DNA from: Desulfovibrio sp. | Lineage (GTDB): Bacteria; Desulfobacterota; Desulfovibrionia; Desulfovibrionales; Desulfovibrionaceae | Direction: 5' to 3' | Assembly: GCA_031279825.1 (NCBI GenBank) | Contig: JAITHT010000081.1 | Coordinates: 1 to 64,000 of the forward strand | Length of the DNA: 64,000 bases | Part shown: positions 1 through 64,000 of the stretch, one piece after another | Layout of the letters: every line of letters begins with the position of its first letter | Numbering within the stretch: position 1 is the stretch's first letter | Notes under the pieces: generated by a model | Databases searched by the model: none | What the model was told of the DNA's origin: nothing | Seen by the model: only the letters and a program-made list of their open reading frames with translations | Position numbers and translations under genes: made by a program

Positions 1-281
1 CGCGCTCCTGACGTATCCCTGAACAACACGCGCTCAGGGAGGCAAACCCGCTTACACGGCTTTGCCCCCCTTTCTCGCGCTTCTCCCTTTCTTACACCCG
101 ATCCCGACCAAAGTCAAAAGATTTCCCGTGAGGACGAACGGCGGCCCCGCGCGAATTGTTACCGTAGCGGAAAAGGCCTTCCGACGTAAGCGCGTCGCGC
201 TGACGCGCCTGTCAAGGGATGTCTTGTATTGACATAATCGCCGATGTCCTGAAGTATGGCCTCCGCAATCCGTGAACACGA

Positions 282-386
282 AGCTGACAACGCGCTTTAT
301 CCGGGCGCGCTTGCGCACGGGGAGCAGGCGAAACGTGTTTTCGCCGAGGGCGGCGAGTGCGACGTTGCAAAGTTAATCCGCTCCGG
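282..386 (-). repeat. Copy of dispersed intergenic repeat family (R1), upstream of cobB
   Basis: Reverse complement reads GGAGCGGATTAACTTTGCAACGTCGCACTCGCCGCCCTCGGCGAAAACACGTTTCGCCTGCTCCCCGTGCGC, matching the copies at 37341 and 41671. Confidence 0.8.
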
Positions 387-427
387 GAAAGCATGGTTGA
401 CGACGGCCCCGGAAAATATACGGCAGT

Positions 428-2035
428 GTGCCAATGACAACAGAAAGCATGTCCCTTCCCCGGCTGATTGTGGCCGGCGCCCACAGCGGCGCGGGCAAAA
501 CCACGATTTCCCTGGCCCTTATGCGGGCTCTGACCAGGCGGGGCATGACGGTCCATCCGTATAAAATCGGGCCGGACTATATCGATCCGGCCTTTCATCA
601 AGCCGCCGCCGGCCGCCCCTCCCGCAATCTCGACTCCTGGATTCTGCCGCCGGAGACCTTGACGAAACTGTTTTCCCGCCGCTTTTTCCATCCTTCGCCC
701 TCGCCTGCCCTCTCCTCCACGGAGCGCGTAACGGCGAAAGGCTCGGAAAAGATCGCCCGCGCGTCGAATGCGCGACATATCGCCGTCATTGAAGGCGTCA
801 TGGGCCTTTTTGACGGCCAGGGAAGCGAAAGTTCCGGCAGCACCGCTCACGTGGCCTCCCTGCTCAATACGCCTGTCGTCCTGCTGATCAACGGCGAGGG
901 CATCTCCCTGAGCGCCGCCGCCCTGGTGTCGGGCTACGCCGCTTTCCAGCCCCATCCGCATATCGGCAATACTCGCGTCGCGGCCGTGATCATTAATCGG
1001 GTATCCGGTCCGAGGCATTACGAGATCTTACGGCAGTGTATAGAAGAGCATGTTTCCATCCCCTGTTTGGGCTGCCTGCCCAAAAACGTTATAACTCCCC
1101 TGCCGAGCCGCCATCTCGGTCTGGTCCCGGCGAACGAACTTGACGCGCTGACGGAATATCTGGACACCCTGGCAACCCTGGCTGAAAACTATTGCGATAT
1201 TGACGCGTTACTTTCCCTGGCGGAAAGCGCTCCTTCCCTGCCGTCCGCATCGCGGAAAAAATCGCCCGCGCCGGCGTCATGCCCCACTCCCTCAACGGCG
1301 CTCCCCACCCGCCCCGCGTCCTCTTTCCCTTTACCCTCCGCCATTCCGCAAAATCGCGTACGCATCGGGCTGGCCCGCGATGCCGCTTTTTCCTTTTACT
1401 ATCCGGACAATCTGGAATTGCTTGAAGATATGCGCGCGGAGATTGTTCCTTTCAGTCCTCTGCGAGACGCCGGTCTCCCGGCGGCTTTGGACGGGCTGTA
1501 TCTGGGAGGGGGCTTTCCGGAAATATTCGCACGGGAACTTGAGGCGAACCATCGCTTACGCGCCGAAATCGCCGCCGCTCTGGAAGCGGGCATGCCGGCC
1601 TATGCGGAATGCGGCGGGATGCTGTATTTATGCGCATCCTTACGCGTGCCGGCGCGGGCAACCGCTTCTCCTCCCCAAAACTTCGCCATGGCCGGATTCT
1701 TTCCTGAACAGGCGGAAATGACCACCCGCCTCCAACCCTTCGGCTATGTCACCCTTACCCCGCATCAGGACTGCCTGCTCGGAGCCGCCGGAACGCGCCT
1801 GCGGGCCCATGAGTTTCACTATGCCCGCCTGCTTGCGCCTGAACCGCCCGTACCCCCGACCCCCGCTGTCTTCAGCGCGGCGAAAGCCGGCGGCGCAAGC
1901 TGGAAAGGCGGTTTACGCAAAAGGAACGTGCTGGCCATGTTCCCCCATCTGTTTTTTCACGCTTGTCCACAAGTGGCGGCGCGCTTTCTGAAAAGTTGCC
2001 GGCGCTACAGGCATGAAAAAGGAAATACGGAATGA
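428..2035 (+). CDS. cobB: Cobyrinate a,c-diamide synthase (CobB/CbiA), with Pro/Ser-rich interdomain insert
   Basis: ORF 535 aa; P-loop AGAHSGAGKTTISLALMRAL, HPYKIGPDYIDPAFH, C-terminal amidotransferase LYLGGGFPE and AYAECGGMLYL. Adjacent to cobQ. Confidence 0.92.
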   Translation: MPMTTESMSLPRLIVAGAHSGAGKTTISLALMRALTRRGMTVHPYKIGPDYIDPAFHQAAAGRPSRNLDSWILPPETLTKLFSRRFFHPSPSPALSSTERVTAKGSEKIARASNARHIAVIEGVMGLFDGQGSESSGSTAHVASLLNTPVVLLINGEGISLSAAALVSGYAAFQPHPHIGNTRVAAVIINRVSGPRHYEILRQCIEEHVSIPCLGCLPKNVITPLPSRHLGLVPANELDALTEYLDTLATLAENYCDIDALLSLAESAPSLPSASRKKSPAPASCPTPSTALPTRPASSFPLPSAIPQNRVRIGLARDAAFSFYYPDNLELLEDMRAEIVPFSPLRDAGLPAALDGLYLGGGFPEIFARELEANHRLRAEIAAALEAGMPAYAECGGMLYLCASLRVPARATASPPQNFAMAGFFPEQAEMTTRLQPFGYVTLTPHQDCLLGAAGTRLRAHEFHYARLLAPEPPVPPTPAVFSAAKAGGASWKGGLRKRNVLAMFPHLFFHACPQVAARFLKSCRRYRHEKGNTE

Positions 2036-3663
2036 CCGCAAAAACCCTGATGATTCAAGGAACCGCCTCCTCCGCGGGTAAAAGCCTGCTGGTGACGGCC
2101 TTATGCCGTCTGTTCCGGCGCAAAGGGATAATGGTCGCTCCCTTCAAAGCTCAAAATATGTCATTAAACGCCTTCATCACCCGTGAAGGCCATGAGATGG
2201 GGCGGGCGCAGGCCGTTCAAGCCGAGGCGGCCGGCATTGCCCCCTCCTGTTTCATGAATCCGGTATTGCTCAAACCCGCCGAAGATCATGTCTGCCAGCT
2301 AATCGTCAACGGCCGCGCGCGCGCCGTCATGTCGGCCAGACAATACTATGCCTTCCGCCGCACCCTGCGAAGCGAGGTGACGCGCGCGTTCACCTCCCTG
2401 GCGAAAGAATACGAACTTATCATCATAGAAGGCGCGGGCAGCCCGGCGGAAATAAACCTGCGGGAAAACGATCTCGCCAATATGGGCATGGCTGAAATGG
2501 CGAATGCCCCGGTGCTCCTGGTGGGAGATATCGACCGGGGCGGCGTGTTCGCCTCATTATACGGCACGGTTATGTTGCTGGACGCGGATGAACAGCGGCG
2601 TATCCGCGGCTTTGTCGTCAACAAATTCCGTGGGGACCTGAGCATTCTTGAACCAGGTCTGCGTCGCCTGGAAACGCTGCTCGGCATGCCGGTACTGGGA
2701 GTACTGCCTTACCGGCGCTTTCACATTGATGAAGAGGACAGCCTTACTGAACGTCTCGACATACTCCCCGCGCCTCCCTCGCAAAACGATCGTCCTGCCG
2801 CTTCCGCTATGCTGGATATCGCGGTAATCCGCCTGCCCAGACTCTCCAATTTCACGGATTTCGCCGTTTTCGACACCCTGCCGCAGGTTCGCCTGCGTTA
2901 CGCGGACTCACCGGCAACGCTCGGCAAGCCGGATCTCGTCATTATTCCCGGCACAAAAAATACCCCGGAAGACATGCGTTTTCTCGAACAAAGCGCGTTG
3001 GCCGCCGCGATACGCGCCCTTCACGCCCGTGGAGTCCCCCTGATCGGCATTTGCGGCGGTTTTCAGATGCTCGGCAAGGCCATTCACGATCCGTTGGGTG
3101 TGGAGGGAAGCCGTAAAACAATCCGGGGACTGGGCCTTTTGCATATGGAGACCGTTTTCAGCCAGCACAAACGCACCGCGCAGGCCGGCATCACCGTTTG
3201 CGCAAACAAGGGAATCATGCTGGGGACAAAGGGCATGCGTCTGTCCGGCTATGAAATCCACATGGGACAAAGCTTCCGATCCGGCGATCGTTTCCGCCCG
3301 AACGCCGACGGGAACAACGCGTGTCCCGAACAGCCGGCTTTTGCCGGGTTTTCCCCCCTGGGGCACACGGCGCAAGGAGAAGCCGAAGGCGCGATCAATG
3401 ACGAAGGCACGCTTATAGGCACCTACCTGCACGGCATCTTCGACAATCCTGAATTCACTCTCGCCATGCTGAACAACATCCGCCGAAACAAAGGGCTGGC
3501 GATCCCGGATGACGTAACGCCGGAGTATACCGCGTTCCGCCTGAATGAATATGACGATCTGGCCGATATGGTCGAGCGGCATCTCGATATTCCGGCTCTG
3601 GAGCGTATTATCGAGACATGGTCTTATACCGAGTTGCTTTCAAAACGGCTTCCGCCGTTTTGA
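2032..3663 (+). CDS. cobQ: Cobyric acid synthase (CobQ/CbiP)
   Basis: ORF 543 aa; IQGTASSAGKSLLVTALCR, FKAQNMSLNAF, GDIDRGGVFASLYGT, GICGGFQMLG, GTYLHGIFD. Overlaps cobB stop by 4 nt. Confidence 0.95.
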   Translation: MTAKTLMIQGTASSAGKSLLVTALCRLFRRKGIMVAPFKAQNMSLNAFITREGHEMGRAQAVQAEAAGIAPSCFMNPVLLKPAEDHVCQLIVNGRARAVMSARQYYAFRRTLRSEVTRAFTSLAKEYELIIIEGAGSPAEINLRENDLANMGMAEMANAPVLLVGDIDRGGVFASLYGTVMLLDADEQRRIRGFVVNKFRGDLSILEPGLRRLETLLGMPVLGVLPYRRFHIDEEDSLTERLDILPAPPSQNDRPAASAMLDIAVIRLPRLSNFTDFAVFDTLPQVRLRYADSPATLGKPDLVIIPGTKNTPEDMRFLEQSALAAAIRALHARGVPLIGICGGFQMLGKAIHDPLGVEGSRKTIRGLGLLHMETVFSQHKRTAQAGITVCANKGIMLGTKGMRLSGYEIHMGQSFRSGDRFRPNADGNNACPEQPAFAGFSPLGHTAQGEAEGAINDEGTLIGTYLHGIFDNPEFTLAMLNNIRRNKGLAIPDDVTPEYTAFRLNEYDDLADMVERHLDIPALERIIETWSYTELLSKRLPPF

Positions 3664-3666
3664 AAG
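3637..3666. terminator. Perfect 13-bp hairpin spanning the cobQ stop codon
   Basis: CTTTCAAAACGGC-TTCC-GCCGTTTTGAAAG; TGA stop is in the descending arm. No strong T-tract follows. Confidence 0.45.
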
Positions 3667-3739
3667 CTCGGCCGCGGCGCGAGCGCGGTCGCGCCTTGCC
3701 TCCGAAATGCTTCGCATTTCGACGCGACATTCTGTCGCT

Positions 3740-3782
3740 CTGATACCAAGTTACAACCCTGTTGATTGCAACTTGGTATCAG
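3740..3782. repeat. Intergenic inverted repeat (17-nt arms, one mismatch)
   Basis: CTGATACCAAGTTACAA-CCCTGTTGA-TTGCAACTTGGTATCAG. Confidence 0.8.
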
Positions 3783-3815
3783 AACCGCTCCCGGCTCACA
3801 GACATTATAACCGGC

Positions 3816-3844
3816 TTGAAAAATACGAAAGAATTGTCTATACT
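3816..3844 (+). promoter_or_regulatory. Sigma70-like promoter for the YbgF-like gene
   Basis: TTGAAA - 17 nt - TATACT, about 48 nt upstream of the ATG at 3892. Confidence 0.65.
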
Positions 3845-3891
3845 TAATCAAGAAATCAGGCAACAGAACTTTTTAAACACGGATATCGTTT

Positions 3892-4716
3892 ATGCGTACG
3901 CTTCTTCGCCTTCTTTTCTTCACTGGCGCAAGCCTCCTTGTCACGGCATGTTCCACGACCGAACAACGGCTCAACAGCCTCGAAGGGCAAATACAGCATG
4001 TGCAAGTGCTTGATTTGCGCCTGTCCAACGCTGAAGACCGCCTGAACAAAGTGGAAAGCGATGTGCTTGACGCACGCGGCATGGCCTCTTCAGGTAAAAA
4101 CGGGAATAGAAAAAGTGAACGCGGATACGCGCAGGCCGGACTTCGTTCTTCCAAGAGCGCTTCTTCCGTGGGTACGGAGCCGGCTTCCTCCCCTCAATTC
4201 GCGACGATTGTCCCGGCATCTCCGTCTCCATCCCTGTCTCCGCCTGTTTCTGAAACACGTGCGTCGTCTCCTGGAGCAATACATCACGCGCCGGCCGGGA
4301 TAACTCGACCTTTTACCGAAGAACGCTCTTTCTCTCCTCCGCAAAAAACCGGCTCGGGCGAATACGACAAGGCTCTCGCTCTTTACTACAGCGGGCAATA
4401 TGAAAAAGCGCAGGAACAGTTCTCCGACTTCCTCAGCCGCCATCCCTCCAACTCCCTGGCTCCCAACACCGTCTACTGGCAGGGGGAATGCTTGTACGCC
4501 CGGAAAAAATTCGATTCCGCCATAATTCTTTTCAAAGACCTGGCGGCCAAATACCCCAAGCACTCCAAAGCGGCAGCCGCGCTGTTAAAGGCCGGTTTTG
4601 CCTACGAGAAGATCGGGGATATGGAAAATGCCCGCTTCTACTGGCAAATCCTCATTGACGACTTTCCTCGATCAGAACCCGCGAGCATAGCGCGTAAACT
4701 GCTCGCGCAAGGATAA
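3892..4716 (+). CDS. YbgF/CpoB-like TPR lipoprotein (Tol-Pal associated)
   Basis: Lipobox LLVTAC; N-terminal coiled coil LDLRLSNAEDRLNKVESDV; C-terminal TPR YDKALALYYSGQYEKAQEQFSDFLSRHPSNSLAPNTVYWQGECLYARKKFDSAI. Confidence 0.85.
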   Translation: MRTLLRLLFFTGASLLVTACSTTEQRLNSLEGQIQHVQVLDLRLSNAEDRLNKVESDVLDARGMASSGKNGNRKSERGYAQAGLRSSKSASSVGTEPASSPQFATIVPASPSPSLSPPVSETRASSPGAIHHAPAGITRPFTEERSFSPPQKTGSGEYDKALALYYSGQYEKAQEQFSDFLSRHPSNSLAPNTVYWQGECLYARKKFDSAIILFKDLAAKYPKHSKAAAALLKAGFAYEKIGDMENARFYWQILIDDFPRSEPASIARKLLAQG

Positions 4717-4741
4717 TCTCAGTTGCGTCAAGGGGTGCCGT

Positions 4742-6178
4742 GTGCCATACTTCGCCGATCTGTCCGCATCCGCAAAAAAAGAACTGTGGGCCGTGCTTGC
4801 CCTCCGCCATGCCCGCGGCATCGGCGTCCGCAGAGCGCAGCGCCTTATGGAGCATTTCGGTTCCGCCCTTGAGGCTGTCGCAGCAGGACTCTCCTCACCG
4901 GATGCGTGGGTCGCGCCGACGGGCATTCCACGGCGCGCGGCGGGAGCTTTTGCTTCCGCGCATTGGCGCGCCGACGCGAAAAGCGAATGGCTGGCCATTC
5001 AGCGGCACAACCTTTCGTTTCTTCTCCGGTCGGACGCCTGCTATCCGGATTCCCTCCGGCACATCGTTGATGCCCCTTTGCTGATCTATTACAAGGGAGA
5101 CCTTTCTCTTCTGCAAGGCCCCGCTGTAGCTGTGGTAGGCGCACGAAACTGTACCCGCGAAGGCATTGCGGTATCCGCTTTCTTTGCCCGGGGTCTTTCA
5201 GGAGCGGGAGTCGCCGTTATTTCCGGAATGGCGCGCGGTATTGACCGTTCCGCCCATCTGGCCGGCATGGAAGGCCCCGGCCGTTCCATCGCCGTCCTGG
5301 GCACGGGCATCGATATCTGCTATCCCCTCTGCAACAAAGATCTTTACGATCTTCTCGCCACACAAGGAATGCTTCTTTCTGAATTTCCACCCGGTTCAGG
5401 AGCGCTGGCCGCCCATTTTCCCATACGTAACCGTCTGATCAGCGGGCTTTCACAGGGGGTACTCGTGGTGGAAGCCGCGGACAAAAGCGGCAGTCTCATC
5501 ACCGCCCGGCTCGCCCTTGAGCAAAATCGGGATGTCTTTGCCGTGCCCGGCCATACCATGGCCGGAGTATCGGCAGGCTGCCGCAACCTCATCCGCCTCG
5601 GCGCCAAAGCGGTATTCAACGCCGATGACATTTTATGCGATCTTGCCCCGCTGCTGACTTTAGAGGCGCAAAAAGCCCTGGAGAACCGGCAAAGACAAGC
5701 GCAAAAGAAACACGAGACCGTGCGGGATACGCATATCCAGGCGCTGAACAGCGCTGAAGAGGTTTTGCCACAAGGGAAACTTCCCTGGATTGCTGAATCC
5801 CCGCAGCCGAAAGGCAATGCAAGAAAGCAAACCCTGAAGCGCAAGACAACGGCGTCCGTCCGCGCAAACGCTTCCTCTTGCCGGCAAATCCATCCACGCG
5901 CCGAGCCTGTCCCCACCCTGAACAATCCTCCATCGGAACAATCGTCAGTTGCTCCCTACCCTGCGCAAAACAAGGAACCTTTAACCCCGAGTACGCCTGC
6001 CCCTCTCAGCCCTGACGAACGCCGGGTCATAGCGGGGCTTACCGTGCGTTACGCGCATATCGACAGCCTTGCCCGGAATCTCAACATGGACATAGCACAA
6101 CTCAGCAGCCTGTTGGCCATACTCGAGGTGCGCGGACTAGTGCGGCGCGCCCCGGGCATGCGCTACGCCCTGCCCTGA
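4742..6178 (+). CDS. dprA: DNA-processing protein DprA (GTG start)
   Basis: Rossmann-like core VAVVGARNCTREGIAVSAFFARGLSGAGVAVISGMARGIDRSAHLAGMEG, FPPGSGALAAHFPIRNRLISGLSQGVLVVEAADKSGSLITARLALEQNRDVFAVPG; C-terminal winged-helix-like tail. Confidence 0.93.
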   Translation: MPYFADLSASAKKELWAVLALRHARGIGVRRAQRLMEHFGSALEAVAAGLSSPDAWVAPTGIPRRAAGAFASAHWRADAKSEWLAIQRHNLSFLLRSDACYPDSLRHIVDAPLLIYYKGDLSLLQGPAVAVVGARNCTREGIAVSAFFARGLSGAGVAVISGMARGIDRSAHLAGMEGPGRSIAVLGTGIDICYPLCNKDLYDLLATQGMLLSEFPPGSGALAAHFPIRNRLISGLSQGVLVVEAADKSGSLITARLALEQNRDVFAVPGHTMAGVSAGCRNLIRLGAKAVFNADDILCDLAPLLTLEAQKALENRQRQAQKKHETVRDTHIQALNSAEEVLPQGKLPWIAESPQPKGNARKQTLKRKTTASVRANASSCRQIHPRAEPVPTLNNPPSEQSSVAPYPAQNKEPLTPSTPAPLSPDERRVIAGLTVRYAHIDSLARNLNMDIAQLSSLLAILEVRGLVRRAPGMRYALP

Positions 6179-6336
6179 TCCTGCTCCGCGCTCCTTAAAT
6201 CAGCGGTTCCCTAAAGCCTGCCGCGTCATGGGTTTTTCCGGGGACACATTTTACGGTAGAAAATCAAGCAAATCTTTGAAAAAGAGACGGGCGGCCTTCA
6301 TAACGAGCAGCCCTTCTCTTTTTCGATGCTTTGGGA

Positions 6337-6365
6337 TTGACAAGGTGTCTTTGTGGATATACATA
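6337..6365 (+). promoter_or_regulatory. Sigma70-like promoter of mazEF
   Basis: TTGACA (6337-6342) - 17 nt - TACATA (6360-6365), overlapping a palindrome-like stretch GGATATACATAATTATCC. Confidence 0.6.
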
Positions 6366-6386
6366 ATTATCCATATGGAGGGCGCC

Positions 6387-6638
6387 ATGCAACAGGTTCA
6401 CATCAGTAGATGGGGCAACAGCCTGGGGTTTCGCATCCCGCGCGGCATTGCCGACAGTCTGGATATTCAGGCGGGCGACACCCTGGAACTCACCCCCGCC
6501 GAAGGCGGGTTGATGCTGAAAAAAGTGCCACCCACCGGCAAACGATATGCCTTGGCAGACATTCTTGATTCCTTCGCGCCGTCTTCTACGCGCCCGGAAG
6601 TGGATTTCGGCAAGCCGCAAGGTGAAGAAATATGGTAA
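6387..6638 (+). CDS. mazE: MazE-like (AbrB/SpoVT fold) antitoxin
   Basis: MQQVHISRWGNSLGFRIPRGIADSLDIQAGDTLELTPAEGGLMLKK is a typical MazE N-terminus; overlaps downstream mazF. Confidence 0.88.
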   Translation: MQQVHISRWGNSLGFRIPRGIADSLDIQAGDTLELTPAEGGLMLKKVPPTGKRYALADILDSFAPSSTRPEVDFGKPQGEEIW

Positions 6639-6994
6639 GCGCCGGGGGTAAAAAAGGTGTCCAAGCCCCGGAGCAAGGACAGGTGATCAGGCTCGATCTT
6701 GCTCCCACTCTCGGACATGAGCAAAAAGGCTACCGCCCGATGCTGGCGGTGTCCGCCACCGCGTTCAACCACCATACCGGCTTCTGCTGGGTTGTGCCGA
6801 TCACCGCCCCGCAAAAAGGCCTGCCCAATGAAATCCGGCTGCCGGATGGGCTGCCAGTGCATGGAACTTTGCTGCTTTCGCAACTGCGCTCCATTGACTG
6901 GCGGGCGCGTCCGTTTTCCGTGGCCTGCTCCGTGCCGCCCGCGTTTTTGGAAGACATCTGCGCCCGTCTTTCCGCTGTTATCGAACCTGAATAG
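6632..6994 (+). CDS. mazF: MazF/PemK-family endoribonuclease toxin
   Basis: GQVIRLDLAPTLGHEQKGYRPMLAVSATAFNHHTGFCWVVPIT...GTLLLSQLRSIDWRARP; start overlaps the mazE stop. Confidence 0.9.
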   Translation: MVSAGGKKGVQAPEQGQVIRLDLAPTLGHEQKGYRPMLAVSATAFNHHTGFCWVVPITAPQKGLPNEIRLPDGLPVHGTLLLSQLRSIDWRARPFSVACSVPPAFLEDICARLSAVIEPE

Positions 6995-7107
6995 AAGTCA
7001 TCTCATAATGAATCCCGACCACGCCGGTTGGTGTCTCCATCATCCGGCTAATTTTCTGTTGCTTTTTTCAGACCTTTTTATTAGCCTTCATCAAATAAGG
7101 ATTGTGA

Positions 7108-7254
<147 letters not shown>

Positions 7255-7321
7255 CGCACATCCCCTCCGCCACGCTCTACAGCGCGCTCCCCGCAAGGGT
7301 TTGCGCGGTTTTGCCGTTTTC

Positions 7322-7360
7322 GAAACAGCCTTGTTTCCCGCTTGGAGGCAAGGCTGTTTC
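7322..7360. terminator. 12-bp hairpin between the SSR and the GT remnant
   Basis: GAAACAGCCTTG-(15 nt)-CAAGGCTGTTTC followed by CCGTCCTTTTTCC. Confidence 0.4.
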
Positions 7361-7392
7361 CCGTCCTTTTTCCGTCCGGCGGGGCCTTCCCC

Positions 7393-7553
7393 ATGCGCGT
7401 AGCCCTGATCCATTACTTACCAGGCTGGTGGGCATGCGCGGCGGGGAGAAGGCGCTGGAAAGCCTGTGCCGGCTTTTCCCCCAAACTATTTCCGAACATG
7501 CCGCCGCTTTTGACGCGGAGTTTTCTGAACGCACGATCAAGGCGTATTATTGA
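7393..7553 (+). pseudogene. Glycosyltransferase N-terminal remnant, frameshifted and truncated
   Basis: MRVALIHY in one frame continues as LTRLVGMRGGEKALESLCRLFPQT in another; together this resembles the GT4 N-terminus M-R-x-A-L-x-H-Y-W-L-x-G-M-R-G-G-E-K-x-L-E. Confidence 0.65.
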
Positions 7554-7625
7554 AGAATTGCCGGAAGCGGAGCGGAGGCGAGGCGGATATTCTTCTTTTT
7601 CTCCCGACAATCCGCGTCCGCGCCC

Positions 7626-7653
7626 GGAGCGTCTTCACTTTGAACACACTCCG
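7626..7653. repeat. Degenerate copy of dispersed GAGC...TTCACTTTGAA...GCTC hairpin
   Basis: GGAGCGTCTTCACTTTGAACACACTCC, immediately 5' of the hddA-like gene. Confidence 0.55.
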
Positions 7654-7661
7654 AATATATC

Positions 7662-8645
7662 ATGATCATTACGAGAACGCCCTTACGCATCAGCTTTGCC
7701 GGCGGCGGCAGCGATCTGCGGGATTTTTACAGCCGCTTCGGCGGCGCGGTACTCAGCGTCAGCATCAATAAACACGTTTACCTGTCCATGCACCCCTACT
7801 TTTCCGAGGGGGGATATCTGCTCAAATATTCCCATTCGGAACAGCGGGACAGCCTGGAACAGATCGAACACAACATTATCCGGGAGGTTTTCCGCCGCTA
7901 CGCCATCAAGGGCGTGGACTTCAACTCCAGCGCGGACATCCCCTCCGGCACGGGGCTTGGTTCTTCTTCGGCCTTTACCGCCGGGCTTATCCATCTTTGC
8001 AACGTCCATAACGGAACCTACATGTCCAAAGAAGCCATGGCGGACGAGGCCGCGCATCTTGAAATAGACGTGCTGGGCGAGCCCATAGGCAAACAGGATC
8101 AATACGCCTGCGCCTGCGGCGGCTTGAATCTTATCCGGTTCAGCCAAGACGATACGGTACTGGTGGAAAAGCTGCCTCTGCCCCCTGAAGGATACCGGCG
8201 CCTGGAAGGCAACCTGCTGCTGTTTTACACGGGCAAGAGCCGCAGCGCCGGGAGCATCCTGGCGCGGCAGAAAGAGGATATCCTCAGTCCCCGGAGCGTG
8301 GAAAACCTGCGACACATGACCACCCTGGCCGCCGCGTTGCGGGAGGAGCTGCTGCGCAACAATATCGACGCCATGGGGGAAGTCCTGCACGAAGGCTGGC
8401 TGCGCAAAAAGGAACTGGCCGCAGGCATTACGGACGAGGCCATCGACGCGTGGTATGAGACAGCCAGACAAAACGGCGCGATGGGCGGCAAACTTCTGGG
8501 CGCGGGCGGAGGGGGTTTTTTGCTCTTTTACGTCAAGGAAGAAAATCATACCCGCGTGCGCAAGTCCCTGAACATGTTGCGGGAAACTCCGTTCCGCTTC
8601 GAGAACCAGGGTACGTCCCTCATCCACTATGAGGTGAACGCATGA
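7662..8645 (+). CDS. hddA: GHMP kinase, probable D-glycero-D-manno-heptose 7-phosphate kinase
   Basis: IITRTPLRISFAGGGSDLRDFY, SADIPSGTGLGSSSAFTAGLI, GGKLLGAGGGGFLLFYV; gene context with gmhA and hddC-gmhB. Confidence 0.85.
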   Translation: MIITRTPLRISFAGGGSDLRDFYSRFGGAVLSVSINKHVYLSMHPYFSEGGYLLKYSHSEQRDSLEQIEHNIIREVFRRYAIKGVDFNSSADIPSGTGLGSSSAFTAGLIHLCNVHNGTYMSKEAMADEAAHLEIDVLGEPIGKQDQYACACGGLNLIRFSQDDTVLVEKLPLPPEGYRRLEGNLLLFYTGKSRSAGSILARQKEDILSPRSVENLRHMTTLAAALREELLRNNIDAMGEVLHEGWLRKKELAAGITDEAIDAWYETARQNGAMGGKLLGAGGGGFLLFYVKEENHTRVRKSLNMLRETPFRFENQGTSLIHYEVNA

Positions 8646-9475
8646 AATGCTCCCTTCTGGTCGCCACCACCGACCGCCTGGCGCTGGCGGAGCGTCTCTT
8701 CCATAGCCTTGCGGAGCAGAAGCACAAAGATTTTGAGGTCATTTTCGTTTATGAGGAGTCCTGCGCGGAGGAGGCCGCCGCCCTGGCCGAGGCTTTTCGG
8801 GCCAAGCTGGATATACGCCTTCTGTCCGCGCCGCGTTGCGGCGTTTCCCAAGCGCGCAATCTCGGCCTGCCCCTGCTCACGGGTGAGATTACCGCCTTTC
8901 CTGACGACGACTGCGTGTATCCGCCCGATACGCTGTCCGGTATTGTTGAGCTTTTTCGCGTCCATCCCGAGGCGGACGCCTTGCTGGCCGCCAGAGCCGA
9001 TCTGGATGAGGCGCTCCCCGCCCCCCCCGGCGCGACTGCCCCCGTCCCGGTGAATCGTTACGCCCTGTTCGGTTGCAGCGAAACTTTTTTGCAGTTTTAC
9101 CGCAGCGCTTGCGCGCGGAACGTTGGAGTTTTCGATGAAAAGCTGGGGGCGGGCACGGGCCTGCCCTATGGCTGCGGCGAAGACACCGATTACGCGCTGC
9201 GGGCCATGCGGGCGGGCTTTACCGTGCTGCGCGCGCCCTCCGTGCGGGTACGGCACCCCTCTGTGGATTACAACGATCAATTCTTGCTTGCGAAAGTGGA
9301 AGCTTACGCCCGCGGACGCATGCGTTTGCTGCGCAAACACTCGCTGCCCCTGTGGTTTCGACTGGCTAATGTCGTCTACCCGCTGATGGCTCTGCTACGG
9401 GAACTGCCGAGGCAAGGCTTGAAAAGCGCGAGGTACCGCTGGCGGATGTTTCGCGCGCGGCTGGTCAATTTGTAA
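8642..9475 (+). CDS. Family 2 glycosyltransferase
   Basis: CSLLVATTDRLALAERLFHSLAEQ..., SQARNLGLPLLTGEITAFPDDDCVYPP, GCGEDTDYALRAMRAGF. Confidence 0.85.
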   Translation: MKCSLLVATTDRLALAERLFHSLAEQKHKDFEVIFVYEESCAEEAAALAEAFRAKLDIRLLSAPRCGVSQARNLGLPLLTGEITAFPDDDCVYPPDTLSGIVELFRVHPEADALLAARADLDEALPAPPGATAPVPVNRYALFGCSETFLQFYRSACARNVGVFDEKLGAGTGLPYGCGEDTDYALRAMRAGFTVLRAPSVRVRHPSVDYNDQFLLAKVEAYARGRMRLLRKHSLPLWFRLANVVYPLMALLRELPRQGLKSARYRWRMFRARLVNL

Positions 9476-9490
9476 CCCCGTTGCACTATT

Positions 9491-10054
9491 ATGTCCGAAG
9501 ACGCGCTTCTGGAACCCATTGAGAATTACCTTGCGAGTCTGCGACAGCAGATTGCGGATCTGGACCGCAATGAACTGACGACCTTTGTGGGCTTGTTGCG
9601 CGACGCCCGCGAAGGGGGGCGGCAGATCTTTATCATGGGCAACGGCGGCAGCGCGGCCACGGCCTCGCACTTTGTCTGCGACTTCAACAAGGGGCTGAGT
9701 TTCGGGCGGGATGGCAAATACAAAATCATCTGCCTGAACGACAATGTGCCGACCCTCATGGCCTATGCCAACGATGTGGGCTATGACGCGGTTTTTGTGG
9801 AGCAGCTCAAGAACTTTTTGCGGGCCGGGGATCTGGTCATCGGCATATCCGGCAGCGGCAATTCCGCCAATGTGGTCAAGGCCGTGGAATACGCCAACGC
9901 GAAAGGCGCCGTAACCCTGGCCCTGGCAGGCTATGACGGCGGGGCGCTTAAACGGGCCGCGCGGCACTGCGTGCATGTGAACATAGCGGATATGCAGATT
10001 GTGGAGGATATCCACATGATACTGGATCACATGGCCATGCGGGTGTTGGGGTAA
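9491..10054 (+). CDS. gmhA: Phosphoheptose isomerase (SIS domain)
   Basis: IFIMGNGGSAATASHFVCDFNKG, GDLVIGISGSGNSANVVKAVEYAN. Confidence 0.85.
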   Translation: MSEDALLEPIENYLASLRQQIADLDRNELTTFVGLLRDAREGGRQIFIMGNGGSAATASHFVCDFNKGLSFGRDGKYKIICLNDNVPTLMAYANDVGYDAVFVEQLKNFLRAGDLVIGISGSGNSANVVKAVEYANAKGAVTLALAGYDGGALKRAARHCVHVNIADMQIVEDIHMILDHMAMRVLG

Positions 10055-10056
10055 GC

Positions 10057-11745
10057 ATGCAAGACGGGGATACAGGCGCTGTCGCGGAAAGCGGGCGGAT
10101 GGGAAAGCGGATTTGTCTTTTTGCCGGGTTCAACGCGGCAAACCGGCTTGAGGGTTATGTTTTACATTTGCTGCGCGGGCTGGCGCGCCATGCGGATCTG
10201 TATTGCCTCTCGGACGATGACCTCCCCCCCTCTGAGCATCAAAGACTGAAAGGCATCGTCAAAAAATCCTGGTCATACCGGCACGGCAAGTACGATTTCG
10301 GCTCCTGGCAGGAAATAATCCGTAAGATCGGCTGGAGCGAGCTGGAACGCTATGATTCGCTGTTATTGGTGAATGACAGCAATTATGGACCGCTTTTTGA
10401 TCTGGAAAAAATCTTTTCTGTTATGGACACGCGCTGTGTTGACGCCTGGGGCATCACAGCGAGTAATGGCGGAGACAGGCACTTGCAAAGCTATTTTTTG
10501 TGTCTCTCTAAAAATTTTTTTCTGTCGCCTGTTTTTAAAATATTTATTGAAGGTATAGAACAACAAAAGAATAAACTCGCCGTATCTTCCGCATATGAAC
10601 TGGGTTTGAGCCGGTTGATGCGGCAAAATAATTTTTCCACATCGCAGTATATAGAGAACGGTTCATTATATATTCCATACCACGCCGATATAACATCGTA
10701 TCAAAATTCCCTTTTAGATGCCGGAAGCCCGTTTATCAAGCGTAAGGTATTTTTTGAGCGCTGGTTCGCGAAAGAGTCTTTGCGAGGAACATACCATAGA
10801 ATAAAACAATTTGATTATCCATGCGAATACCTGCCTGTTCTGACATGTTTCAGAAGTATTACATCTGATATATCACAATTTTTCAATATTAAAAAAAAGA
10901 TTATAGATGCTATAAAGTATATTTTGGCTAATAATCCGTATATGTTTAGGTTTACTTCTAATTTGTTATATAATTTATATATCTATAAAAGAAGTTTTTT
11001 TATGCTTATAAAAAATATTTTTTCTCCCATAAGATGTGGAGTATGCGCGTCATCAGACATGTTGCTTTTTGAAAAAAGAATTAACAAGCAAGGAGAGATA
11101 ATTGACGTTCTCATATGCCCGGAATGCCATCTCTTAAGTTATTCTCAAGTGATGGATGTCAATCAACAAAAAGGATCTAGAGACGAATTCTATAGCCATA
11201 TTTTTGATGAAAGCCCAAATATAATAGCACAGCACATAGAACTTTCGAGGAGTTTGGTAAGATCTATTATTAAATACATAGATGGATTTGAAGATAAAAT
11301 TTACTTGGACTATGGGTGCGGAGCGGGATTCGCCAGTGTGGCTGCCGCCGAAGAAGGTTTTGCTCAAGTATATGGAGTAGATGTTGATATTCAATTATGT
11401 AAACGTCTCTGCGCATGTTACCATGTGCCAAAAAATATTCAGTTTTATAATACACTATCAGAGTTGCCACAAAAAGCTGATGTTGTAATACTTTGGCAGG
11501 TCATTGAGCATATTGATGACCCATATAGTTTTTTTTGTAAATTGAATGAATATTGCGTTAAGCATAAAACTCAATATTTTATTCAATTTCCTCAATACGA
11601 TAGTAGGTATATATGCAAATCACATTGCAGTTTTTATAATGAAGTATCTATACGAAAGCTTTTCAATCGCCTTAATTGGACAATTTTTAATATAGTATAT
11701 GACTATCAAAATGCGTTTATGACTGTATATGTAAAAAATTCCTGA
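10057..11745 (+). CDS. Two-domain protein: RgpF-like (rhamnan synthesis F) N-terminus plus Zn-ribbon SAM methyltransferase C-terminus
   Basis: N-term FAGFNAANRLEGYVLHLLRGLARHADLYCLSDDDL...YDSLLLVNDSNYGPLFDLEKIF; C-term CGVCASSDMLLFEKR...LICPECHLL and YLDYGCGAGFASVAAAEEGFAQVYGVDVD. AT-rich from about 10.4 kb. Confidence 0.7.
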   Translation: MQDGDTGAVAESGRMGKRICLFAGFNAANRLEGYVLHLLRGLARHADLYCLSDDDLPPSEHQRLKGIVKKSWSYRHGKYDFGSWQEIIRKIGWSELERYDSLLLVNDSNYGPLFDLEKIFSVMDTRCVDAWGITASNGGDRHLQSYFLCLSKNFFLSPVFKIFIEGIEQQKNKLAVSSAYELGLSRLMRQNNFSTSQYIENGSLYIPYHADITSYQNSLLDAGSPFIKRKVFFERWFAKESLRGTYHRIKQFDYPCEYLPVLTCFRSITSDISQFFNIKKKIIDAIKYILANNPYMFRFTSNLLYNLYIYKRSFFMLIKNIFSPIRCGVCASSDMLLFEKRINKQGEIIDVLICPECHLLSYSQVMDVNQQKGSRDEFYSHIFDESPNIIAQHIELSRSLVRSIIKYIDGFEDKIYLDYGCGAGFASVAAAEEGFAQVYGVDVDIQLCKRLCACYHVPKNIQFYNTLSELPQKADVVILWQVIEHIDDPYSFFCKLNEYCVKHKTQYFIQFPQYDSRYICKSHCSFYNEVSIRKLFNRLNWTIFNIVYDYQNAFMTVYVKNS

Positions 11746-11761
11746 CATGCTGAGAATATAA

Positions 11762-14700
11762 ATGTCCTCATTATCTTTCACCGGTGAGCGCATTGTTCCG
11801 GAAGCCGACAATTGTGAGCCGAATTTTGCGGAAAAAATGCGGCAGGAGCATATCTGCCGCTATTACTTCGCCGCGCAATTCGTCAAGGGGAAGAGAGTCC
11901 TTGATGTCGGCTGCGGCGTAGGGTATGGCTCGCGGCTTATGGCGGACGAAGGCGCCGCGCGGGTTGTCGCGTTTGATATTGATCAGGACGCCATTGCGCA
12001 TGCCGGGCAATTCTATGCTCATGAAAAGGTGATGTTTGCATGCGCGTCGGCATTCGACTTTGATTTTGGCGAAGGCTGTTTTGATGTTGTAACCTGTTTT
12101 GAACTGATTGAACACGTGGAGCAGCAGGATAAAGTCCTGCGCATGATCAAACGCGCATGCGCGCCTGACGGTCTTCTGGTTATTTCAACGCCGCGTCCTC
12201 TGGAAAAAAAGAGGGCAGCCTTTCATGTCCGCGAATTGCATATTGATGCATTTTTGGGGTTAATTAAAACGCAATTCCCATATCATCGCCTTTTCTTTGA
12301 AAATAATCATTTTTCATCCCTGGTAACCGATTCTTCGCCTCCCCCGACCTTGGCTCCTGTATATATGCGCAAACAATTTACCGCGGACCAGGCGGATTAT
12401 TTTATATGCCTGGCGTCCTTATCACCGCTTGAGCCTGGGCGGATTAATTCCGCTTTGGTCGTGAATGACGACAAGTATGTGCTTTTGCTTGAGCATGACG
12501 TGGCTGCGCTACGGAGCGTCGAAACGACATTGACTGCCCTGCTGAAGGAACGGGATGCGGAGATAGACGAGCATAAGATGACCATTGCTGAACTGATCAG
12601 CCCTTTACACAAGTCATATCTGCAAATGAAATTTTATGCGTTGCGGCGCCGGGGCAAACAATTTTTTATGACGCTCAAGGCCGAAGGGCTGTGCCCCGCT
12701 TTAAGGAAAACAAAAAATGTTATCCTTCGCCGTTGTCATTACCAGGGCAAAGCAAATAACGCGCCGCAAGCCCGCCTCTTTTCTCCCGCTGCGGACCTGG
12801 TCTTTGTCTCCGGCTGCGGCGGGCCGTCCCAACGCTACCGCGTGGAGAATATAGCAGCGGGCTTACAAGAGCTTGGTTTCCATGCCGATGTGCTGGCAGG
12901 GAATGAAATCGACTTGCTCAGAGGCTGTCGCCCCTTGCCCAGGGCGGTCGTTTTTTTCCGCTGCGCCGATGTGAACGATGTACTGTACAGTCCCGTGGTC
13001 GAATTTTTAACCAAGAATGGGGTCAATGTTTTTTGTGACTACGACGATTTGGTTTTTGAGCCGGACATAGTGGACCGGATAGACGCGGTTAACCGTCTGA
13101 CGCCCGGACAGCGGCAGGAATACCGGCAGGGAGTGGAAGCGTACAGGCAATTGGCGCAAAGATTTTCGCGGGGTACGGCCTCCACGCGCTTTCTGGCCGC
13201 CCGCCTGGAAAGCCTGCTTGCCCCCGGCTGCGCGCGTGTTATCCCCAATTCCCTCAACCGCGCCCAATTGATCCTGGCTGACCGGCTTTGGCGGCAGAAC
13301 CCGGCGGAGACGCCGTCCGGCCGCCTGAATATCGTATATGCCAGCGGCACCCGGACACATCAGAAAGACTTTGAGGAATGCGCCCCGGCTTTGGCCCGTT
13401 TTCTGCGTGAATACCCAAACGCCCGCTTTATCCTCATCGGGCATTTGGACCTGCCGCCCGCGTTCGGGGAATTTGAGGAAAGAATCCGCGCCAAGCCGTT
13501 TTTGCCCTATCTGGACTTACTGGCGGAAACGGCCAAGGCCGATATCAATCTGGCCCCCCTGGAGAAACATCCCTTCAATGACGCCAAAAGCGAACTGAAG
13601 ATTTTTGAGGCGGGCATTGTGGGCGTACCCACCATTGCTTCACCCGCGGACAGTTATGCCGCCTGCATAGAAGACGGAGTGGACGGACTTTTGGCCGCGA
13701 CGGAGGAGGACTGGTATAAGGCGCTGTGCCGTCTGGCCGATGACGCGGACTTTCGCCAAAGCCTGGGTCGTAAGGCCAGGGAAAAAGCCGCCGCCCGTTT
13801 CAGTTATACCACAGCCGCCCGCATCGCCGCGGAGACATACGGATTGCTGCCCGCGGCCGGCACGGCCGGGGCTTCGCCCGCGCACCGGCATGCCCCGCCG
13901 GAAACATATGATCCCGCGCGTCTTGATATCGCCTGGGTTCTGCCCAACCTGATGCCGAACAGCGGAGGGCACCGTAACATTCTGCGGGCGGCGCATCATC
14001 TTTCTTTGTTCGGCCACAGGGTCGCCCTGTACATCATGAACACGGATCAGAGCGCGCAAAAACTGTCGGAGGATATCAAAAGCCATTATTATCCGTTTAC
14101 AGGCGCGGTAACGCCTTATAACGGCGTTATCGCCGCGTGCGACGCATTGTTCGCCACCCACTGGTCAACGGTGGAAACGGTTATGCGGCACGCGGACTCA
14201 GCCGCGGAACGCATGTATTTTGTCCAGGATTTTGAACCTTATTTCGTGCCGATGAGTTCCGAATTCATTAAAGCGGAAAATACCTACAGGCAGGGCTTCT
14301 ATCATATCTGTTCCGGCCCCTGGTGCGAGCGCTTTCTCAAACGGGATTACAGTGCCGAGGCGGACAGTTTTCTGTTCCCGGTTGACAGGACGGTGTATCA
14401 TCCGAGGGAACGCGTAAAAGACAATAAAAACATCGTCTTTTTCGCCAAACCGGAGATGATGCGCCGCTGCTACGAGCTTGGCCTGGAGACGCTGCAGGCC
14501 TTCCACAAGCTGCGGCCCGATGTGGAGATACTCTTTTTCGGCTCCAGGAATGTGGATGCCCGGCGGATTTCCTTCCCGGTTACCACATGCTCCACTCTGC
14601 CGACCCTGGATGATCTGGCCGCGCTCTATGCCAATGCCGATCTCGGTCTTGTCTTTTCCACCACCAACCCCAGCCTGGTACCCTACGAAATGATGGCCTG

Positions 14701-16090
14701 CGGTTTGCCCGTGGTGGATCTGGACAGAGGCGACAACCATTATAATTATGGGGAACGGCGGGATATCGCGCTGCTGGCCGACCCCCGCCCCGAAACAATG
14801 GCCCGGCAAATGGCCGGGCTTTTGGATGACAAGAAAGAACTTGCCAGGCGGCGCGCCAACGGGTTGGAATTTGTCAATACCTTTCCCACGGAAGAAGAGA
14901 TGGCCCGAAGGGTGGAAAGTCTGATTACCCGGCGATTTAAAAAATATTCTTCAGGAGAAAAAGTTTCCCTTGTGGAAGCGGGTGTTTGCGGCAGGAGGGG
15001 CCTGGATTTATCCAAACTTACATCCTACCTGCGGGAAAACGGCTTCAACGTTTCCTCGGACGATGGCGGGGGGGATATTCTGCTGTTTTGGGGCTGCGCG
15101 TTCAACCAATCCAACGAGGAAGCCTCCCTTAAAAAATTGTACAGCATGGAATCCCGCTACAAAAAAATATTCATCATGGAAGGGCTGGCCATGACTGTTC
15201 CGGTGGAAAGCCTGCGCCCCCGCCTCTCCACTGAACCGATTATCATCAAAATGCACGAAATGGAAAAATTGGACGAGTATTTTTACCGTACCGTGCGGTG
15301 GAGCGAGAGCAAAGAAAAAAATGACTCCGTCTTCACCCCCGCGTCCGATCGGACAACCTGGTATATCCAGACATGCCGCGGCTGTCTGGATAACTGCTCC
15401 TATTGCGGGGACAAGAAGGTTGTGGGGCAATTGCGCAGTAAACCGCTGCGCGCCGTTATGGAGGAATGCCGCCGGGGACTTGCAGAGGGGTATGCCGCCA
15501 TACGTCTTATAGGGGATGATGTCGGCGCTTATGGACTTGATGCGGGCTCTTCCGTCTTTGATCTGCTGGACGCGGTCACCCTTTTGCCGGGTCTTCAATC
15601 GCTGGAAATAGAGGAAATCAATATAAAATATCTGATAAAAGATCGGACACGCTTAAGAGATATCTGCCGCCGCGGAAAATTTAAATTTTTTTGCCTGGCC
15701 TTTCAACATGTAAGCGACGAAATTCTTGCCCGTATGAATAGAGGATACACACGTAAAGAAATGGAAGAACTTTTGGATATTCTCCATGAAGCCGATGTGT
15801 GTATTCGTTTTCATGCCATTATCGGATTTCCGGGTGAAACACCGCATCAGTTGGATGCATTGCTGTGTTTCATCATTGATAAAAAATTACATGCCGGGGA
15901 TATTTTTATTTATCAAAAGCGCGCATATACCCCCGCCGCGAATTTTGACGGGCATTTTTCCCGTGGCGCGATTAAAGAAAAGATCGATACAGTTGTCCAT
16001 CGGCTGGAAAAAGCGGGTTACGATGTCGGACATCATTATTTAAATGATGAGCGGCTGCCCGATAAAATATGTATCGAGAGAAAAAAATAA
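11762..16090 (+). CDS. 1442-aa multidomain protein: SAM methyltransferase, two GT-B-like glycosyltransferases, MiaB/RimO-like radical SAM
   Basis: MT: KRVLDVGCGVGYGSRLMADEGAARVVAFDID; GT1: VSGCGGPSQRYRVENIAAGLQELGFHADVL...LKIFEAGIVGVPTIAS; GT2 (WsaF-like): DIAWVLPNLMPNSGGHRNILRAAHHLSLFGH...LVPYEMMACGLPVVDL; rSAM: CRGCLDNCSYCGDKK (CX3CX2C) with RLIGDDVGAYGLD and HAIIGFPGET. Confidence 0.85.
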   Translation: MSSLSFTGERIVPEADNCEPNFAEKMRQEHICRYYFAAQFVKGKRVLDVGCGVGYGSRLMADEGAARVVAFDIDQDAIAHAGQFYAHEKVMFACASAFDFDFGEGCFDVVTCFELIEHVEQQDKVLRMIKRACAPDGLLVISTPRPLEKKRAAFHVRELHIDAFLGLIKTQFPYHRLFFENNHFSSLVTDSSPPPTLAPVYMRKQFTADQADYFICLASLSPLEPGRINSALVVNDDKYVLLLEHDVAALRSVETTLTALLKERDAEIDEHKMTIAELISPLHKSYLQMKFYALRRRGKQFFMTLKAEGLCPALRKTKNVILRRCHYQGKANNAPQARLFSPAADLVFVSGCGGPSQRYRVENIAAGLQELGFHADVLAGNEIDLLRGCRPLPRAVVFFRCADVNDVLYSPVVEFLTKNGVNVFCDYDDLVFEPDIVDRIDAVNRLTPGQRQEYRQGVEAYRQLAQRFSRGTASTRFLAARLESLLAPGCARVIPNSLNRAQLILADRLWRQNPAETPSGRLNIVYASGTRTHQKDFEECAPALARFLREYPNARFILIGHLDLPPAFGEFEERIRAKPFLPYLDLLAETAKADINLAPLEKHPFNDAKSELKIFEAGIVGVPTIASPADSYAACIEDGVDGLLAATEEDWYKALCRLADDADFRQSLGRKAREKAAARFSYTTAARIAAETYGLLPAAGTAGASPAHRHAPPETYDPARLDIAWVLPNLMPNSGGHRNILRAAHHLSLFGHRVALYIMNTDQSAQKLSEDIKSHYYPFTGAVTPYNGVIAACDALFATHWSTVETVMRHADSAAERMYFVQDFEPYFVPMSSEFIKAENTYRQGFYHICSGPWCERFLKRDYSAEADSFLFPVDRTVYHPRERVKDNKNIVFFAKPEMMRRCYELGLETLQAFHKLRPDVEILFFGSRNVDARRISFPVTTCSTLPTLDDLAALYANADLGLVFSTTNPSLVPYEMMACGLPVVDLDRGDNHYNYGERRDIALLADPRPETMARQMAGLLDDKKELARRRANGLEFVNTFPTEEEMARRVESLITRRFKKYSSGEKVSLVEAGVCGRRGLDLSKLTSYLRENGFNVSSDDGGGDILLFWGCAFNQSNEEASLKKLYSMESRYKKIFIMEGLAMTVPVESLRPRLSTEPIIIKMHEMEKLDEYFYRTVRWSESKEKNDSVFTPASDRTTWYIQTCRGCLDNCSYCGDKKVVGQLRSKPLRAVMEECRRGLAEGYAAIRLIGDDVGAYGLDAGSSVFDLLDAVTLLPGLQSLEIEEINIKYLIKDRTRLRDICRRGKFKFFCLAFQHVSDEILARMNRGYTRKEMEELLDILHEADVCIRFHAIIGFPGETPHQLDALLCFIIDKKLHAGDIFIYQKRAYTPAANFDGHFSRGAIKEKIDTVVHRLEKAGYDVGHHYLNDERLPDKICIERKK

Positions 16091-16173
16091 TTCAAGATAC
16101 CGAAGCCTTCCGGGGCGTGGCGCCGGCCATATGGCCTTCGGATGGGGATCTTGCGACCATAAAGGAACTTACG

Positions 16174-17467
16174 GATGCAAAACTGGATTAGCTTGAACGA
16201 TTGCCTGGAAAGCGTGTCTTTAGAGTATAGCGACGTTGAGACGCCCCGCCCGGCGCTTAACGGCGAAAGTGAATTTCACCCACGCCGCACAGGCGGGCGG
16301 CGGGGCTTCGCCTTACCCGCCGCCGGGCAATTTCATTTTGAAATTGCCCGGGATAAAGCGATATCTGACGATCTGGACAAAATTCGAAAAATATCACTGC
16401 AATTTGGGTGGCAATCATGGACTTCCACTGATTATCAGGATGCCGTTATAGAGATTATTTACCGCCTGCAATCCCACCCGGGCTGCGTTATTGAATTGGG
16501 TTCATTTAACGGTGGAATGAGCGTGCTTTTGGCCTATGCCTGTCATAAAACAAATAAAAAACTATTTTGTATCGATATTGACGCAAATGCCATAAAGACA
16601 ATAAGAGAACATCTGAATTTATTAGATATTCCAACATCCCACGTTACCCTGTGCACGGGAACCATTGATAGTTTCATAGAAAACCATCAGATGGCCGTGC
16701 CCCCTTCCGTGGTAATTATCGACGCGATGCATTCGTATCAATGCTGCCGGCATGATTTATCCGCTGTCTTGGCCAACTTTTCCAATACTGAAATGATAGT
16801 TCTGCATGACTATGCCCTTACATATAGCCCCAATGCCATATTGTCAGGAGAAAAAGTACCCCTGTTTCCCGGAGTTAAGTCAGCGGTATCGCATATCCTG
16901 GGCAATGACGCTCCCATGGTCCGATTGGGTATTACAGGCGAAGATCAAGTTAGCGTTAATGATACTGAAAATTTTCAGAGCAAATCATTAATATGGGAGC
17001 ATGGAGAGCCGGAGGCAATTGCTTTTAAGCCGTCAATGATGCCAACGGAATCAATACATCGCGCGACATCTTTTATGATTTTTGAATTAATGAAAAAAGA
17101 GCAAAGAATAAGGCATATGCGCGACAATGATATACAAAAATATACATTGTTATCCTCAAACGGCCAATGGCGGGATTATGAAATTAAATATAAAAAGGCA
17201 ATTGACGCGCGCATGTTGTGTTACAAGATACAAACCATAAATCAAGGAACGGATGTAAATATGCGGATGGCCTTGCTCGCGCCTGATGAGAATAATGTCC
17301 TGGAACAATATTTTTCTGTGCCGCATGGGTGGACATCCATTCATATCAACGCTTCTGACTTGAGCGTCTTACGGGGACAGCCGGATGTATCGCGGGTAAC
17401 GCATTGTTATATCGGCGGGATGATTGGGCCGGAGGGGATAAGGATTCTATGCGAAACAAATCCTTAA
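16174..17467 (+). CDS. SAM-dependent methyltransferase-like protein with a GC-rich in-frame insert near its N-terminus
   Basis: CVIELGSFNGGMSVLLAYACHKTNKKLFCIDIDANAIKTIREHL, VVIIDAMHSYQCCRHDLSAVL. ATG at 16174/16175. Confidence 0.65.
16323..16351. repeat. In-ORF palindrome related to the dispersed hairpin
   Basis: CCGGGCAATTTCA-TTT-TGAAATTGCCCGG, 13-bp perfect arms, inside CDS 16174-17467. Confidence 0.85.
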
Positions 17468-17494
17468 ACCATAATGTTCAGGATGGACACATAG

Positions 17495-18904
17495 ATGAAT
17501 ACACGCATTCGACATGATTCTCGTAAATTTAACTTTATTGCTAACGACATAACGAATTATTGCAATGCGCGGTGCGTATTCTGCCCTAATGATTGGCAGA
17601 GTCCCCCAACATCGCATAATATGAACATGGAATTATTCAAGAAGCTATTGCAATGCATACCTTTGGGGTATCAAAATTCATTTGTTTTCAGTTGTCAGTA
17701 TGAACCTACCCTGCATCCTGAATTTTATGATTATCTTGAAATGATTCCAGACGAATTTAAAGATAATTGTTATTGCTTTACAAGTAATTTTGTAAAACAT
17801 ATCTCGGATGACAACCTGATGCGCATTGCCAGGTGTAATATACAATATATCAATATTTCACTGGAAACATTTGATAATACATTATATTATGATTTATGTG
17901 CGATAAAAAACAGTCACCTGTATGACAACCTGTCCCGACTGTCTGGTATATTGGCTTCGGTTAAAAATGCTCCTCGCCTCAAGTTTACGACAATGATCTT
18001 AAAGGACAATCAGGATGAATTGATTGAATTATATAAAACAGCTCAAGAACGCTATCATCCTTTTGAGCACGAGTTCAGAACACCTGTTTTTCTTCCCCCC
18101 AATGACAAGCAACGCGAAGATATAAGGGGAATGTTGTTATCCAAAACAGAACTCTCGGCATTGAAAGATACATTGTTGAGTCTCGGCGATAATATTTTTG
18201 TCTATGATGCAATGGATATAGAATATTTTGAATACGTTACAAATCCAAAAACCAAACCCTCCCCAAGGAAGAATGCGCATGATAAGTATATCATCTTTAT
18301 ACGCCCCGACGGGAGCGTTTGCTCTTATAATGAAAAGCCTGTTTGCGCCGATCTGGCGTCAATTGACAACCCTGCCGCATTTTTTCAGAATGTGCTGATT
18401 GAAATACAAACGGAAGATGCCCTGGAAAATCGTATTGAAAAATATGACTCTTCGGCAAACCCATATGACGGCCGGGTTACTATATCCTTAGACGATATTG
18501 TCATTTTCGACAAAAAATTCTTGTATCTCACCGGTTTTTGTTTTTTGCCCGATCTCTCTCCGCGCAATGCCGATAAAATCCTTTGCGTCTCATGGGGCAG
18601 CGGAAAAAAATTTTATAAGCTTCATGGCGTCCAACGGCCTGATTCCGGGGACGCGGGCTTTTGGACGACTATCAATGTATCGGATGATTTGGCGCCTTCC
18701 ATTGGACAAACATTTAGCTTTACAATCATCCTGGCCGATGCATACGCCGTTGAACTGGGCGTTATGTCCGTTATTAATGATGACGCCTATCAATTTATCA
18801 GCGCTAATACTCTGCTCCAAACTCCTCAAAGACCTCTCCCGATCATGAGCCGGATAAAAGGCCGGATAATGAAAGGACTTTCAAGAGAAAAACCATGGCG
18901 ATAA
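17495..18904 (+). CDS. Radical SAM protein of the glycan locus
   Basis: FNFIANDITNYCNARCVFCPNDWQSPP (CX3CX2C), NIQYINISLETFDNTLYYDL; late IFIRPDGSVCSYNEKPVCADL stretch. Confidence 0.8.
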   Translation: MNTRIRHDSRKFNFIANDITNYCNARCVFCPNDWQSPPTSHNMNMELFKKLLQCIPLGYQNSFVFSCQYEPTLHPEFYDYLEMIPDEFKDNCYCFTSNFVKHISDDNLMRIARCNIQYINISLETFDNTLYYDLCAIKNSHLYDNLSRLSGILASVKNAPRLKFTTMILKDNQDELIELYKTAQERYHPFEHEFRTPVFLPPNDKQREDIRGMLLSKTELSALKDTLLSLGDNIFVYDAMDIEYFEYVTNPKTKPSPRKNAHDKYIIFIRPDGSVCSYNEKPVCADLASIDNPAAFFQNVLIEIQTEDALENRIEKYDSSANPYDGRVTISLDDIVIFDKKFLYLTGFCFLPDLSPRNADKILCVSWGSGKKFYKLHGVQRPDSGDAGFWTTINVSDDLAPSIGQTFSFTIILADAYAVELGVMSVINDDAYQFISANTLLQTPQRPLPIMSRIKGRIMKGLSREKPWR

Positions 18905-19866
18905 TCATCATCGGCGGAGCCGGCTTCATCGGCAGCAAACTGACCCGGCGTTTTTTAGATGCCGGGGACAGGGCGCTGGTCATAGATAACCTCTGCCGGG
19001 GGCGGAAGGAGTTCATTGACACCCCGCCCGGCAAGGAGCGCCCGGAGTTCGTCCACGCCGACGCCTCGGACGCCCGCGCCCTCCGGCGCGTCATGGCGGA
19101 GTACCACGCCCGCCATCCCGTGGACATGGTCTGGCACATGGCGGCTAATTCCGATATCCCCGCCGGCATTGCCGATGCCTCCGTGGATTTGCGCGACACC
19201 TTCATGACCACCCACGCCGCGCTGGAGGCCATGAAACAACTGGGGCTGAAAAAACTGGCCTTTGCCTCCAGCTCCGCCGTCTATGGGGATCACGGCCCGG
19301 ACCTTCCCCTGCGTGAGGATACCGGCCCGCTGCTGCCCATCTCCAACTACGGGGCCATGAAGTTGGCCTCGGAGGCGCTCATCAGCGCCGCTGCCGAAAA
19401 CTATCTGGAACACGCCTGGATTTTCCGCTTTCCCAATGTGGTGGGCATACCCGCCACCCACGGGGTTATCCTGGATTTTATCCGCAAACTCAAGGCCACG
19501 CCGGGCAGGCTTGAGGTACTCGGCAACGGAACGCAGCAAAAGGCCTACCTGCATGTGGACGAACTGGTGGAAGCCATGCTCTTTATCGCGGACAGGGACA
19601 ACGGCAAACGCAATCTCTACAATATCGGCCCGGATGACGCCGGGTGCCGCGTGGCGGACATAGCGGCGGCCGTGGCGGAACGGGTCAGCCCCGGCGCGCG
19701 CGTGCTCTTCGGTACTGAAGGACGCGGCTGGGTCGGCGATGTGCCCAAATTCCGCTACAGCGTGGCCAAGGCCGCGGCTCTGGGCTGGAAGCCGCGCTTT
19801 TCCTCCCTGGATGCCGTGCGCCGCGCTGTGGACGAAATAGCCCGGCAGGAAGAGGCGGCTTCGTGA
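18895..19866 (+). CDS. NAD-dependent nucleotide-sugar epimerase/dehydratase (SDR)
   Basis: AIIIIGGAGFIGSKLTRRFLDAGDRALVIDNLCRGRKEFI; ASSSAVYGDHG and YGAMKLASE catalytic region. Confidence 0.88.
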   Translation: MAIIIIGGAGFIGSKLTRRFLDAGDRALVIDNLCRGRKEFIDTPPGKERPEFVHADASDARALRRVMAEYHARHPVDMVWHMAANSDIPAGIADASVDLRDTFMTTHAALEAMKQLGLKKLAFASSSAVYGDHGPDLPLREDTGPLLPISNYGAMKLASEALISAAAENYLEHAWIFRFPNVVGIPATHGVILDFIRKLKATPGRLEVLGNGTQQKAYLHVDELVEAMLFIADRDNGKRNLYNIGPDDAGCRVADIAAAVAERVSPGARVLFGTEGRGWVGDVPKFRYSVAKAAALGWKPRFSSLDAVRRAVDEIARQEEAAS

Positions 19867-21224
19867 TGTCTCTCAAACACGCCGTCATCCTGGCCGGAGG
19901 CAAAGGCACGCGGCTGGCCTCGCGCTTGAACGGTCTGCCCAAGCCCCTGGTGGATATCGCGGGCGTGCCGCTGCTGGAGCGCCAGCTCCTGCACTGTAAA
20001 TCCTTTGGCGTTGCGTCCGTGCTGCTCCTGGTCAACCACCGCGCCGACAGCATCGCGGAGTTTTGCGCGCAAAAAAATGACTTCGGCCTGCGCATAGCCC
20101 TGGTTGATGACGGCGAGCCGCGCGGCACGGGCGGGGCCGCGCTGGCCGCCCTGCCGCGCCTCGCGGCCGATGCGCAAGACATCCTGGTCATGTATGGCGA
20201 CACCCTTGTGAACGTTGACCTGGAAAGGTTTTATGCCGTCCATGCGGCCAGGGGGGCGGACGCTTCCCTGCTTTTGCACCCCAATACCCATCCGCGGGAT
20301 TCCGATCTGGTGGAACTGGACGAATCCGGCTGCCTGGCCGGACTGCATCCCTATCCGCACCCGGAGGGCGCGGAATATCCCAACCTCGTCAATGCGGCCC
20401 TGTACATCATGCGAAGGCCGCTCCTGGAGGACTTTCAGCATCTGGCGGCGGGCGGCCCCAAAGTTATCGATTTCGCCAAAGACCTGTTCCCGCTCATGCT
20501 GCAAAAAGGGAAAAAACTTTACGGTTACCTTTCCCCCGAGTACCTCAAGGATGTGGGCACGCCGGAACGTCTGGACGACGCCGCGGCCGACGTTCTGTCA
20601 GGGCGCTTTGCCAAGGGGACGCTGCGCCTGCCCCAAAGGGCGGTTTTTTTGGACAGGGACGGCGTGCTCAACAAGGACGTGGGTCATATCACCCGCCCGG
20701 ATCAGCTCGGGCTTTTGCCGGGCAGCGCGCGGGCCGTGCGCCGTTTGAACAGGGCGGGTATGCCGGCCGTGGTGGTCACCAATCAGCCCGTGCTGGCGCG
20801 GGGCGAATGCGATGAAGCGGCGCTGCGCGGCATACACACGCGCCTGGAACATCTGCTCGGACTGGAAGGGGCCTACATAGACCGCCTTTATTACTGCCCG
20901 CATCATCCTGACAAAGGCTTCCCGGGAGAACGCCCGGAATTGAAAATATCCTGCTCCTGCCGCAAGCCCGCTCCGGGCATGGTGTTCAAGGCTGTGGAGG
21001 ACTTGCATATTGATCTTCGTAACAGCTGGCTTGTGGGCGACAGGAAAAGCGATGTCCAGTGTGCGCAAAACGCGGGGTGCCGCTCGATACTGACGGCCAT
21101 GGAGCCTTCCGGGCGGGACGGCGGGGTTTTTGCGGATATGGGAGACGTCCGGCCCGATTTCATGGCGGCCGATCTCGCCGCCGCCGTTGACATCATTTTA
21201 CTGCGGCAAGAGCAAACGAGGTAG
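19863..21224 (+). CDS. Fused heptose-1-P guanylyltransferase (HddC-like) and HAD heptose bisphosphatase (GmhB-like)
   Basis: AVILAGGKGTRLASRLNGLPKPLVDIAGVPLLERQL (NTP transferase) then AVFLDRDGVLNKDVGHITRPDQLGLLPGSARAV...CSCRKPAPGM...WLVGDRKSDVQCAQNAG (HAD). Confidence 0.9.
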   Translation: MMSLKHAVILAGGKGTRLASRLNGLPKPLVDIAGVPLLERQLLHCKSFGVASVLLLVNHRADSIAEFCAQKNDFGLRIALVDDGEPRGTGGAALAALPRLAADAQDILVMYGDTLVNVDLERFYAVHAARGADASLLLHPNTHPRDSDLVELDESGCLAGLHPYPHPEGAEYPNLVNAALYIMRRPLLEDFQHLAAGGPKVIDFAKDLFPLMLQKGKKLYGYLSPEYLKDVGTPERLDDAAADVLSGRFAKGTLRLPQRAVFLDRDGVLNKDVGHITRPDQLGLLPGSARAVRRLNRAGMPAVVVTNQPVLARGECDEAALRGIHTRLEHLLGLEGAYIDRLYYCPHHPDKGFPGERPELKISCSCRKPAPGMVFKAVEDLHIDLRNSWLVGDRKSDVQCAQNAGCRSILTAMEPSGRDGGVFADMGDVRPDFMAADLAAAVDIILLRQEQTR

Positions 21225-21227
21225 CCT

Positions 21228-22286
21228 TTGCCCAGGATCTCCGTACTTTTGCCGGTGCGCGACGCGCGGCCTTTTCTGGCTGAGGCCGTAAGCAGCATCC
21301 AGGCTCAAAGCGCGCGGGATTTTGAGCTGCTGCTGCTCTATTCCCCATCGTCGGACGGTTCCCGCGCGGTGCTTGAGGATATGGCGGCACGGGACAGGCG
21401 TCTTGTCCTCATGGACGTCGCCGGGAGCAACCTGGCCGCCTGCCTGAATGAAGGCTTGCGGGCGGCGCGTGGAGAGCTTATCGCCCGCATGGATGCGGAC
21501 GACGTGGCGCGCCCGGAGCGTTTCGCCCGGCAGGCGGCCGTTTTCGCCGCCCGGCCGGAACTCGGCGTGTTGGGCAGCGCCGTTCGCTACATTGACGCGG
21601 CGGGACGCAAGGGGCGCACCATCAGGCAGCCGCGCGGCCTGGATATTGAGCGGGCTTTTTACCGGGGCTGCCCTTTCACGCACTCCAGCGTCATGATGCG
21701 CCGCGCGGTTTTGGAAATGTGCGGGGGGTACAGGGAGCTTTTCACGCTGGCCGAAGATTATGATCTGTGGCTGCGCCTGCACGGTATGACTATAATGGAC
21801 AATCTGCCGGAAACCCTGCTCCATTACCGGCTGCACGCCGCGAACAGCGTCAAGGCGCGGGCCCTTGAGGGACGCCGCTACGCCTTTTTCGCGCAGGCGG
21901 CCTGGCTGGCGCGGCGGCAGGGCCTGGCCGATCCCCTGGAAAATCTGGCATCCCTGCCCGAACCCGCATCTCTCCCTTTGCCGGAAAAAGAAATGGACGC
22001 CCTGTACGGGCGCATTCTGGCCGGTTCCGCCCATCTGCTCGGCGACGCGCGGGATGACCCGGAAGGCCATGTCTGGTGGCCGCGCGTGGCGGCCATCGCC
22101 GACAAGGCGGAACGCAAAAAGAGCATGGCCCTCTGCCGGCTGCGTTGCGCCCGCTTTTACGCCCGGCGCGACATGGTTCGCTGCCTGCGGCACGGTCTGG
22201 CCGCCCTGCTGACCTCCCCGGGCCTGGTTGCCGGCTGCGGGTTCAGAATACTGCGCCAACTGTTCCAACATAACGCGGGCGGATAA
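21228..22286 (+). CDS. Family 2 glycosyltransferase (TTG start)
   Basis: ISVLLPVRDARPFLAEAVSSIQAQSARDFELLLL, ARGELIARMDADDVARPERFARQ. Confidence 0.88.
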   Translation: MPRISVLLPVRDARPFLAEAVSSIQAQSARDFELLLLYSPSSDGSRAVLEDMAARDRRLVLMDVAGSNLAACLNEGLRAARGELIARMDADDVARPERFARQAAVFAARPELGVLGSAVRYIDAAGRKGRTIRQPRGLDIERAFYRGCPFTHSSVMMRRAVLEMCGGYRELFTLAEDYDLWLRLHGMTIMDNLPETLLHYRLHAANSVKARALEGRRYAFFAQAAWLARRQGLADPLENLASLPEPASLPLPEKEMDALYGRILAGSAHLLGDARDDPEGHVWWPRVAAIADKAERKKSMALCRLRCARFYARRDMVRCLRHGLAALLTSPGLVAGCGFRILRQLFQHNAGG

Positions 22287-22306
22287 AAAAGGAAAAACAG
22301 GCTGTC

Positions 22307-24154
22307 ATGCATATTTTGCGGCAATTGCGTCATAGGTTCATAGACGACTTTCAGCGCGTTTACGCGCTGTTGCCGCTTCGTCTGCGGCGGCGCACACTGC
22401 GCGTGTTTTTTTACATCATCATCCTGGCCTGTCTGGAAGTACTCAGCATTCTGTCCATTTCCTTTCTGGCGCTCAGTGTGGCCGCTCCGGAAAAACTCGC
22501 GGAATTCGGTTTTATTCCCACCCTGTTCCGTCTTTTCCCCGGTCTCATCTCTTTGCGCGCCGACCCGCGCCTGTTCGCCCTGCTTGCCTCCTCGGCGGTG
22601 GTTGGGCTGATCATGGTCAAAAACAGCATGTCGGCCTTTGCGGGAATGGCCGCATCCCGTGTGGGCGAGGATATCGCTTTGTTCGCCGGGGATACGCTCT
22701 TCAGACACTACTTGCACAGCCCCTACATCCGCCACCTCGCCGGCGGCGACGGCATGTCCCAGGCCATCGCCTGGCGCGGCCAACTGGGCAACATGGTCAT
22801 CAACATAATGATGGTCTATAGTTACGCGGCCATCTCTTTGGCGCTTTGCATCACGTTGATCAGAGCCACGCCGGAGGTTTTGCTGCTGGTCATAGGGGGT
22901 GTGACGCTCTTTGCCGTAAGCCTGTACAAAAGTATGAAACACTCCATAGACAAGGCCGGCGTCCTCTCCTCCGACTTCAGCGCCAAGGAGACGGGGGCGA
23001 TGCTGAACGCCATGCGCGGCGTGCGGGAGATTCTGATTTACCGGCAGCAGCCGGTATTTTTCAAGGTCTTTCATGACGCCTGCCAGAGCGGCGTGCCCAG
23101 CCGCGCCTTTCTTGCCATCGCGCCCTCCATCCCCCCCTGGGCGCTGGAAGTGGTCGGGTTTATAGCTATCCCCATCACGATGGGGGGCATGCTCTGGTTG
23201 TATGACGCTTCCATGGCGCGCATGACCGGCGTTTTGACCATGATCATGCTGGTCTCCTGGCGCGTGCTCCCTCTTTTCAGCCGCTCCCTCTCCTGTCTGG
23301 TCGCCATGCGCGGGATGCGCCCCCCGGCCATGGCATGCCTTGAGCGTGTCGAAGAGGCGTTGCGCAACCCTGTTGAGGCTCACGTCGAGCCCGCACCCGA
23401 CTTCGCCCTGCGCAAGAACATTGTTTTCGACCAGGTATGCTTCCGCTATCCGGCGGCGGAGCATGACTCTCTGCGCGACCTGCGCTTTTCCATCAAGCGC
23501 GGAGACTGCGTCGGCATCATAGGGACGTCCGGCGCGGGTAAAAGCACCATCGCCGCCATCCTCAGCGGGCTCGTCCAACCAACGTCCGGGGATTTTCTGG
23601 TTGACGGCAAACCCTTGACGCCGGCCGAACTGGCCGCCTACTCCCTGCAGGTCGGATACGTGCCGCAGGCGCCCTACCTCATGCCCGGAACTCTGGCGGA
23701 AAATGTCGCTTTCAGCCAGTGGGGCAAGCCCTGGGACGAGGAAAAGGTGCTGATGGCCTGCCGTCTGGCGTCCCTGGATATTGTGGATGCCCATCCCATG
23801 GGTATCAGGCTGCCCATAGGGGAACAGGGCACGGGGCTTTCCGGCGGACAGGCGCAACGGCTTTCCATCGCCAGGGCACTGTATGCCAACCCATCCCTGC
23901 TCATTCTGGACGAGGCGACCAGCGCCCTGGATTCGGCCGTTGAATCCGCCATTATGAAGACTATTTATGCACTCCCCAAAACACTGACCACCGTGATCAT
24001 AGCGCACCGATTGTCCACCGTGGAACACTGCGACAAACTCTTGTGGATAAACAACGGCGCAATCGCGGCAAGCGGCGCGCCGGACGTCATATTGCCGCGC
24101 TATAAAAAACATCTGGATGCAAGCGCCGGACGATTTACGGAGCAATACGCCTAG
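22307..24154 (+). CDS. ABC transporter (fused TM/ATPase), probable lipid-linked glycan flippase
   Basis: Walker A GIIGTSGAGKSTIAAIL, signature LSGGQAQRLSIARALYANPSLLILDEATSALD, N-terminal TM domain; end of glycan operon. Confidence 0.88.
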   Translation: MHILRQLRHRFIDDFQRVYALLPLRLRRRTLRVFFYIIILACLEVLSILSISFLALSVAAPEKLAEFGFIPTLFRLFPGLISLRADPRLFALLASSAVVGLIMVKNSMSAFAGMAASRVGEDIALFAGDTLFRHYLHSPYIRHLAGGDGMSQAIAWRGQLGNMVINIMMVYSYAAISLALCITLIRATPEVLLLVIGGVTLFAVSLYKSMKHSIDKAGVLSSDFSAKETGAMLNAMRGVREILIYRQQPVFFKVFHDACQSGVPSRAFLAIAPSIPPWALEVVGFIAIPITMGGMLWLYDASMARMTGVLTMIMLVSWRVLPLFSRSLSCLVAMRGMRPPAMACLERVEEALRNPVEAHVEPAPDFALRKNIVFDQVCFRYPAAEHDSLRDLRFSIKRGDCVGIIGTSGAGKSTIAAILSGLVQPTSGDFLVDGKPLTPAELAAYSLQVGYVPQAPYLMPGTLAENVAFSQWGKPWDEEKVLMACRLASLDIVDAHPMGIRLPIGEQGTGLSGGQAQRLSIARALYANPSLLILDEATSALDSAVESAIMKTIYALPKTLTTVIIAHRLSTVEHCDKLLWINNGAIAASGAPDVILPRYKKHLDASAGRFTEQYA

Positions 24155-24158
24155 ATCT

Positions 24159-24350
24159 GAGGAAACGCTGATTTATTCTCTTGAGGGGGCGCTGCCCCCT
24201 CAAACTCCCCCGGCAGGGGGCTGAGCCCCCTGCACCCCGCGTACGTTTTCAGCCGCTTTACGGCTGAAAAATAGTAAGGGGGTCCGGGGGGAATTATTCC
24301 ACCCGGCGGGGTTCGGGGCGGAGCCCCGAATTAATCAGTGCTTCCTTAAA
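24159..24350. mobile_element. MITE-like element with imperfect terminal inverted repeats and GC-rich internal hairpins
   Basis: Left GAGGAAACGCTGATTTATTC (24159) vs right GAATTAATCAGTGCTTCCTTAA (24328); internal GAGGGGGCGCTGCCCCCTC, CAGGGGGCTGAGCCCCCTG, TTCAGCCGCTTTACGGCTGAA, GGGGCGGAGCCCC. Confidence 0.6.
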
Positions 24351-24467
24351 AACCCTGAGAACCTTTCGGTCGAGCGAGATGAAGCGGCCAAGCTACAAGA
24401 GGCGCTAAAACGCAACACGCCTTTGGCGACGGCTTACTCTATGAAAGAGGACTTGCGACAGTTCGGA
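24351..24467 (+). pseudogene. ISL3-family transposase C-terminal remnant
   Basis: Frame from 24351: NPENLSVERDEAAKLQEALKRNTPLATAYSMKEDLRQFG, resembling the ISL3 DDE transposase C-terminal region. Confidence 0.6.
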
Positions 24468-24517
24468 TGTATTCCAGGGCATGCTCATCGGAATCAGCTT
24501 TCTTCCCACAGTCCGGG

Positions 24518-25726
24518 TCAGGGGCCGGGGCGACTGTGCGCGAAGTCTCTGGAGTCCAGCGCGTCGAGAACCGTCTGCGCCCGGTGCACGTATCTGTGCC
24601 TTTCCCTCAGGCAGCGCCGCCAGTCGGCGATAAGCGCGGCGCGCCCTCCCCCCGCTTCAAGCCGTTCCGCAAGCGTTTTGATATCGGCAGGCGTATGAAA
24701 ACATATCGGGCGGGTCAGTTCATCGGGGAAAAGACGCAGGCCGGGGGTCGCGTCACTCAGGCAGAGGCCACCCGCGGTCCAGACGTCGAAATGGCGTTGA
24801 TTCAATCCGCTCGGCAGTTGCAGGCTGGTCAGGCAGAGGCTGTATCTGGCGGCGGCGTAAATGCCCGGCAGGCGGGAGTAATAATCCACAGGGGGATGCA
24901 GGCGCGCGCCCGCGGGCAAGCCGTCCCGCCATCCTTCATCGCCGAAAATGTCCAGGCCCGGATACTCCTTGCCGGCCGGGTTGTCCGGACCCGCCGCGGA
25001 CGCGGCCTCAAGGCAGAGCCTGCGCCAGGCGAGATTGGCGTCTTCCGCGCCCAGAGCGGGCCGCCTGGCCTTTTTGCCGGGCCAGAAAGAAGCGGGGGCG
25101 CAGGCAAGTTCTTTTTCCCACCATGCCAAATCCGGGCGCAGACCCCGCGACAGCATGCGCCGGGCGCGCAGACGCGGGGCATCGGGTATCTCCTGCCCGG
25201 CGAAAAAGCTCTCCTTGCCGGGAAAGGCGGAACGGCCCACAAAGACGAAGGGCGCGAGCCCCCCGGGGGCGGCGCGGACTGCTTCATGCGCGCTGTTCAG
25301 GGCGAACAGTTCCGGGCAGGACGCCAGCGGCAGATGGCGCGCGAAGGGCGCGCCGTGCTCTTTGAGAGAGGGGATGAAGCCGGCGTCCGTTATAAAGACG
25401 GGCAGGCTTTTCCAGCGGGGATCGCGTACCCCGGACAGCAGGTTCCAGGGATTGTCCACGCACCAGACGGCCGCCCGGCCGCCGCATCGCTCCAATATGT
25501 CCAGCGTCCGGCGTAAGGGATTGAGCCCCTGAAAATTGACGCTGAACAGAAGCGGCGGGCCGGAATCGGCAAGATGCGGCAGAAAGCCCGGGCTCCGTTC
25601 GTCAAGCAGGTCCGCCGGATGAACGCGAAAGACCCCGCAGCCGGCTTCGGCAAAGCCCAGGGCAAGCTCACGTCGCAGCAACTCCGCGCCGCTGTCGGGC
25701 AATATGACGTTGACCGGCGGGCTCAT
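24518..25726 (-). CDS. CgeB/DUF3880-like glycosyltransferase
   Basis: 402 aa; VNVILPDSGAELLRRELALGFAEAGCGVFRV...FSVNFQGLNPLRRTLDILERCGGRAAVWCVDNPWNLL...PSGLNQRHFDVWTAGGLCLSDATPGL. Confidence 0.75.
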   Translation of the reverse strand: MSPPVNVILPDSGAELLRRELALGFAEAGCGVFRVHPADLLDERSPGFLPHLADSGPPLLFSVNFQGLNPLRRTLDILERCGGRAAVWCVDNPWNLLSGVRDPRWKSLPVFITDAGFIPSLKEHGAPFARHLPLASCPELFALNSAHEAVRAAPGGLAPFVFVGRSAFPGKESFFAGQEIPDAPRLRARRMLSRGLRPDLAWWEKELACAPASFWPGKKARRPALGAEDANLAWRRLCLEAASAAGPDNPAGKEYPGLDIFGDEGWRDGLPAGARLHPPVDYYSRLPGIYAAARYSLCLTSLQLPSGLNQRHFDVWTAGGLCLSDATPGLRLFPDELTRPICFHTPADIKTLAERLEAGGGRAALIADWRRCLRERHRYVHRAQTVLDALDSRDFAHSRPGP

Positions 25727-25800
25727 CAGAACTTCCTTTGTGGTCTGAAACCCCGGCCGAAAGGCCGGATATAGCCCCGACCCCGCCCTGAATGGCGGGG
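25727..25800 (-). promoter_or_regulatory. Shared leader element, copy A
   Basis: Reverse complement CCCCGCCATTCAGGGCGGGGTCGGGGCTATATCCGGCCTTTCGGCCGGGGTTTCAGACCACAAAGGAAGTTCTG-ATG. Confidence 0.65.
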
Positions 25801-26086
25801 TTTCTTTCCGGGGCGGAAAGCTTGGGAGGGGTTGGAACCCCTCCCGGGCGCGAGACGCGAAGCCCTGAAGGGCTTCGCTACCTCATTTGGATACGCCTCC
25901 TTGCGAAGCGGCGCGCTCAGGGTGTTCGCGGCTTGCTCCGTCCTTTCTCTCAAACATGCGCTTCGCCGCCGGGCGCTTTCGCCTGCCCGAAGAGCGCGGG
26001 GGCGGCTTGGCGAACAGGGAAAAATCGCGTATGCCTTTCCATTGCGGCACCGCCCGCCGGTCCTTTTCGCGAACAGCCGGGAAGCC

Positions 26087-26692
26087 ATGAAGACATACAG
26101 GGATCATTATTTTCTTAAAGCCAAGCGGGAAAGGTATCCCGCGCGCTCCGTCTATAAATTGAAAGAAATCGACGCGCGTTTCCATATTTTCCGCAAGGGC
26201 ATGCGCGTACTGGATCTTGGCGCCGCTCCCGGCTCATGGTCTCTCGGAGCGGCTGCAAAAGTGGGGGCGGAAGGTTTCGTGCTCGGTCTCGACATCCAGG
26301 ATACGGAAACGAGTTTTCCCGACAACGTACGTTTTTGCCGGGAGGACGTGTTCGCGCGTTCGCCGGAATGCGAGTTGCTGCTCCGGGAAACCGGGCCTTT
26401 TCATGTGGTCCTGTCCGATATGGCGCCAGGCACCACCGGACACAGAAGCACGGATCAGGCGCGTTCCGCCGCTTTGTGCGAGGAGGCCCTTGCCCTTGCC
26501 CTCGCCTCTCTGATAAAGGGAGGCAGCTTTGTGGTCAAGATTTTTATGGGGCCGGACGTTCCGGCCTATGCCGGGCTTCTGCGCCGGCATTTCAGCGCGG
26601 TGAAGTCCTTCAAGCCTCTGAGCTCCCGTTCCGAGAGCATGGAAACCTTTTACATCGCTCGCGGCTTTAAGGGAATCATTTCAGGGAGGTAA
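26087..26692 (+). CDS. rlmE: 23S rRNA 2'-O-methyltransferase RlmE (FtsJ/RrmJ)
   Basis: [29 protein letters not shown]...[17 protein letters not shown]...[22 protein letters not shown]. Confidence 0.93.
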
Positions 26693-26694
26693 GC

Positions 26695-27438
26695 ATGGCA
26701 GGTCACAGTAAATGGAAAAATATCCAGCACCGGAAGGGGAGGCAGGACGCCAAGCGCAACAAGGAATTCACCCGCGCCGCCAAAGAAATCATCATCGCCG
26801 CCAAAGGCGGGGGCAACCCGGACTATAATACCCGTTTGCGCGCGGCCATTGCCTTTGCCAAATCCGTCAGCCTGCCTAAAGATCGTATTGAGTCGGCCAT
26901 TCGCAAGGGTACCGGCGAAGAGGCCGGCGGCGATCTGTTCGAGGCGACCTATGAGGGCTACGGTCCCGGCGGCGTCGCCGTTCTGGTGGAGGCGGCCACC
27001 GACAACCGCAACCGCACCGTCGCCGAAATCCGTCATATTTTCACCAGGCACGGCGGAGCGATGGGCGAAGTCGGCTCAGTCGGCTGGATGTTCAGCAAAA
27101 AGGGCGTGTTCGTCTTCGATAAGTCCCGCCATGCCGAGGATTCTCTGATGGAAGTGGGGCTTGAGGCCGGAGCCGAGGATATGCTGGATGAAGACGGCCT
27201 TTTTGAAGTGCATTGCCGGCCCGCGGATTATGACGCGTTGCGCCAGGCCTTTGAAAAGGCGGGTATGGTTCCGGAGAGCATCGAACTTTCCATGCTGCCC
27301 CAGAACACGGTCCCTGTGGATCCCGAGACCGGCCGCAAGGTGATGCGCCTGCTGGAAAGCATGGAAGACAACGAGGACGTGCAGCAGGTCTATTGCAATG
27401 CCGATTTGCCCGAAGAATTGCTGGCGGAAACGGAATAG
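26695..27438 (+). CDS. yebC: YebC/PmpR-family protein
   Basis: [75 protein letters not shown]. Confidence 0.96.
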
Positions 27439-27443
27439 CGGCC

Positions 27444-27944
27444 ATGGTCGGACATGCTGTGACCGTTCTCGGCATTGATCCCGGTTCCCGCCGTCTGGGC
27501 TGGGGGGTTGTCCGGGAGCTTTCCGGGGTGCTCTCCTTGGTGGACTGCGGCACGCTTCTGCCCAAAGGGGGGGAGTTTTCCGCGCGTCTTGCGGATCTGT
27601 TCGCGGATCTGTCCTGCCTGGTGGCTGCCCATCATCCCGCGGAAGCCGCCGTGGAAGACGTGTTTACCCATAAAAACGTGTTGAGCGCCCTCAAGCTCGG
27701 GCAGGCAAGGGGCGTGGCCGTCGCCGCCTGCACCGCTCACGGGGTGCCTGTCATCGACTATCCTCCCGCTGTGGTCAAAAAAAGCCTGGTGGGCACGGGC
27801 AGGGCCGAAAAAGAACAGGTCGCCTTTATGGTCGGCCGGATACTCGGCGTCAAGCAATCCTGGTCCATGGACGCTTCCGACGCCCTGGCCGTGGCCATCT
27901 GTCACTTGAACAACCGCCGCATGAACCGGCTGACCGGCCGTTAG
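27444..27944 (+). CDS. ruvC: Crossover junction endodeoxyribonuclease RuvC
   Basis: VLGIDPGSRRLGWGVV, AVEDVFTHKNVLSALKLGQARGVAVAAC, DASDALAVAICHLN. Confidence 0.94.
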   Translation: MVGHAVTVLGIDPGSRRLGWGVVRELSGVLSLVDCGTLLPKGGEFSARLADLFADLSCLVAAHHPAEAAVEDVFTHKNVLSALKLGQARGVAVAACTAHGVPVIDYPPAVVKKSLVGTGRAEKEQVAFMVGRILGVKQSWSMDASDALAVAICHLNNRRMNRLTGR

Positions 27945-28095
27945 AGCTTTGTCACTTCGACACTCTAACGGCCGGCAGCGCAAGCGCCGGCTTACGCGCG
28001 CGCGGAGCGGGCGAAACGTGTTTTCGCCGATGGCGACGGGTGCGGCGTCTCAAAGGTCATCCGCATCCGGAGCCTTTTCACTTTGACAATGCTCC
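27944..28095 (-). repeat. Copy of dispersed repeat family (R2), flanked by hairpin variants
   Basis: AGAGCTTTGTCACTTCGACACTCTAACGGCCGGCAGCGCAAGCGCCGG...GGGCGAAACGTGTTTTCGCCGATGGCGACGGGTGC...GGAGCCTTTTCACTTTGACAATGCTCC. Confidence 0.8.
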
Positions 28096-28103
28096 GGAAT
28101 TCT

Positions 28104-29060
28104 CTATTCCCCTATCCCTTCATACAGCACGGAAGAAAGATAGCGTTCTCCGGCGTCCGGCAGGATAACGACAATGGTTTTGCCCGTAAATTCCGGCAGC
28201 GCGGCGAGGCGGGCGGCGGCGGCCGCCGCCGCGCCGGAGGAGATGCCGGCCAGGATGCCCTCTTCTTTGGCCAGACGGCGGGCAAAAGCCACGGCTTCCT
28301 CGCTGTCCACGCATTCCACCTGATCCAGCAGCGCGACGTCCAGCGTATCGGGGATGATGCCCGCGCCTATCCCCTGAATCTTGTGCGGTCCGGGTTGCAG
28401 GGGCCGTCCGGCCAGATGCTGGGTGATAACGGGGCTGGTGAGGGGTTCCACGGCCACGGCGTGTATGGCTTTGCCCTTGGTTTTCTTTATGAAGCGGGAG
28501 ACGCCGCTGATGGTGCCGCCGGTGCCGACGCCGGCCACCAGCGCGTCAATGGCGCCGTCGGTATCTTCCCAGATTTCCGGGCCGGTGGTCTGTTCATGGA
28601 TGGCGGGGTTGGCCGGGTTTTTGAATTGCTGGGGGATGTAGTAGCGTTGCGGGTCATTACGGGCTATTTCTTCCGCCCGTTTGATGGCGCCGGGCATGCC
28701 CTCCGCGCCGGGGGTCAGGATCAGGTTGGCGCCGAGCATGGCCAGTACTCGCCTTCTTTCCTTGCTCATGGTTTCCGGCATGGTCAGGGTCAGCGAATAG
28801 CCCCTGGCCGCCGCTACAAAGGCAAGGGCGATACCGGTGTTGCCGCTGGTGGGTTCGATGATACTTATTCCGGGCTTGAGCAAACCCTCTTTTTCCGCCG
28901 CCCAGATCATGGCGGCGCCGATACGGCATTTGACCGAATAGGAGGGGTTGCGGCCCTCTATTTTAGCCAGCACCGCGGCGTTGGAGTTGACGACGGAGTT
29001 AAGCTTCACCAGGGGGGTGCGGCCTATGGATTGGGAATTGTCCGCGTGGATTCGTGCCAT
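28104..29060 (-). CDS. cysK: Cysteine synthase (O-acetylserine sulfhydrylase)
   Basis: [85 protein letters not shown]. Confidence 0.93.
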
Positions 29061-29123
29061 GATTCGCTCCTGTATGTTTGAAAAAAGGTGAAAGGCGGGT
29101 TGCGTAAAAGGGGAGAGGCGGCG

Positions 29124-30260
29124 TTATGCCGCCAGAGCCTGCCGTATGTCGGCCCACAGATCCTCCGGATGCTCGAGTCCCACCGAGAGGCGGACGAGGG
29201 CGTCGCTTATTCCCCGCGCGGCGCGTTCCTCCGGCGGCATGGCGGCATGGGACATGGTGGCCGGGTGGCTGAGGATGCTTTCCACCCCGCCCAGACTGAC
29301 GGAAACCAGGGGAAGGGTGACGCGGCGCAAAAAGCGCCCGACCGCCTCGGGGCTTTCCAACTCGAAGGAAAGCACGGCGCCCGGGCCGGAGGCCTGGAGA
29401 TCGTGGACGGCCTTGCCGGGATGTTCCGGAAGGCCGGGGTAATGGACGCGTCGCACTCCGGGCAGCGCGGCCAATTTCGGTGCCAGGAACATGGCGCCGG
29501 CCTGCCCGGCCTCCATGCGTACGGCCAGGGTTTTCATGCCGCGCAGCAACAGCCAACTGTCCTGCACCCCGAGAACGGCGCCGAAGGCGTTCTGGATGCG
29601 GCGCAGTTTTTCCCCCAGGCTTTTTTCCCGGGCCACGGCCAGTCCGGCAAGCACGTCGCTGTGGCCGTTCAGGAACTTCGTCGCGCTGTGAAGCGCGAGA
29701 TCAAAGCCGAGTTCCAGGGGACGCTGCAGAAAGGGGGTGCAGAAGGTGTTGTCCACTATGGAGAGGATGCCGCGCTGCGCGGCCAGTTGCGCGATGAAGG
29801 CCAGATCCGTGATTTTCAGTAGGGGATTGGAGGGGCTTTCCACGATAATGCCCCTGGTGTCGGGACGCAGGGCCGCGTTTACGGCTTCCTGCCGTGTGCT
29901 GTCCACAAAATCGGCATGCAGGCCCCAACGCCTGAAAAGGGTGGTCAGAATGCGGAAGGTGCCCCCGTACACGTCCGTGCCGACCAGCAGATGATCCCCA
30001 GGCTGAAACAGCAGGAGAACGGAGGAAATGGCGGCCATGCCGGAAGCGAAGGCCAGGCCGACGGCGCCTTTTTCCAGTTCGGCCGCGGCCTGTTCCAGCG
30101 ATTCGCGCGTGGGGTTGCCGCTGCGCGTGTAATCGTAGGCGTCCGTGACGCGCGGCGCGCGTTGATCAAAGGTCGAGGCCAGGTATACGGGTACGCTGGA
30201 GGCACCTGTAAAGGGGTCGCGGCTGGTGCCGGCGTGTATGAGGCGGCTTTTGAACTGCAT
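29124..30260 (-). CDS. Cys/Met-metabolism PLP enzyme (cystathionine gamma-lyase/synthase family)
   Basis: MQFKSRLIHAGTSRDPFTGASSVPVYLASTFDQ, YDYTRSGNPTRESLEQAAAELEKG, LHSATKFLNGHSDVLAGL. Confidence 0.9.
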   Translation of the reverse strand: MQFKSRLIHAGTSRDPFTGASSVPVYLASTFDQRAPRVTDAYDYTRSGNPTRESLEQAAAELEKGAVGLAFASGMAAISSVLLLFQPGDHLLVGTDVYGGTFRILTTLFRRWGLHADFVDSTRQEAVNAALRPDTRGIIVESPSNPLLKITDLAFIAQLAAQRGILSIVDNTFCTPFLQRPLELGFDLALHSATKFLNGHSDVLAGLAVAREKSLGEKLRRIQNAFGAVLGVQDSWLLLRGMKTLAVRMEAGQAGAMFLAPKLAALPGVRRVHYPGLPEHPGKAVHDLQASGPGAVLSFELESPEAVGRFLRRVTLPLVSVSLGGVESILSHPATMSHAAMPPEERAARGISDALVRLSVGLEHPEDLWADIRQALAA

Positions 30261-30276
30261 GTATCGTCTCCCCGGG

Positions 30277-31413
30277 TTAATCCAGCACTCCGGCCAGATC
30301 CCCGATAAGGTCTTCGGGATCCTCAAGCCCGACGGACAGACGCACCAGGCGTTCCGTCAGGCCGATGCGTTGTTGCACGTCCGCAGGCATGTCGGCATGG
30401 GTCTGCACAAGGGGGAAGGTTACCAGCGATTCCGTGGCACCCAGACTTTCCGCAAACAAAAAGACCCTGACGGAGGCCAGAATATGTTCCACCACGGCGC
30501 GCGATGCCACCTCAAAGGAGAGCATGCCGCCATACCCCCGCGCCTGTTTGCCCAGCGTGGCGTGCCCGGGATCCGAGGGCAGACCGGGATAATGGAGTCG
30601 GGATATTTTCGGATGGCCGGCCAGAAACGCGGCGATGGCCCGCGCATTCTCTTCATGCCGTTTCAGGCGCAGATGCAGGGTTTTGAGACTGCGCAGCAGC
30701 AGCCAGGATTCAAAGGGGCCGAGTATGGCGCCGGCGGCATTCTGGATAAAGGCCAGACGTTCTCCCAGTTCCGGATTTTTTGCGACAAGAAGGCCGGCGA
30801 TGAGATCGTTGTGTCCGCCCAGATATTTGGTGGCGCTGTACACCGTGACGTCCGCGCCGAACTCCAGGGGGCGGCACAGGGCCGGGGTCAGAAAGGTGTT
30901 GTCAACCAGATAGAGTATGCGGCGCTTCCTGGCCAAAGAGGCAAGGGCGGCCAGATCCGCCACCTTCAGCAGGGGGTTGGTGGGCATCTCCACGAACAGC
31001 CCCTTGATCCCCGGTCTGTCCAGGGCCGCGGATACGGCCTTGAGATCCGCCGTATCCACATAGTGGAAGTCAAGACCGCGGCTTCTGCCGAAATTCTCGC
31101 ACAGGCGGAAGGTGCCGCCGTACAGGTCTTCGGTGATCAGCAGCGCGTCGCCGGGGGAAAAGAGGCGGAGCGCCGCGTCAACGGCCGCCAGGCCGGAGGC
31201 GAAGGCCAGACCTCTGCTCCCGCCGTCCAGAGCGGCTATGGTCCGCTCAAGGACCAGGCGGGTGGGGTTGCTCGTGCGGGAATAGTCGAAGCCGGTGCTT
31301 TGCCCCAAGGCCGGATGCTGAAAGGCGGCGGAAGGATGGATGGGCATGGCGATGGCACCGGTGCGGGGATCCTGCCGGGAACCGGCCTGAGCCAGCATGC
31401 TGTCTGTTTTCAT
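30277..31413 (-). CDS. metB: Cys/Met-metabolism PLP enzyme (probable cystathionine gamma-synthase)
   Basis: MKTDSMLAQAGSRQDPRTGAIAMPIHPSAAFQHPALGQSTGFDYSRTSNPTRLVLERTIAALDGG, VYSATKYLGGHNDLIAG. Confidence 0.85.
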   Translation of the reverse strand: MKTDSMLAQAGSRQDPRTGAIAMPIHPSAAFQHPALGQSTGFDYSRTSNPTRLVLERTIAALDGGSRGLAFASGLAAVDAALRLFSPGDALLITEDLYGGTFRLCENFGRSRGLDFHYVDTADLKAVSAALDRPGIKGLFVEMPTNPLLKVADLAALASLARKRRILYLVDNTFLTPALCRPLEFGADVTVYSATKYLGGHNDLIAGLLVAKNPELGERLAFIQNAAGAILGPFESWLLLRSLKTLHLRLKRHEENARAIAAFLAGHPKISRLHYPGLPSDPGHATLGKQARGYGGMLSFEVASRAVVEHILASVRVFLFAESLGATESLVTFPLVQTHADMPADVQQRIGLTERLVRLSVGLEDPEDLIGDLAGVLD

Positions 31414-31475
31414 CAGAACTTCCTTTGTGGTCTGATACCTGAGGCCGAAAGGCCATATAGCCCCGATCCCGCATA
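31414..31475 (-). promoter_or_regulatory. Shared leader element, copy B
   Basis: Reverse complement GCGGGATCGGGGCTATATGGCCTTTCGGCCTCAGGTATCAGACCACAAAGGAAGTTCTG-ATG. Confidence 0.65.
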
Positions 31476-31583
31476 GGCGCGCGGCGCGTGAGGCAATTGC
31501 CGCGAGGGTAATTGTATGATGCGATTGATATAAAATAGTAAAAAGATTGGATTGCTAATATTTATCGCCAAAAAAACACGGCC

Positions 31584-32024
31584 TTAAATGGTATAGTCGG
31601 GAAAACGCGGCCTGCGTTCTATGTCCACCATGTCTTGCAAGGTTTTTTTCGAGTAGACGGCTTCTAGGGCGGCTCTGGCATCCTGCCACAAGGGGAGAAA
31701 GATGCAGTGGCCCTTCAGGCGACAGGGGTGCAGCGGCGGGTCTCCTTCGCAATCCACGCCGTAAATCTGGCCGTCGATAAAGGTGATGATCTCCTCCACG
31801 GTGATGGCGGAGGGCTGCCGGGAAAGCATGAACCCGCCGCCTTTGCCCCGGCGGCTTTCCACAAAGCCTCCCTGGCGCAACTGGTTAAGGATGTTTTCCA
31901 GGAAACGTTCGGGAATGGCCTGGGCGGCGGCTATTTCCGGTATGCGTACCAATCCGTCTCCCCAGCGCTTGGAAAGTTCGAACAGGGCGCGCAGGCCGTA
32001 GCGGCATTTGACGGAAACACCCAT
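31584..32024 (-). CDS. Rrf2-family transcriptional regulator
   Basis: VSVKCRYGLRALFELSKRWGDGLVRIPEIAAAQAIPERFLENILNQLRQGGFVESRRGKGGGFMLSRQP; three Cys in DCEGDPPLHPCRLKGHC. Confidence 0.9.
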   Translation of the reverse strand: MGVSVKCRYGLRALFELSKRWGDGLVRIPEIAAAQAIPERFLENILNQLRQGGFVESRRGKGGGFMLSRQPSAITVEEIITFIDGQIYGVDCEGDPPLHPCRLKGHCIFLPLWQDARAALEAVYSKKTLQDMVDIERRPRFPDYTI

Positions 32025-32347
32025 TTCTGCCCTTGCTCCATGAATACGTTGCGTCAATACTGAAAAAGCCGTTTTACGTTTTTTCAGGAAGACATGTCGG
32101 CTCCGGGCGAAGCGTTTTCTGACGGAAAAAATTATTAGTAAGCTGACAAAACAAGTAATAAAATTACGAAGGGAAAAAAGCAAGCTTTTTTTGGGCGGAT
32201 CCCCCGGGTGTTGCGCAATATCTTCAGGCATCCCTTGACATGGCCCGCAAGCATCCTCATCTGTAGGGGAACAATGCCGGCATGCCCGTGCAAGGGGCGC
32301 CCGGGGGTCTCGTTGCAAAGGCATCACGTTTCAGGAGGAGAATCAAC

Positions 32348-34333
32348 ATGGCTAAGGCAAAAACGCATACATTCCAAGCGGAAACGCAGAAAGTGCTCAA
32401 CATTCTTACCCACTCCCTCTACACCAACAGGGAGATATTCCTGCGCGAGCTGTTGTCCAACGCGTCGGACGCTCTTGAAAAATTGCGTTTTTTGCAGAGC
32501 AGGGGAGAGGCGATACGCGATTCCGGCCTGCCGCTGGAAATACGCATATCCGTCAGGAAAGAGGAAGGCATCGTGCAGATTGCCGACACGGGTCTCGGCA
32601 TGACCGGACAGGAACTGATCGACAACCTGGGCACCATCGCCAAATCGGGCTCCGAGGAGTTCATGAAGGCCGCGGGCGGGTCTGATGCCGGAAAGGAAGC
32701 CGCCCCGGAGTCTGAAGCCGCCGCCGGGGAAAGCGAAGGGGAAGCCGCCGGCGCACAAGCTGCCGGGTCTTCGACCGCCGACATCATCGGCCGTTTCGGC
32801 ATTGGTTTCTACTCCGTGTTTATGGTAGCCGACCTGGTCGAGGTTATTTCCGTTCCCGTTACTGAGGGCGCCCCTGCCCATATCTGGAGGTCTGAAGGCA
32901 GCGGCGGCTTCAGCGTCAGTGTCCTGGAAGGGGAGGATGCCGCCTCCTGCAGGCGGGGCACGATCATCCGCGCCACAATGAAGGAAGACGCCAAAGAATT
33001 TCTGGAAAAATCCCGTCTGCAGTCCGTCATCCGCCTGCATTCCAATTTTCTGCCCTTTCCCGTTTTTTTGGAGGACGAGCGGATAAATACCACGCCGGCC
33101 TTGTGGCGCGAGCCGAAATTTTCCGTCACGCAGGAGAGGTATACCGATTTTTATCAATATCTTACCTATGACGACTCGCCTCCCCTGGATGTCATCCATC
33201 TTTCCGTGGACGCGCCGGTTCAGTTCAACGCCCTGATGTTCATACCGGCCTCCGCGCAGGACTACGCGGGCATGCAGCGGGATGCGTGGGGGCTGGATTT
33301 GTACGCGCGCCGAGTGCTTATCGAGCGCGGCAACAAGGAGCTTGCTCCCCAGTATCTGGCCTTTCTCAAAGGCGTGGTGGATACGGAGGATCTGCCGCTC
33401 AACATTTCCCGCGAGACCCTGCAGGAAAATGTCCTCGTGCGCAAAATTTCCCAGACTATCGTCAAGCAGGCGCTGCATCACCTGGAAAAGCTGGCCGCGT
33501 CCGACAGCGGCAAATACGAGACCTTTTGGAATCTGCACGGAAAACTTTTCAAATTCGCCTTCAGCGACTATGCCCGGCATGATCGCGTGGCCCCGCTGCT
33601 GCGTTTTTCCTCCTCGGCGTCGGACGCCGGCGGGCTGATCAGCCTTGATACGTATCTGGAACGCTGCAAGCCCGGACAAAAAGAAATCTGGCATCTTGCG
33701 GCACCGTCGCTTGAGGCGGCCAGGATAAACCCGCACATGGAACGTTTTCGACGCAAGGGGATTGAAGTGCTCTACCTGCTTGACCCTGTGGATGAATTGG
33801 CTTTGGAGGCGATCGGCTCCTATAGGGAGCATCGCTTCAAGTCGGTGGAGCAGGCTGACGGCAAGGCCCTGGAAGGCTTCGCGGATGTGTGTGAGGCCGC
33901 CGAGTCCGCGGCGGCCATGAATGATGATGAAAAGGCCGCTCTGGAAACATTTCTTGAGAAAATACGGGAAATCCTCGGCAACCGGATCAAGGAGGTCCGC
34001 CTGTCCGATCGCCTCGCCGACAGCGTCGCCGTGCTGGTTTCGCCCGACGGCGTGAGTTCTTCCATGGAAAAGCTCATGCGCGTCATGCAGCACAAAGAGG
34101 AAATTCCCCTGAAGATTCTGGAGATGAATCCCGATCATCCGTTTATGCGCGCCTTGCTGCGGATGTACATCCATACTCCCGACAATCCCCTGCTTGCGGA
34201 ATTGCTGCTCGGCATGTTCGACAACGTGCAGCTTTTGGACGGGTATCTTGCGGAACCTTACGGCATGGCGGATCGGAATCTCAAATTCATGAGCAAGGCG
34301 CTCGGCTGGTATGCCGACCTTGCGCGGGCGTAG
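32348..34333 (+). CDS. htpG: Molecular chaperone HtpG (Hsp90)
   Basis: TFQAETQKVLNILTHSLYTNREIFLRELLSNASDALEKLRF, IADTGLGMTGQELIDNLGTIAKSGS, IGRFGIGFYSVFMVAD. Confidence 0.97.
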   Translation: MAKAKTHTFQAETQKVLNILTHSLYTNREIFLRELLSNASDALEKLRFLQSRGEAIRDSGLPLEIRISVRKEEGIVQIADTGLGMTGQELIDNLGTIAKSGSEEFMKAAGGSDAGKEAAPESEAAAGESEGEAAGAQAAGSSTADIIGRFGIGFYSVFMVADLVEVISVPVTEGAPAHIWRSEGSGGFSVSVLEGEDAASCRRGTIIRATMKEDAKEFLEKSRLQSVIRLHSNFLPFPVFLEDERINTTPALWREPKFSVTQERYTDFYQYLTYDDSPPLDVIHLSVDAPVQFNALMFIPASAQDYAGMQRDAWGLDLYARRVLIERGNKELAPQYLAFLKGVVDTEDLPLNISRETLQENVLVRKISQTIVKQALHHLEKLAASDSGKYETFWNLHGKLFKFAFSDYARHDRVAPLLRFSSSASDAGGLISLDTYLERCKPGQKEIWHLAAPSLEAARINPHMERFRRKGIEVLYLLDPVDELALEAIGSYREHRFKSVEQADGKALEGFADVCEAAESAAAMNDDEKAALETFLEKIREILGNRIKEVRLSDRLADSVAVLVSPDGVSSSMEKLMRVMQHKEEIPLKILEMNPDHPFMRALLRMYIHTPDNPLLAELLLGMFDNVQLLDGYLAEPYGMADRNLKFMSKALGWYADLARA

Positions 34334-34345
34334 CGCCGGCTGCCC

Positions 34346-35140
34346 ATGCTGAGTTATCCGCAATTTTCACCCGATCTGTTCAGCCTCGGCCCGATATCCT
34401 TGCGTTGGTACGGCGTTATGTACCTGCTTGGTTTCGGGGCCGCCTGCTTGCTCGGAAGGCGCCGGATCGGCGCCTTCCGGACATTTACCAAACATCAGTT
34501 TGACGATCTGCTGACCTTCGGCATTTTCGGCGTCATCTTGGGAGCGCGCCTGGGATATGTGTTTTTTTACCAGCCGGCTTACTATCTGGCCAATCCTCTG
34601 GAGATAGCCTATCTTTGGCACGGGGGCATGTCTTTTCACGGCGGCCTGCTCGGAGTGATGCTGGCGCAGTGGCTGGCGGGGCGGCGCTATGGCAGGGGCT
34701 TTTTCGAAACCATGGATTTTATGGCGCCGCTGGTGCCGCCCGGCCTGTTTTTCGGGCGCCTTGGCAATTTCATCAACGGAGAATTGTGGGGCAAGGTTAC
34801 GGACGTTCCCTGGGCTATGGTCTTTCCCGGCGCCGGGCCGTTGCCCCGTCATCCTTCCCAGCTTTACGAAGCGGCTTTGGAAGGCGCGGCGCTTTTTGCC
34901 ATACTTTGGGCGTACTCGTCGAAACCCCGGCCGACTATGGCCGTAAGCGGCGTATTTGCCTTGGGGTACGGCCTGTTCCGCTGTTTTGTCGAATTCTTTC
35001 GCCAGCCGGACGCCCACCTCGGCTATCTGGCTTTCGGTTTCGTCACAATGGGCATGGCGCTTTGTCTGCCATTGGTGCTGCTCGGCTGCCTGCTGCTTTT
35101 CGCCGCCTACGGCAAACGTTCCGGCGCGGTGCGCCGGTAG
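34346..35140 (+). CDS. lgt: Prolipoprotein diacylglyceryl transferase
   Basis: LRWYGVMYLLGFGAACLLGRRR, LGARLGYVFFYQPAYYL, WHGGMSFHGGLLGVMLAQ, GRLGNFINGELWGKVT, HPSQLYEAALEG. Confidence 0.95.
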   Translation: MLSYPQFSPDLFSLGPISLRWYGVMYLLGFGAACLLGRRRIGAFRTFTKHQFDDLLTFGIFGVILGARLGYVFFYQPAYYLANPLEIAYLWHGGMSFHGGLLGVMLAQWLAGRRYGRGFFETMDFMAPLVPPGLFFGRLGNFINGELWGKVTDVPWAMVFPGAGPLPRHPSQLYEAALEGAALFAILWAYSSKPRPTMAVSGVFALGYGLFRCFVEFFRQPDAHLGYLAFGFVTMGMALCLPLVLLGCLLLFAAYGKRSGAVRR

Positions 35141-35231
35141 GGGCCTAAGGTCGATGCCGGGCGGGGCCGAGACGGCGGCAATCGGATAACGCCATGCCGC
35201 CGTCCGTAGCGTGCCTCCTTGCATAAAAAAC

Positions 35232-35260
35232 TTGCCAAGCGCATGGGCTCGGTATATAGA
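35232..35260 (+). promoter_or_regulatory. Sigma70-like promoter of tRNA-Leu
   Basis: TTGCCA - 17 nt - TATAGA ending 10 nt upstream of the tRNA. Confidence 0.7.
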
Positions 35261-35270
35261 TCATCCCCTC

Positions 35271-35356
35271 GCCGAGGTGGTGGAACTGGTAGACACGCTA
35301 TCTTGAGGGGGTAGTGCGTTACGCGCGTGAGGGTTCGAGTCCCTCCCTCGGCACCA
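35271..35356 (+). tRNA. tRNA-Leu(GAG), CCA encoded
   Basis: GCCGAGGTGGTGGAACTGGTAGACACGCTATCTTGAGGGGGTAGTGC...GGTTCGAGTCCCTCCCTCGGCACCA; acceptor GCCGAGG/CCTCGGC, long variable arm. Confidence 0.96.
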
Positions 35357-35450
35357 CAAGAAAGTTCGGAGAAGTCCCGCAAAGTCCAAAAAAGCTTGCG
35401 GGACTTAACTTTTTCAGCGAGCCGACCGCCTGCGGAAATTGCCGATGCCG

Positions 35451-35623
35451 ACTAGTGTCTAATTGCAAAAATTACAAGTATATTTTGCGGATATTTTTGC
35501 AGGATCGTCGGCTGAAAAACATGGTTTTCAGTCGACTTACGCCGCCTTCGGCGGCGCAAAATCCTCCAGGGTTTTCTAGTGTTTACTTTTGCGAGTAAAC
35601 ACTAGTGTCTAATTGCAAAAATT
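35451..35623. repeat. 23-bp direct repeats (150-bp period) enclosing three hairpins
   Basis: ACTAGTGTCTAATTGCAAAAATT at 35451 and 35601; palindrome CTAGTGTTTACT-TTTGCG-AGTAAACACTAG at 35576-35605. Confidence 0.85.
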
Positions 35624-35894
35624 TCTATATAGAATTTGTCAACTGCGCGCCTTTAATTTTTCGTTTTTTCCAGACAGCCGGAGGGCAAAAAGGCATAGCG
35701 TTAACATGCCCCAGTGCCCTGTACCGCTTAAGCGTTCGCATCAAACAGCATGCCGGGCGTCATGTTCCGGCATGCTGTTCGCCCTCCCGCAAATCGGCGG
35801 AACCGGAGTTGCGGAAAAACGAAAAGTCCTTTATTAAATCTCTTTTCGCCGGAACACGCGCCGACCGCGCATACCAACATATATCGGAGACATT

Positions 35895-37148
35895 GTGGCG
35901 ATCGTCAACACACACTATCTGAACCTCCCCGGCAACTACCTGTTTTCGGAAATAGCCAAACGGGTGCAGACGCACGCGGCGGCGCATCCCGACGCCAAAC
36001 TCATCCGCCTGGGCATCGGTGACGTGACCAGCCCGCTGCCTCCTTCCGTTATAGCGGCCCTGCACCGGGCCGTGGATGAACAGGCCACGGCGGAAGGGTT
36101 TCGCGGCTACGGGCCCGAACAGGGCTACCCCTTCCTGCGCGAAACCGTCGCCGCCTCCTGCTACCACGGGCTCGGCATTCAGCCGGACGAGATATTCATC
36201 AGCGACGGGGCCAAATGCGACATCGGCAATTTTCAGGAACTGTTTGCAACCGACTGCCGCGTGGCCATCACGGACCCGGTGTATCCCGTATACGCTGACT
36301 CAAACGTCATGGCCGGCCGGGGTGGTGCCATGCCGCCGGAATCACCGGAAAACGGGCGTTTCTCCGGCCTGATCTACCTGCCCTGTACGGCGGAAAACGC
36401 TTTTGTCCCCTCCCTGCCTGAAAAGCGGCCCGATCTCATCTACCTCTGCTATCCCAATAATCCCACCGGCACCGTGCTGACAAAGGAAGAACTCGCGCAA
36501 TGGGTAGCCTACGCGCGCGAGCACGAATGCATCATCTTTTTCGACGCGGCTTACGAGGCCTTTATCCATACGCCGGACATCCCGCGCAGCATTTATGAAA
36601 TCGACGGCGCCCGCGATGTCGCGGTGGAGTTTCGCAGCTATTCCAAGGGAGCGGGCTTTACGGGCCTGCGTTGCGGCTTCGCCGTGGTGCCCAAAACCGT
36701 GTACGGCCGGCCGGCCGCCGGAAAAGGCGGCAAAAGCGGAAGCATCGCCCTGCACGGCCTGTGGAACCGGCGGCAAACGACCAAGTACAACGGCTGCCCC
36801 TATATCGTGCAGCGCGCCGCCGAGGCGGTTCACTCCCCGGAAGGGCAACGCGAAACCCGGGTCGTCATCGCCGAGTATATGGACAACGCCGGGCTCATCC
36901 GCCGCTGTTTTGAAGATCTCGGCATGAGCGTCGCGGGCGGAATCGACGCGCCCTACGTCTGGGTGCGTATTCCCAGAGGTATGGATTCCTGGACCTTTTT
37001 CGACCTGCTCCTGCAACGCGCGGGTATAGTGGGCACCCCGGGTTCCGGCTTCGGCCCCAGCGGCCGGGGCTACTTCCGCCTTACCGGATTCGGCGGGCGG
37101 GAAAACACCCGCGAAGCCGTGGAGCGACTGCGGCGATTGAGCCTGTAA
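35895..37148 (+). CDS. dapL: LL-diaminopimelate aminotransferase
   Basis: [98 protein letters not shown]. Confidence 0.93.
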
Positions 37149-37340
37149 CTCCCCTCATGTGTATGGGGCTCCGCCCCAAACCCCCAAGGGGCATTATGCC
37201 CCTTGACCCCTTTATTCCCGGCGGCGCTGCTTCGCGGCGCCGCCGGGCCGTGAGGACGTAAGGGAAGTCATTCCCTTTGCCCGGGAATTCGGGGAAGGCC
37301 CGTCCCCGGAAGCAGTGAGTTACATAATACTCAATGAATT

Positions 37341-37469
37341 AGAGCAGATTAACTTTGAAACGTTGCACTCGTCGCACTCGGCGAAAACGCGTTTCGCCTA
37401 CTCCTCGTGCACGAGAGCCGACGCTTACGCTGTCGGTTGACAGAGCATTTTCACAGTGAAAATGCTCTG
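37341..37469 (+). repeat. Copy of dispersed repeat family (R3), upstream of metA
   Basis: AGAGCAGATTAACTTTGAAACGTTGCACTCGTCGCACTCGGCGAAAACGCGTTTCGCCTACTCCTCGTGCACGAGAGCCGACGCTTACGCTGTCGGTTGACAGAGCATTTTCACAGTGAAAATGCTCTG. Confidence 0.9.
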
Positions 37470-37498
37470 TCCCGTGTCTCGGGAAAAAGGAGGAGAGC

Positions 37499-38440
37499 AT
37501 GCCCATCAATATTCCGGCGGATTTGCCCGCCCACAGTAAATTGGAAGAAGAAAACATCTTCGTCATGTCCGAGGACCGGGCAAAGGTGCAGGACATCCGG
37601 CCGCTGCGCATAGCCATCGTCAACCTCATGCCCACGAAAATCGCCACGGAAACCCAGCTTCTGCGCCTGCTCGGCAATTCCCCCGTACAGGTGGACATCA
37701 CGCTCATCAAGGCGGAAAGGCATATCTCCAAAAATACTTCCATCGAGCACCTGGAGCGTTTTTACACCGCCTTTTCCCGGATACGGGCAAAAAAATTCGA
37801 CGGCATGATCATCACCGGCGCACCGGTGGAGCAACTTGATTTTTCCGAAGTCGATTACTGGGACGAGCTTGAGGCCATCATGGACCACAGCCGCACCCAC
37901 GTCTTTTCCACGCTGCACATCTGCTGGGGGGCGCAGGCCGGCCTCTTTCACCATTACGGCATCAAGAAGCATCCCCTGCCGGAAAAACTCTCCGGCGTGT
38001 TCCCGCATACGGTGCATAACAGGCTCGACCCCATCTTCCGCGGCTTTGACGACATCTTCCACATGCCGCACTCGCGCTATACGCAAGTGCGCCGGGAAGA
38101 CATTCTGGCCGTGCCGGATCTCGCCGTCCTCGCCGAATCCCCCGAAGCCGGCGTATGCGTGATCAAAGCCCGTGACAGGCGCCAGTTCTTCATTACCGGG
38201 CACATGGAATACGATGCCGACACTCTGGCCAGGGAATACCAGCGGGACAAAGACAAAGGTCTGCCAATCGCTCCTCCGCGCCATTATTTTCCCGACAACG
38301 ACCCATCAAAACCGCCTCTGGTCTTCTGGAGGGCGCACGCGAACCTGTTCTTTTCCAACTGGCTTAACTTTTACGTCTATCAGGAAACGCCCTTCGAACT
38401 GGACGCCATCGGCGCACAAAACCCGCCGGCCAAGGCATAG
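37499..38440 (+). CDS. metA: Homoserine O-acyltransferase (MetA family)
   Basis: [111 protein letters not shown]. Confidence 0.95.
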
Positions 38441-38537
38441 CGCATTTTCCGCCGGTACGCCGTACCAAGACCATTCGTCAGCCGCCGGGCGGATCAGCGC
38501 GCGCCGTAAAGGCAAACGCTGTATCAACCGGCACTTA

Positions 38538-39170
38538 TCAGAGACTTTCCCAGATAAGCGGCACGGACAGACAGATTATGCCGATGCCGATGCTCAGCTT
38601 GACCACGAAGCCCCCGAAACGACCGAGGGTCGCGCCGAAAGCAGCGCTCATCGCTGCGGCGTTGCCGGCACCCTGTATTTTCTCCATGAGAAAACAGCCT
38701 ATAAAGCCTCCGGCCAGGGCCCCCGGCAACGCGCCGAAGCCGAAAAACACGGGAGCGCACAAAAAGCCGCCGATCAGAGCGCCGATAATGCCCCCCACGC
38801 TCCCTTTGCTGCTGCCGCCGAAGCGTTTGGCGCCGTAATAGCCGGCAAAGAACTCGACAAGTTCCCCGATGCCGGCCAGACCGACGGCCAGGGCGAAAAA
38901 GCGCCAGCCGAAATGCGCGGAATCGACGAAAAAAGACCAGCCGGCGGCAATGGCGATAATGGTCCAGGTGCCCGGCAGGCCGAGAAATATCAGCATAAGC
39001 GAAAGGATCATGAGAGCGGTGCATATAACGGCCGCAAGGTACAGCACGGGATCCTCCTGAAAAAAACGGTTATCCGCGAAAAGTGTCTTTCCGGACGGCG
39101 GCATGCCGCTCCGGCAAAGGTAAACCGCAGGAATATACCCGCAAAACAGTATGAGGGCAATCGGACGCAT
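38538..39170 (-). CDS. DUF456-family membrane protein
   Basis: IFLGLPGTWTIIAIAAGW, GELVEFFAGYYGAKRFGGSSKGSVGGIIGALIGGF, multiple TM segments. Confidence 0.75.
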   Translation of the reverse strand: MRPIALILFCGYIPAVYLCRSGMPPSGKTLFADNRFFQEDPVLYLAAVICTALMILSLMLIFLGLPGTWTIIAIAAGWSFFVDSAHFGWRFFALAVGLAGIGELVEFFAGYYGAKRFGGSSKGSVGGIIGALIGGFLCAPVFFGFGALPGALAGGFIGCFLMEKIQGAGNAAAMSAAFGATLGRFGGFVVKLSIGIGIICLSVPLIWESL

Positions 39171-39482
39171 CGCGCCCCGCGACGCGTCCGTCGCCGAAGA
39201 AGACCTTGTCGTTTGTTGACGCCTGCCCCGCTTCAGGCTATGCTTTTAAGACCGCGCAACCCGGCCGCATGCGTACATGCCTCCGGATGCCTTGTAACGG
39301 CCTTGCGATGCCCGTCAATTTTTCGCTATTTATAGATTGCCGAAGTTTATTCGACGATTTTCACGCCGTTTTCTTCCTGTATCCCCGGCGCTGTTGACGG
39401 AAAAGCCGGCACACGTGGAGCTCCCGCCATAACTGACTTTATCGAAAAACTTAAAGAATCCGCTATTTCTGTCCTTCCGGTA

Positions 39483-40925
39483 ATGGCCATCGTGCTGCTG
39501 CTCGGTATGACCATCGCCCCTCTCGGTCAGGGGCAGATCCCGCAGTTTCTGGCCGGTGGCGTATTGCTGATTCTGGGTCTGAGCATCTTTTTGCTCGGCG
39601 CGGAACTTTCCATGGTTCCTTTCGGCCAACTCGTGGGTTCGGCCCTGACGCGCAAACGCAGCTTCGCGCTTATGCTGGCCGCCTCTTTCGCCATCGGTTT
39701 CGCCATTACCGTCGCCGAGCCGGACGTGCAGGTTCTTGCGACGCAGGTCGCTGAGATCATGCCCGGCATGGATAAAGGCCCGCTGCTCCTGGTCATAGCC
39801 GTGGGCGTGGGGCTTTTTCTGCTCGTCGGCACGGGCCGCATCATTATGCAGATCCCTTTGCGCCATCTCCTGGCGGGCTTTTATCTCGCACTCTTCGGTA
39901 TATGCTCCCTGGCGGACTCCGGATTCGTCGGCGTGGCCTTTGACGCGGGCGGCGCGACCACCGGGCCTGTTACCGTTCCCTTTATCATGGCCATCGGCGT
40001 AGGGGTGGCCGCGGCCGGACGCGGCAAGGCGGGAGCTGACGACAGTTTCGGCCTGGTCGGCCTCGCGTCCATCGGACCCGTCGCCGCGGTGGCGGCATTC
40101 GGGCTGGCCTTCGGCGGCGGCCTGACGGGAACCGCCGCCGGGCCGGATGCTCCGGCGGTTCAGTCCGTGTTCGACGCCTTTGCCTCCATCCTGCCTCATA
40201 TCATGCTGGAAATCTCCCTGGCTTTGCTTCCCCTGCTCGTTATGTTCCTCATCTTTCAAATCGTGCTGCTGCGCCTGCCCGCGGAGCGGGTAAAGCGTAT
40301 GATTTTCGGCCTCGTGTATACCTATATCGGCTTGGTGGCCTTTATGACCGGAGTGTCCGGCGGCTTTTCTCCGGTGGGGAAATCCCTCGGCTTCGCCTTG
40401 GGAACCTATGCGGAAACGGCCCTTATCCCCGTGGGTTTTTTGCTCGGGTCCGTGGTGGTGTGCGCGGAACCGGCCGTCTGGATACTGACCCGGCAGATCG
40501 AAGAGATCTCGGGCGGGCACATTCAACGCAAGATCATGTTCGCGGCCCTTTCCCTCAGCATAGCGGCGGCCGTGGTCCTCGGCATGCTCCGCGTCGTCAC
40601 CGGCATGAGCATCTGGTTCGCGCTCGTGCCCGGCTACGCCCTGGCGCTTATCCTGACCAGATTCTGCCCGCCCCTGTTCACGGCCATAGCTTTTGATTCC
40701 GGTGGGGTGGCTTCCGGCCCCATGGCGACGACCTTCATCCTGTCCCTGACCCTCGGCGCATCCGCGGCCTGTGACGGGAATCCGGCCACCGACGCCTTCG
40801 GCATGATCGCCATGATCGCCATGGCCCCGCTCATCACCATTCAATTCCTCGGCATGATTTTCAAGCGCTTGAAAAAACGGCAAAGGCAACTGAAAAACGC
40901 GCCCGAGAGGAAAAATGAAACATGA
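39483..40925 (+). CDS. DUF1538-family membrane protein (N-terminus may begin upstream at 39429)
   Basis: Internal duplication of LGAELSMVPFGQLVGSAL-type membrane modules; SGFVGVAFDAGGATTGPVTVPFIMAIGVGVAA and FDSGGVASGPMATTFILSLTLG. Confidence 0.75.
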   Translation: MAIVLLLGMTIAPLGQGQIPQFLAGGVLLILGLSIFLLGAELSMVPFGQLVGSALTRKRSFALMLAASFAIGFAITVAEPDVQVLATQVAEIMPGMDKGPLLLVIAVGVGLFLLVGTGRIIMQIPLRHLLAGFYLALFGICSLADSGFVGVAFDAGGATTGPVTVPFIMAIGVGVAAAGRGKAGADDSFGLVGLASIGPVAAVAAFGLAFGGGLTGTAAGPDAPAVQSVFDAFASILPHIMLEISLALLPLLVMFLIFQIVLLRLPAERVKRMIFGLVYTYIGLVAFMTGVSGGFSPVGKSLGFALGTYAETALIPVGFLLGSVVVCAEPAVWILTRQIEEISGGHIQRKIMFAALSLSIAAAVVLGMLRVVTGMSIWFALVPGYALALILTRFCPPLFTAIAFDSGGVASGPMATTFILSLTLGASAACDGNPATDAFGMIAMIAMAPLITIQFLGMIFKRLKKRQRQLKNAPERKNET

Positions 40926-41593
40926 ACCTTGCCAGTATACCCGGTACATTGCTCATCAGCATGGTGGGCCGTCATAAGGGTGAACGCTTCATGGCCGCTG
41001 CCAAGGCGGCCGGCGCGCGCGGCGGCACCATAGCCTGCGGCCGCGCCGTCACGGACAGCAAAATTCTGCAGGCCCTTTTTCTGGCCGATGTGCGGCAGGA
41101 TATCGTCTTCACCCTTATGAGGGACGAGGCGGATGCCGTCATCAGCGCCGTGCGCGCGGCCTGCCGCGAACAGCCCAGGAAATTGGGGGGCATCGCCCTT
41201 GTGCTGGATGTTTCCGGCATGCTTGTCCGCCGTCCCCAAAGCGCCGCCGCCGGACCCGCCGAAGGCGCAAGGAGCAAAACAATGGAATCTGGATACACTT
41301 TGCTGACGGTCATCGTAAGCAACGGCTATGCCGACGACGTTATGGCCAAGGCCAGACAGGCCGGAGCGCGCGGCGGCACCATCCTGACAGGGCGCGGTAC
41401 CGCGTCCGAGGAGGATGTGAAATTCTTCGGCATCACTCTGGTGCCGGAAAAAGAGTTGCTCATGATCGTCGCGGAAAAAGCTATGGCCGCCCCGATCCTT
41501 GAGGCCATCCGCACCGTGCCCGCCCTGGCCGAGCCCGGCGGCGGCATCGTATACTCCATGAACGTCGAAGAGGTTATTCTCTTGGGGCAGTAA
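40922..41593 (+). CDS. Tandem PII-like regulatory protein
   Basis: Two similar halves (AKAAGARGGTIACGR and ARQAGARGGTILTGR); overlaps the DUF1538 gene stop by 4 nt. Confidence 0.7.
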   Translation: MNLASIPGTLLISMVGRHKGERFMAAAKAAGARGGTIACGRAVTDSKILQALFLADVRQDIVFTLMRDEADAVISAVRAACREQPRKLGGIALVLDVSGMLVRRPQSAAAGPAEGARSKTMESGYTLLTVIVSNGYADDVMAKARQAGARGGTILTGRGTASEEDVKFFGITLVPEKELLMIVAEKAMAAPILEAIRTVPALAEPGGGIVYSMNVEEVILLGQ

Positions 41594-41644
41594 GGGCAAC
41601 CTCGCGCGATTGAGGGGAATACGGCGTGGACGGCCGCATCCGGA

Positions 41645-41799
41645 GAGCATTTTCACTTTGAAAATGCTCCAGGGCAGATTAACTTTGAAACGTTACACTC
41701 GTCGCCCTCGGCGAAAACACGTTTCGCCTGCTCCTCGTGCACGAGAGCCGACGCTTACGCTGCCGGTTGACAGAGCGTTTTCACTTTGAACATGCTCTG
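41645..41799 (+). repeat. Copy of dispersed repeat family (R4), hairpin at both ends
   Basis: GAGCATTTTCACTTTGAAAATGCTC at 41645-41669; body from 41671; CAGAGCGTTTTCACTTTGAACATGCTCTG at 41771-41799. Confidence 0.9.
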
Positions 41800-41970
41800 A
41801 TTGTTTCTCACAACGACAGGGCCACTCACGCCCGCAGGCATTCTGAAAAAAGTGAAACGGAATTGGCCTGTTGAGATACAGAGCACGCGAGTTTGCTGAA
41901 GCTCGAAAAACTTCCGCCCGTCCGCGCCTCGCCGTCCGGCACAGCCGCCATACCAAGGAAAAAACTACCT

Positions 41971-43182
41971 ATGAAAACACCGCAGGCATGCCGTATTCTG
42001 ATTTGCGGCGCAGGCATCATCGGTATCACTCTGGCCCGCGAACTTATTTCACGCGGCCTTGAGGATATAACCCTGATTGAAGCGGAAGCGGCCCTCGGCG
42101 CTCACTCTTCCGGCCGTAACAGCGGTGTGCTGCATTCGGGTATCTACTATGCCCCGGAGAGCGTACGCGCGAAAACATGCCTTGAGGGCAATCGCCTGTT
42201 GCGGGCGTGGTGTGAAGAAAAAGGCCTGCCGCTGGCCGTGACGGGCAAGGTCATTGTGGCCCGTCGCGAAGAGGAACTCATCTCCATGGAGAATTTGCGC
42301 CGGCGGGCCGAAAGCAACGGAGCTACGGTACGCGTGGTGGACGAAAAAGAATTGCGGGAAATCGAGCCACTTGCCCGCACGGTGGGGAACATGGCTCTGT
42401 ATTCTCCTGAAACCGCCGTTCTGGATCCCAAGGCAACCCTTGAATCCCTCACGCAGGACTGTCTTGCCGGCAAAAAAGCCCGCCTGCTGTACAACACGCG
42501 CTTTACGGGACTGAAAGACCCGCGCGTCGCAAAAACCACCGGGGGAGACATCGCCTTTTCCTATTTCATCAACACCGCCGGGCCCTTCAGCGATGTGGTG
42601 GCGCATGCCTTCGGCCTCGGCAGGCACTACGCACTGATACCCTTCAAGGGTATTTATCAGGAATTCGCATCCCCTCATGCCGCGCAGGTGCGCGGCAATA
42701 TTTATCCCGTGCCTGATCCGCGAAATCCCTTTCTGGGCGTACATTTTACCCGCAGCATCAGCGGACGCGTATACGTGGGACCAACGGCCATACCGGCTTT
42801 CAGCCGCTTGAATTATAAAATAATTTCGGATATTTGCTTACGTGAGGTTCCTTCCGTCATACACGCCGTTTTCATGATGTTCACGCGCAATCCGGGTTTT
42901 CGCGCCATAGCCTTGAGCGAGCCCAGAAAATATTTTTCGCGTTTTTTCCATGCGGACGCTCAAGAACTGGTGCGGCAACTCGCCCCGCAAGAAATACTCC
43001 CCTGCTCTAAAGTCGGCCTGCGCCATCAACTTGTCGATACGCGGGATTGGACGATGGTCATGGATTTTCTGGCGGAGCGGGATGAGCGGAGTTTTCATGT
43101 GCTCAACGCCATATCGCCCGGCTTCACAAGCTCCATGGCCCTGGCGAAACATATGGCCGAAACGATACTCCCCCACCTTTAG
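41971..43182 (+). CDS. lhgO: L-2-hydroxyglutarate oxidase-like FAD enzyme
   Basis: ILICGAGIIGITLARELISRG, HSSGRNSGVLHSGIYYAPESVRAKTCLEGNRLLRAWCEEKGLPL; INTAGPFSDVVAHAFGLG. Confidence 0.88.
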   Translation: MKTPQACRILICGAGIIGITLARELISRGLEDITLIEAEAALGAHSSGRNSGVLHSGIYYAPESVRAKTCLEGNRLLRAWCEEKGLPLAVTGKVIVARREEELISMENLRRRAESNGATVRVVDEKELREIEPLARTVGNMALYSPETAVLDPKATLESLTQDCLAGKKARLLYNTRFTGLKDPRVAKTTGGDIAFSYFINTAGPFSDVVAHAFGLGRHYALIPFKGIYQEFASPHAAQVRGNIYPVPDPRNPFLGVHFTRSISGRVYVGPTAIPAFSRLNYKIISDICLREVPSVIHAVFMMFTRNPGFRAIALSEPRKYFSRFFHADAQELVRQLAPQEILPCSKVGLRHQLVDTRDWTMVMDFLAERDERSFHVLNAISPGFTSSMALAKHMAETILPHL

Positions 43183-43188
43183 ACAAGG

Positions 43189-43297
43189 CGCCGCACTCGT
43201 CGTTTACGGCGAAACGGGTTTCTCCTACTCCTCGTGTGCGCGAGTCAGCGCTTGCGCCGCCGGTTGACAGGCAGGTTCAAAATGAAAATACTCTCAA
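43189..43297 (+). repeat. Diverged copy of dispersed repeat family (R5)
   Basis: GCACTCGTCGTTTACGGCGAAACGGGTTTCTCCTACTCCTCGTGTGCGCGAGTCAGCGCTTGCGCCGCCGGTTGACAGG. Confidence 0.75.
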
Positions 43298-43370
43298 GAG
43301 TTCATTGCGGCTCTCGTAGCGCAATTTCCTTATTGCCTGTGCTCTCAAATACCAATGAACAGGAATCGCC

Positions 43371-46300
43371 ATGCTCTCCAAAGGTCCCCATATTTCCATA
43401 GAAGCTTCCTCCCTTGTCCCCCGTATCCTGCACATCAGCGAACGGGACTTTTCCGGTTGGCCCGAGGCCGTGCGCCATCTGGCCATGCAAATCGCCTCGG
43501 AACTGTTCCTTGTGCGCTACAACCCTTTTATTTCCGCCGAAACCGTCAAAAAAAGCGTTCAGGAATCTTTTGCGGGCTCGCGCCGGGGACTCGCGCACCA
43601 CTACAGCACCTCCATCGACGAAGGCATCACCATGTTCTGGAGCGCCCATGAAGGCGATATGCGCTTTCGCCGGGAGCTTGTCTCTCGCCTGGCCGCTGTG
43701 CTCCCCTCGGAGTGCATCGACTCCCGCGGCCATTCGCTGGTGGAAAACGCCACCGACGCCACGGATCTGCGTCTGGAACTGCCCCTTCTGATTGTCTCCC
43801 CGCAAAACAGCGCGCAGGTCAGCGAGGTGGTGCGCCTGGCCAACGAAATGCATTTCGCCCTGGTGCCGCGCGGCAGCGGCACCGGCCTGACCGGCGGAGC
43901 AATACCCGCGCGCAAACGCTCCGTTATTCTCTCTCTGACCCGGCTTACCTCCATCGGCGAAGTGGACGAGAAAAACAAAAACATCACCGTGGGCGCCGGG
44001 GCCATTACCTATGACGTATCCTTGGCGGCGGCCGAACACGGTCTGCTGTTCAGCGTCGATCCTGCTTCCAAAATCGCTTCGAGCATCGGCGGCAACATAG
44101 CCGAAAACGCTGGCGGCCCCTTATGCTTCGAATACGGCACCACCATCGACAATCTGCTCTCCTACCGCATGGTCACGCCCACGGGCGAACGTATCGAAAT
44201 TATCCGCAGAGATCATCCCCGCCACAAAATCATGCCTGACGAGACCGCCGTCTTTGACGTGCGGGATATGTCCGGAGGGCTGCGCAGCACCGTCAAACTC
44301 GCCGGTAATGACATACGCGCCCCGGGTCTCGGCAAGGACGTGACCAACAAAACCTTGTCCGGCCTGCCCGGAGTGCAGAAGGAAGGCACCGATGGCGTCA
44401 TCATTGACGCCACCTTTATTCTGCACAAAAAACTCGATCACTACCGGGTCATGGTGCTGGAATTTTTCGGCCGCAGCATGGAAAACTGCATGCTGGTGAT
44501 TACTGACGTGGTGGCCCTACGCAATGACATCCGCCGCCGCGGCGATCTGGTCAAAATCTCCGCTTTGGAGGAATTCGGCGCCAAATACGTCCAGGCAATC
44601 AATTACAGCAAAAAATCAACGGCCTATGAAGGAGACCCCATTTCCGTCCTCATCCTTCAACTGGATAGTGATGACGAACGGGCCCTTGATGATGCAGTAC
44701 AGCATATCGTCTCTATTTGCCAATCCTATGACGGGGTGGACGTCTTTGTGGCCAAAGACGCCGGGGAAGCGGAAATTTTCTGGGAGGACAGGCACCGCCT
44801 GTCGGCCATCGCCAAACGCACCTCCGGCTTCAAGATCAATGAGGACGTGGTCATCCCCATGGGCGCCATACCGGACTTCGCCCTTTATCTGGAGGCCCTG
44901 AATCTGGAATATATGGGTAGGGCGTATAGAAACACCCTGAAAAAAGTCGGCGCCCTGCCCGGGCAACCTGAAGAGGACAACCGCGTCACCGACGAACTGG
45001 CCTACGCCGGCCGCATCGTCAAGGGGGAAATATCTTCCCGCGATCTCTCCGATCAGGAACTGCACATGCATGCCCAGATGTTTTTTCGTGATTTCGCGGA
45101 AGGCTATCCCCACCTTGACGCCAAGGTCAGGGACATCGCCGACGGATTCGTCAGTACCTGCATATGCGTAGCCAGCCATATGCACGCGGGCGACGGCAAC
45201 TGGCACGTCAACATTCCGGTCAACTCCAACGATCCGGAAATGCTGGCCAATGCGGAAAAAGTCGCCCGGCTCGTTATGGGCAAAGCCCAGGAACTGGGAG
45301 GAGAAGTCTCCGGCGAACACGGCATAGGCATTACGAAAATCGCCTTCCTGACGCAGGACAAAATGAACGCTTTCAACGAATTCAAGCAACTTGTGGACCC
45401 GCGCAATATTTTCAACCCGGCCAAACTGACCCAGCGCGAACTGCCGGTTTCGCCTTTTACCTTTTCCTTCAACCGGCTTATCCAGGACATCCGCCAAAGC
45501 GGCCTGGCCGACAAGGAGCGCCTGATCTCGCTGCTGACCAATGTGCAGGTGTGCACCCGTTGCGGCAAATGCCGCCAGCATTGTCCCATGCACTACCCCG
45601 AACAGGCCATGCTCTTTCATCCGCGCAACAAAAACCTGGTCCTGGGGGCGCTTATAGAGGCCATTTATTACTCCCAGGTAAACAACGGCAGGCCCGACCC
45701 CTTTCTCCTCAGCGAACTGCGCGACCTTGTGGAGCACTGCACCGGCTGCGGCAAATGCACGGCGGTCTGCCCGGTGAAGATAGCCTCGCCGGAAGTCGCA
45801 CTCAGCCTGCGCGGCATTCTGGAGGAGGAAGGCGCGGGCGGGCACCCGCTCAAATCGCACATCCTGCAGGTTATCGCAAAAAATCCGTCCATACGCATCC
45901 CCAAGGCGGCCAAGCTGGCCTCCATCGGCCAGGCGGCGCAGAACAGACTCGTACCGCTGCTGCCTTCTTCCTGGCGCGGTCGCTTCCTCAATCCCCTATT
46001 CAGCCATCAAGGACCGCGACCGGGATTCAAAAACCTTATGGAAACGCTCCATGCCGAACGCGGCTCGATTTTCGTCCCCCAAAAAGAAACTCGCGGCGCC
46101 GTCCTCTATTTTCCCGGTTGCGGCGGCGGTGTATTCTACCGTAATATCGGCTTGGCCGGTCTGATTATGCTCCTGAACGCCGGCTACACCGTTGTCCTGC
46201 CCGAAGAGCATCTGTGCTGCGGGTATCCTTTGCTTGCCGCCGGCGCCCATAACGCCTTCGCCGAAAATCAGGATCGCAATGTGCGTCAATTACGTGCGCT

Positions 46301-47072
46301 GGCCGGTAAAACCGGGGAACTCGGCTTTCCCGTTTCCCATGTACTCACGGCCTGCGGCTCCTGCCGCGACGGCATGGAACGCCACTTCATCCCCGAAATA
46401 TTCCCGAAAACCGGCGATAAACAGGTACAACTCCACGATCTGGCCTATTTTCTTTTTTCCTTTGCCGCTCCCCAATCCCTTCCTCTTCCAAGCCGACAGG
46501 CAGGGCAACTCCAAAAAGAAAGCGCGCCCTGTCTTGCCGGCGGCCATGCAAGCGCTCTTCATCAGGGTATCCCCCGGCGCATCCTGTACCATTCCCCCTG
46601 CCACGCTGAAATTCCGGGCGTACACAAAGCCAGAGCCGCACACATTTACGCCGAGGCCCTGGCCGGGTACAGCGGCGCGCAGGTGAGCATCAGCCCCGGC
46701 TGCTGCGGCGAATCCGGCATGGGCGCTATGACCTCCCCCGCCATTTATAACAAAATCCGAAGCAGAAAAGCAGCCGGGCTTGAGCGGGAGTTGCGCAGCA
46801 TGCCCACGGACGCTCCGGTACTTGTGGGCTGTCCTTCCTGCAAAATGGGCGTCAGCCGCATTTTTCTCCAACAGGGGGAAAAACGCCGGGTTCTTCATAG
46901 CCTGGAGTATATGGCCGAACAATTCGCCGGGCCGCGATGGAGCCGCAAAGCGAAAAAACTCCTGCGCGCGGCAGGCGCCCGCGAGGGCCTGCGTTTCGTG
47001 GATATGGCGGCCCTGCACGCCGTGCCGATTGCCGACAACGAAAAGCTTGAGGATGATGAAAACGGACAGTAA
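43371..47072 (+). CDS. FAD-linked oxidase fused to Fe-S/CCG oxidoreductase (D-2-hydroxyacid dehydrogenase, GlcD/GlpC type)
   Basis: FALVPRGSGTGLTGGAIPARKRSVILSL, SIGGNIAENAGGP, HMHAGDGNWHVNIPV, VSGEHGIGITK; CTRCGKCRQHCP and CTGCGKCTAVCP clusters; CCGYP and CCGESG cysteine-rich motifs. Confidence 0.9.
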   Translation: MLSKGPHISIEASSLVPRILHISERDFSGWPEAVRHLAMQIASELFLVRYNPFISAETVKKSVQESFAGSRRGLAHHYSTSIDEGITMFWSAHEGDMRFRRELVSRLAAVLPSECIDSRGHSLVENATDATDLRLELPLLIVSPQNSAQVSEVVRLANEMHFALVPRGSGTGLTGGAIPARKRSVILSLTRLTSIGEVDEKNKNITVGAGAITYDVSLAAAEHGLLFSVDPASKIASSIGGNIAENAGGPLCFEYGTTIDNLLSYRMVTPTGERIEIIRRDHPRHKIMPDETAVFDVRDMSGGLRSTVKLAGNDIRAPGLGKDVTNKTLSGLPGVQKEGTDGVIIDATFILHKKLDHYRVMVLEFFGRSMENCMLVITDVVALRNDIRRRGDLVKISALEEFGAKYVQAINYSKKSTAYEGDPISVLILQLDSDDERALDDAVQHIVSICQSYDGVDVFVAKDAGEAEIFWEDRHRLSAIAKRTSGFKINEDVVIPMGAIPDFALYLEALNLEYMGRAYRNTLKKVGALPGQPEEDNRVTDELAYAGRIVKGEISSRDLSDQELHMHAQMFFRDFAEGYPHLDAKVRDIADGFVSTCICVASHMHAGDGNWHVNIPVNSNDPEMLANAEKVARLVMGKAQELGGEVSGEHGIGITKIAFLTQDKMNAFNEFKQLVDPRNIFNPAKLTQRELPVSPFTFSFNRLIQDIRQSGLADKERLISLLTNVQVCTRCGKCRQHCPMHYPEQAMLFHPRNKNLVLGALIEAIYYSQVNNGRPDPFLLSELRDLVEHCTGCGKCTAVCPVKIASPEVALSLRGILEEEGAGGHPLKSHILQVIAKNPSIRIPKAAKLASIGQAAQNRLVPLLPSSWRGRFLNPLFSHQGPRPGFKNLMETLHAERGSIFVPQKETRGAVLYFPGCGGGVFYRNIGLAGLIMLLNAGYTVVLPEEHLCCGYPLLAAGAHNAFAENQDRNVRQLRALAGKTGELGFPVSHVLTACGSCRDGMERHFIPEIFPKTGDKQVQLHDLAYFLFSFAAPQSLPLPSRQAGQLQKESAPCLAGGHASALHQGIPRRILYHSPCHAEIPGVHKARAAHIYAEALAGYSGAQVSISPGCCGESGMGAMTSPAIYNKIRSRKAAGLERELRSMPTDAPVLVGCPSCKMGVSRIFLQQGEKRRVLHSLEYMAEQFAGPRWSRKAKKLLRAAGAREGLRFVDMAALHAVPIADNEKLEDDENGQ

Positions 47073-47119
47073 CGTACCAAGAAGGCAGCATGGGCCGAAG
47101 AGATCCATACGTTTTGCGC

Positions 47120-47182
47120 TTGGGCGGGGTCGGGTATATCCGGCATGAAGGCCGGGGCTTCAAATCACAAAGGAACTGGCGG
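47120..47182 (+). promoter_or_regulatory. Shared leader element, copy C
   Basis: TGGGCGGGGTCGGGTATATCCGGCATGAAGGCCGGGGCTTCAAATCACAAAGGAACTGGCGG-ATG. Confidence 0.6.
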
Positions 47183-47635
47183 ATGAAATTCCTCGCCGTT
47201 GACTACGGCCAAAAACGCACCGGCCTTGCCGTGTCGGACCCCGGAGAACGTATGGCCTTTCCGCGCGCCACACTGCTTATGCGCGGCAAGGATATCTTTT
47301 TTGCCGAACTGCTCGCTCTGGCGGAAAACGAGGGCGTCCAGGCCTTTGTCATTGGTCTGCCCCTGCGTTCCGGCAACGAAGACAGCGAAAGCGCCCGTCG
47401 GGTGAGAAACATGGCGGCGCGCCTTGCGCGCCGTAGCAAGCTGCCCGTCTACCTCATGCCGGAATTTCTCAGTTCCCATGAGGCGGAAGGACGCCTGCGG
47501 GAAGCCGGCAAACGCGGCGGGCAAATCTCCGGCGCCATCGATCAGGCCTCGGCCGTAGCCATACTCGAATCTTTTCTCGCTCTGCCGCAAGCGCGCCGCG
47601 CGCTTGCGGCAGAGCATGTCACCACACCTACCTAA
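47183..47635 (+). CDS. yqgF: Putative pre-16S rRNA nuclease YqgF/RuvX
   Basis: MKFLAVDYGQKRTGLAVSDPGERMAFPRATL, FVIGLPLRSGNEDSES, end IDQASAVAILESFL. Confidence 0.88.
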   Translation: MKFLAVDYGQKRTGLAVSDPGERMAFPRATLLMRGKDIFFAELLALAENEGVQAFVIGLPLRSGNEDSESARRVRNMAARLARRSKLPVYLMPEFLSSHEAEGRLREAGKRGGQISGAIDQASAVAILESFLALPQARRALAAEHVTTPT

Positions 47636-47645
47636 GGAATCCGCC

Positions 47646-49958
47646 ATGATAGATATCTGTACCCAAGGGGCCTATCTGCACGACAACAACCGGCTGGACG
47701 CCGTCTCCGGCAATGCCGCCGGACTGCAACGCCCGGAAAAGGCCCGCGAGGGAACCATCGCCTGCCGCATTCTCGCGGCGCATTCGCAAAGCGACGACGC
47801 GGCGCGCCTGCGCATTGTCTTTGACGCCCTGGCCTCCCACGACATCACCTATGTGGGCATCGTCCAGACGGCCAGAGCCGGCGGCATGAAGCATTTTCCC
47901 CTGCCTTACGTGCTGACCAACTGCCACAACAGTCTCTGCGCCGTCGGCGGCACCATCAACGAGGACGATCACCTCTTCGGCTTGTCGGCGGCAAAGAAGT
48001 ACGGCGGAGAATTCGTCCCCGCGCACATGGCGGTCATCCACCAATATATGCGCGAGATGTACGCCGGCTGCGGCAAAATGATTCTCGGCTCGGACAGCCA
48101 TACCCGTTACGGGGCTCTCGGCGCCCTGGGCGTGGGCGAAGGAGGGCCGGAACTGGTAAAGCAACTCCTCGGACGCACTTACGACCTCAACGCGCCTGAA
48201 GTTGTGGCCGTGTATCTTGAAGGAACTCCGAAAGCCGGCGTCGGACCGCAGGACGTCGCTCTGACCCTGATCAGAGCCGTGTTCAAGGACGGTTTGGTTA
48301 CAAACAAGGTTCTGGAATTCGTCGGGCCCGGGGTTGCCGGCCTGTCCGTTGACTACCGCCTGGGCATTGACGTCATGACCACGGAAACCGCCTGCCTGAC
48401 CTCCGTCTGGCAAACGGACGACAAGGTGCGGGAATGGCTGGCCGCGCATGGCCGCGTGGAAGACTATCATCCCCTGGCGCCTGAAAACGGCGCATGGTAC
48501 GACGGCGTCATCACCATTGACCTTTCCCGGGTGGAGCCGATGATCGCGCTTCCCTTCCATCCCAGCAACGCCTGGACCATTCGGGAATTCCTCGCCAATG
48601 CGGACGATCTTTTACACGGACTTGAATCCGAGGCCGCCGACATGCTCGGCAAGACATCCACGCGGCCCAATCTGCGTTCCCGACTGAAGAACGGCGCCTT
48701 CATGGTCGATCAAGGCATTATCGCCGGGTGTTCCGGCGGTGTCTACGACAATCTTGTAAGGGCCTCCGCCGTGCTTGCCGGCCGTTCCACGGGCAACGGC
48801 GCCTTCTCTCTCTCCATCTATCCGGCCAGCCAGCCCCAGTATCTGGAATTAGTACGCAGCGGCTTGACCACCACTTTCATGGAAGCCGGGGCAAGCATAC
48901 GGACCGCCTTTTGCGGCCCGTGCTTCGGCGCCGGAGACGTGCCGGCGCACAACAGCTTTTCCATCCGCCATACCACGCGGAATTTTCCCAACCGAGAAGG
49001 CTCCAAGCCGGCAAACGGACAAATCGCCTACGTGGCGCTTATGGACGCGCGTTCCATAGCGGCCACGGCCGTCAACGGCGGCAGACTCACGTCGGCCACC
49101 GCCCTGCCCTGCCCTCCGGAGGAAACGCCCTATCCTTACGTCTTTCATTCCGGCATCTATGACAAACGGGTCTACCGGGGCTTCGGCAGGGCCGAGACAC
49201 AAGAGGCGCTGTCCTTCGGACCCAATATAGCCGATTGGCCCGCCATGCCTTCCCTGCCGGAGAATCTGATCCTCCAGGTGGTTTCAGCCATCTACGATCC
49301 CGTTACCACCACGGACGAGTTGATTCCTTCGGGAGAAACCTCCTCATACCGATCCAATCCCCTGAAACTTGCGGAATTCACCCTGTCACGCAAGGATCCG
49401 CAGTATCTGAACAGAGCCAGACAATGCTTTTCTCTGGAAGAAACCCGCAGAAAGATGACCAGCCAACGCCTCCCCGGAGACGAGGCGACATTTTCCGCCG
49501 CCCATACGGCGACGGCAAGGGAGGTCCGCGAACTCTTCGCCTCCCTCGGCCTGGCGGGGCAGGAAGGGCAAAGCGCCGTCGGATCCGTCGTCTTCGCCCT
49601 CAAGCCGGGCGACGGTTCCGCGCGGGAACAGGCGGCATCCTGCCAGAAGGTGCTGGGAGGCTGGGCCAACATCGCCGGAGACTACGCCACCAAACGCTAT
49701 CGCAGCAATCTGGTAAACTGGGGAATGCTCCCCTTTATCCTTGACAATGCAGCCTCGTACAATCTTCGCCCCGGCGACCGCCTCTGTCTGCCCGGCATCA
49801 AACAGGCGATCTTGTCCGGCCGTGAGGAAATAACGGCCCGCTGCCGCCAAAACGATGAGCAACTTGAACTTATCTTACGCCTGCCCGGCCTGACCAAAGA
49901 CGAACGCGCCGTCATTCTTGCCGGCTGCCTGATCAATTATTACGCTCAAGGGAATTGA
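47646..49958 (+). CDS. Aconitase-family hydratase (YbhJ-like)
   Basis: LTNCHNSLCAVGGTINEDDHLFGLSAAKKYGGEFVPAHMAVIHQYMREMYAGCGKMILGSDSHTRYGALGALGVGEGG; AGCSGGVYDNL; GPCFGAGDVPAHNSFSIRHTTRNFPNREGSKPANGQIAYVALMDARSIAATAVNGG. Confidence 0.85.
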   Translation: MIDICTQGAYLHDNNRLDAVSGNAAGLQRPEKAREGTIACRILAAHSQSDDAARLRIVFDALASHDITYVGIVQTARAGGMKHFPLPYVLTNCHNSLCAVGGTINEDDHLFGLSAAKKYGGEFVPAHMAVIHQYMREMYAGCGKMILGSDSHTRYGALGALGVGEGGPELVKQLLGRTYDLNAPEVVAVYLEGTPKAGVGPQDVALTLIRAVFKDGLVTNKVLEFVGPGVAGLSVDYRLGIDVMTTETACLTSVWQTDDKVREWLAAHGRVEDYHPLAPENGAWYDGVITIDLSRVEPMIALPFHPSNAWTIREFLANADDLLHGLESEAADMLGKTSTRPNLRSRLKNGAFMVDQGIIAGCSGGVYDNLVRASAVLAGRSTGNGAFSLSIYPASQPQYLELVRSGLTTTFMEAGASIRTAFCGPCFGAGDVPAHNSFSIRHTTRNFPNREGSKPANGQIAYVALMDARSIAATAVNGGRLTSATALPCPPEETPYPYVFHSGIYDKRVYRGFGRAETQEALSFGPNIADWPAMPSLPENLILQVVSAIYDPVTTTDELIPSGETSSYRSNPLKLAEFTLSRKDPQYLNRARQCFSLEETRRKMTSQRLPGDEATFSAAHTATAREVRELFASLGLAGQEGQSAVGSVVFALKPGDGSAREQAASCQKVLGGWANIAGDYATKRYRSNLVNWGMLPFILDNAASYNLRPGDRLCLPGIKQAILSGREEITARCRQNDEQLELILRLPGLTKDERAVILAGCLINYYAQGN

Positions 49959-49983
49959 CCAGGGTTCCAGGCGCGTGCGTCCG

Positions 49984-50014
49984 CCGGAGCGTTTTCACTG
50001 TGAAAACGCTCCGG
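49984..50014. repeat. Isolated perfect copy of dispersed hairpin (covariant)
   Basis: CCGGAGCGTTTTCACTGTGAAAACGCTCCGG. Confidence 0.9.
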
Positions 50015-50203
50015 CAGGACAGCACTCACGGTCACGCCGTCTTTTGATATCAGGCGGCACCGCCGCCACCACCTGCTCCGCAGGGACCTTGCGCAAGAAC
50101 TGCTGGCCCACGTCATTGGCGCTTGCCCCCGGTTTCGATAGCGTGTATGTTTACGCAAAACGGTTACGCAGTTACTTACGGGTGCCGACGGACTTGCGTG
50201 TCT

Positions 50204-51247
50204 ATGCGTATCTATTACCACATCAGCGACTATATCAGCCACAGGCTCAGCGGATTGGAATACATTGATTGCCTGCGTCTCTTCGGCCACAATGTCTCCA
50301 GTCGCCCTGAAGATATTGTTAATGCGCAGGTAGCTGTTATTCATGATGATCCATTGAATTACCCCGGGATTTTTGCGCGTTTTCCTCTTTTGCGCGAATT
50401 GAGAAGCATCGCCTTTTGCGTATGGGAGAATGAGAGTTTTCCCCATAGCTATATTGAACCGTTGCGCCTCGTGGGAGAAATATGGACCCCTTCGAATTTT
50501 TCTCGGCAAAGCATGTTGCCTCATTTTTCCGTGGTGCATGTGGTGCCGCATGTTGTGCGTCGGTATAAAACGGAACCGGAGGACATTGCCTTTGCTGAAA
50601 GTGCGCTCGGCGGCTCAGACGGCGCGTTTCGTTTTTTTTCTATAGTGGATTCCATTAATCCTCGCAAAAATATCAGAGGATTGCTGACGGCCTTTTCTGT
50701 TTTGCGCGGTCGGGTGCAACGCAACACTGTCCTGGCGCTCAAGCAATACAGGGTAGCTATGGACTGTTCGGAATTGTCGGGCGTTGTCAGCATTACCGGA
50801 GATCTCTCCCAAGGGCAGATGGCGGCCCTGCACAGACTCTGCCATGCCTACGTGAGCGCCCATCATGCCGAAGGATGGGGCCTTGGACTCTCAGATGCCA
50901 TGGCCTACGGTAAACCGGTTATCGCCACGGCCTATTCCGGCAATATGGAGTATATGGACGAAGACAACAGCCTGCCGGTCTCCTATACTATGACGCCGGT
51001 GTCGGCAGAGATGTGCGAGCGCATTCCGTTGTTCCGGCGTGATATGCGCTGGGCGGAAATTGATAAGGAAGCTATGGTGCTGGCCATGAAGCGGGCGGTT
51101 GACGAACGTTTGCCTCCTGAGTTGCCCGGACGGGCGGCCGAGATAGCGAAACGCTTCAGTCCGGAAAACGTGGGCGGCATCATGCATGGCCTGCTCACGA
51201 ACGGCGCTTCCGTCTCCTGCGGCGGCCCGGCGGCGCAGCCGCTGTAA
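50204..51247 (+). CDS. Family 4-like glycosyltransferase
   Basis: MRIYYHISDYISHRLSGLEYIDCLRLFGHNV...SIVDSINPRKNIRGLLTAF...YVSAHHAEGWGLGLSDAMAYGKPVIATAYSGNMEYMDEDNSLPV. Confidence 0.82.
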   Translation: MRIYYHISDYISHRLSGLEYIDCLRLFGHNVSSRPEDIVNAQVAVIHDDPLNYPGIFARFPLLRELRSIAFCVWENESFPHSYIEPLRLVGEIWTPSNFSRQSMLPHFSVVHVVPHVVRRYKTEPEDIAFAESALGGSDGAFRFFSIVDSINPRKNIRGLLTAFSVLRGRVQRNTVLALKQYRVAMDCSELSGVVSITGDLSQGQMAALHRLCHAYVSAHHAEGWGLGLSDAMAYGKPVIATAYSGNMEYMDEDNSLPVSYTMTPVSAEMCERIPLFRRDMRWAEIDKEAMVLAMKRAVDERLPPELPGRAAEIAKRFSPENVGGIMHGLLTNGASVSCGGPAAQPL

Positions 51248-51320
51248 GCATGCCGCAATACGTTTTTTCGGTGAAGCGCTTTTTATGATTGTCACGCATG
51301 ATGTTAAGGAGCGGGGATAT

Positions 51321-51569
51321 ATGTGTCTTGCGGTACCCATGAAAGTATCCGAAGTGAGCCCTGACGGGATGGCTCGCTGTCAGGTGGGAGAAGGGCAGAC
51401 CTATGTGACGGCCTCAGTTGCTCTTTTGCCGGAACCGCCGGAACCGGGGGAATACGTCATCGTGCATGCCGGTTTCGCTTTGCGTACGCTGGAAGCTTCC
51501 GACGCGGAAGAAACCTTGCGGCTGCTGCGCGAAATGCTGGCGCTCGCCCGTCCCGGCGATTGGGGTTGA
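51321..51569 (+). CDS. hypC: Hydrogenase maturation chaperone HypC (HypC/HybG/HupF family)
   Basis: MCLAVPMKVSEV N-terminal MC motif, YVIVHAGFALRTLEASDAEETLRLLREM. Confidence 0.93.
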   Translation: MCLAVPMKVSEVSPDGMARCQVGEGQTYVTASVALLPEPPEPGEYVIVHAGFALRTLEASDAEETLRLLREMLALARPGDWG

Positions 51570-51724
51570 CGCGGACTTGGGGGATGGTGATGTCGTTTCA
51601 ATAAAGAGCGCTCGGCGAGAGCTGCTTGCATATCCCTGCCGTGTGGGATGCCCGGCAGGCGGGTGTTGCCTTCAAGTAGGCATCAGATGGCAAATCGCGT
51701 TCTATTTACCGGGGGATTCATACC

Positions 51725-53416
51725 ATGGATATAGCATTTTTGTTGCGGCGACTTTCGGCAATGAACGAGGACGATGTCGTACTGCTGAAGAATATTAAGG
51801 GGGAGGATATTCTTGAAGCGGCGGGGATACTCGGCAAATTGAAATATAATGCCGACGAAGGCAACAGGCTCATCAATTTTTTAGCCGAAGCCATCTCGCA
51901 AGAAGCGGGGACGGCCGTTGCCGACGACTTTGAAAAGGAGGCGAGTTCTCACAATCAGTTTCTGACCGCAGGCTATTATCGGGACGCCTTGCGCCGTCAT
52001 GCGCTCAATGCGAGCACTGCCGCCGCTCTCAAAAAATTTATCGAGCAGGTGCCGGAAGACGTGCTGTCTTCCTTGAAATTTGCCGAGTTGTTTCCGCACT
52101 GCCAGGTAGCCGTCATGCACGGCACGCAAAAAGGCCTTGAGCTGATGCAGGCCGTATCCGGGCTGCACGAAGTGGATGACGGCATTCTCAAGGCGGATGC
52201 CTCGCTTGTGCCTCTTGAAAGTATGCAAAAAGCCCAGAAAATATTGGCAAAAGCTCTCAAAGACTGGTTTGCCGCGATGGTAAGTGTTTTGCCCGCTCAT
52301 TGCCGGGAACAGGACCTGCCGTTGATAAAAAAAATGGTCTTCAGTCTTTTATTGGTGCTGCATGCGGAAGCGTCGGAAGCTTTGCTGGAGACCCTGACCA
52401 CGGGGCCCATAGGCGATATTTTTACTGTGCAGAGCGCGGTGGTGAAGGCGTTTACCGGTTTCGCCGAGGACGTCGATCTGCCTTCCGGCATTGACGGCAA
52501 GGGACCTGATCGCATACTGCGCGTGATACGGGAATTTTTGTTCGCGGTGGCCTGCAGGCGGATCAAAAGACAAAACAAGGCCGCTGATACGGAAGCCGTC
52601 CGCGTCGAGGCATCGGCTCTGGTGCAGCCTGACGCGCGTAAATCCATGGCCCGCCTGCTTATGCTTTTTCTGAATAATCTGCTGCGCGAGTTGCCCCCCG
52701 AAAAAGATCTTCGTCCCCGGGCTAACGTCAAAGGTTTTGACGCGGAAGGGTTTCATGCGGATTTCGTCAGGGATTGCATCGCCAAACGATTCTCCTTTAC
52801 CATTGAACATCACGGCAAAGTGGACAACCTCCTAGAGCGGGAAGCGGCTGTCGGGCGCGGTAAAAAGGATTTGGAATTTTACGAGCAGCAGTTACAGAAA
52901 ATGATCGACAGCGGCCAGGAAAAGCAGGCCAAGAAATGGGCACCTCCCGAGGTGCGCACCTCCTCCTCTATGACGGAAAAAGATTTGAAGGCGGCGCAGG
53001 CATTCGTCATGCACGGCATTAACGATCGCGACATGCGCATGGCGATAACGGCTATCGCCAGTCAGGACAGTCTTAAGTTATTTGAAGCCTTTTACGGTAA
53101 AGAGCCTGCCACGGGCGTAATCTGTGAAATTGCCGACAGGCAGATGGCCATCAACGTCGTACCCAGGCGGGCTGAATTTTTCATCACGGCCGAGGTGCAT
53201 AACAGCCGTATACAATCCCTTGAGCGCCATGGCGACGGCGAGGATTCGATGGAGTTCAACTGGGTCAACTTTTTTCAGTTCGAATACTCCGGCAGGCTGC
53301 AACGGGAAAAAAACGCTTCAGACCCTTCCGGCAGGCGCTGGAGGGTGTGCGCTGTGGAGGTGGAGTTGATGGTCCCCCATCTTATGGCGCCTGCCGATAC
53401 TTCCCCCGCGCAGTGA
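51725..53416 (+). CDS. Uncharacterized 563-aa protein
   Basis: Long ORF between hypC and aroE; no confidently recognised domain. Confidence 0.7.
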   Translation: MDIAFLLRRLSAMNEDDVVLLKNIKGEDILEAAGILGKLKYNADEGNRLINFLAEAISQEAGTAVADDFEKEASSHNQFLTAGYYRDALRRHALNASTAAALKKFIEQVPEDVLSSLKFAELFPHCQVAVMHGTQKGLELMQAVSGLHEVDDGILKADASLVPLESMQKAQKILAKALKDWFAAMVSVLPAHCREQDLPLIKKMVFSLLLVLHAEASEALLETLTTGPIGDIFTVQSAVVKAFTGFAEDVDLPSGIDGKGPDRILRVIREFLFAVACRRIKRQNKAADTEAVRVEASALVQPDARKSMARLLMLFLNNLLRELPPEKDLRPRANVKGFDAEGFHADFVRDCIAKRFSFTIEHHGKVDNLLEREAAVGRGKKDLEFYEQQLQKMIDSGQEKQAKKWAPPEVRTSSSMTEKDLKAAQAFVMHGINDRDMRMAITAIASQDSLKLFEAFYGKEPATGVICEIADRQMAINVVPRRAEFFITAEVHNSRIQSLERHGDGEDSMEFNWVNFFQFEYSGRLQREKNASDPSGRRWRVCAVEVELMVPHLMAPADTSPAQ

Positions 53417-53439
53417 TCACAGGCAAGAATCCGCCCTTT

Positions 53440-54261
53440 ATGATGCCGTACACCGCGTTATTCGGAATTATCGGCCATCCGCTGGCCCACAGCATGAGCC
53501 CCGCCTTGCACAACTGGGCTTTTTCCCGGGCTGGAATAGCGGGGTTCTATATGGCTTGGCCTCTGCAGCCGGAAAAGCTCCCGGCTTTTTTCGACGCGGC
53601 GCGCGCGTTGCCGGTACGGGGAGGCAACATTACCCTGCCGCACAAGGTAACATCTATGGCTCTGCTGGACGGGCTGTCTCCCAGAGCGCAGCGCGTCGGC
53701 GCGATCAATACCTTTTATTGGGATGATGCGTGTCTCTGCGGCGACAATACCGACGTGGCGGGTTTTCTTGACCCGTTAGCGCACCGGCGAATATTGAGCG
53801 CGCTGGTGCTGGGCGCCGGCGGGGCGTCTCGCGCCGTCCTGGCCGGCCTCAAGGAATTGGAGGTGCCGGATATCGGCGTCAGCAACCGCACTGCCGGCAA
53901 AGCCGAAACGCTGGCCGAAGAATTCGGCGTGCACCATGTGCCCTGGGATGACAGAACCTCCAGCGGGGCGGATTGTATTATCAACGCCACTACCCAGGGT
54001 ATGGCGGGAGAAGGCGTTGACAACACTCCTCTGCCCGCGCGGGCTTTCAGAGGCAAAGGGCTGGCCTACGACATCGTCTATAATCCCCTGGAAACCCGTT
54101 TTCTCAGAGAAGCCGGAGTCGCCGGCTGGGATACTCAGGATGGTTTGGCCATGTTTGTGGGGCAGGCTCGCGAATCCTTCCGGCTTTGGCATCGGGACAA
54201 AGATATGCCTGCACGGGAAGCTGCCGCGCTGGTCAAACGATTGCTGGCGGCCGACGTATGA
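53440..54261 (+). CDS. aroE: Shikimate dehydrogenase
   Basis: LFGIIGHPLAHSMSPALHNWAFSRAGI, GGNITLPHKVTSM, GAINTFYWDDACLCGDNTDVAGF, VLGAGGASRAVLAGL. Confidence 0.94.
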   Translation: MMPYTALFGIIGHPLAHSMSPALHNWAFSRAGIAGFYMAWPLQPEKLPAFFDAARALPVRGGNITLPHKVTSMALLDGLSPRAQRVGAINTFYWDDACLCGDNTDVAGFLDPLAHRRILSALVLGAGGASRAVLAGLKELEVPDIGVSNRTAGKAETLAEEFGVHHVPWDDRTSSGADCIINATTQGMAGEGVDNTPLPARAFRGKGLAYDIVYNPLETRFLREAGVAGWDTQDGLAMFVGQARESFRLWHRDKDMPAREAAALVKRLLAADV

Positions 54262-54298
54262 GCGGACGAGGAGGAGTGTTTGCCGCGCGTTAGGTCAT

Positions 54299-54385
54299 AG
54301 AGCAGATAAACGTTGCACTCGTCATTGACGGCGAAAACAAGTTTCGCCCACTCCTCGTACACGCAACCGGCGCTTACGCTACCGG
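54299..54385 (+). repeat. Copy of dispersed repeat family (R6), touching the 3' end of the PNP gene
   Basis: AGAGCAGATAAACGTTGCACTCGTCATTGACGGCGAAAACAAGTTTCGCCCACTCCTCGTACACGCAACCGGCGCTTACGCTACCGGC. Confidence 0.8.
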
Positions 54386-55218
54386 CATTCTTTCTCCAAA
54401 GCGGGCAGCGCGGCCAGGAGAAGGCTCTCAAGCCAGGCGGCGGCTTTTTCCGCCGTTGCGATAATGTCTTCAATGGTGGTTTCGGCCATGCAGTCGGGGA
54501 GGTTCTGATTGCTGAGGCAGGATACGCCGAGCACGCGCAACCCTCTGTGTTTCGCGGCTATGGCTTCAAGGGCGGTGGACATGCCCACGGCATCGCCGCC
54601 GAGAAGACGGTAGGCCCGCGTTTCCGCGCGTGTTTCAAGCTGTGGCCCGGGAATGCAGAGGTAGACGCCTTTTTTCAGACCTATGCCCAGGGAGAGGGCG
54701 CTCTGCTCCATAATTCGTATAAGGTCGGGATCGTAGAGTCCGGACATGTCGGGAAAGCGGGAGCGCCGACTATCCTCGTCGGGACCGGTGAGAGGACTTT
54801 GCCCGGTGAGGTTTATCTGGTCCGTAATAAGCATCAGGGAGCCGGCGGAGAAGAGCGGGTTGATGGCCCCGGCGGCGTTTGTTAGTATAAGAGAGGTAAT
54901 GCCTAACTCCGCCATGACGCGCACCCCCATGCAGATATCATCCGGCGTCCGGCCTTCATAAAGATGGCAACGCCCCTGCTGGAGAATGACGGATATGCCG
55001 GCAAGCGTTCCGGCGGAAAAGGCGCCGTGATGAGAAGGTGCTGTAGATTGGGGAAAACCGGGCAGATCCGCATAAGGGATATGGCGGGCATCTTGTAACG
55101 AACATGCCAAATTGCCCAGCCCGGTACCGAGAACTATACCGATTTTTGGAGAAAACTCTTGCGGCAGTGAAGATTTGAGCATTGCAACACAAATCTGGAC
55201 TTTTTTTGACTTTTGCAT
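54379..55218 (-). CDS. Purine nucleoside phosphorylase
   Basis: KIGIVLGTGLGNLACSL, GRCHLYEGRTPDDICMGVRVMAELGITSLILTNAAGAIN, GPQLETRAETRAYRLLGGDAVGMST. Confidence 0.93.
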   Translation of the reverse strand: MQKSKKVQICVAMLKSSLPQEFSPKIGIVLGTGLGNLACSLQDARHIPYADLPGFPQSTAPSHHGAFSAGTLAGISVILQQGRCHLYEGRTPDDICMGVRVMAELGITSLILTNAAGAINPLFSAGSLMLITDQINLTGQSPLTGPDEDSRRSRFPDMSGLYDPDLIRIMEQSALSLGIGLKKGVYLCIPGPQLETRAETRAYRLLGGDAVGMSTALEAIAAKHRGLRVLGVSCLSNQNLPDCMAETTIEDIIATAEKAAAWLESLLLAALPALEKECR

Positions 55219-55458
55219 AAAGTGGCTTCCTGTCTCCTTCGCGTCGGATCGGCCGGATCCTGCCGTTTTTCTGTTGCGGTTTTGCGCGTATCGGCTGCTT
55301 TCCCCCAGGTACTGTTGACGCTATGGGATTTTTGTTCTCCGGCAAGGCAGATGAGCCTGCTATGAGAGAAAATGCTCTAAGTACAGTAGCTCAGAATTCA
55401 GCCGGAACCAAGTCCGGGATCCGTTTTTTTATTTTATTTGAGGGTACAGGAAAAACCG

Positions 55459-56877
55459 GTGAATTACGCCTGCCATAAAGTAATGGTCGCCAACCGCGGT
55501 GAAATTGCCGTGCGTATTGTGCAGGCCTGCGCCAAACTCGGCCTTGACTTTGTCTGCATATATACGGCGGAAGATGCCGCATCCGGTCATGTGCGGCTCG
55601 CGCGTGAAGCCGGAGGAACAAAACGGCTGTACCGCGTATCTTCTTACCATGACGCCAATGAGCTCCTTGCCGTTGCCGATGATGCGAAGGCGACGGCTAT
55701 CCATCCCGGGTACGGTTTTTTCGCGGAAGATTACCGCTTTGCCCGCCGGGTATCGCGCCGTGAGAACAAGTTGATTTTTATAGGGCCCTCCTGGAGGGTG
55801 ATTCGTGAACTCGGCGACAAGATAAACACCAAGCGGCTCGCGCGCAGTCTCGGCGTACCCACGGTTCCCGGCTCCGACAAACCCATTTATGATGAAATGG
55901 AAGCGGAGAAGATCGCCCGCAGTTTATTCGAGTTTCAACGGCAGCAGGATATTGAGCGTCCGCTGGTGCTGGTGAAGGCCTCGGCCGGCGGCGGAGGTAT
56001 GGGCATTGAAGAGGTGCATGACATAGATCTGTTCCGTTCCGTATACCGGCGTATCCGCAACTATGCCGTCCGGCATTTTAAAGATGAGGGCGTGCTGATT
56101 GAGCAGCGCATCCGCGATTTCAATCATCTAGAAGTACAGATTCTGGCTGAACGGGGCTGCGCCAATGTGGTACATTTCGGCACGCGCAACTGCTCCATTC
56201 AGAGTATCGGGCTGCAGAAACGGATTGAAGTGGCGCCGGGCTTCGATTCCGCTTCCATCAATTACCGATTTGACGCCGACAAGGTGCTGGAAGACATTAC
56301 GCGGCATTCCCTGACGATGGCCCGCAAAGTCAGATATGATAACGTGGGTACCTGGGAATGGATTGTCACCCGTGAGGGCAACCCGTACCTTATGGAAGTG
56401 AATACCCGGATTCAGGTGGAAAACGGCGTGTCCGCAGCCATCTCCCGCATTAAGGGACAGCGGGGGGTGGACATCATCGCCGAGCAGATACGAACGGCCT
56501 TGGGAGAGCCTTTGGGATATGCGCAGAACGATATTTCCTTTGAAGGAATGGGGATTGAATACCGCATTATCGCCGAGGATCCCGATAATCGATTCGCTCC
56601 CTGGGTCGGACGAATTGAATCTTTCGGCTGGGGTCACGAAGATTGGCTTACCATGCACACCCATGTGCCGGTGGACACCTGCTACGACATTCCTACGGAG
56701 TTTGATCCGAATCTTGCCCTGGGTATTGTATGGGGCAAGAACCTCTACGAAATGAGGGATCGCGGCTCGCGCTTCCTTACTTCTCTGACATTGAAGGGAG
56801 GCAGTATTGCGAACGAGGAACTTAAATCCAACGTGGCTTTCCTGCTCCGTAAGACAGAGGACGTACTGTTGTTTTAA
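55459..56877 (+). CDS. accC: Biotin carboxylase subunit of acyl-CoA carboxylase (GTG start)
   Basis: KVMVANRGEIAVRIVQACAKLGL, ATAIHPGYGFFAEDYRFA, VLVKASAGGGGMGIEEV, MEVNTRIQVENGVSAAI. Confidence 0.85.
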   Translation: MNYACHKVMVANRGEIAVRIVQACAKLGLDFVCIYTAEDAASGHVRLAREAGGTKRLYRVSSYHDANELLAVADDAKATAIHPGYGFFAEDYRFARRVSRRENKLIFIGPSWRVIRELGDKINTKRLARSLGVPTVPGSDKPIYDEMEAEKIARSLFEFQRQQDIERPLVLVKASAGGGGMGIEEVHDIDLFRSVYRRIRNYAVRHFKDEGVLIEQRIRDFNHLEVQILAERGCANVVHFGTRNCSIQSIGLQKRIEVAPGFDSASINYRFDADKVLEDITRHSLTMARKVRYDNVGTWEWIVTREGNPYLMEVNTRIQVENGVSAAISRIKGQRGVDIIAEQIRTALGEPLGYAQNDISFEGMGIEYRIIAEDPDNRFAPWVGRIESFGWGHEDWLTMHTHVPVDTCYDIPTEFDPNLALGIVWGKNLYEMRDRGSRFLTSLTLKGGSIANEELKSNVAFLLRKTEDVLLF

Positions 56878-56880
56878 CGC

Positions 56881-59172
56881 GTGCCCGGGGCGAAATTATA
56901 TATGGAAATAGAAAAACAGGCGCAGTATCTGACTGAGCGGTTGAGCTACATTCGCGATATTTTCGGGAACAAGCACAATGAGAGCGTTGATTTGCTCGCC
57001 TCAAAGCTGGAAGACTACCGCAGGCGCGAGCCGCAGTTCACCTTGCGCGAACGTCGCGCGGCCGTGCTCACCCTTGAGGACTTGTTCGACTTTGTGGAAA
57101 AGAGGCTGGAGACGGAACTGACCCCCATGGATATGGTGCGCGTCGTGCGCCATCCCCATCGCATCTGTCTGCGCGACATACTGGAAAACGTGTATGACAA
57201 TTATACGGAGATAGGCAGCAAGGACGAGCATTCCATAGATCCTTCCATGGTTATCGCCAGGGCGTATATCACGCGTCGCCGGGGCAAACGCGTCATTAAT
57301 CAATCCGTGATGGTCATCGGTCAGGAAAAAGGGCATGGGGAGGAATTCCGCAACGGCGGATCGGTGAAACCCTGGGGCAACGCCAAGGCTCTTCACTACA
57401 TGCAGGTTGCCGAAACGGAAAATATTCCCGTGCATACCTATGTGTTCACACCCGGTTCCTTTCCGATCGAGGAGACCCCCGGCGCAGCACAGCAGATTGC
57501 CGCCAATTTATATGGCATGGCTTCTCTGCGGGTGCCTATCATTTCGACTATTTCCGAAGGCGGCTCCGGCGGAGCGGAGGCCATTGCCCTGGCGGACAGG
57601 CGGATTATGTTGTCCCACGGGTATTATTCCGTCATTTCTCCTGAAGGGGCCGCCGCTATTGAAGGCCGTCTGCAGCCGGGAGAGCGGGCCGCTCCGGAAT
57701 TGGTGGAAACCTGCGCCGGCCGGATGAAAATCACGGCCAGGGATAATCTGCATATGGGCTACGTGGATCATGTGATTCAGGAACCCTGCCTGGGGGCGCG
57801 TCCTTACCACTATGATTTTTTTCGTACCTTGCGTCAGGAAATATTGCGGGTGACGGACGAGGTCTGCCTCAGCGTACGCGGTTTTCGCCCTTTTCGGGGT
57901 ATTGCCCTGAGAAGTCGCCGGAAAAGAGCCGCCCGCGGGCTGGATTTTGAAAAGGCCTATATCCGCTGGAGTCTGGCCCCTTCAGAACAGATCCGCCTGG
58001 TGAACAAGCGGCATGCGAAATACCGCAGGCTTTCCCTATCGGTTGTGCCTGACAGGACTCCTTTTGCCAAGCGGGTATCCGGCTTGTGGCAGGAGGCTCT
58101 CTGGGGCGTGCACAGCCTTTTCAAGCATGGATTGCTCCAGCGGCACCAACAGAAGTTCACTGAATACATGGATGAAGTGCAATCGGAATGGGTGCTTTTT
58201 TTCAACAGGGTTCTTGCTCCCTGGCGCAGGCTCAGAAACCGCATGACCCGCAACGCTTCCAGGATCAGCATGGAAACGGCCAAGCAGTTGACGGAGCTTT
58301 CCGAATGGGATGACAATCAGGAGCAGCGCGGCGGCAACTGGGCGTACGTGAGTGCAAGGGCCAAGGAAGATCGGGCTGTTACCTGTCCCAATTCCAGAAT
58401 TCACGGCTGTCTTGATCTGTGGGCGCCTGATCTGTATGGCGAGTTCGCGGGTGTATGCACCAATTGCGGGCATCATTTCCCCATGGAATATCAATGGTAT
58501 TTACATAACGTCTTTGATCAGGGGTCTATTTTTGAATTCGCCGCCGATGTGGAGGCCTCCAATCCTCTGGGCATGGAAGCTTTTGAATCCAAATTGGCCG
58601 AAGCCAAGCAAAAGACCGGCCATAAAAGCGGCTGTATGGTGTTTGAAGCGCGTATCAACGGCACATGGTTGCTGGTGGCCATGCTGATGGCCACGTTCAG
58701 AGGAGGTTCCGTCGGCGCCGCCGAGGGCGAGAAATTCATTCGGGCGGCGGAAAGGGCCAAGCGGAAACGCTTTCCTTTACTGGCCTACGTGCACGGCACC
58801 GCTGGCATCCGCATTCAGGAAGGCACCAACGGACTCATTCAAATGGCCCGTTGCACCATGGCCGTGCGCCGCTATATAGATGCCGGCGGTCTGTACATCG
58901 TGACGTACGACACGAACTCGTATGCCGGTCCTGTAGCCAGTTTTCTCGGTTGTTCACCCTACCAGTTCGGCATCCGCTCCGCCAACGTGGGTTTCGCCGG
59001 TCCCGGAGTTATTACGGAAACCACCGGCATTGAGATCCCCCCCCATTACCATAACGTGTATAAAGCCTTGGCTCGCGGACATATCCAAGGCATATGGGAT
59101 CGCCGCGAAATGCGTTTTAATCTGAGCCAGGCCCTGCTTACCATGGGCGGGCGCAATCTTTACTACCGCTGA
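56881..59172 (+). CDS. Fused acetyl-CoA carboxylase carboxyltransferase (AccA-AccD order)
   Basis: N-terminal AccA-like VHTYVFTPGSFPIEETPGAAQQIAANLYGMASLRVPIISTISEGGSGGAEAIALADR; C-terminal AccD-like Zn region and GTAGIRIQEGTNGLIQMARCTMAVRRY. Confidence 0.85.
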   Translation: MPGAKLYMEIEKQAQYLTERLSYIRDIFGNKHNESVDLLASKLEDYRRREPQFTLRERRAAVLTLEDLFDFVEKRLETELTPMDMVRVVRHPHRICLRDILENVYDNYTEIGSKDEHSIDPSMVIARAYITRRRGKRVINQSVMVIGQEKGHGEEFRNGGSVKPWGNAKALHYMQVAETENIPVHTYVFTPGSFPIEETPGAAQQIAANLYGMASLRVPIISTISEGGSGGAEAIALADRRIMLSHGYYSVISPEGAAAIEGRLQPGERAAPELVETCAGRMKITARDNLHMGYVDHVIQEPCLGARPYHYDFFRTLRQEILRVTDEVCLSVRGFRPFRGIALRSRRKRAARGLDFEKAYIRWSLAPSEQIRLVNKRHAKYRRLSLSVVPDRTPFAKRVSGLWQEALWGVHSLFKHGLLQRHQQKFTEYMDEVQSEWVLFFNRVLAPWRRLRNRMTRNASRISMETAKQLTELSEWDDNQEQRGGNWAYVSARAKEDRAVTCPNSRIHGCLDLWAPDLYGEFAGVCTNCGHHFPMEYQWYLHNVFDQGSIFEFAADVEASNPLGMEAFESKLAEAKQKTGHKSGCMVFEARINGTWLLVAMLMATFRGGSVGAAEGEKFIRAAERAKRKRFPLLAYVHGTAGIRIQEGTNGLIQMARCTMAVRRYIDAGGLYIVTYDTNSYAGPVASFLGCSPYQFGIRSANVGFAGPGVITETTGIEIPPHYHNVYKALARGHIQGIWDRREMRFNLSQALLTMGGRNLYYR

Positions 59173-59226
59173 GGCGGAACCGGTGTTTTTCCACACCCGG
59201 CGGCGCCGTGAGGCAAGGATCCGTCC

Positions 59227-59880
59227 ATGCTTGACATAAGTGCAGTACTTGAGGAGATACAAGCCTCTCCTTATGAGGAGATAGTCGTATCCGCCCCTCA
59301 TTCGGGAGAAATTATCTTTCCGGAAAAACTTTTTCCCGGTGACGAGGTCTTTGGCCCCTCCGGCACATGGAAGGAAAAAGACGGCGACTTGCTCGCCACC
59401 CTCATCAGGGAGCGTAATCCGCAACCCATACTTTGTCCCAAAAAAGGCGAAATTGTTGTCGTTCATCGCGAACTCCACGGCACTTTCGTTCAGGCGGGTA
59501 CGGAACTGATCCGCCTGCGCCATTTCCTTTCCCGCGAAGAGGTGGTGCGGCTCATTCTGAAGCGGGCTCTTCACCTGTTTTGCGCCCCGGAACGGGCCAA
59601 GTACTATTTTATTCCGTCTGTGGACATCAAGATCAAGGTCTCCGGCCCCAATGTCGTCACTATACGCGACGGTGAGGAAATTTTTATCATGTCGCGTATG
59701 AAGCGTGAAACGCCTTTGCGCTATTCCGGTCCTGAAGGGGTCATCTATGCCGTGTACTTCAGCCATGCCCAGAACGTTGACGCGGGGCAGCCGTTGATAG
59801 GCGTCTGTCCTCCCTATATGGTAAAGCAGGTCGAAGAAGTCGTCATGCGCGTGCAGACGGAATGGAAAGTACGCGAATAA
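59227..59880 (+). CDS. Biotinyl/lipoyl-like domain protein, candidate BCCP of this operon
   Basis: EEIFIMSRMKRETPLRYSGPEGVIYAVYFSHAQNVDAGQPLIGV resembles a biotinyl hammerhead with noncanonical RMKRE in place of AMKME. Confidence 0.6.
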   Translation: MLDISAVLEEIQASPYEEIVVSAPHSGEIIFPEKLFPGDEVFGPSGTWKEKDGDLLATLIRERNPQPILCPKKGEIVVVHRELHGTFVQAGTELIRLRHFLSREEVVRLILKRALHLFCAPERAKYYFIPSVDIKIKVSGPNVVTIRDGEEIFIMSRMKRETPLRYSGPEGVIYAVYFSHAQNVDAGQPLIGVCPPYMVKQVEEVVMRVQTEWKVRE

Positions 59881-59920
59881 AGCCTTTTTATTTTCGCAGG
59901 TGTAACGTGAAGGCAAGGCT

Positions 59921-60331
59921 ATGGGACGTATCCTTTTTATTCGCGTGAAGGTTGAAACCTTTGCTGTAAAGGATGTCGTGAAGGCTTGGCCCCTGCTCTG
60001 CGCTCTTGTTTGGCCCGATTCGGAAGCAGGCGCGGCTTTATCCGGCAAAACGGCGCGCGCTTCAGCGGCCTCTGCCGGACAGGGCGCTTTGGAACTTGTG
60101 GATGCGTTGCTGGACTTTGCGCGTTTCGGCGACATGCCGCAAGGCGGGGGGGAGCCTCTGCACGCTTTGGCGCGGCGGCTTGAAGCATTACGGGAATCCT
60201 TGGATGACGCCCTGGGAGACAGAAACGTGCCCGCTGCCCAAAAAACGATTGATGCTATTGAAAATACCTTGGATGAAGCGGAAAAAACGGTATATGCCAT
60301 AAAAGGCAAGTTGCCGGATGCTTTTCGATAG
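59921..60331 (+). CDS. Small uncharacterized protein
   Basis: ORF 136 aa between the carboxylase operon and ssb; acidic helical C-terminus. Confidence 0.5.
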   Translation: MGRILFIRVKVETFAVKDVVKAWPLLCALVWPDSEAGAALSGKTARASAASAGQGALELVDALLDFARFGDMPQGGGEPLHALARRLEALRESLDDALGDRNVPAAQKTIDAIENTLDEAEKTVYAIKGKLPDAFR

Positions 60332-60447
60332 CGGGAAAAAGGGGAGTGTGCCGGATTGCGCTTTTGTTCAAGGCATGGCACGTTATCATATATGCGTATT
60401 ACACGGCGGATTGTCGTTAAGGATATTTTCATTAAGGGAAGTGAGCC

Positions 60448-60984
60448 ATGTTGAATAAAGTTATGATCATCGGATACCTCGGACGCGATCCGGAACTGAA
60501 ATACGCCGCCTCCGGCATGCCTATCGCCAACTTGCGTATTGCCACTGATGAGTCCTATACGGATCGTGACGGCAATAAAGTGGAGCGTACGGAATGGCAC
60601 TCGGTGGTGGTTTTTCAGCGCGTCGCCGAAAATTGCGCCAGCTACTTGAGTAAAGGCAGCTTGGTGTTTGTGGAAGGCAGTCTGCAAACCCGAAAATGGC
60701 AGGATCAGAACGGCCAGGATCGCTACACAACGGAAATAAAGGCTCTTCGCGTGCAGTTTCTTGACCGCAAAGGCGCGCGCCAGAATATCGGAGGAGAGGA
60801 CGGCGCCTACCAGAATGATGGAGGATACGCGAAAGCGGGCGGGAAGGGGCATCCCTCGGGACAGGGGGCGCAGCCTTTTCAGCAGGGCGGCGGAAAGAGC
60901 CAGTCCAGAGAAGCGTCGCCTCCTGACGATCTGGGGCCGGCCTTTCCCTCCGAGGCCAGCGGTATGGATGATGTGCCGTTCTGA
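60448..60984 (+). CDS. ssb: Single-stranded DNA-binding protein
   Basis: MLNKVMIIGYLGRDPELKYAASGMPIANLRIATDESYTDRDGNKVERTEWHSVVVF; acidic tail MDDVPF. Confidence 0.97.
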   Translation: MLNKVMIIGYLGRDPELKYAASGMPIANLRIATDESYTDRDGNKVERTEWHSVVVFQRVAENCASYLSKGSLVFVEGSLQTRKWQDQNGQDRYTTEIKALRVQFLDRKGARQNIGGEDGAYQNDGGYAKAGGKGHPSGQGAQPFQQGGGKSQSREASPPDDLGPAFPSEASGMDDVPF

Positions 60985-60992
60985 GACTGCCC

Positions 60993-61112
60993 TGGAGCAT
61001 TTTCACTTTGACACCGCTCTGTCAACCGGCAGCGTAAGCGCCGGATCTCGTGCACGGGGAGCAGGCGAAACGTGTTTTCGCCGAGGGCGACGAGTGCAAT
61101 GTTGCAAATGGA
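60993..61112 (-). repeat. Copy of dispersed repeat family (R7), between ssb and EF-hand gene
   Basis: GGAGCATTTTCACTTTGACACCGCTCTGTCAACCGGCAGCGTAAGCGCCGG...GGGGAGCAGGCGAAACGTGTTTTCGCCGAGGGCGACGAGTGCAATGTTGCAAATG. Confidence 0.88.
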
Positions 61113-61120
61113 GAACTTCC

Positions 61121-61579
61121 ATGGTTAACTTTTTTATCATTGGAAAGACGCGCGTCGACATATTTTCGAAAAATGCCGTCAGCAACGCTTTGGCGGCGCT
61201 CTGCCTTTGCGCCGCGTTTGTGACCGCCATGTTGTGGGAGATTTCTCCCGTCAGGGCAGGGCAGGAAATGTCCCGACAGGGAGTGGAAGAGCGTTTTGCC
61301 GCCATGGATGCGGATAGTAACGGCAAGGTAAATCGTGAAGAATTTTTGGCCGCTCATCCCGCTATGAAAGATGAAGCCTTTGCCGCCATTGACGCCGATG
61401 GCGATGGCGTCCTTGTTATTAAGGAATGGAAAGATTTTGCCGCCGGGCACGGTATGGGCGGAGCTATGCCGCCCGTGCCGTCCTCTGGGACGGAAGGCGC
61501 GTCTTCGGCGGGAAAAGACGCGCCCGGGCTTTCCGATAAGCCTCCCTCATTGCTCATGCCGCCCGGCAATTCCCGCTGA
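61121..61579 (+). CDS. Membrane-anchored or secreted EF-hand protein
   Basis: N-terminal hydrophobic segment; two EF loops DADSNGKVNREEF and DADGDGVLVIKEW. Confidence 0.8.
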   Translation: MVNFFIIGKTRVDIFSKNAVSNALAALCLCAAFVTAMLWEISPVRAGQEMSRQGVEERFAAMDADSNGKVNREEFLAAHPAMKDEAFAAIDADGDGVLVIKEWKDFAAGHGMGGAMPPVPSSGTEGASSAGKDAPGLSDKPPSLLMPPGNSR

Positions 61580-61580
61580 T

Positions 61581-63656
61581 ATGCTTCAGCCTTCTTATTT
61601 ACCCATGAGCCAGGAGGAAATGCGCCTGGCCGGATGGGAGGAACTGGATATTTTGCTGATTTCCGGCGACGCTTATGTGGATCACCCGGCTTTCGGCATT
61701 GCCTTGCTCGGCCGCTGGCTTGTCGCGCACGGTTTTCGTGTGGGAGTGGTGGCGCAGCCGCGTTGGCGGCATAAGAACGACTCCTTGGCTGACGTGAGCG
61801 TTATGGGCAGGCCGCGTTTATTCGCCGGAGTGACGGCCGGGGCTGTCGATTCCATGCTGGCGCATTACACGGCCTTTCGCAAAAAACGGCGAGACGATGC
61901 CTATACTCCCGGAGCGTTGAGCGGCGCCAGGCCAAACCGGGCATGCATAGTCTACACGGGTTTGGCGCGACACGCCTTTCCTGGTCTGCCCGTTGTACTG
62001 GGGGGTATAGAAGCCTCGCTCCGCCGCGTCAGCCATTACGATTTTTGGGATGATTCCCTGCGTCGGCCTCTGCTGCAAGAGAGCAAGGCTGATATTCTGG
62101 TGTACGGCATGGGGGAGCGCGCCGTTCTGGAAATAGCCGCGCGGGCTGAAAAACTTCTTGCCGCCGACATGCGGCAACGGACAGGGCGAAACAACGGCGA
62201 TGCGGGGGAGGCAAAAGAGCGTGAGCCGGATACTCCTCCGGCCCGAACACCCTCTCTTCATGCCGCGTCCGTAAACGGCAAGGAGGTATCCCCCTGCCAT
62301 CTTTCCGGAAAAGTCCTGTCGGAAGCCTGCCGCGATGTGCCCGGCACGGCTTGGATGGCTTCCCTGCCCGTGGCGCGTTTCTGGCTCGGACTGGACGCGC
62401 CGGAGCATTCGGGCGGGGCGCGTCCCGTGCTCATGCTGCCTTCTCATGAAGCTATACAGGCCGATTCCGCTTTGTTGATGCAGGCCACGGCGTCCCTTGA
62501 ACGGCATATGCACGCGGGCGGACAATACGCCGTACAGGAATCGGGCGGGCGGGCGTTGGTGCTCGCTCCGTCGGCCGCGCCCCTTGAACGGGAGGAAATG
62601 GATTTTCTCCATGACCTGCCTTACACCCGCTTGCCACACCCCTCCTACACCCTCCCTATTCAGGCATGGGAGGTGATCCGAAGCAGCATTTCCACGCATC
62701 GGGGTTGCGGAGGAGGCTGCTCGTTTTGTTCTCTTGCCCTGCATCAAGGCAGGCGTATAAGTTCGCGTTCGCGTGCTTCAATCGTCCGTGAAGCCGCCGT
62801 CATCGCCGCCGGCCCCGCCGGCGGCTTGGGCTCATCGCCTGAAGCGTCGAAAACTCCGCGTTGGGCCGGCGCCATCAGCGATGTTGGCGGTCCGAGCGCC
62901 AATATGTGGCAGGCCCTTTGCGCGTTGCCCCGAGGCGCCGGCTGCGCCCGGTCCAGTTGCCTGCATCCGGCGCCCTGTCCCTTATTCCGCGTGAAGCAGG
63001 GTGATGCGCTACGTTTGCTGAGGGAGATAGCGTCCCTGCCGGGCGTGCGCCATGTGCGCGTGGCCAGCGGTTTGCGTTTCGATTTGCTTCTTCGGGACAG
63101 CGAGGCCTTGCACGGCTATATATCGGAATTTACCGGCGGCCAGATTAAGGTCGCGCCTGAGCACAGCGAAGCTGCCGTGCTCAGACTCATGCGTAAACCG
63201 GGACTGGAGGTATTTGAACGCTTTCTCGCCATATTTGCACGGCATTGCCATGCGGCGGGCAAGCGGCAATACGTCGTCCCGTATCTTATGAGCGCTTTTC
63301 CCGGCTGCACCGAGGCGCACATGCACGATTTGGCCGCCTGGCTCAAAAAAAAACACTGGAAACCGCAGCAGGTGCAGTGTTTTGTTCCCACTCCCGGCAC
63401 CGTGGCTACAGCCATGTTTTATGCGCGCGTTACTCCGGAAGGCGAACCTCTGTATGTTGCCGGGAGCGATAAAGAACGCCTGCGCCAGCATCAATTGATT
63501 AGTCCGGCCAATCCGGAAGGAGAAAGGCACCGGGAGCGGCAACGGAGCGCCGGGGCCGGTACGCGTCACGGCCGGGCACGCGCGCGCAAGAAAACAGGAA
63601 CCTGTACAGAGCGTTTCCAAGGGAATGCCTCCGTTGCTCCCTTGCGAAGCCGTTGA
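61581..63656 (+). CDS. YgiQ-family radical SAM protein
   Basis: MLQPSYLPMSQEEMRLAGWEELDILLISGDAYVDHPAFGIALLGRWL, VVLGGIEASLRRVSHYDFWDDSLRRPLL, SISTHRGCGGGCSFCSLALHQGRRISSRS, GGQIKVAPEHSE. Confidence 0.93.
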   Translation: MLQPSYLPMSQEEMRLAGWEELDILLISGDAYVDHPAFGIALLGRWLVAHGFRVGVVAQPRWRHKNDSLADVSVMGRPRLFAGVTAGAVDSMLAHYTAFRKKRRDDAYTPGALSGARPNRACIVYTGLARHAFPGLPVVLGGIEASLRRVSHYDFWDDSLRRPLLQESKADILVYGMGERAVLEIAARAEKLLAADMRQRTGRNNGDAGEAKEREPDTPPARTPSLHAASVNGKEVSPCHLSGKVLSEACRDVPGTAWMASLPVARFWLGLDAPEHSGGARPVLMLPSHEAIQADSALLMQATASLERHMHAGGQYAVQESGGRALVLAPSAAPLEREEMDFLHDLPYTRLPHPSYTLPIQAWEVIRSSISTHRGCGGGCSFCSLALHQGRRISSRSRASIVREAAVIAAGPAGGLGSSPEASKTPRWAGAISDVGGPSANMWQALCALPRGAGCARSSCLHPAPCPLFRVKQGDALRLLREIASLPGVRHVRVASGLRFDLLLRDSEALHGYISEFTGGQIKVAPEHSEAAVLRLMRKPGLEVFERFLAIFARHCHAAGKRQYVVPYLMSAFPGCTEAHMHDLAAWLKKKHWKPQQVQCFVPTPGTVATAMFYARVTPEGEPLYVAGSDKERLRQHQLISPANPEGERHRERQRSAGAGTRHGRARARKKTGTCTERFQGNASVAPLRSR

Positions 63657-63668
63657 TGCCTGAGCCGC

Positions 63669-64000
63669 TCATTGCATCTCAACGCCGGGTAGCACTGATC
63701 GCGGCGTATACTCGACGGATATTCCCATCTTGTCTATGTCAGAGTCTTCCGCTGATATGCTTTGCGGAGTTTCCGGGTTCAGTCGGATAACCAGAGTACC
63801 GGGTTGTTTCAGCAAATCGGCGAAACCACCCATGATGACGCCCACGTCCCGCATCGTCTTGCCCCTCTGCCGGAACTCCTCCGCCGCTTGCGCGCGCAGG
63901 CGCTTGGCGGTTTCCTGCGCCTTATCCCCCGGCTGCTCTCCAACTGCCTGTGCCAGTTGGCTGAAGTAGACGTCAATGGCCTTTTCGTCGACAAGCGTGG
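63669..64000 (-). CDS. C-terminal part of an uncharacterized protein, truncated by the window edge
   Basis: Minus-strand frame open to the edge: ...EKAIDVYFSQLAQAVGEQPGDKAQETAKRLRAQAAEEFRQRGKTMRDVGVIMGGFADLLKQPGTLVIRLNPETPQSISAEDSDIDKMGISVEYTPRSVLPGVEMQ. Confidence 0.55.
   Translation of the reverse strand, partial: TLVDEKAIDVYFSQLAQAVGEQPGDKAQETAKRLRAQAAEEFRQRGKTMRDVGVIMGGFADLLKQPGTLVIRLNPETPQSISAEDSDIDKMGISVEYTPRSVLPGVEMQ

Follow-up and report, generated by a model that had tools for sequence, protein, structure and literature searches.

A single gene in a Desulfovibrio sp. genome joins a methyltransferase, two glycosyltransferases (GTs) and a radical-SAM tail resembling methylthiotransferases (MTTases). 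We give about even chances to the reading that this 1442-aa protein assembles glycan and that its tail modifies a sugar by radical chemistry, probably in another way than canonical methylthiolation. The gene lies in the window, by which we mean the whole 64,000-nucleotide stretch analysed (positions 1 to 64,000 of contig JAITHT010000081.1).

Domain architecture of the fusion protein

The 1442-aa open reading frame (ORF) has no internal stops and divides into the following modules upstream of the tail:

11762-16090, + strand: 1442-aa fusion gene of methyltransferase, GT4, WsaF-like GT4 and TRAM-less MTTase-like radical SAM (ORF and Pfam)
11762-12511, + strand: SAM-dependent methyltransferase domain, residues 1-250, Methyltransf_23/11, end approximate (Pfam)
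12779-13876, + strand: glycosyltransferase domain 1, residues about 340-705, Glyco_trans_1_4 (Pfam)
13874-14941, + strand: glycosyltransferase domain 2, residues about 705-1060, WsaF-like (Pfam and WsaF match)

Domains above the Pfam cut-off were a methyltransferase domain (residues 36-148), Glyco_trans_1_4 (523-661), WsaF_N (794-845; 27.9 bits), WsaF_C (889-1017; 51.9 bits; cut-off 27 for both WsaF domains) and Radical_SAM (1203-1368). WsaF itself was matched by residues 791-1041 (4e-10), the alignment reaching WsaF residue 400 of 413. A sequence-only reading had proposed one uninterrupted ORF with a methyltransferase, two GTs and an MTTase-like radical SAM module, and Pfam and AlphaFold2 agree with it. 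The GT and methyltransferase modules are too generic to name a particular sugar.

Fold, motifs and family scores of the radical-SAM tail

14957-16087, + strand: TRAM-less MTTase-like radical SAM domain, residues 1066-1442 (TIGR00089, AlphaFold2, tree)
14987-14989, + strand: auxiliary-cluster Cys1, C1076 (alignment)
15095-15097, + strand: auxiliary-cluster Cys2, C1112 (alignment)
15185-15187, + strand: third auxiliary-cluster position, codon CTG, Leu1142 in place of Cys (alignment)
15383-15406, + strand: radical SAM motif C1208-x3-C1212-x2-C1215 (alignment)

An AlphaFold2 model of the tail, built from 14942-16087 (pLDDT 90.4, pTM 0.89), had MtaB (Z 32.6), RimO (Z 31.1) and MiaB (Z 30.8) as its top solved-structure matches over about 345 residues, which bears out the earlier description of the C-terminal module as MTTase-like. 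The tail carries the N-terminal MTTase domain, the radical SAM core and the CX3CX2C motif expected of a MiaB/RimO-type MTTase, with CX3CX2C and GFPGE both intact; three auxiliary Cys, a C-terminal TRAM domain and a TIGR00089 score above cut-off, expected of the same type, are missing. TIGR00089 (MiaB/RimO family) aligned to residues 1076-1418 at 161-165 bits (curated cut-off: 251), UPF0004 scored 18.3 bits (Pfam cut-off: 27), and every curated MTTase cut-off lies above the tail's score. The TRAM-like tail that the sequence-only reading had reported missing was indeed not matched in the 1442-aa protein by Pfam, while in the RimO and MiaB of this genome the same search returned TRAM_2 and a weak TRAM, respectively. 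After the first radical-SAM Cys there are 235 residues in the window protein versus 286-365 in canonical MTTases.

Loss of the third auxiliary Cys

Alignment to MTTases placed Leu1142 at the third auxiliary position, in agreement with the initial call of GLAM where a Cys would be expected. Among the alignment rows covering this site, Leu was found only in the window protein and in its nearest relative, L058 (Desulfuromonadales MAG, CAMYNR010000168.1; 34-36% identity to the window domain), in both cases within ‘EGLA’; all other relatives examined that cover the site keep Cys. The two proteins form one clade (support 100/97), and the Cys loss is common to this subclade, not peculiar to the window protein. 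The subclade has two members only, and a contig end cuts L058 short; a search for its missing N-terminus on other contigs did not find it. No conserved substitute Cys was seen in the N-terminal domain of the tail; the conserved Glu of ‘EGLA’ might stand in for the lost Cys as cluster ligand. The auxiliary cluster had been proposed to be altered or lost: the alignment upholds the loss of a Cys ligand, from which the state of the cluster itself can be surmised.

Phylogeny and sampling of relatives

Relatives were collected by an alignment-based contig scan, a scan with a single protein having given none. An H-x-I-x-GFP pattern served as search key, so the sample is biased toward proteins that carry it. 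Most database matches were ordinary RimO, MiaB or MtaB and were set aside.

Judged by sequence, the tail belongs to a broad set of MTTase-like proteins that lack TRAM, split from RimO/MiaB/MtaB/e-MtaB with 100/100 support (51 versus 11 rows). Across this set the three auxiliary Cys are kept in rows covering the site, except in the window protein and L058. These two fall outside a 15-row GLNxC clade (100/100) and inside a wider 28-row group (99/98), which has weak support in a tree lacking e-MtaB; the branch leading to the window protein is long, at 1.5-1.6 changes per site. The suggestion of a repurposed radical SAM enzyme stands as to kinship with MTTases, but by its place in the wide TRAM-less set the tail was not derived directly from MiaB or RimO.

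Viral contigs contained no relatives. Phages and plasmids gave only generic MTTase matches for the window domain, and none for two clade members.

The glycan locus and stand-alone relatives

The genes around the fusion point to a surface-glycan locus of heptose/rhamnan type:

7662-8645, + strand: GHMP kinase, D-glycero-D-manno-heptose 7-phosphate kinase-like (domain search)
9491-10054, + strand: SIS-domain phosphoheptose isomerase, GmhA-like (domain search)
10057-11745, + strand: RgpF (rhamnan synthesis)-methyltransferase fusion (Pfam)
16175-17467, + strand: Methyltransf_24/CmcI-type methyltransferase directly downstream of the fusion gene, probably linked in function (Pfam)
17495-18904, + strand: another radical SAM protein of this gene cluster, MoaA/SPASM-like and unrelated to the first (domain search)
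18895-19866, + strand: NAD-dependent sugar epimerase/dehydratase (domain search)
19863-21224, + strand: sugar-1-phosphate nucleotidyltransferase fused to GmhB-like HAD phosphatase (domain search)
22307-24154, + strand: ABC transporter ATPase, right end of the glycan cluster

Stand-alone homologues of the tail in glycan loci, which had been named as a check, were found. GLNxC-clade members (L056, L057, L135, L068, L070, L079, L082, L084 and others) are unfused proteins of about 380-400 aa encoded in such loci. A TylF-type sugar O-methyltransferase partner accompanied the related stand-alone clade in 12 of 14 loci versus 0 of 35 others, and the sugar loci of stand-alone relatives carry TylF/Methyltransf_24, FkbM, B12-rSAM, transketolase and epimerase genes. 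In L058 a TylF-type gene lies 61 bp downstream; the Methyltransf_24/CmcI-type gene beside the window ORF lies 84 bp downstream and is not recognised by the TylF-type profile. Because the relatives adjoin sugar methyltransferases, the MTTase-like fold has probably been recruited to act on sugars of the cell surface. The surroundings of Thermoplasmata members are non-sugar, and we therefore claim the sugar link only for the bacterial glycan-locus members.

The fusion junction

14953-14957, + strand: AGGAG where the GT and rSAM parts meet, probably left over from a ribosome-binding site (sequence and homologue starts)

The AGGAG had been taken as a hint of gene fusion, and the homologues strengthen that view: stand-alone relatives start with M-K-V at 14957-14965, exactly where the window reads E-K-V. 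Fusion of once-separate genes at the GT2/rSAM junction is therefore well supported. That it is instead an assembly or sequencing artefact, or the tail a decaying passenger, strikes us as decidedly improbable. Such an account could draw on the single MAG, known without read data, on the several junction codons at which one substitution could restore a stop, on the long window branch, and on the lack of any other fusion in 150 genomes of the order (no similar GT-GT tandem) or in the sampled members of the genus (no tail-family member). However, in-frame alignments extend from both sides nearly to the junction, the homologues' start codon has been replaced, neither the radical-SAM nor the GFPGE motif is damaged, and the structure model is confident. 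A single-indel artefact was rejected, since the other frames at the junction stay open for about 60 or more codons.

Proposed function and alternatives

In the reading that we prefer, the two GT-B modules would transfer sugars and the N-terminal module would methylate, while the tail would generate a 5'-deoxyadenosyl radical and abstract hydrogen from a sugar residue of the growing glycan, from its nucleotide sugar or from a lipid-linked precursor. With the third Cys changed to Leu in the subclade, the canonical three-Cys methylthio-delivering cluster cannot form, so that the reaction is most likely a different radical modification, such as dehydration, oxidation or epimerisation, or else a sulfur reaction at an altered cluster. 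The sugar substrate, the type of radical reaction and the activity are what we infer here. The sequence-only reading had the tail acting on a sugar, lipid carrier or glycopeptide rather than on tRNA or S12; the glycan-locus relatives, and RimO, MiaB and MtaB encoded separately in the genome, favour this in general, and a sugar is our presumed choice among those substrates.

The tail may still insert sulfur, placing a thiol or methylthio group on a sugar with a cluster held by two Cys and another ligand, and the neighbouring methyltransferase may then S- or O-methylate the product. The overall MTTase fold, two retained auxiliary Cys and three-Cys relatives that adjoin methyltransferases in sugar loci make this possible; the replacement, shared with L058, of a Cys kept by every other sampled relative covering the site, and the lack of a conserved substitute, leave it on balance unlikely. 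More doubtful is a radical 1,2-diol dehydratase-like deoxygenation, in which the tail would dehydrate a sugar diol and an NAD(P)H enzyme would reduce the product, in the way that AprD4 and its partner reductase deoxygenate a sugar (PMC5461906). AprD4 with paromamine (6fd2) was the best structural match acting on a sugar (Z 23.8, 343 aligned), and a sugar oxidoreductase-type gene is nearby (18895-19866). MTTases match far better, though, that gene looks like an epimerase, and many B12-type enzymes share the Rossmann-plus-radical-SAM layout, which means that the reaction cannot be read from the fold alone. It is highly improbable that the tail is a housekeeping-type MTTase, acting on tRNA or ribosomal protein S12 and fused by chance. 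Enzymes of the MiaB/RimO type methylthiolate tRNA A37 or Asp88 of S12. The tail's likeness to RimO, MiaB and MtaB in sequence and fold speaks for such an identity, yet the tail has no TRAM, scores below the curated cut-offs, lies outside the canonical group and belongs to a family not found in any of the genus members sampled; we rejected this identity because the genome has its own RimO, MiaB and MtaB.

Implications

A 2023 paper gives no MTTase substrates beyond tRNA and ribosomal protein S12 (PMC10702137). The pairing of TRAM-less members in sugar loci with sugar-type methyltransferases suggests substrates of a third class, and predicts that bacterial surface sugars carry C-S bonds or other changes made by radical chemistry. 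A literature search on MTTases in glycan biosynthesis returned nothing relevant; it covered few subscription journals, where earlier mention of TRAM-less groups is possible. We propose tentatively, as a scheme with more against it than for it, that glycan-locus members of a further, large TRAM-less MTTase-fold class add thio- or methylthio- groups to surface-glycan sugars with a TylF-type methyltransferase, and that the window branch gave up the auxiliary cluster in favour of another radical reaction and became joined to GTs so as to act during chain assembly. A natural branch lacking one auxiliary-cluster Cys is also a ready system for probing the role of that cluster.

Comparison with known systems

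The second GT module resembles the rhamnosyltransferase WsaF in having both WsaF Pfam domains and differs in being one module of a larger fusion. L058 shares the Cys-to-Leu change, a short linker and an adjacent methyltransferase gene with the window protein, whereas its contig stops before its N-terminus. GLNxC-clade members are likewise TRAM-less and found in sugar loci; unlike the window domain, to which they are 20-24% identical, they retain the full set of three auxiliary Cys and are unfused. The radical SAM diol dehydratase AprD4 has the same Rossmann-plus-radical-SAM layout and acts on a sugar, but is only 15% identical in the aligned part and matches clearly more weakly than MTTases. 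With RimO, MiaB, MtaB and e-MtaB the tail shares an N-terminal MTTase Rossmann domain followed in the same order by a radical SAM core, and Cys1, Cys2, CX3CX2C and GFPGE; in contrast to them it has Leu at the third auxiliary Cys, no TRAM and sub-cut-off scores, is fused to a methyltransferase and GTs, and branches outside the clade that these four canonical classes form.

Domain organization and fusion junction

The window gene is a stop-free ORF of 1442 aa (11762-16090, +) on contig C16 of a 2.2-Mb metagenome-assembled genome (MAG; 83% complete). ORF reading and Pfam bore out the sequence-only reading of one uninterrupted protein with a methyltransferase (MT), two glycosyltransferases (GTs) and a radical SAM (rSAM) domain.

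Pfam domains of the 1442-aa protein (+ strand)
Residues 36-148, SAM methyltransferase
Residues 523-661, GT4 (first GT)
Residues 794-1017, WsaF-like GT4 (GT2)
Residues 1203-1368, Radical_SAM

The top PDB sequence matches were WsaF for GT2 (4e-10), with an alignment extending to WsaF residue 400 of 413, and RimO for the C-terminus (1e-18). The M-K-V start of homologues aligns with E1066-K-V, immediately past the GT2 C-terminal helix. An AGGAG at 14953-14957 looks like a remnant ribosome-binding site; the closest in-frame start near the junction is a GTG at 14972, 14 nt past it. A single-indel origin was rejected: both alternative frames at the junction are stop-free for about 60 or more codons, so one indel would not yield the observed join.

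The gene is a compositional mosaic, with third-position GC of 0.52 in the MT, 0.67 in the GTs and 0.51 in the rSAM domain. Within the latter, away from the fusion junction, the value falls from about 0.62 to 0.40 (15500-16090, around codon 1250) and resembles that of the next genes, as if the second half of the domain shared an origin with the low-GC downstream genes.

Structure and auxiliary-cluster cysteines of the rSAM domain

An AlphaFold2 model computed from 14942-16087 plus 44 relatives (pLDDT 90.4, pTM 0.89) matched methylthiotransferases (MTTases) best by VIA-align (MtaB, Z 32.6; RimO, 31.1; MiaB, 30.8), as predicted from sequence, followed by MgmA (24.8). Because of this ranking, the N-terminal part is considered MTTase-like despite a Pfam UPF0004 match below cut-off. 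The domain scores below every NCBIfam MTTase cut-off, and we found no description of MTTase-like enzymes acting on glycans in the open-access papers searched.

Three UPF0004-domain cysteines bind the auxiliary cluster of MTTases (PMC5352715). In a MAFFT alignment of RimO, MiaB, MtaB and about 50 TRAM-less relatives, all rows covering the third position have Cys except the window protein, with Leu1142 (CTG; IMEGLAM), and its nearest relative, L058 from a Desulfuromonadales MAG (ILEGLAD). The L058 row is off by one column in the automatic alignment and shows G; translation gives EGLA with Leu codon TTG. The proposed GLAM replacement is thus shared, and because the two proteins are only 34% identical, decay of one gene is an unlikely explanation.

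Phylogeny of TRAM-less relatives

Repeated searches with progressively larger alignments recovered stand-alone proteins of 380-430 aa, with 211-248 residues past the first rSAM Cys versus 286-365 in canonical enzymes. The same Pfam scan that found no TRAM in the stand-alone relatives submitted to it detected TRAM_2 in two RimO and weak TRAM in MiaB, and missed that of MtaB; the suspected lack of TRAM in the window protein also held. A maximum-likelihood tree including RimO, MiaB, MtaB and archaeal e-MtaB separated all canonical enzymes from the 51 TRAM-less rows by a 100/100 split, with clades of window plus L058 (100/97) and of 15 GLNxC rows, stand-alone proteins of glycan loci (100/100). An earlier tree without e-MtaB had the same main splits, with the deeper position of the window pair weak. 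Ordinary e-MtaB also occurs in three archaeal genomes with TRAM-less members.

Other TRAM-less MTTase-like groups were observed. A tight 'CTRxK ... CTYCSE' clade (loci L090, L093, L094, L096, L098, L099, L104, L105; also L076, L080, L101) occurs in Bacilli, Clostridia, candidate-phyla bacteria and archaea, with TylF neighbours absent. Thermoplasmata genes (L059-L064, L075) have canonical e-MtaB alongside in both such genomes checked. The genes around them do not look sugar-related and encode a 2-hydroxyglutaryl-CoA dehydratase D component, short-chain dehydrogenases and thiolases; some of these neighbours are UPF0004 paralogues. Loci L136-L140 ('RSNGCIDNLLDGKS', three Cys) have non-glycan surroundings; L137, the sole member scored, exceeds the TIGR00089 cut-off, so genes of this type would receive an MTTase name automatically.

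Distribution and glycan-locus context

Family members at E 1e-65 were found in only 4 of 348 genomes of the order; all other members of the genus in the sample lacked one. Such a distribution is what one would expect of a variable glycan locus. Neighbours of the window gene encode an HddA-like kinase, GT2-family protein, GmhA-like isomerase, RgpF-methyltransferase fusion, Methyltransf_24 protein, MoaA/SPASM-like radical SAM protein, epimerase, nucleotidyltransferase-GmhB fusion, second GT2-family protein and ABC transporter. Among 91 neighbour proteins of bacterial relatives, the commonest domains were FkbM (10), radical SAM (10; B12-binding domain, 8), Methyltransf_24 (10) and TylF (9); epimerase and transketolase each occurred five times. 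Arrays of uncharacterised radical SAM genes have been reported in a Brachyspira surface-sugar gene block (PMC4267127).

TylF-type methyltransferases occur in 12 of 14 GLNxC loci (10 of them <1 kb away) and are absent from all 35 remaining loci covered by that scan (Fisher p about 1e-9, indicative only because the loci are related to each other). The family takes its name from macrocin O-methyltransferase, a sugar O-methyltransferase. One glycan locus (L057, genome G175) holds two divergent MTTase-like copies (7659-8834 and 10526-11719). A separate TylF-type methyltransferase gene lies behind each copy, and genes for transketolase and an HddA-like protein are close by.

Further features of the window and its genome
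Window 10057-11745, RgpF-methyltransferase fusion, 38% GC versus about 55-60% in flanking genes; a recent import into the locus
Window 17495-18904, MoaA/SPASM-like protein, one of two radical SAM modules of the glycan cluster; C-terminal part (about 185 residues) without family match
Window 19863-21224, sugar-1-phosphate nucleotidyltransferase fused to a GmhB-like phosphatase; a single protein for two steps of the heptose pathway
Window 29124-31413 (-), tandem Cys/Met-metabolism PLP enzymes of about 400 and 378 aa
L029 (contig C80, same genome) 9288-15445 (-), 1614-aa ORF with three GT2 stretches, a methyltransferase and a weak GT1 match, adjoining a different 378-aa radical SAM gene; again pairs a giant GT/MT fusion with a radical SAM enzyme, as at the window locus

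Proposed chemistry and comparison with known enzymes

We infer that the rSAM domain abstracts a radical from a sugar. Its physical joining to glycosyltransferases suggests that it would act while the glycan chain is assembled. For three-Cys relatives, the simplest interpretation is that a sugar is methylthiolated or thiolated. In the window branch the three-Cys auxiliary cluster would be unable to form, and for this reason we favour another type of radical reaction, or else sulfur chemistry via an altered cluster. AprD4, a dehydratase acting on a sugar, matches the window model at Z 23.8, below the MTTases. Compared with MTTases, the window domain keeps C1076, C1112 and the complete rSAM Cys triplet, whereas the third auxiliary Cys is replaced by Leu.

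Follow-up and report, generated by a model that had tools for sequence, protein, structure and literature searches.

The 64-kb stretch of DNA analysed here, referred to as the window, contains eight copies of a folded repeat of about 126 bp, as determined with a covariance model. We regard this element, with a probability of roughly 0.88, as a non-autonomous transposon (MITE) of the IS630/Tc1-mariner group. As is typical of MITEs, it is short, non-coding and devoid of a transposase, and complete IS630 elements with the same ends and TA flanks point to an IS630-mobilised MITE of the RUP kind.

A first-pass annotation of the window had reported a dispersed repeat at seven places, in both orientations and at gene borders. 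A BLAST search of the window with the copy at 37341-37469 returned all seven, and so did a covariance model based on 40 copies from the window's genome, which in addition recovered an eighth, diverged copy at 16220-16352 that the annotation had missed. The blocks assigned to a module of 90-130 bp are present; the unit itself measures 126-132 bp and is bounded by inverted repeats and TA. One full-length copy is located on the + strand at 37339-37470 (flanking dinucleotides included) between an aminotransferase gene and metA, which encodes homoserine O-succinyltransferase and starts downstream at 37499. Another full-length copy, found by BLAST and covariance model, occupies 41669-41800 (+). It had been annotated as 41645-41799, and the earlier start adds a separate solo terminal palindrome, GAGCATTTTCACTTTGAAAATGCTC (41645-41669, +), which abuts the copy at 41669. 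Three further copies were found by both methods and are damaged: the right half is degraded at 257-386 (-), the right end at 54297-54428 (+), and the left end is replaced at 60992-61123 (-). At 43179-43296 (+), the left end is shortened and the edge overlaps the stop codon of a gene ending at 43182, while the diverged copy at 27941-28069 (-) overlaps with one edge the 3' end of a predicted gene. The additional copy at 16220-16352 (+; 38.6 bits, E = 3.6e-10) belongs to a diverged subfamily with GGGCAATTTCATTTTGAAATTGCCC as its terminal palindrome P4. This copy and an ORF at 16175-17467 overlap at the predicted 5' end of the latter, whose true start may lie further downstream.

Solo palindromes of about 25 bp that resemble the right end of the element also occurred elsewhere, namely as GAGCGTTTTCACTGTGAAAACGCTC at 49987-50011 of the window, directly after a gene ending at 49958, and in two of the fetched loci (L013:989-1013 and L108:1379-1403). 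Some of them have TA on both sides, and they are possibly the smallest movable form. A mini-element, CTAGAGCAGATTAACTTTGAAACGTTGCTCTAG, with its left end closed on itself, adjoins an IS630 remnant at L049:1353-1383. A second dispersed sequence, AGGGCGTGTTAACACTATAGAATTTTTGTTCTCCGGCAAGGAAGATGAGTCTGCCATGAGGGAATATACT, gave 17 matches in the fetched loci, among them window position 55307, L011:1204, L015:1187, L031:1335, L033:1361 and L040:538. Many of these matches directly abut the element's edge (..TGCTCC joined to AGGGCGTG), and the sequence resembles the terminus of a different insertion sequence that would make use of the CTAG located there.

Aligned copies of the element have sharp edges, with (C)TA followed by GAGCAGATTAACTTTGAAACG on the left and TTTTCAAAGTGAAAATGCTC followed by TA(G) on the right. 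The terminal inverted repeats, GAGCAGATTAACTTTGAAA and GAGCATTTTCACTTTGAAA, correspond at 17 of 20 bases and are hence non-identical, and the right one doubles as one arm of a near-perfect palindrome. In the copy upstream of metA (all features on the + strand), the left terminal repeat GAGCAGATTAACTTTGAAA spans 37342-37360, is preceded by TA at 37340-37341 and shares 17 of 19 bases with an IS630 end (L169). It is followed by a long irregular hairpin, P1-P2 (37361-37413), in which the outer helix P1, formed by CGTTGCAC (37361-37368) and GTGCACG (37407-37413), encloses hairpin P2 (GGCGAAA at 37380-37386 with TTTCGCC at 37392-37398). Next are hairpin P3, CCGACGCTTACGCTGTCGG (37418-37436), and the terminal palindrome P4, AGAGCATTTTCACAGTGAAAATGCTCT (37442-37468), the outer strand of which forms the terminal inverted repeat on the right. 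The consensus fold has an energy of -48.9 kcal/mol (z = -4.7).

IS630 and Tc1-mariner elements use TA targets. Complete IS630 elements of 984-996 bp with the same TA-flanked ends were identified in six relatives, one of the same genus (G132) and five others (G118, G171, G047, G212 and G107). The G132 element has perfect 16-bp ends (TA followed by GAGCATTTTAACTTTG), of which the other five carry near variants, and its transposase contains a DDE_3 domain split across two overlapping frames. The ends of the MITE are identical to the matching IS630 ends at 17 and 18 of 19 bases, the latter value being that of the consensus right end, while merely 0-7 of 19 bases match in three other IS630 types. 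MITE and IS differ in that the right end is palindromic in the MITE only and nothing in the IS corresponds to the MITE interior. The matching IS630 clade is present in 30 of 288 genomes of the family, including the same-genus genomes G132 and G126. Its transposase was not found in the assembly of the window's genome, which is 83% complete, broken at repeats and comprises 2.23 Mb in 94 contigs; the IS630 transposases in this genome are mostly broken. Two IS630 remnants of the window's genome (L046 and L049) were rejected as partners because their readable ends differ from those of the element, as was an IS5-type DUF4096 transposase, which is represented by three fragments and for which no matching ends were found. 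We infer from the shared ends that the element is mobilised in trans by an IS630 transposase.

To study the mode of insertion, the two flanks of every copy were joined, and the resulting empty site was sought in all of the fetched DNA. One clean case was obtained, in which L130:1044-1194 is 89% identical over 151 bp to the flanks of the copy at L032:1270. Here, AACACTAGTCTGG in the empty site corresponds to AACACTA[GAGC..GCCC]TAGTGTGG in the filled one (element in brackets), so that the target is CTAG and TA is duplicated. At the level of sequence, TA duplication around GAGC..GCTC is equivalent to a cut without duplication around AGAGC..GCTCT. TA is retained at the left edge in 47 and at the right edge in 46 of 103 copies; the other edges are mostly CA, TG or CG, that is, mostly one or two transitions away from TA, as expected from decay. 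The first-pass description as MITE-like could thus be narrowed down to an IS630-group MITE by the complete IS with matching ends, the TA duplication and the empty site.

Genes were predicted with a home-made gene finder at the loci of 116 copies. About 72% of these loci were predicted to be coding, yet not one of the 116 copies lay by more than half within a predicted gene. Orientation relative to the flanking genes was unbiased (26 same versus 35 opposite in tandem arrangements, in addition to 22 convergent and 11 divergent gene pairs), and no common neighbour gene family emerged, the largest homologous group among 162 neighbouring genes having three members. The median distance to a copy was 48 bp for gene 3' ends and 158 bp for 5' ends. 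Moreover, a neighbour's stop codon, mostly TAG, was located at the edge in 20 of 116 copies compared to 3% of non-coding TA sites, an enrichment that is partly confounded because an edge TAG also terminates any ORF truncated by the insertion. As the element starts with G on both strands, insertion into the TA of a stop codon rebuilds TAG, which would make gene 3' ends safe landing sites; an advantage of stop rebuilding is suggested by this arrangement.

The annotation had further proposed a scan of the genome and its relatives with a covariance model, and copies confined to the window would have spoken against a dispersed family. The scan yielded at least 149 matches (E ≤ 0.001) in the window's genome. 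A degenerate 20-base pattern of the element's end had 79 exact matches in this genome, compared to 0 for the reversed pattern, which excludes that the repeat arose by chance. For the scan of the whole order, we used a second covariance model that was built on diverse subfamilies. With this model, the element was detected in 63 of 349 genomes, all of one family, and was absent from all 61 genomes of the order outside this family. It occurs in 15 genera altogether and in 15 of 15 genomes of the window's genus; the carriers include the single-contig genomes G042, G043 and G094. The subfamilies have diverged in sequence, yet have the same length and the same order of parts. A copy of at least one other subfamily was also found in the window's genome (L226; G000:C36:40679-40808), so that several subfamilies coexist there. 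Two pairs of near-identical copies, L053/L057 (95%) and L054/L058 (90%), stem from two MAGs of other genera and may reflect either recent horizontal transfer or cross-binning, a doubt that arises because both MAGs bear the sample prefix Pc512. No match to the element was found in phage or plasmid collections, and a pattern match in Planctomycetota was dismissed as chance since just 22 bases of the model aligned.

We then assessed whether the fold itself is conserved between subfamilies. To avoid bias towards the structure, 19 sequences from eight genomes were aligned with MAFFT, i.e. without fitting them to it. The four-helix model had 90% paired cells in this alignment, and 14 of 32 pairs were changed on both sides. 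The covariation score was 0.256, compared to 0.125 ± 0.012 for shuffled alignments and 0.04-0.08, with a maximum of 0.077, when the partners were slid. A second alignment of 39 sequences, aligned by the model and therefore biased towards the structure, gave 93.5% pairing, 24 of 32 doubly changed pairs and a score of 0.380, versus 0.134 when shuffled and at most 0.061 when slid. Hairpin P2, for example, occurs as GGCGAAA/TTTCGCC, GGCGCAA/TTGCGCC, GGCTAAA/TTTAGCC and AGCGCAA/TTGCGCT, and P4 as AGAGCATTTT/AAAATGCTCT and AGAGCAATTT/AAATTGCTCT; many subfamilies fold with identical internal loops. The initial impression of a structured repeat is thus borne out by hairpins that covary between subfamilies. 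The signal came solely from this comparison, as the copies of the window's genome alone showed almost no covariation in the consensus structure.

The substitutions within the window's genome bear on the level at which selection may act. Among 100 good copies, rare substitutions, defined as present in at most two copies and for this reason mostly post-insertion, were equally frequent in stems (0.012-0.013) and loops (0.011-0.012). Counting all substitutions, including inherited ones, they were 1.6-fold rarer in stems (0.075-0.083 versus 0.120-0.138 in loops). Since rare mutations are equal in stems and loops, the constraint would concern the multiplying source copies and not the resident ones. 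G-U and A-C changes were likewise equal (143 versus 150), and the folding energies showed no strand preference, with the + strand being the more stable one in just 15 of 116 copies. Resident copies seem to drift, and the constraint, if selective, seems to act on multiplying copies and to be strandless. The pattern is in keeping with the fold acting in movement or in making new insertions tolerable, but not with a permanent RNA function of the individual loci.

These data also bear on the idea that the repeat is a transcribed structured RNA that functions in cis or in trans at each locus, e.g. as leader, 3' UTR processing site or small RNA, and has spread as a regulon. The strong consensus fold (z = -4.7), the compensatory changes between subfamilies and the copy immediately upstream of metA would be in line with it. 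However, orientation to the flanking genes is free, the neighbours share no gene family beyond a group of three, rare mutations do not spare the stems, neither the G-U changes nor the folding energies single out one strand, and Rfam has no match, so that we consider a stand-alone or cis-regulatory RNA, as initially envisaged, improbable. Slightly less probable still is a dispersed family of rho-independent terminators or attenuators spread by duplication. It would account for the strong hairpins and the proximity to gene 3' ends (48 versus 158 bp), but the aligned 3' flanks have no T tract after the terminal stem of the consensus, the one copy tested has no terminator-like site, and copies occur in either orientation, some of them between divergent genes. 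The least probable explanation is a REP/BIME-type repeat that is moved via single-stranded hairpins by a REP-associated tyrosine transposase, as the annotation's alternative label of REP-like implied. Hairpins, intergenic placement and solo palindromes are shared with such repeats, and the genome has one complete Y1_Tnp gene (L161; C53:15408-16067), which encodes a REP-type tyrosine transposase of 220 aa, and a broken one. Nevertheless, the complete gene is not flanked by copies of the repeat, and the TA target, the inverted ends and their near-identity to IS630 ends indicate a DDE transposase.

The main non-selective rival for the covariation is template switching between hairpin arms during replication (quasipalindrome correction). 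It concerns the reading of the fold alone, as the classification of the element as an IS630 MITE would be unaffected. Template switching would explain the compensatory changes in the terminal palindrome as well as the irrelevance of orientation and strand. Against it, tens of bases separate the two arms of P1, and many subfamilies retain the internal loops and single mismatches at the same place and in the same size, where correction would have removed them. In resident copies, single or broken changes also outnumber double changes (88 versus 23 in P1; 46 versus 0 in P2). We therefore judge an unselected origin of the covariation unlikely, though clearly less so than the RNA, terminator and REP explanations of the element.

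Taken together, an IS630 MITE would propagate as follows. An IS630 transposase acting in trans would recognise the ends, GAGCAKWTTMACTTTGAAA, and excise the element, which would then insert at TA, preferably within CTAG, and duplicate the TA. Copies would build up between genes and subsequently drift neutrally, while the interior (P1-P2, P3 and P4) would stay foldable in those lineages that continue to multiply. Most likely, this would be because the fold helps the spread or the tolerance of new insertions, for example by bringing both ends to the transposase jointly or through insulation of adjacent transcripts. We put the odds of such a selected role in propagation at about even. A more specific version, in which the folded interior itself takes part in the transposition cycle, either as structured RNA or as a set of extruded DNA hairpins, is doubtful in our view. 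If true, the interior would be recognised by a DDE transposase of the IS630 type or by some factor of the host, and pairing would be selected family-wide; to our knowledge, no cut-and-paste IS630 MITE has a nucleic-acid cofactor role. Although small folded repeats are common in bacteria, it has rarely been established whether their folds serve a purpose or arise as by-products. The present family combines many diverged subfamilies of the same architecture, a candidate transposase, and old and young copies, so that whether and when the fold is selected can be answered by sequence data and one simple assay. For the Desulfovibrionaceae, a family of gut and sulfate-reducing bacteria, a repeat class is added that otherwise shows up as spurious ORFs.

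The repeat had been called uncharacterised, a label that stands within the reach of Rfam and of the literature searched. The proposed Rfam comparison gave no match to the element above the gathering score; within the window, Rfam detected only a tRNA, next to weak chance matches of microRNA models (E of 0.15 or worse). We found no published description of the element and none of a MITE combining covariation and structured RNA, and the part of the literature on Desulfovibrio and miniature inverted-repeat elements that was accessible contained none about such an element. Several known repeats are similar by description. REP/BIME sequences with their RAYTs are likewise numerous, short, intergenic and palindromic, in contrast to which the present element inserts at TA and has inverted ends as well as a partner of the DDE type. 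BOX and SPRITE of pneumococcus are modular folded intergenic repeats (PMC3049150); unlike these, the present element has no terminator tail, and its core is conserved across the genera of a family. ERIC/RU-1 of enterobacteria (about 127 bp, intergenic, structured) is classed with the MITEs (PMC2229807). It is one long stem closed by paired ends, whereas the present element is a chain of hairpins and has an IS630 with matching ends. The Correia elements or NEMIS of Neisseria (about 100-155 bp) have terminal repeats, TA ends and base-paired transcripts (PMC2229807) and resemble our element, when compared by description and not by sequence, in size, terminal repeats and the TA at the ends. In addition, NEMIS is described as a target of RNase III, and an IHF site and putative promoters are described for Correia elements. 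The closest counterpart is RUP, the repeat unit of pneumococcus, with about 107 bp, about 110 copies, intergenic location, a strong fold, IS630-like ends and a TA target (PMC2229807, PMC3049150), whose mobilisation by IS630-Spn1 was proposed on the same kind of evidence (PMC2229807). Compared by description, both are alike in all of these respects, size and copy number included. However, RUP was described in pneumococcus and close streptococci, while the present element occurs family-wide in diverged subfamilies and, unlike RUP, combines a palindromic right end with a single multi-hairpin core in which compensatory changes occur.
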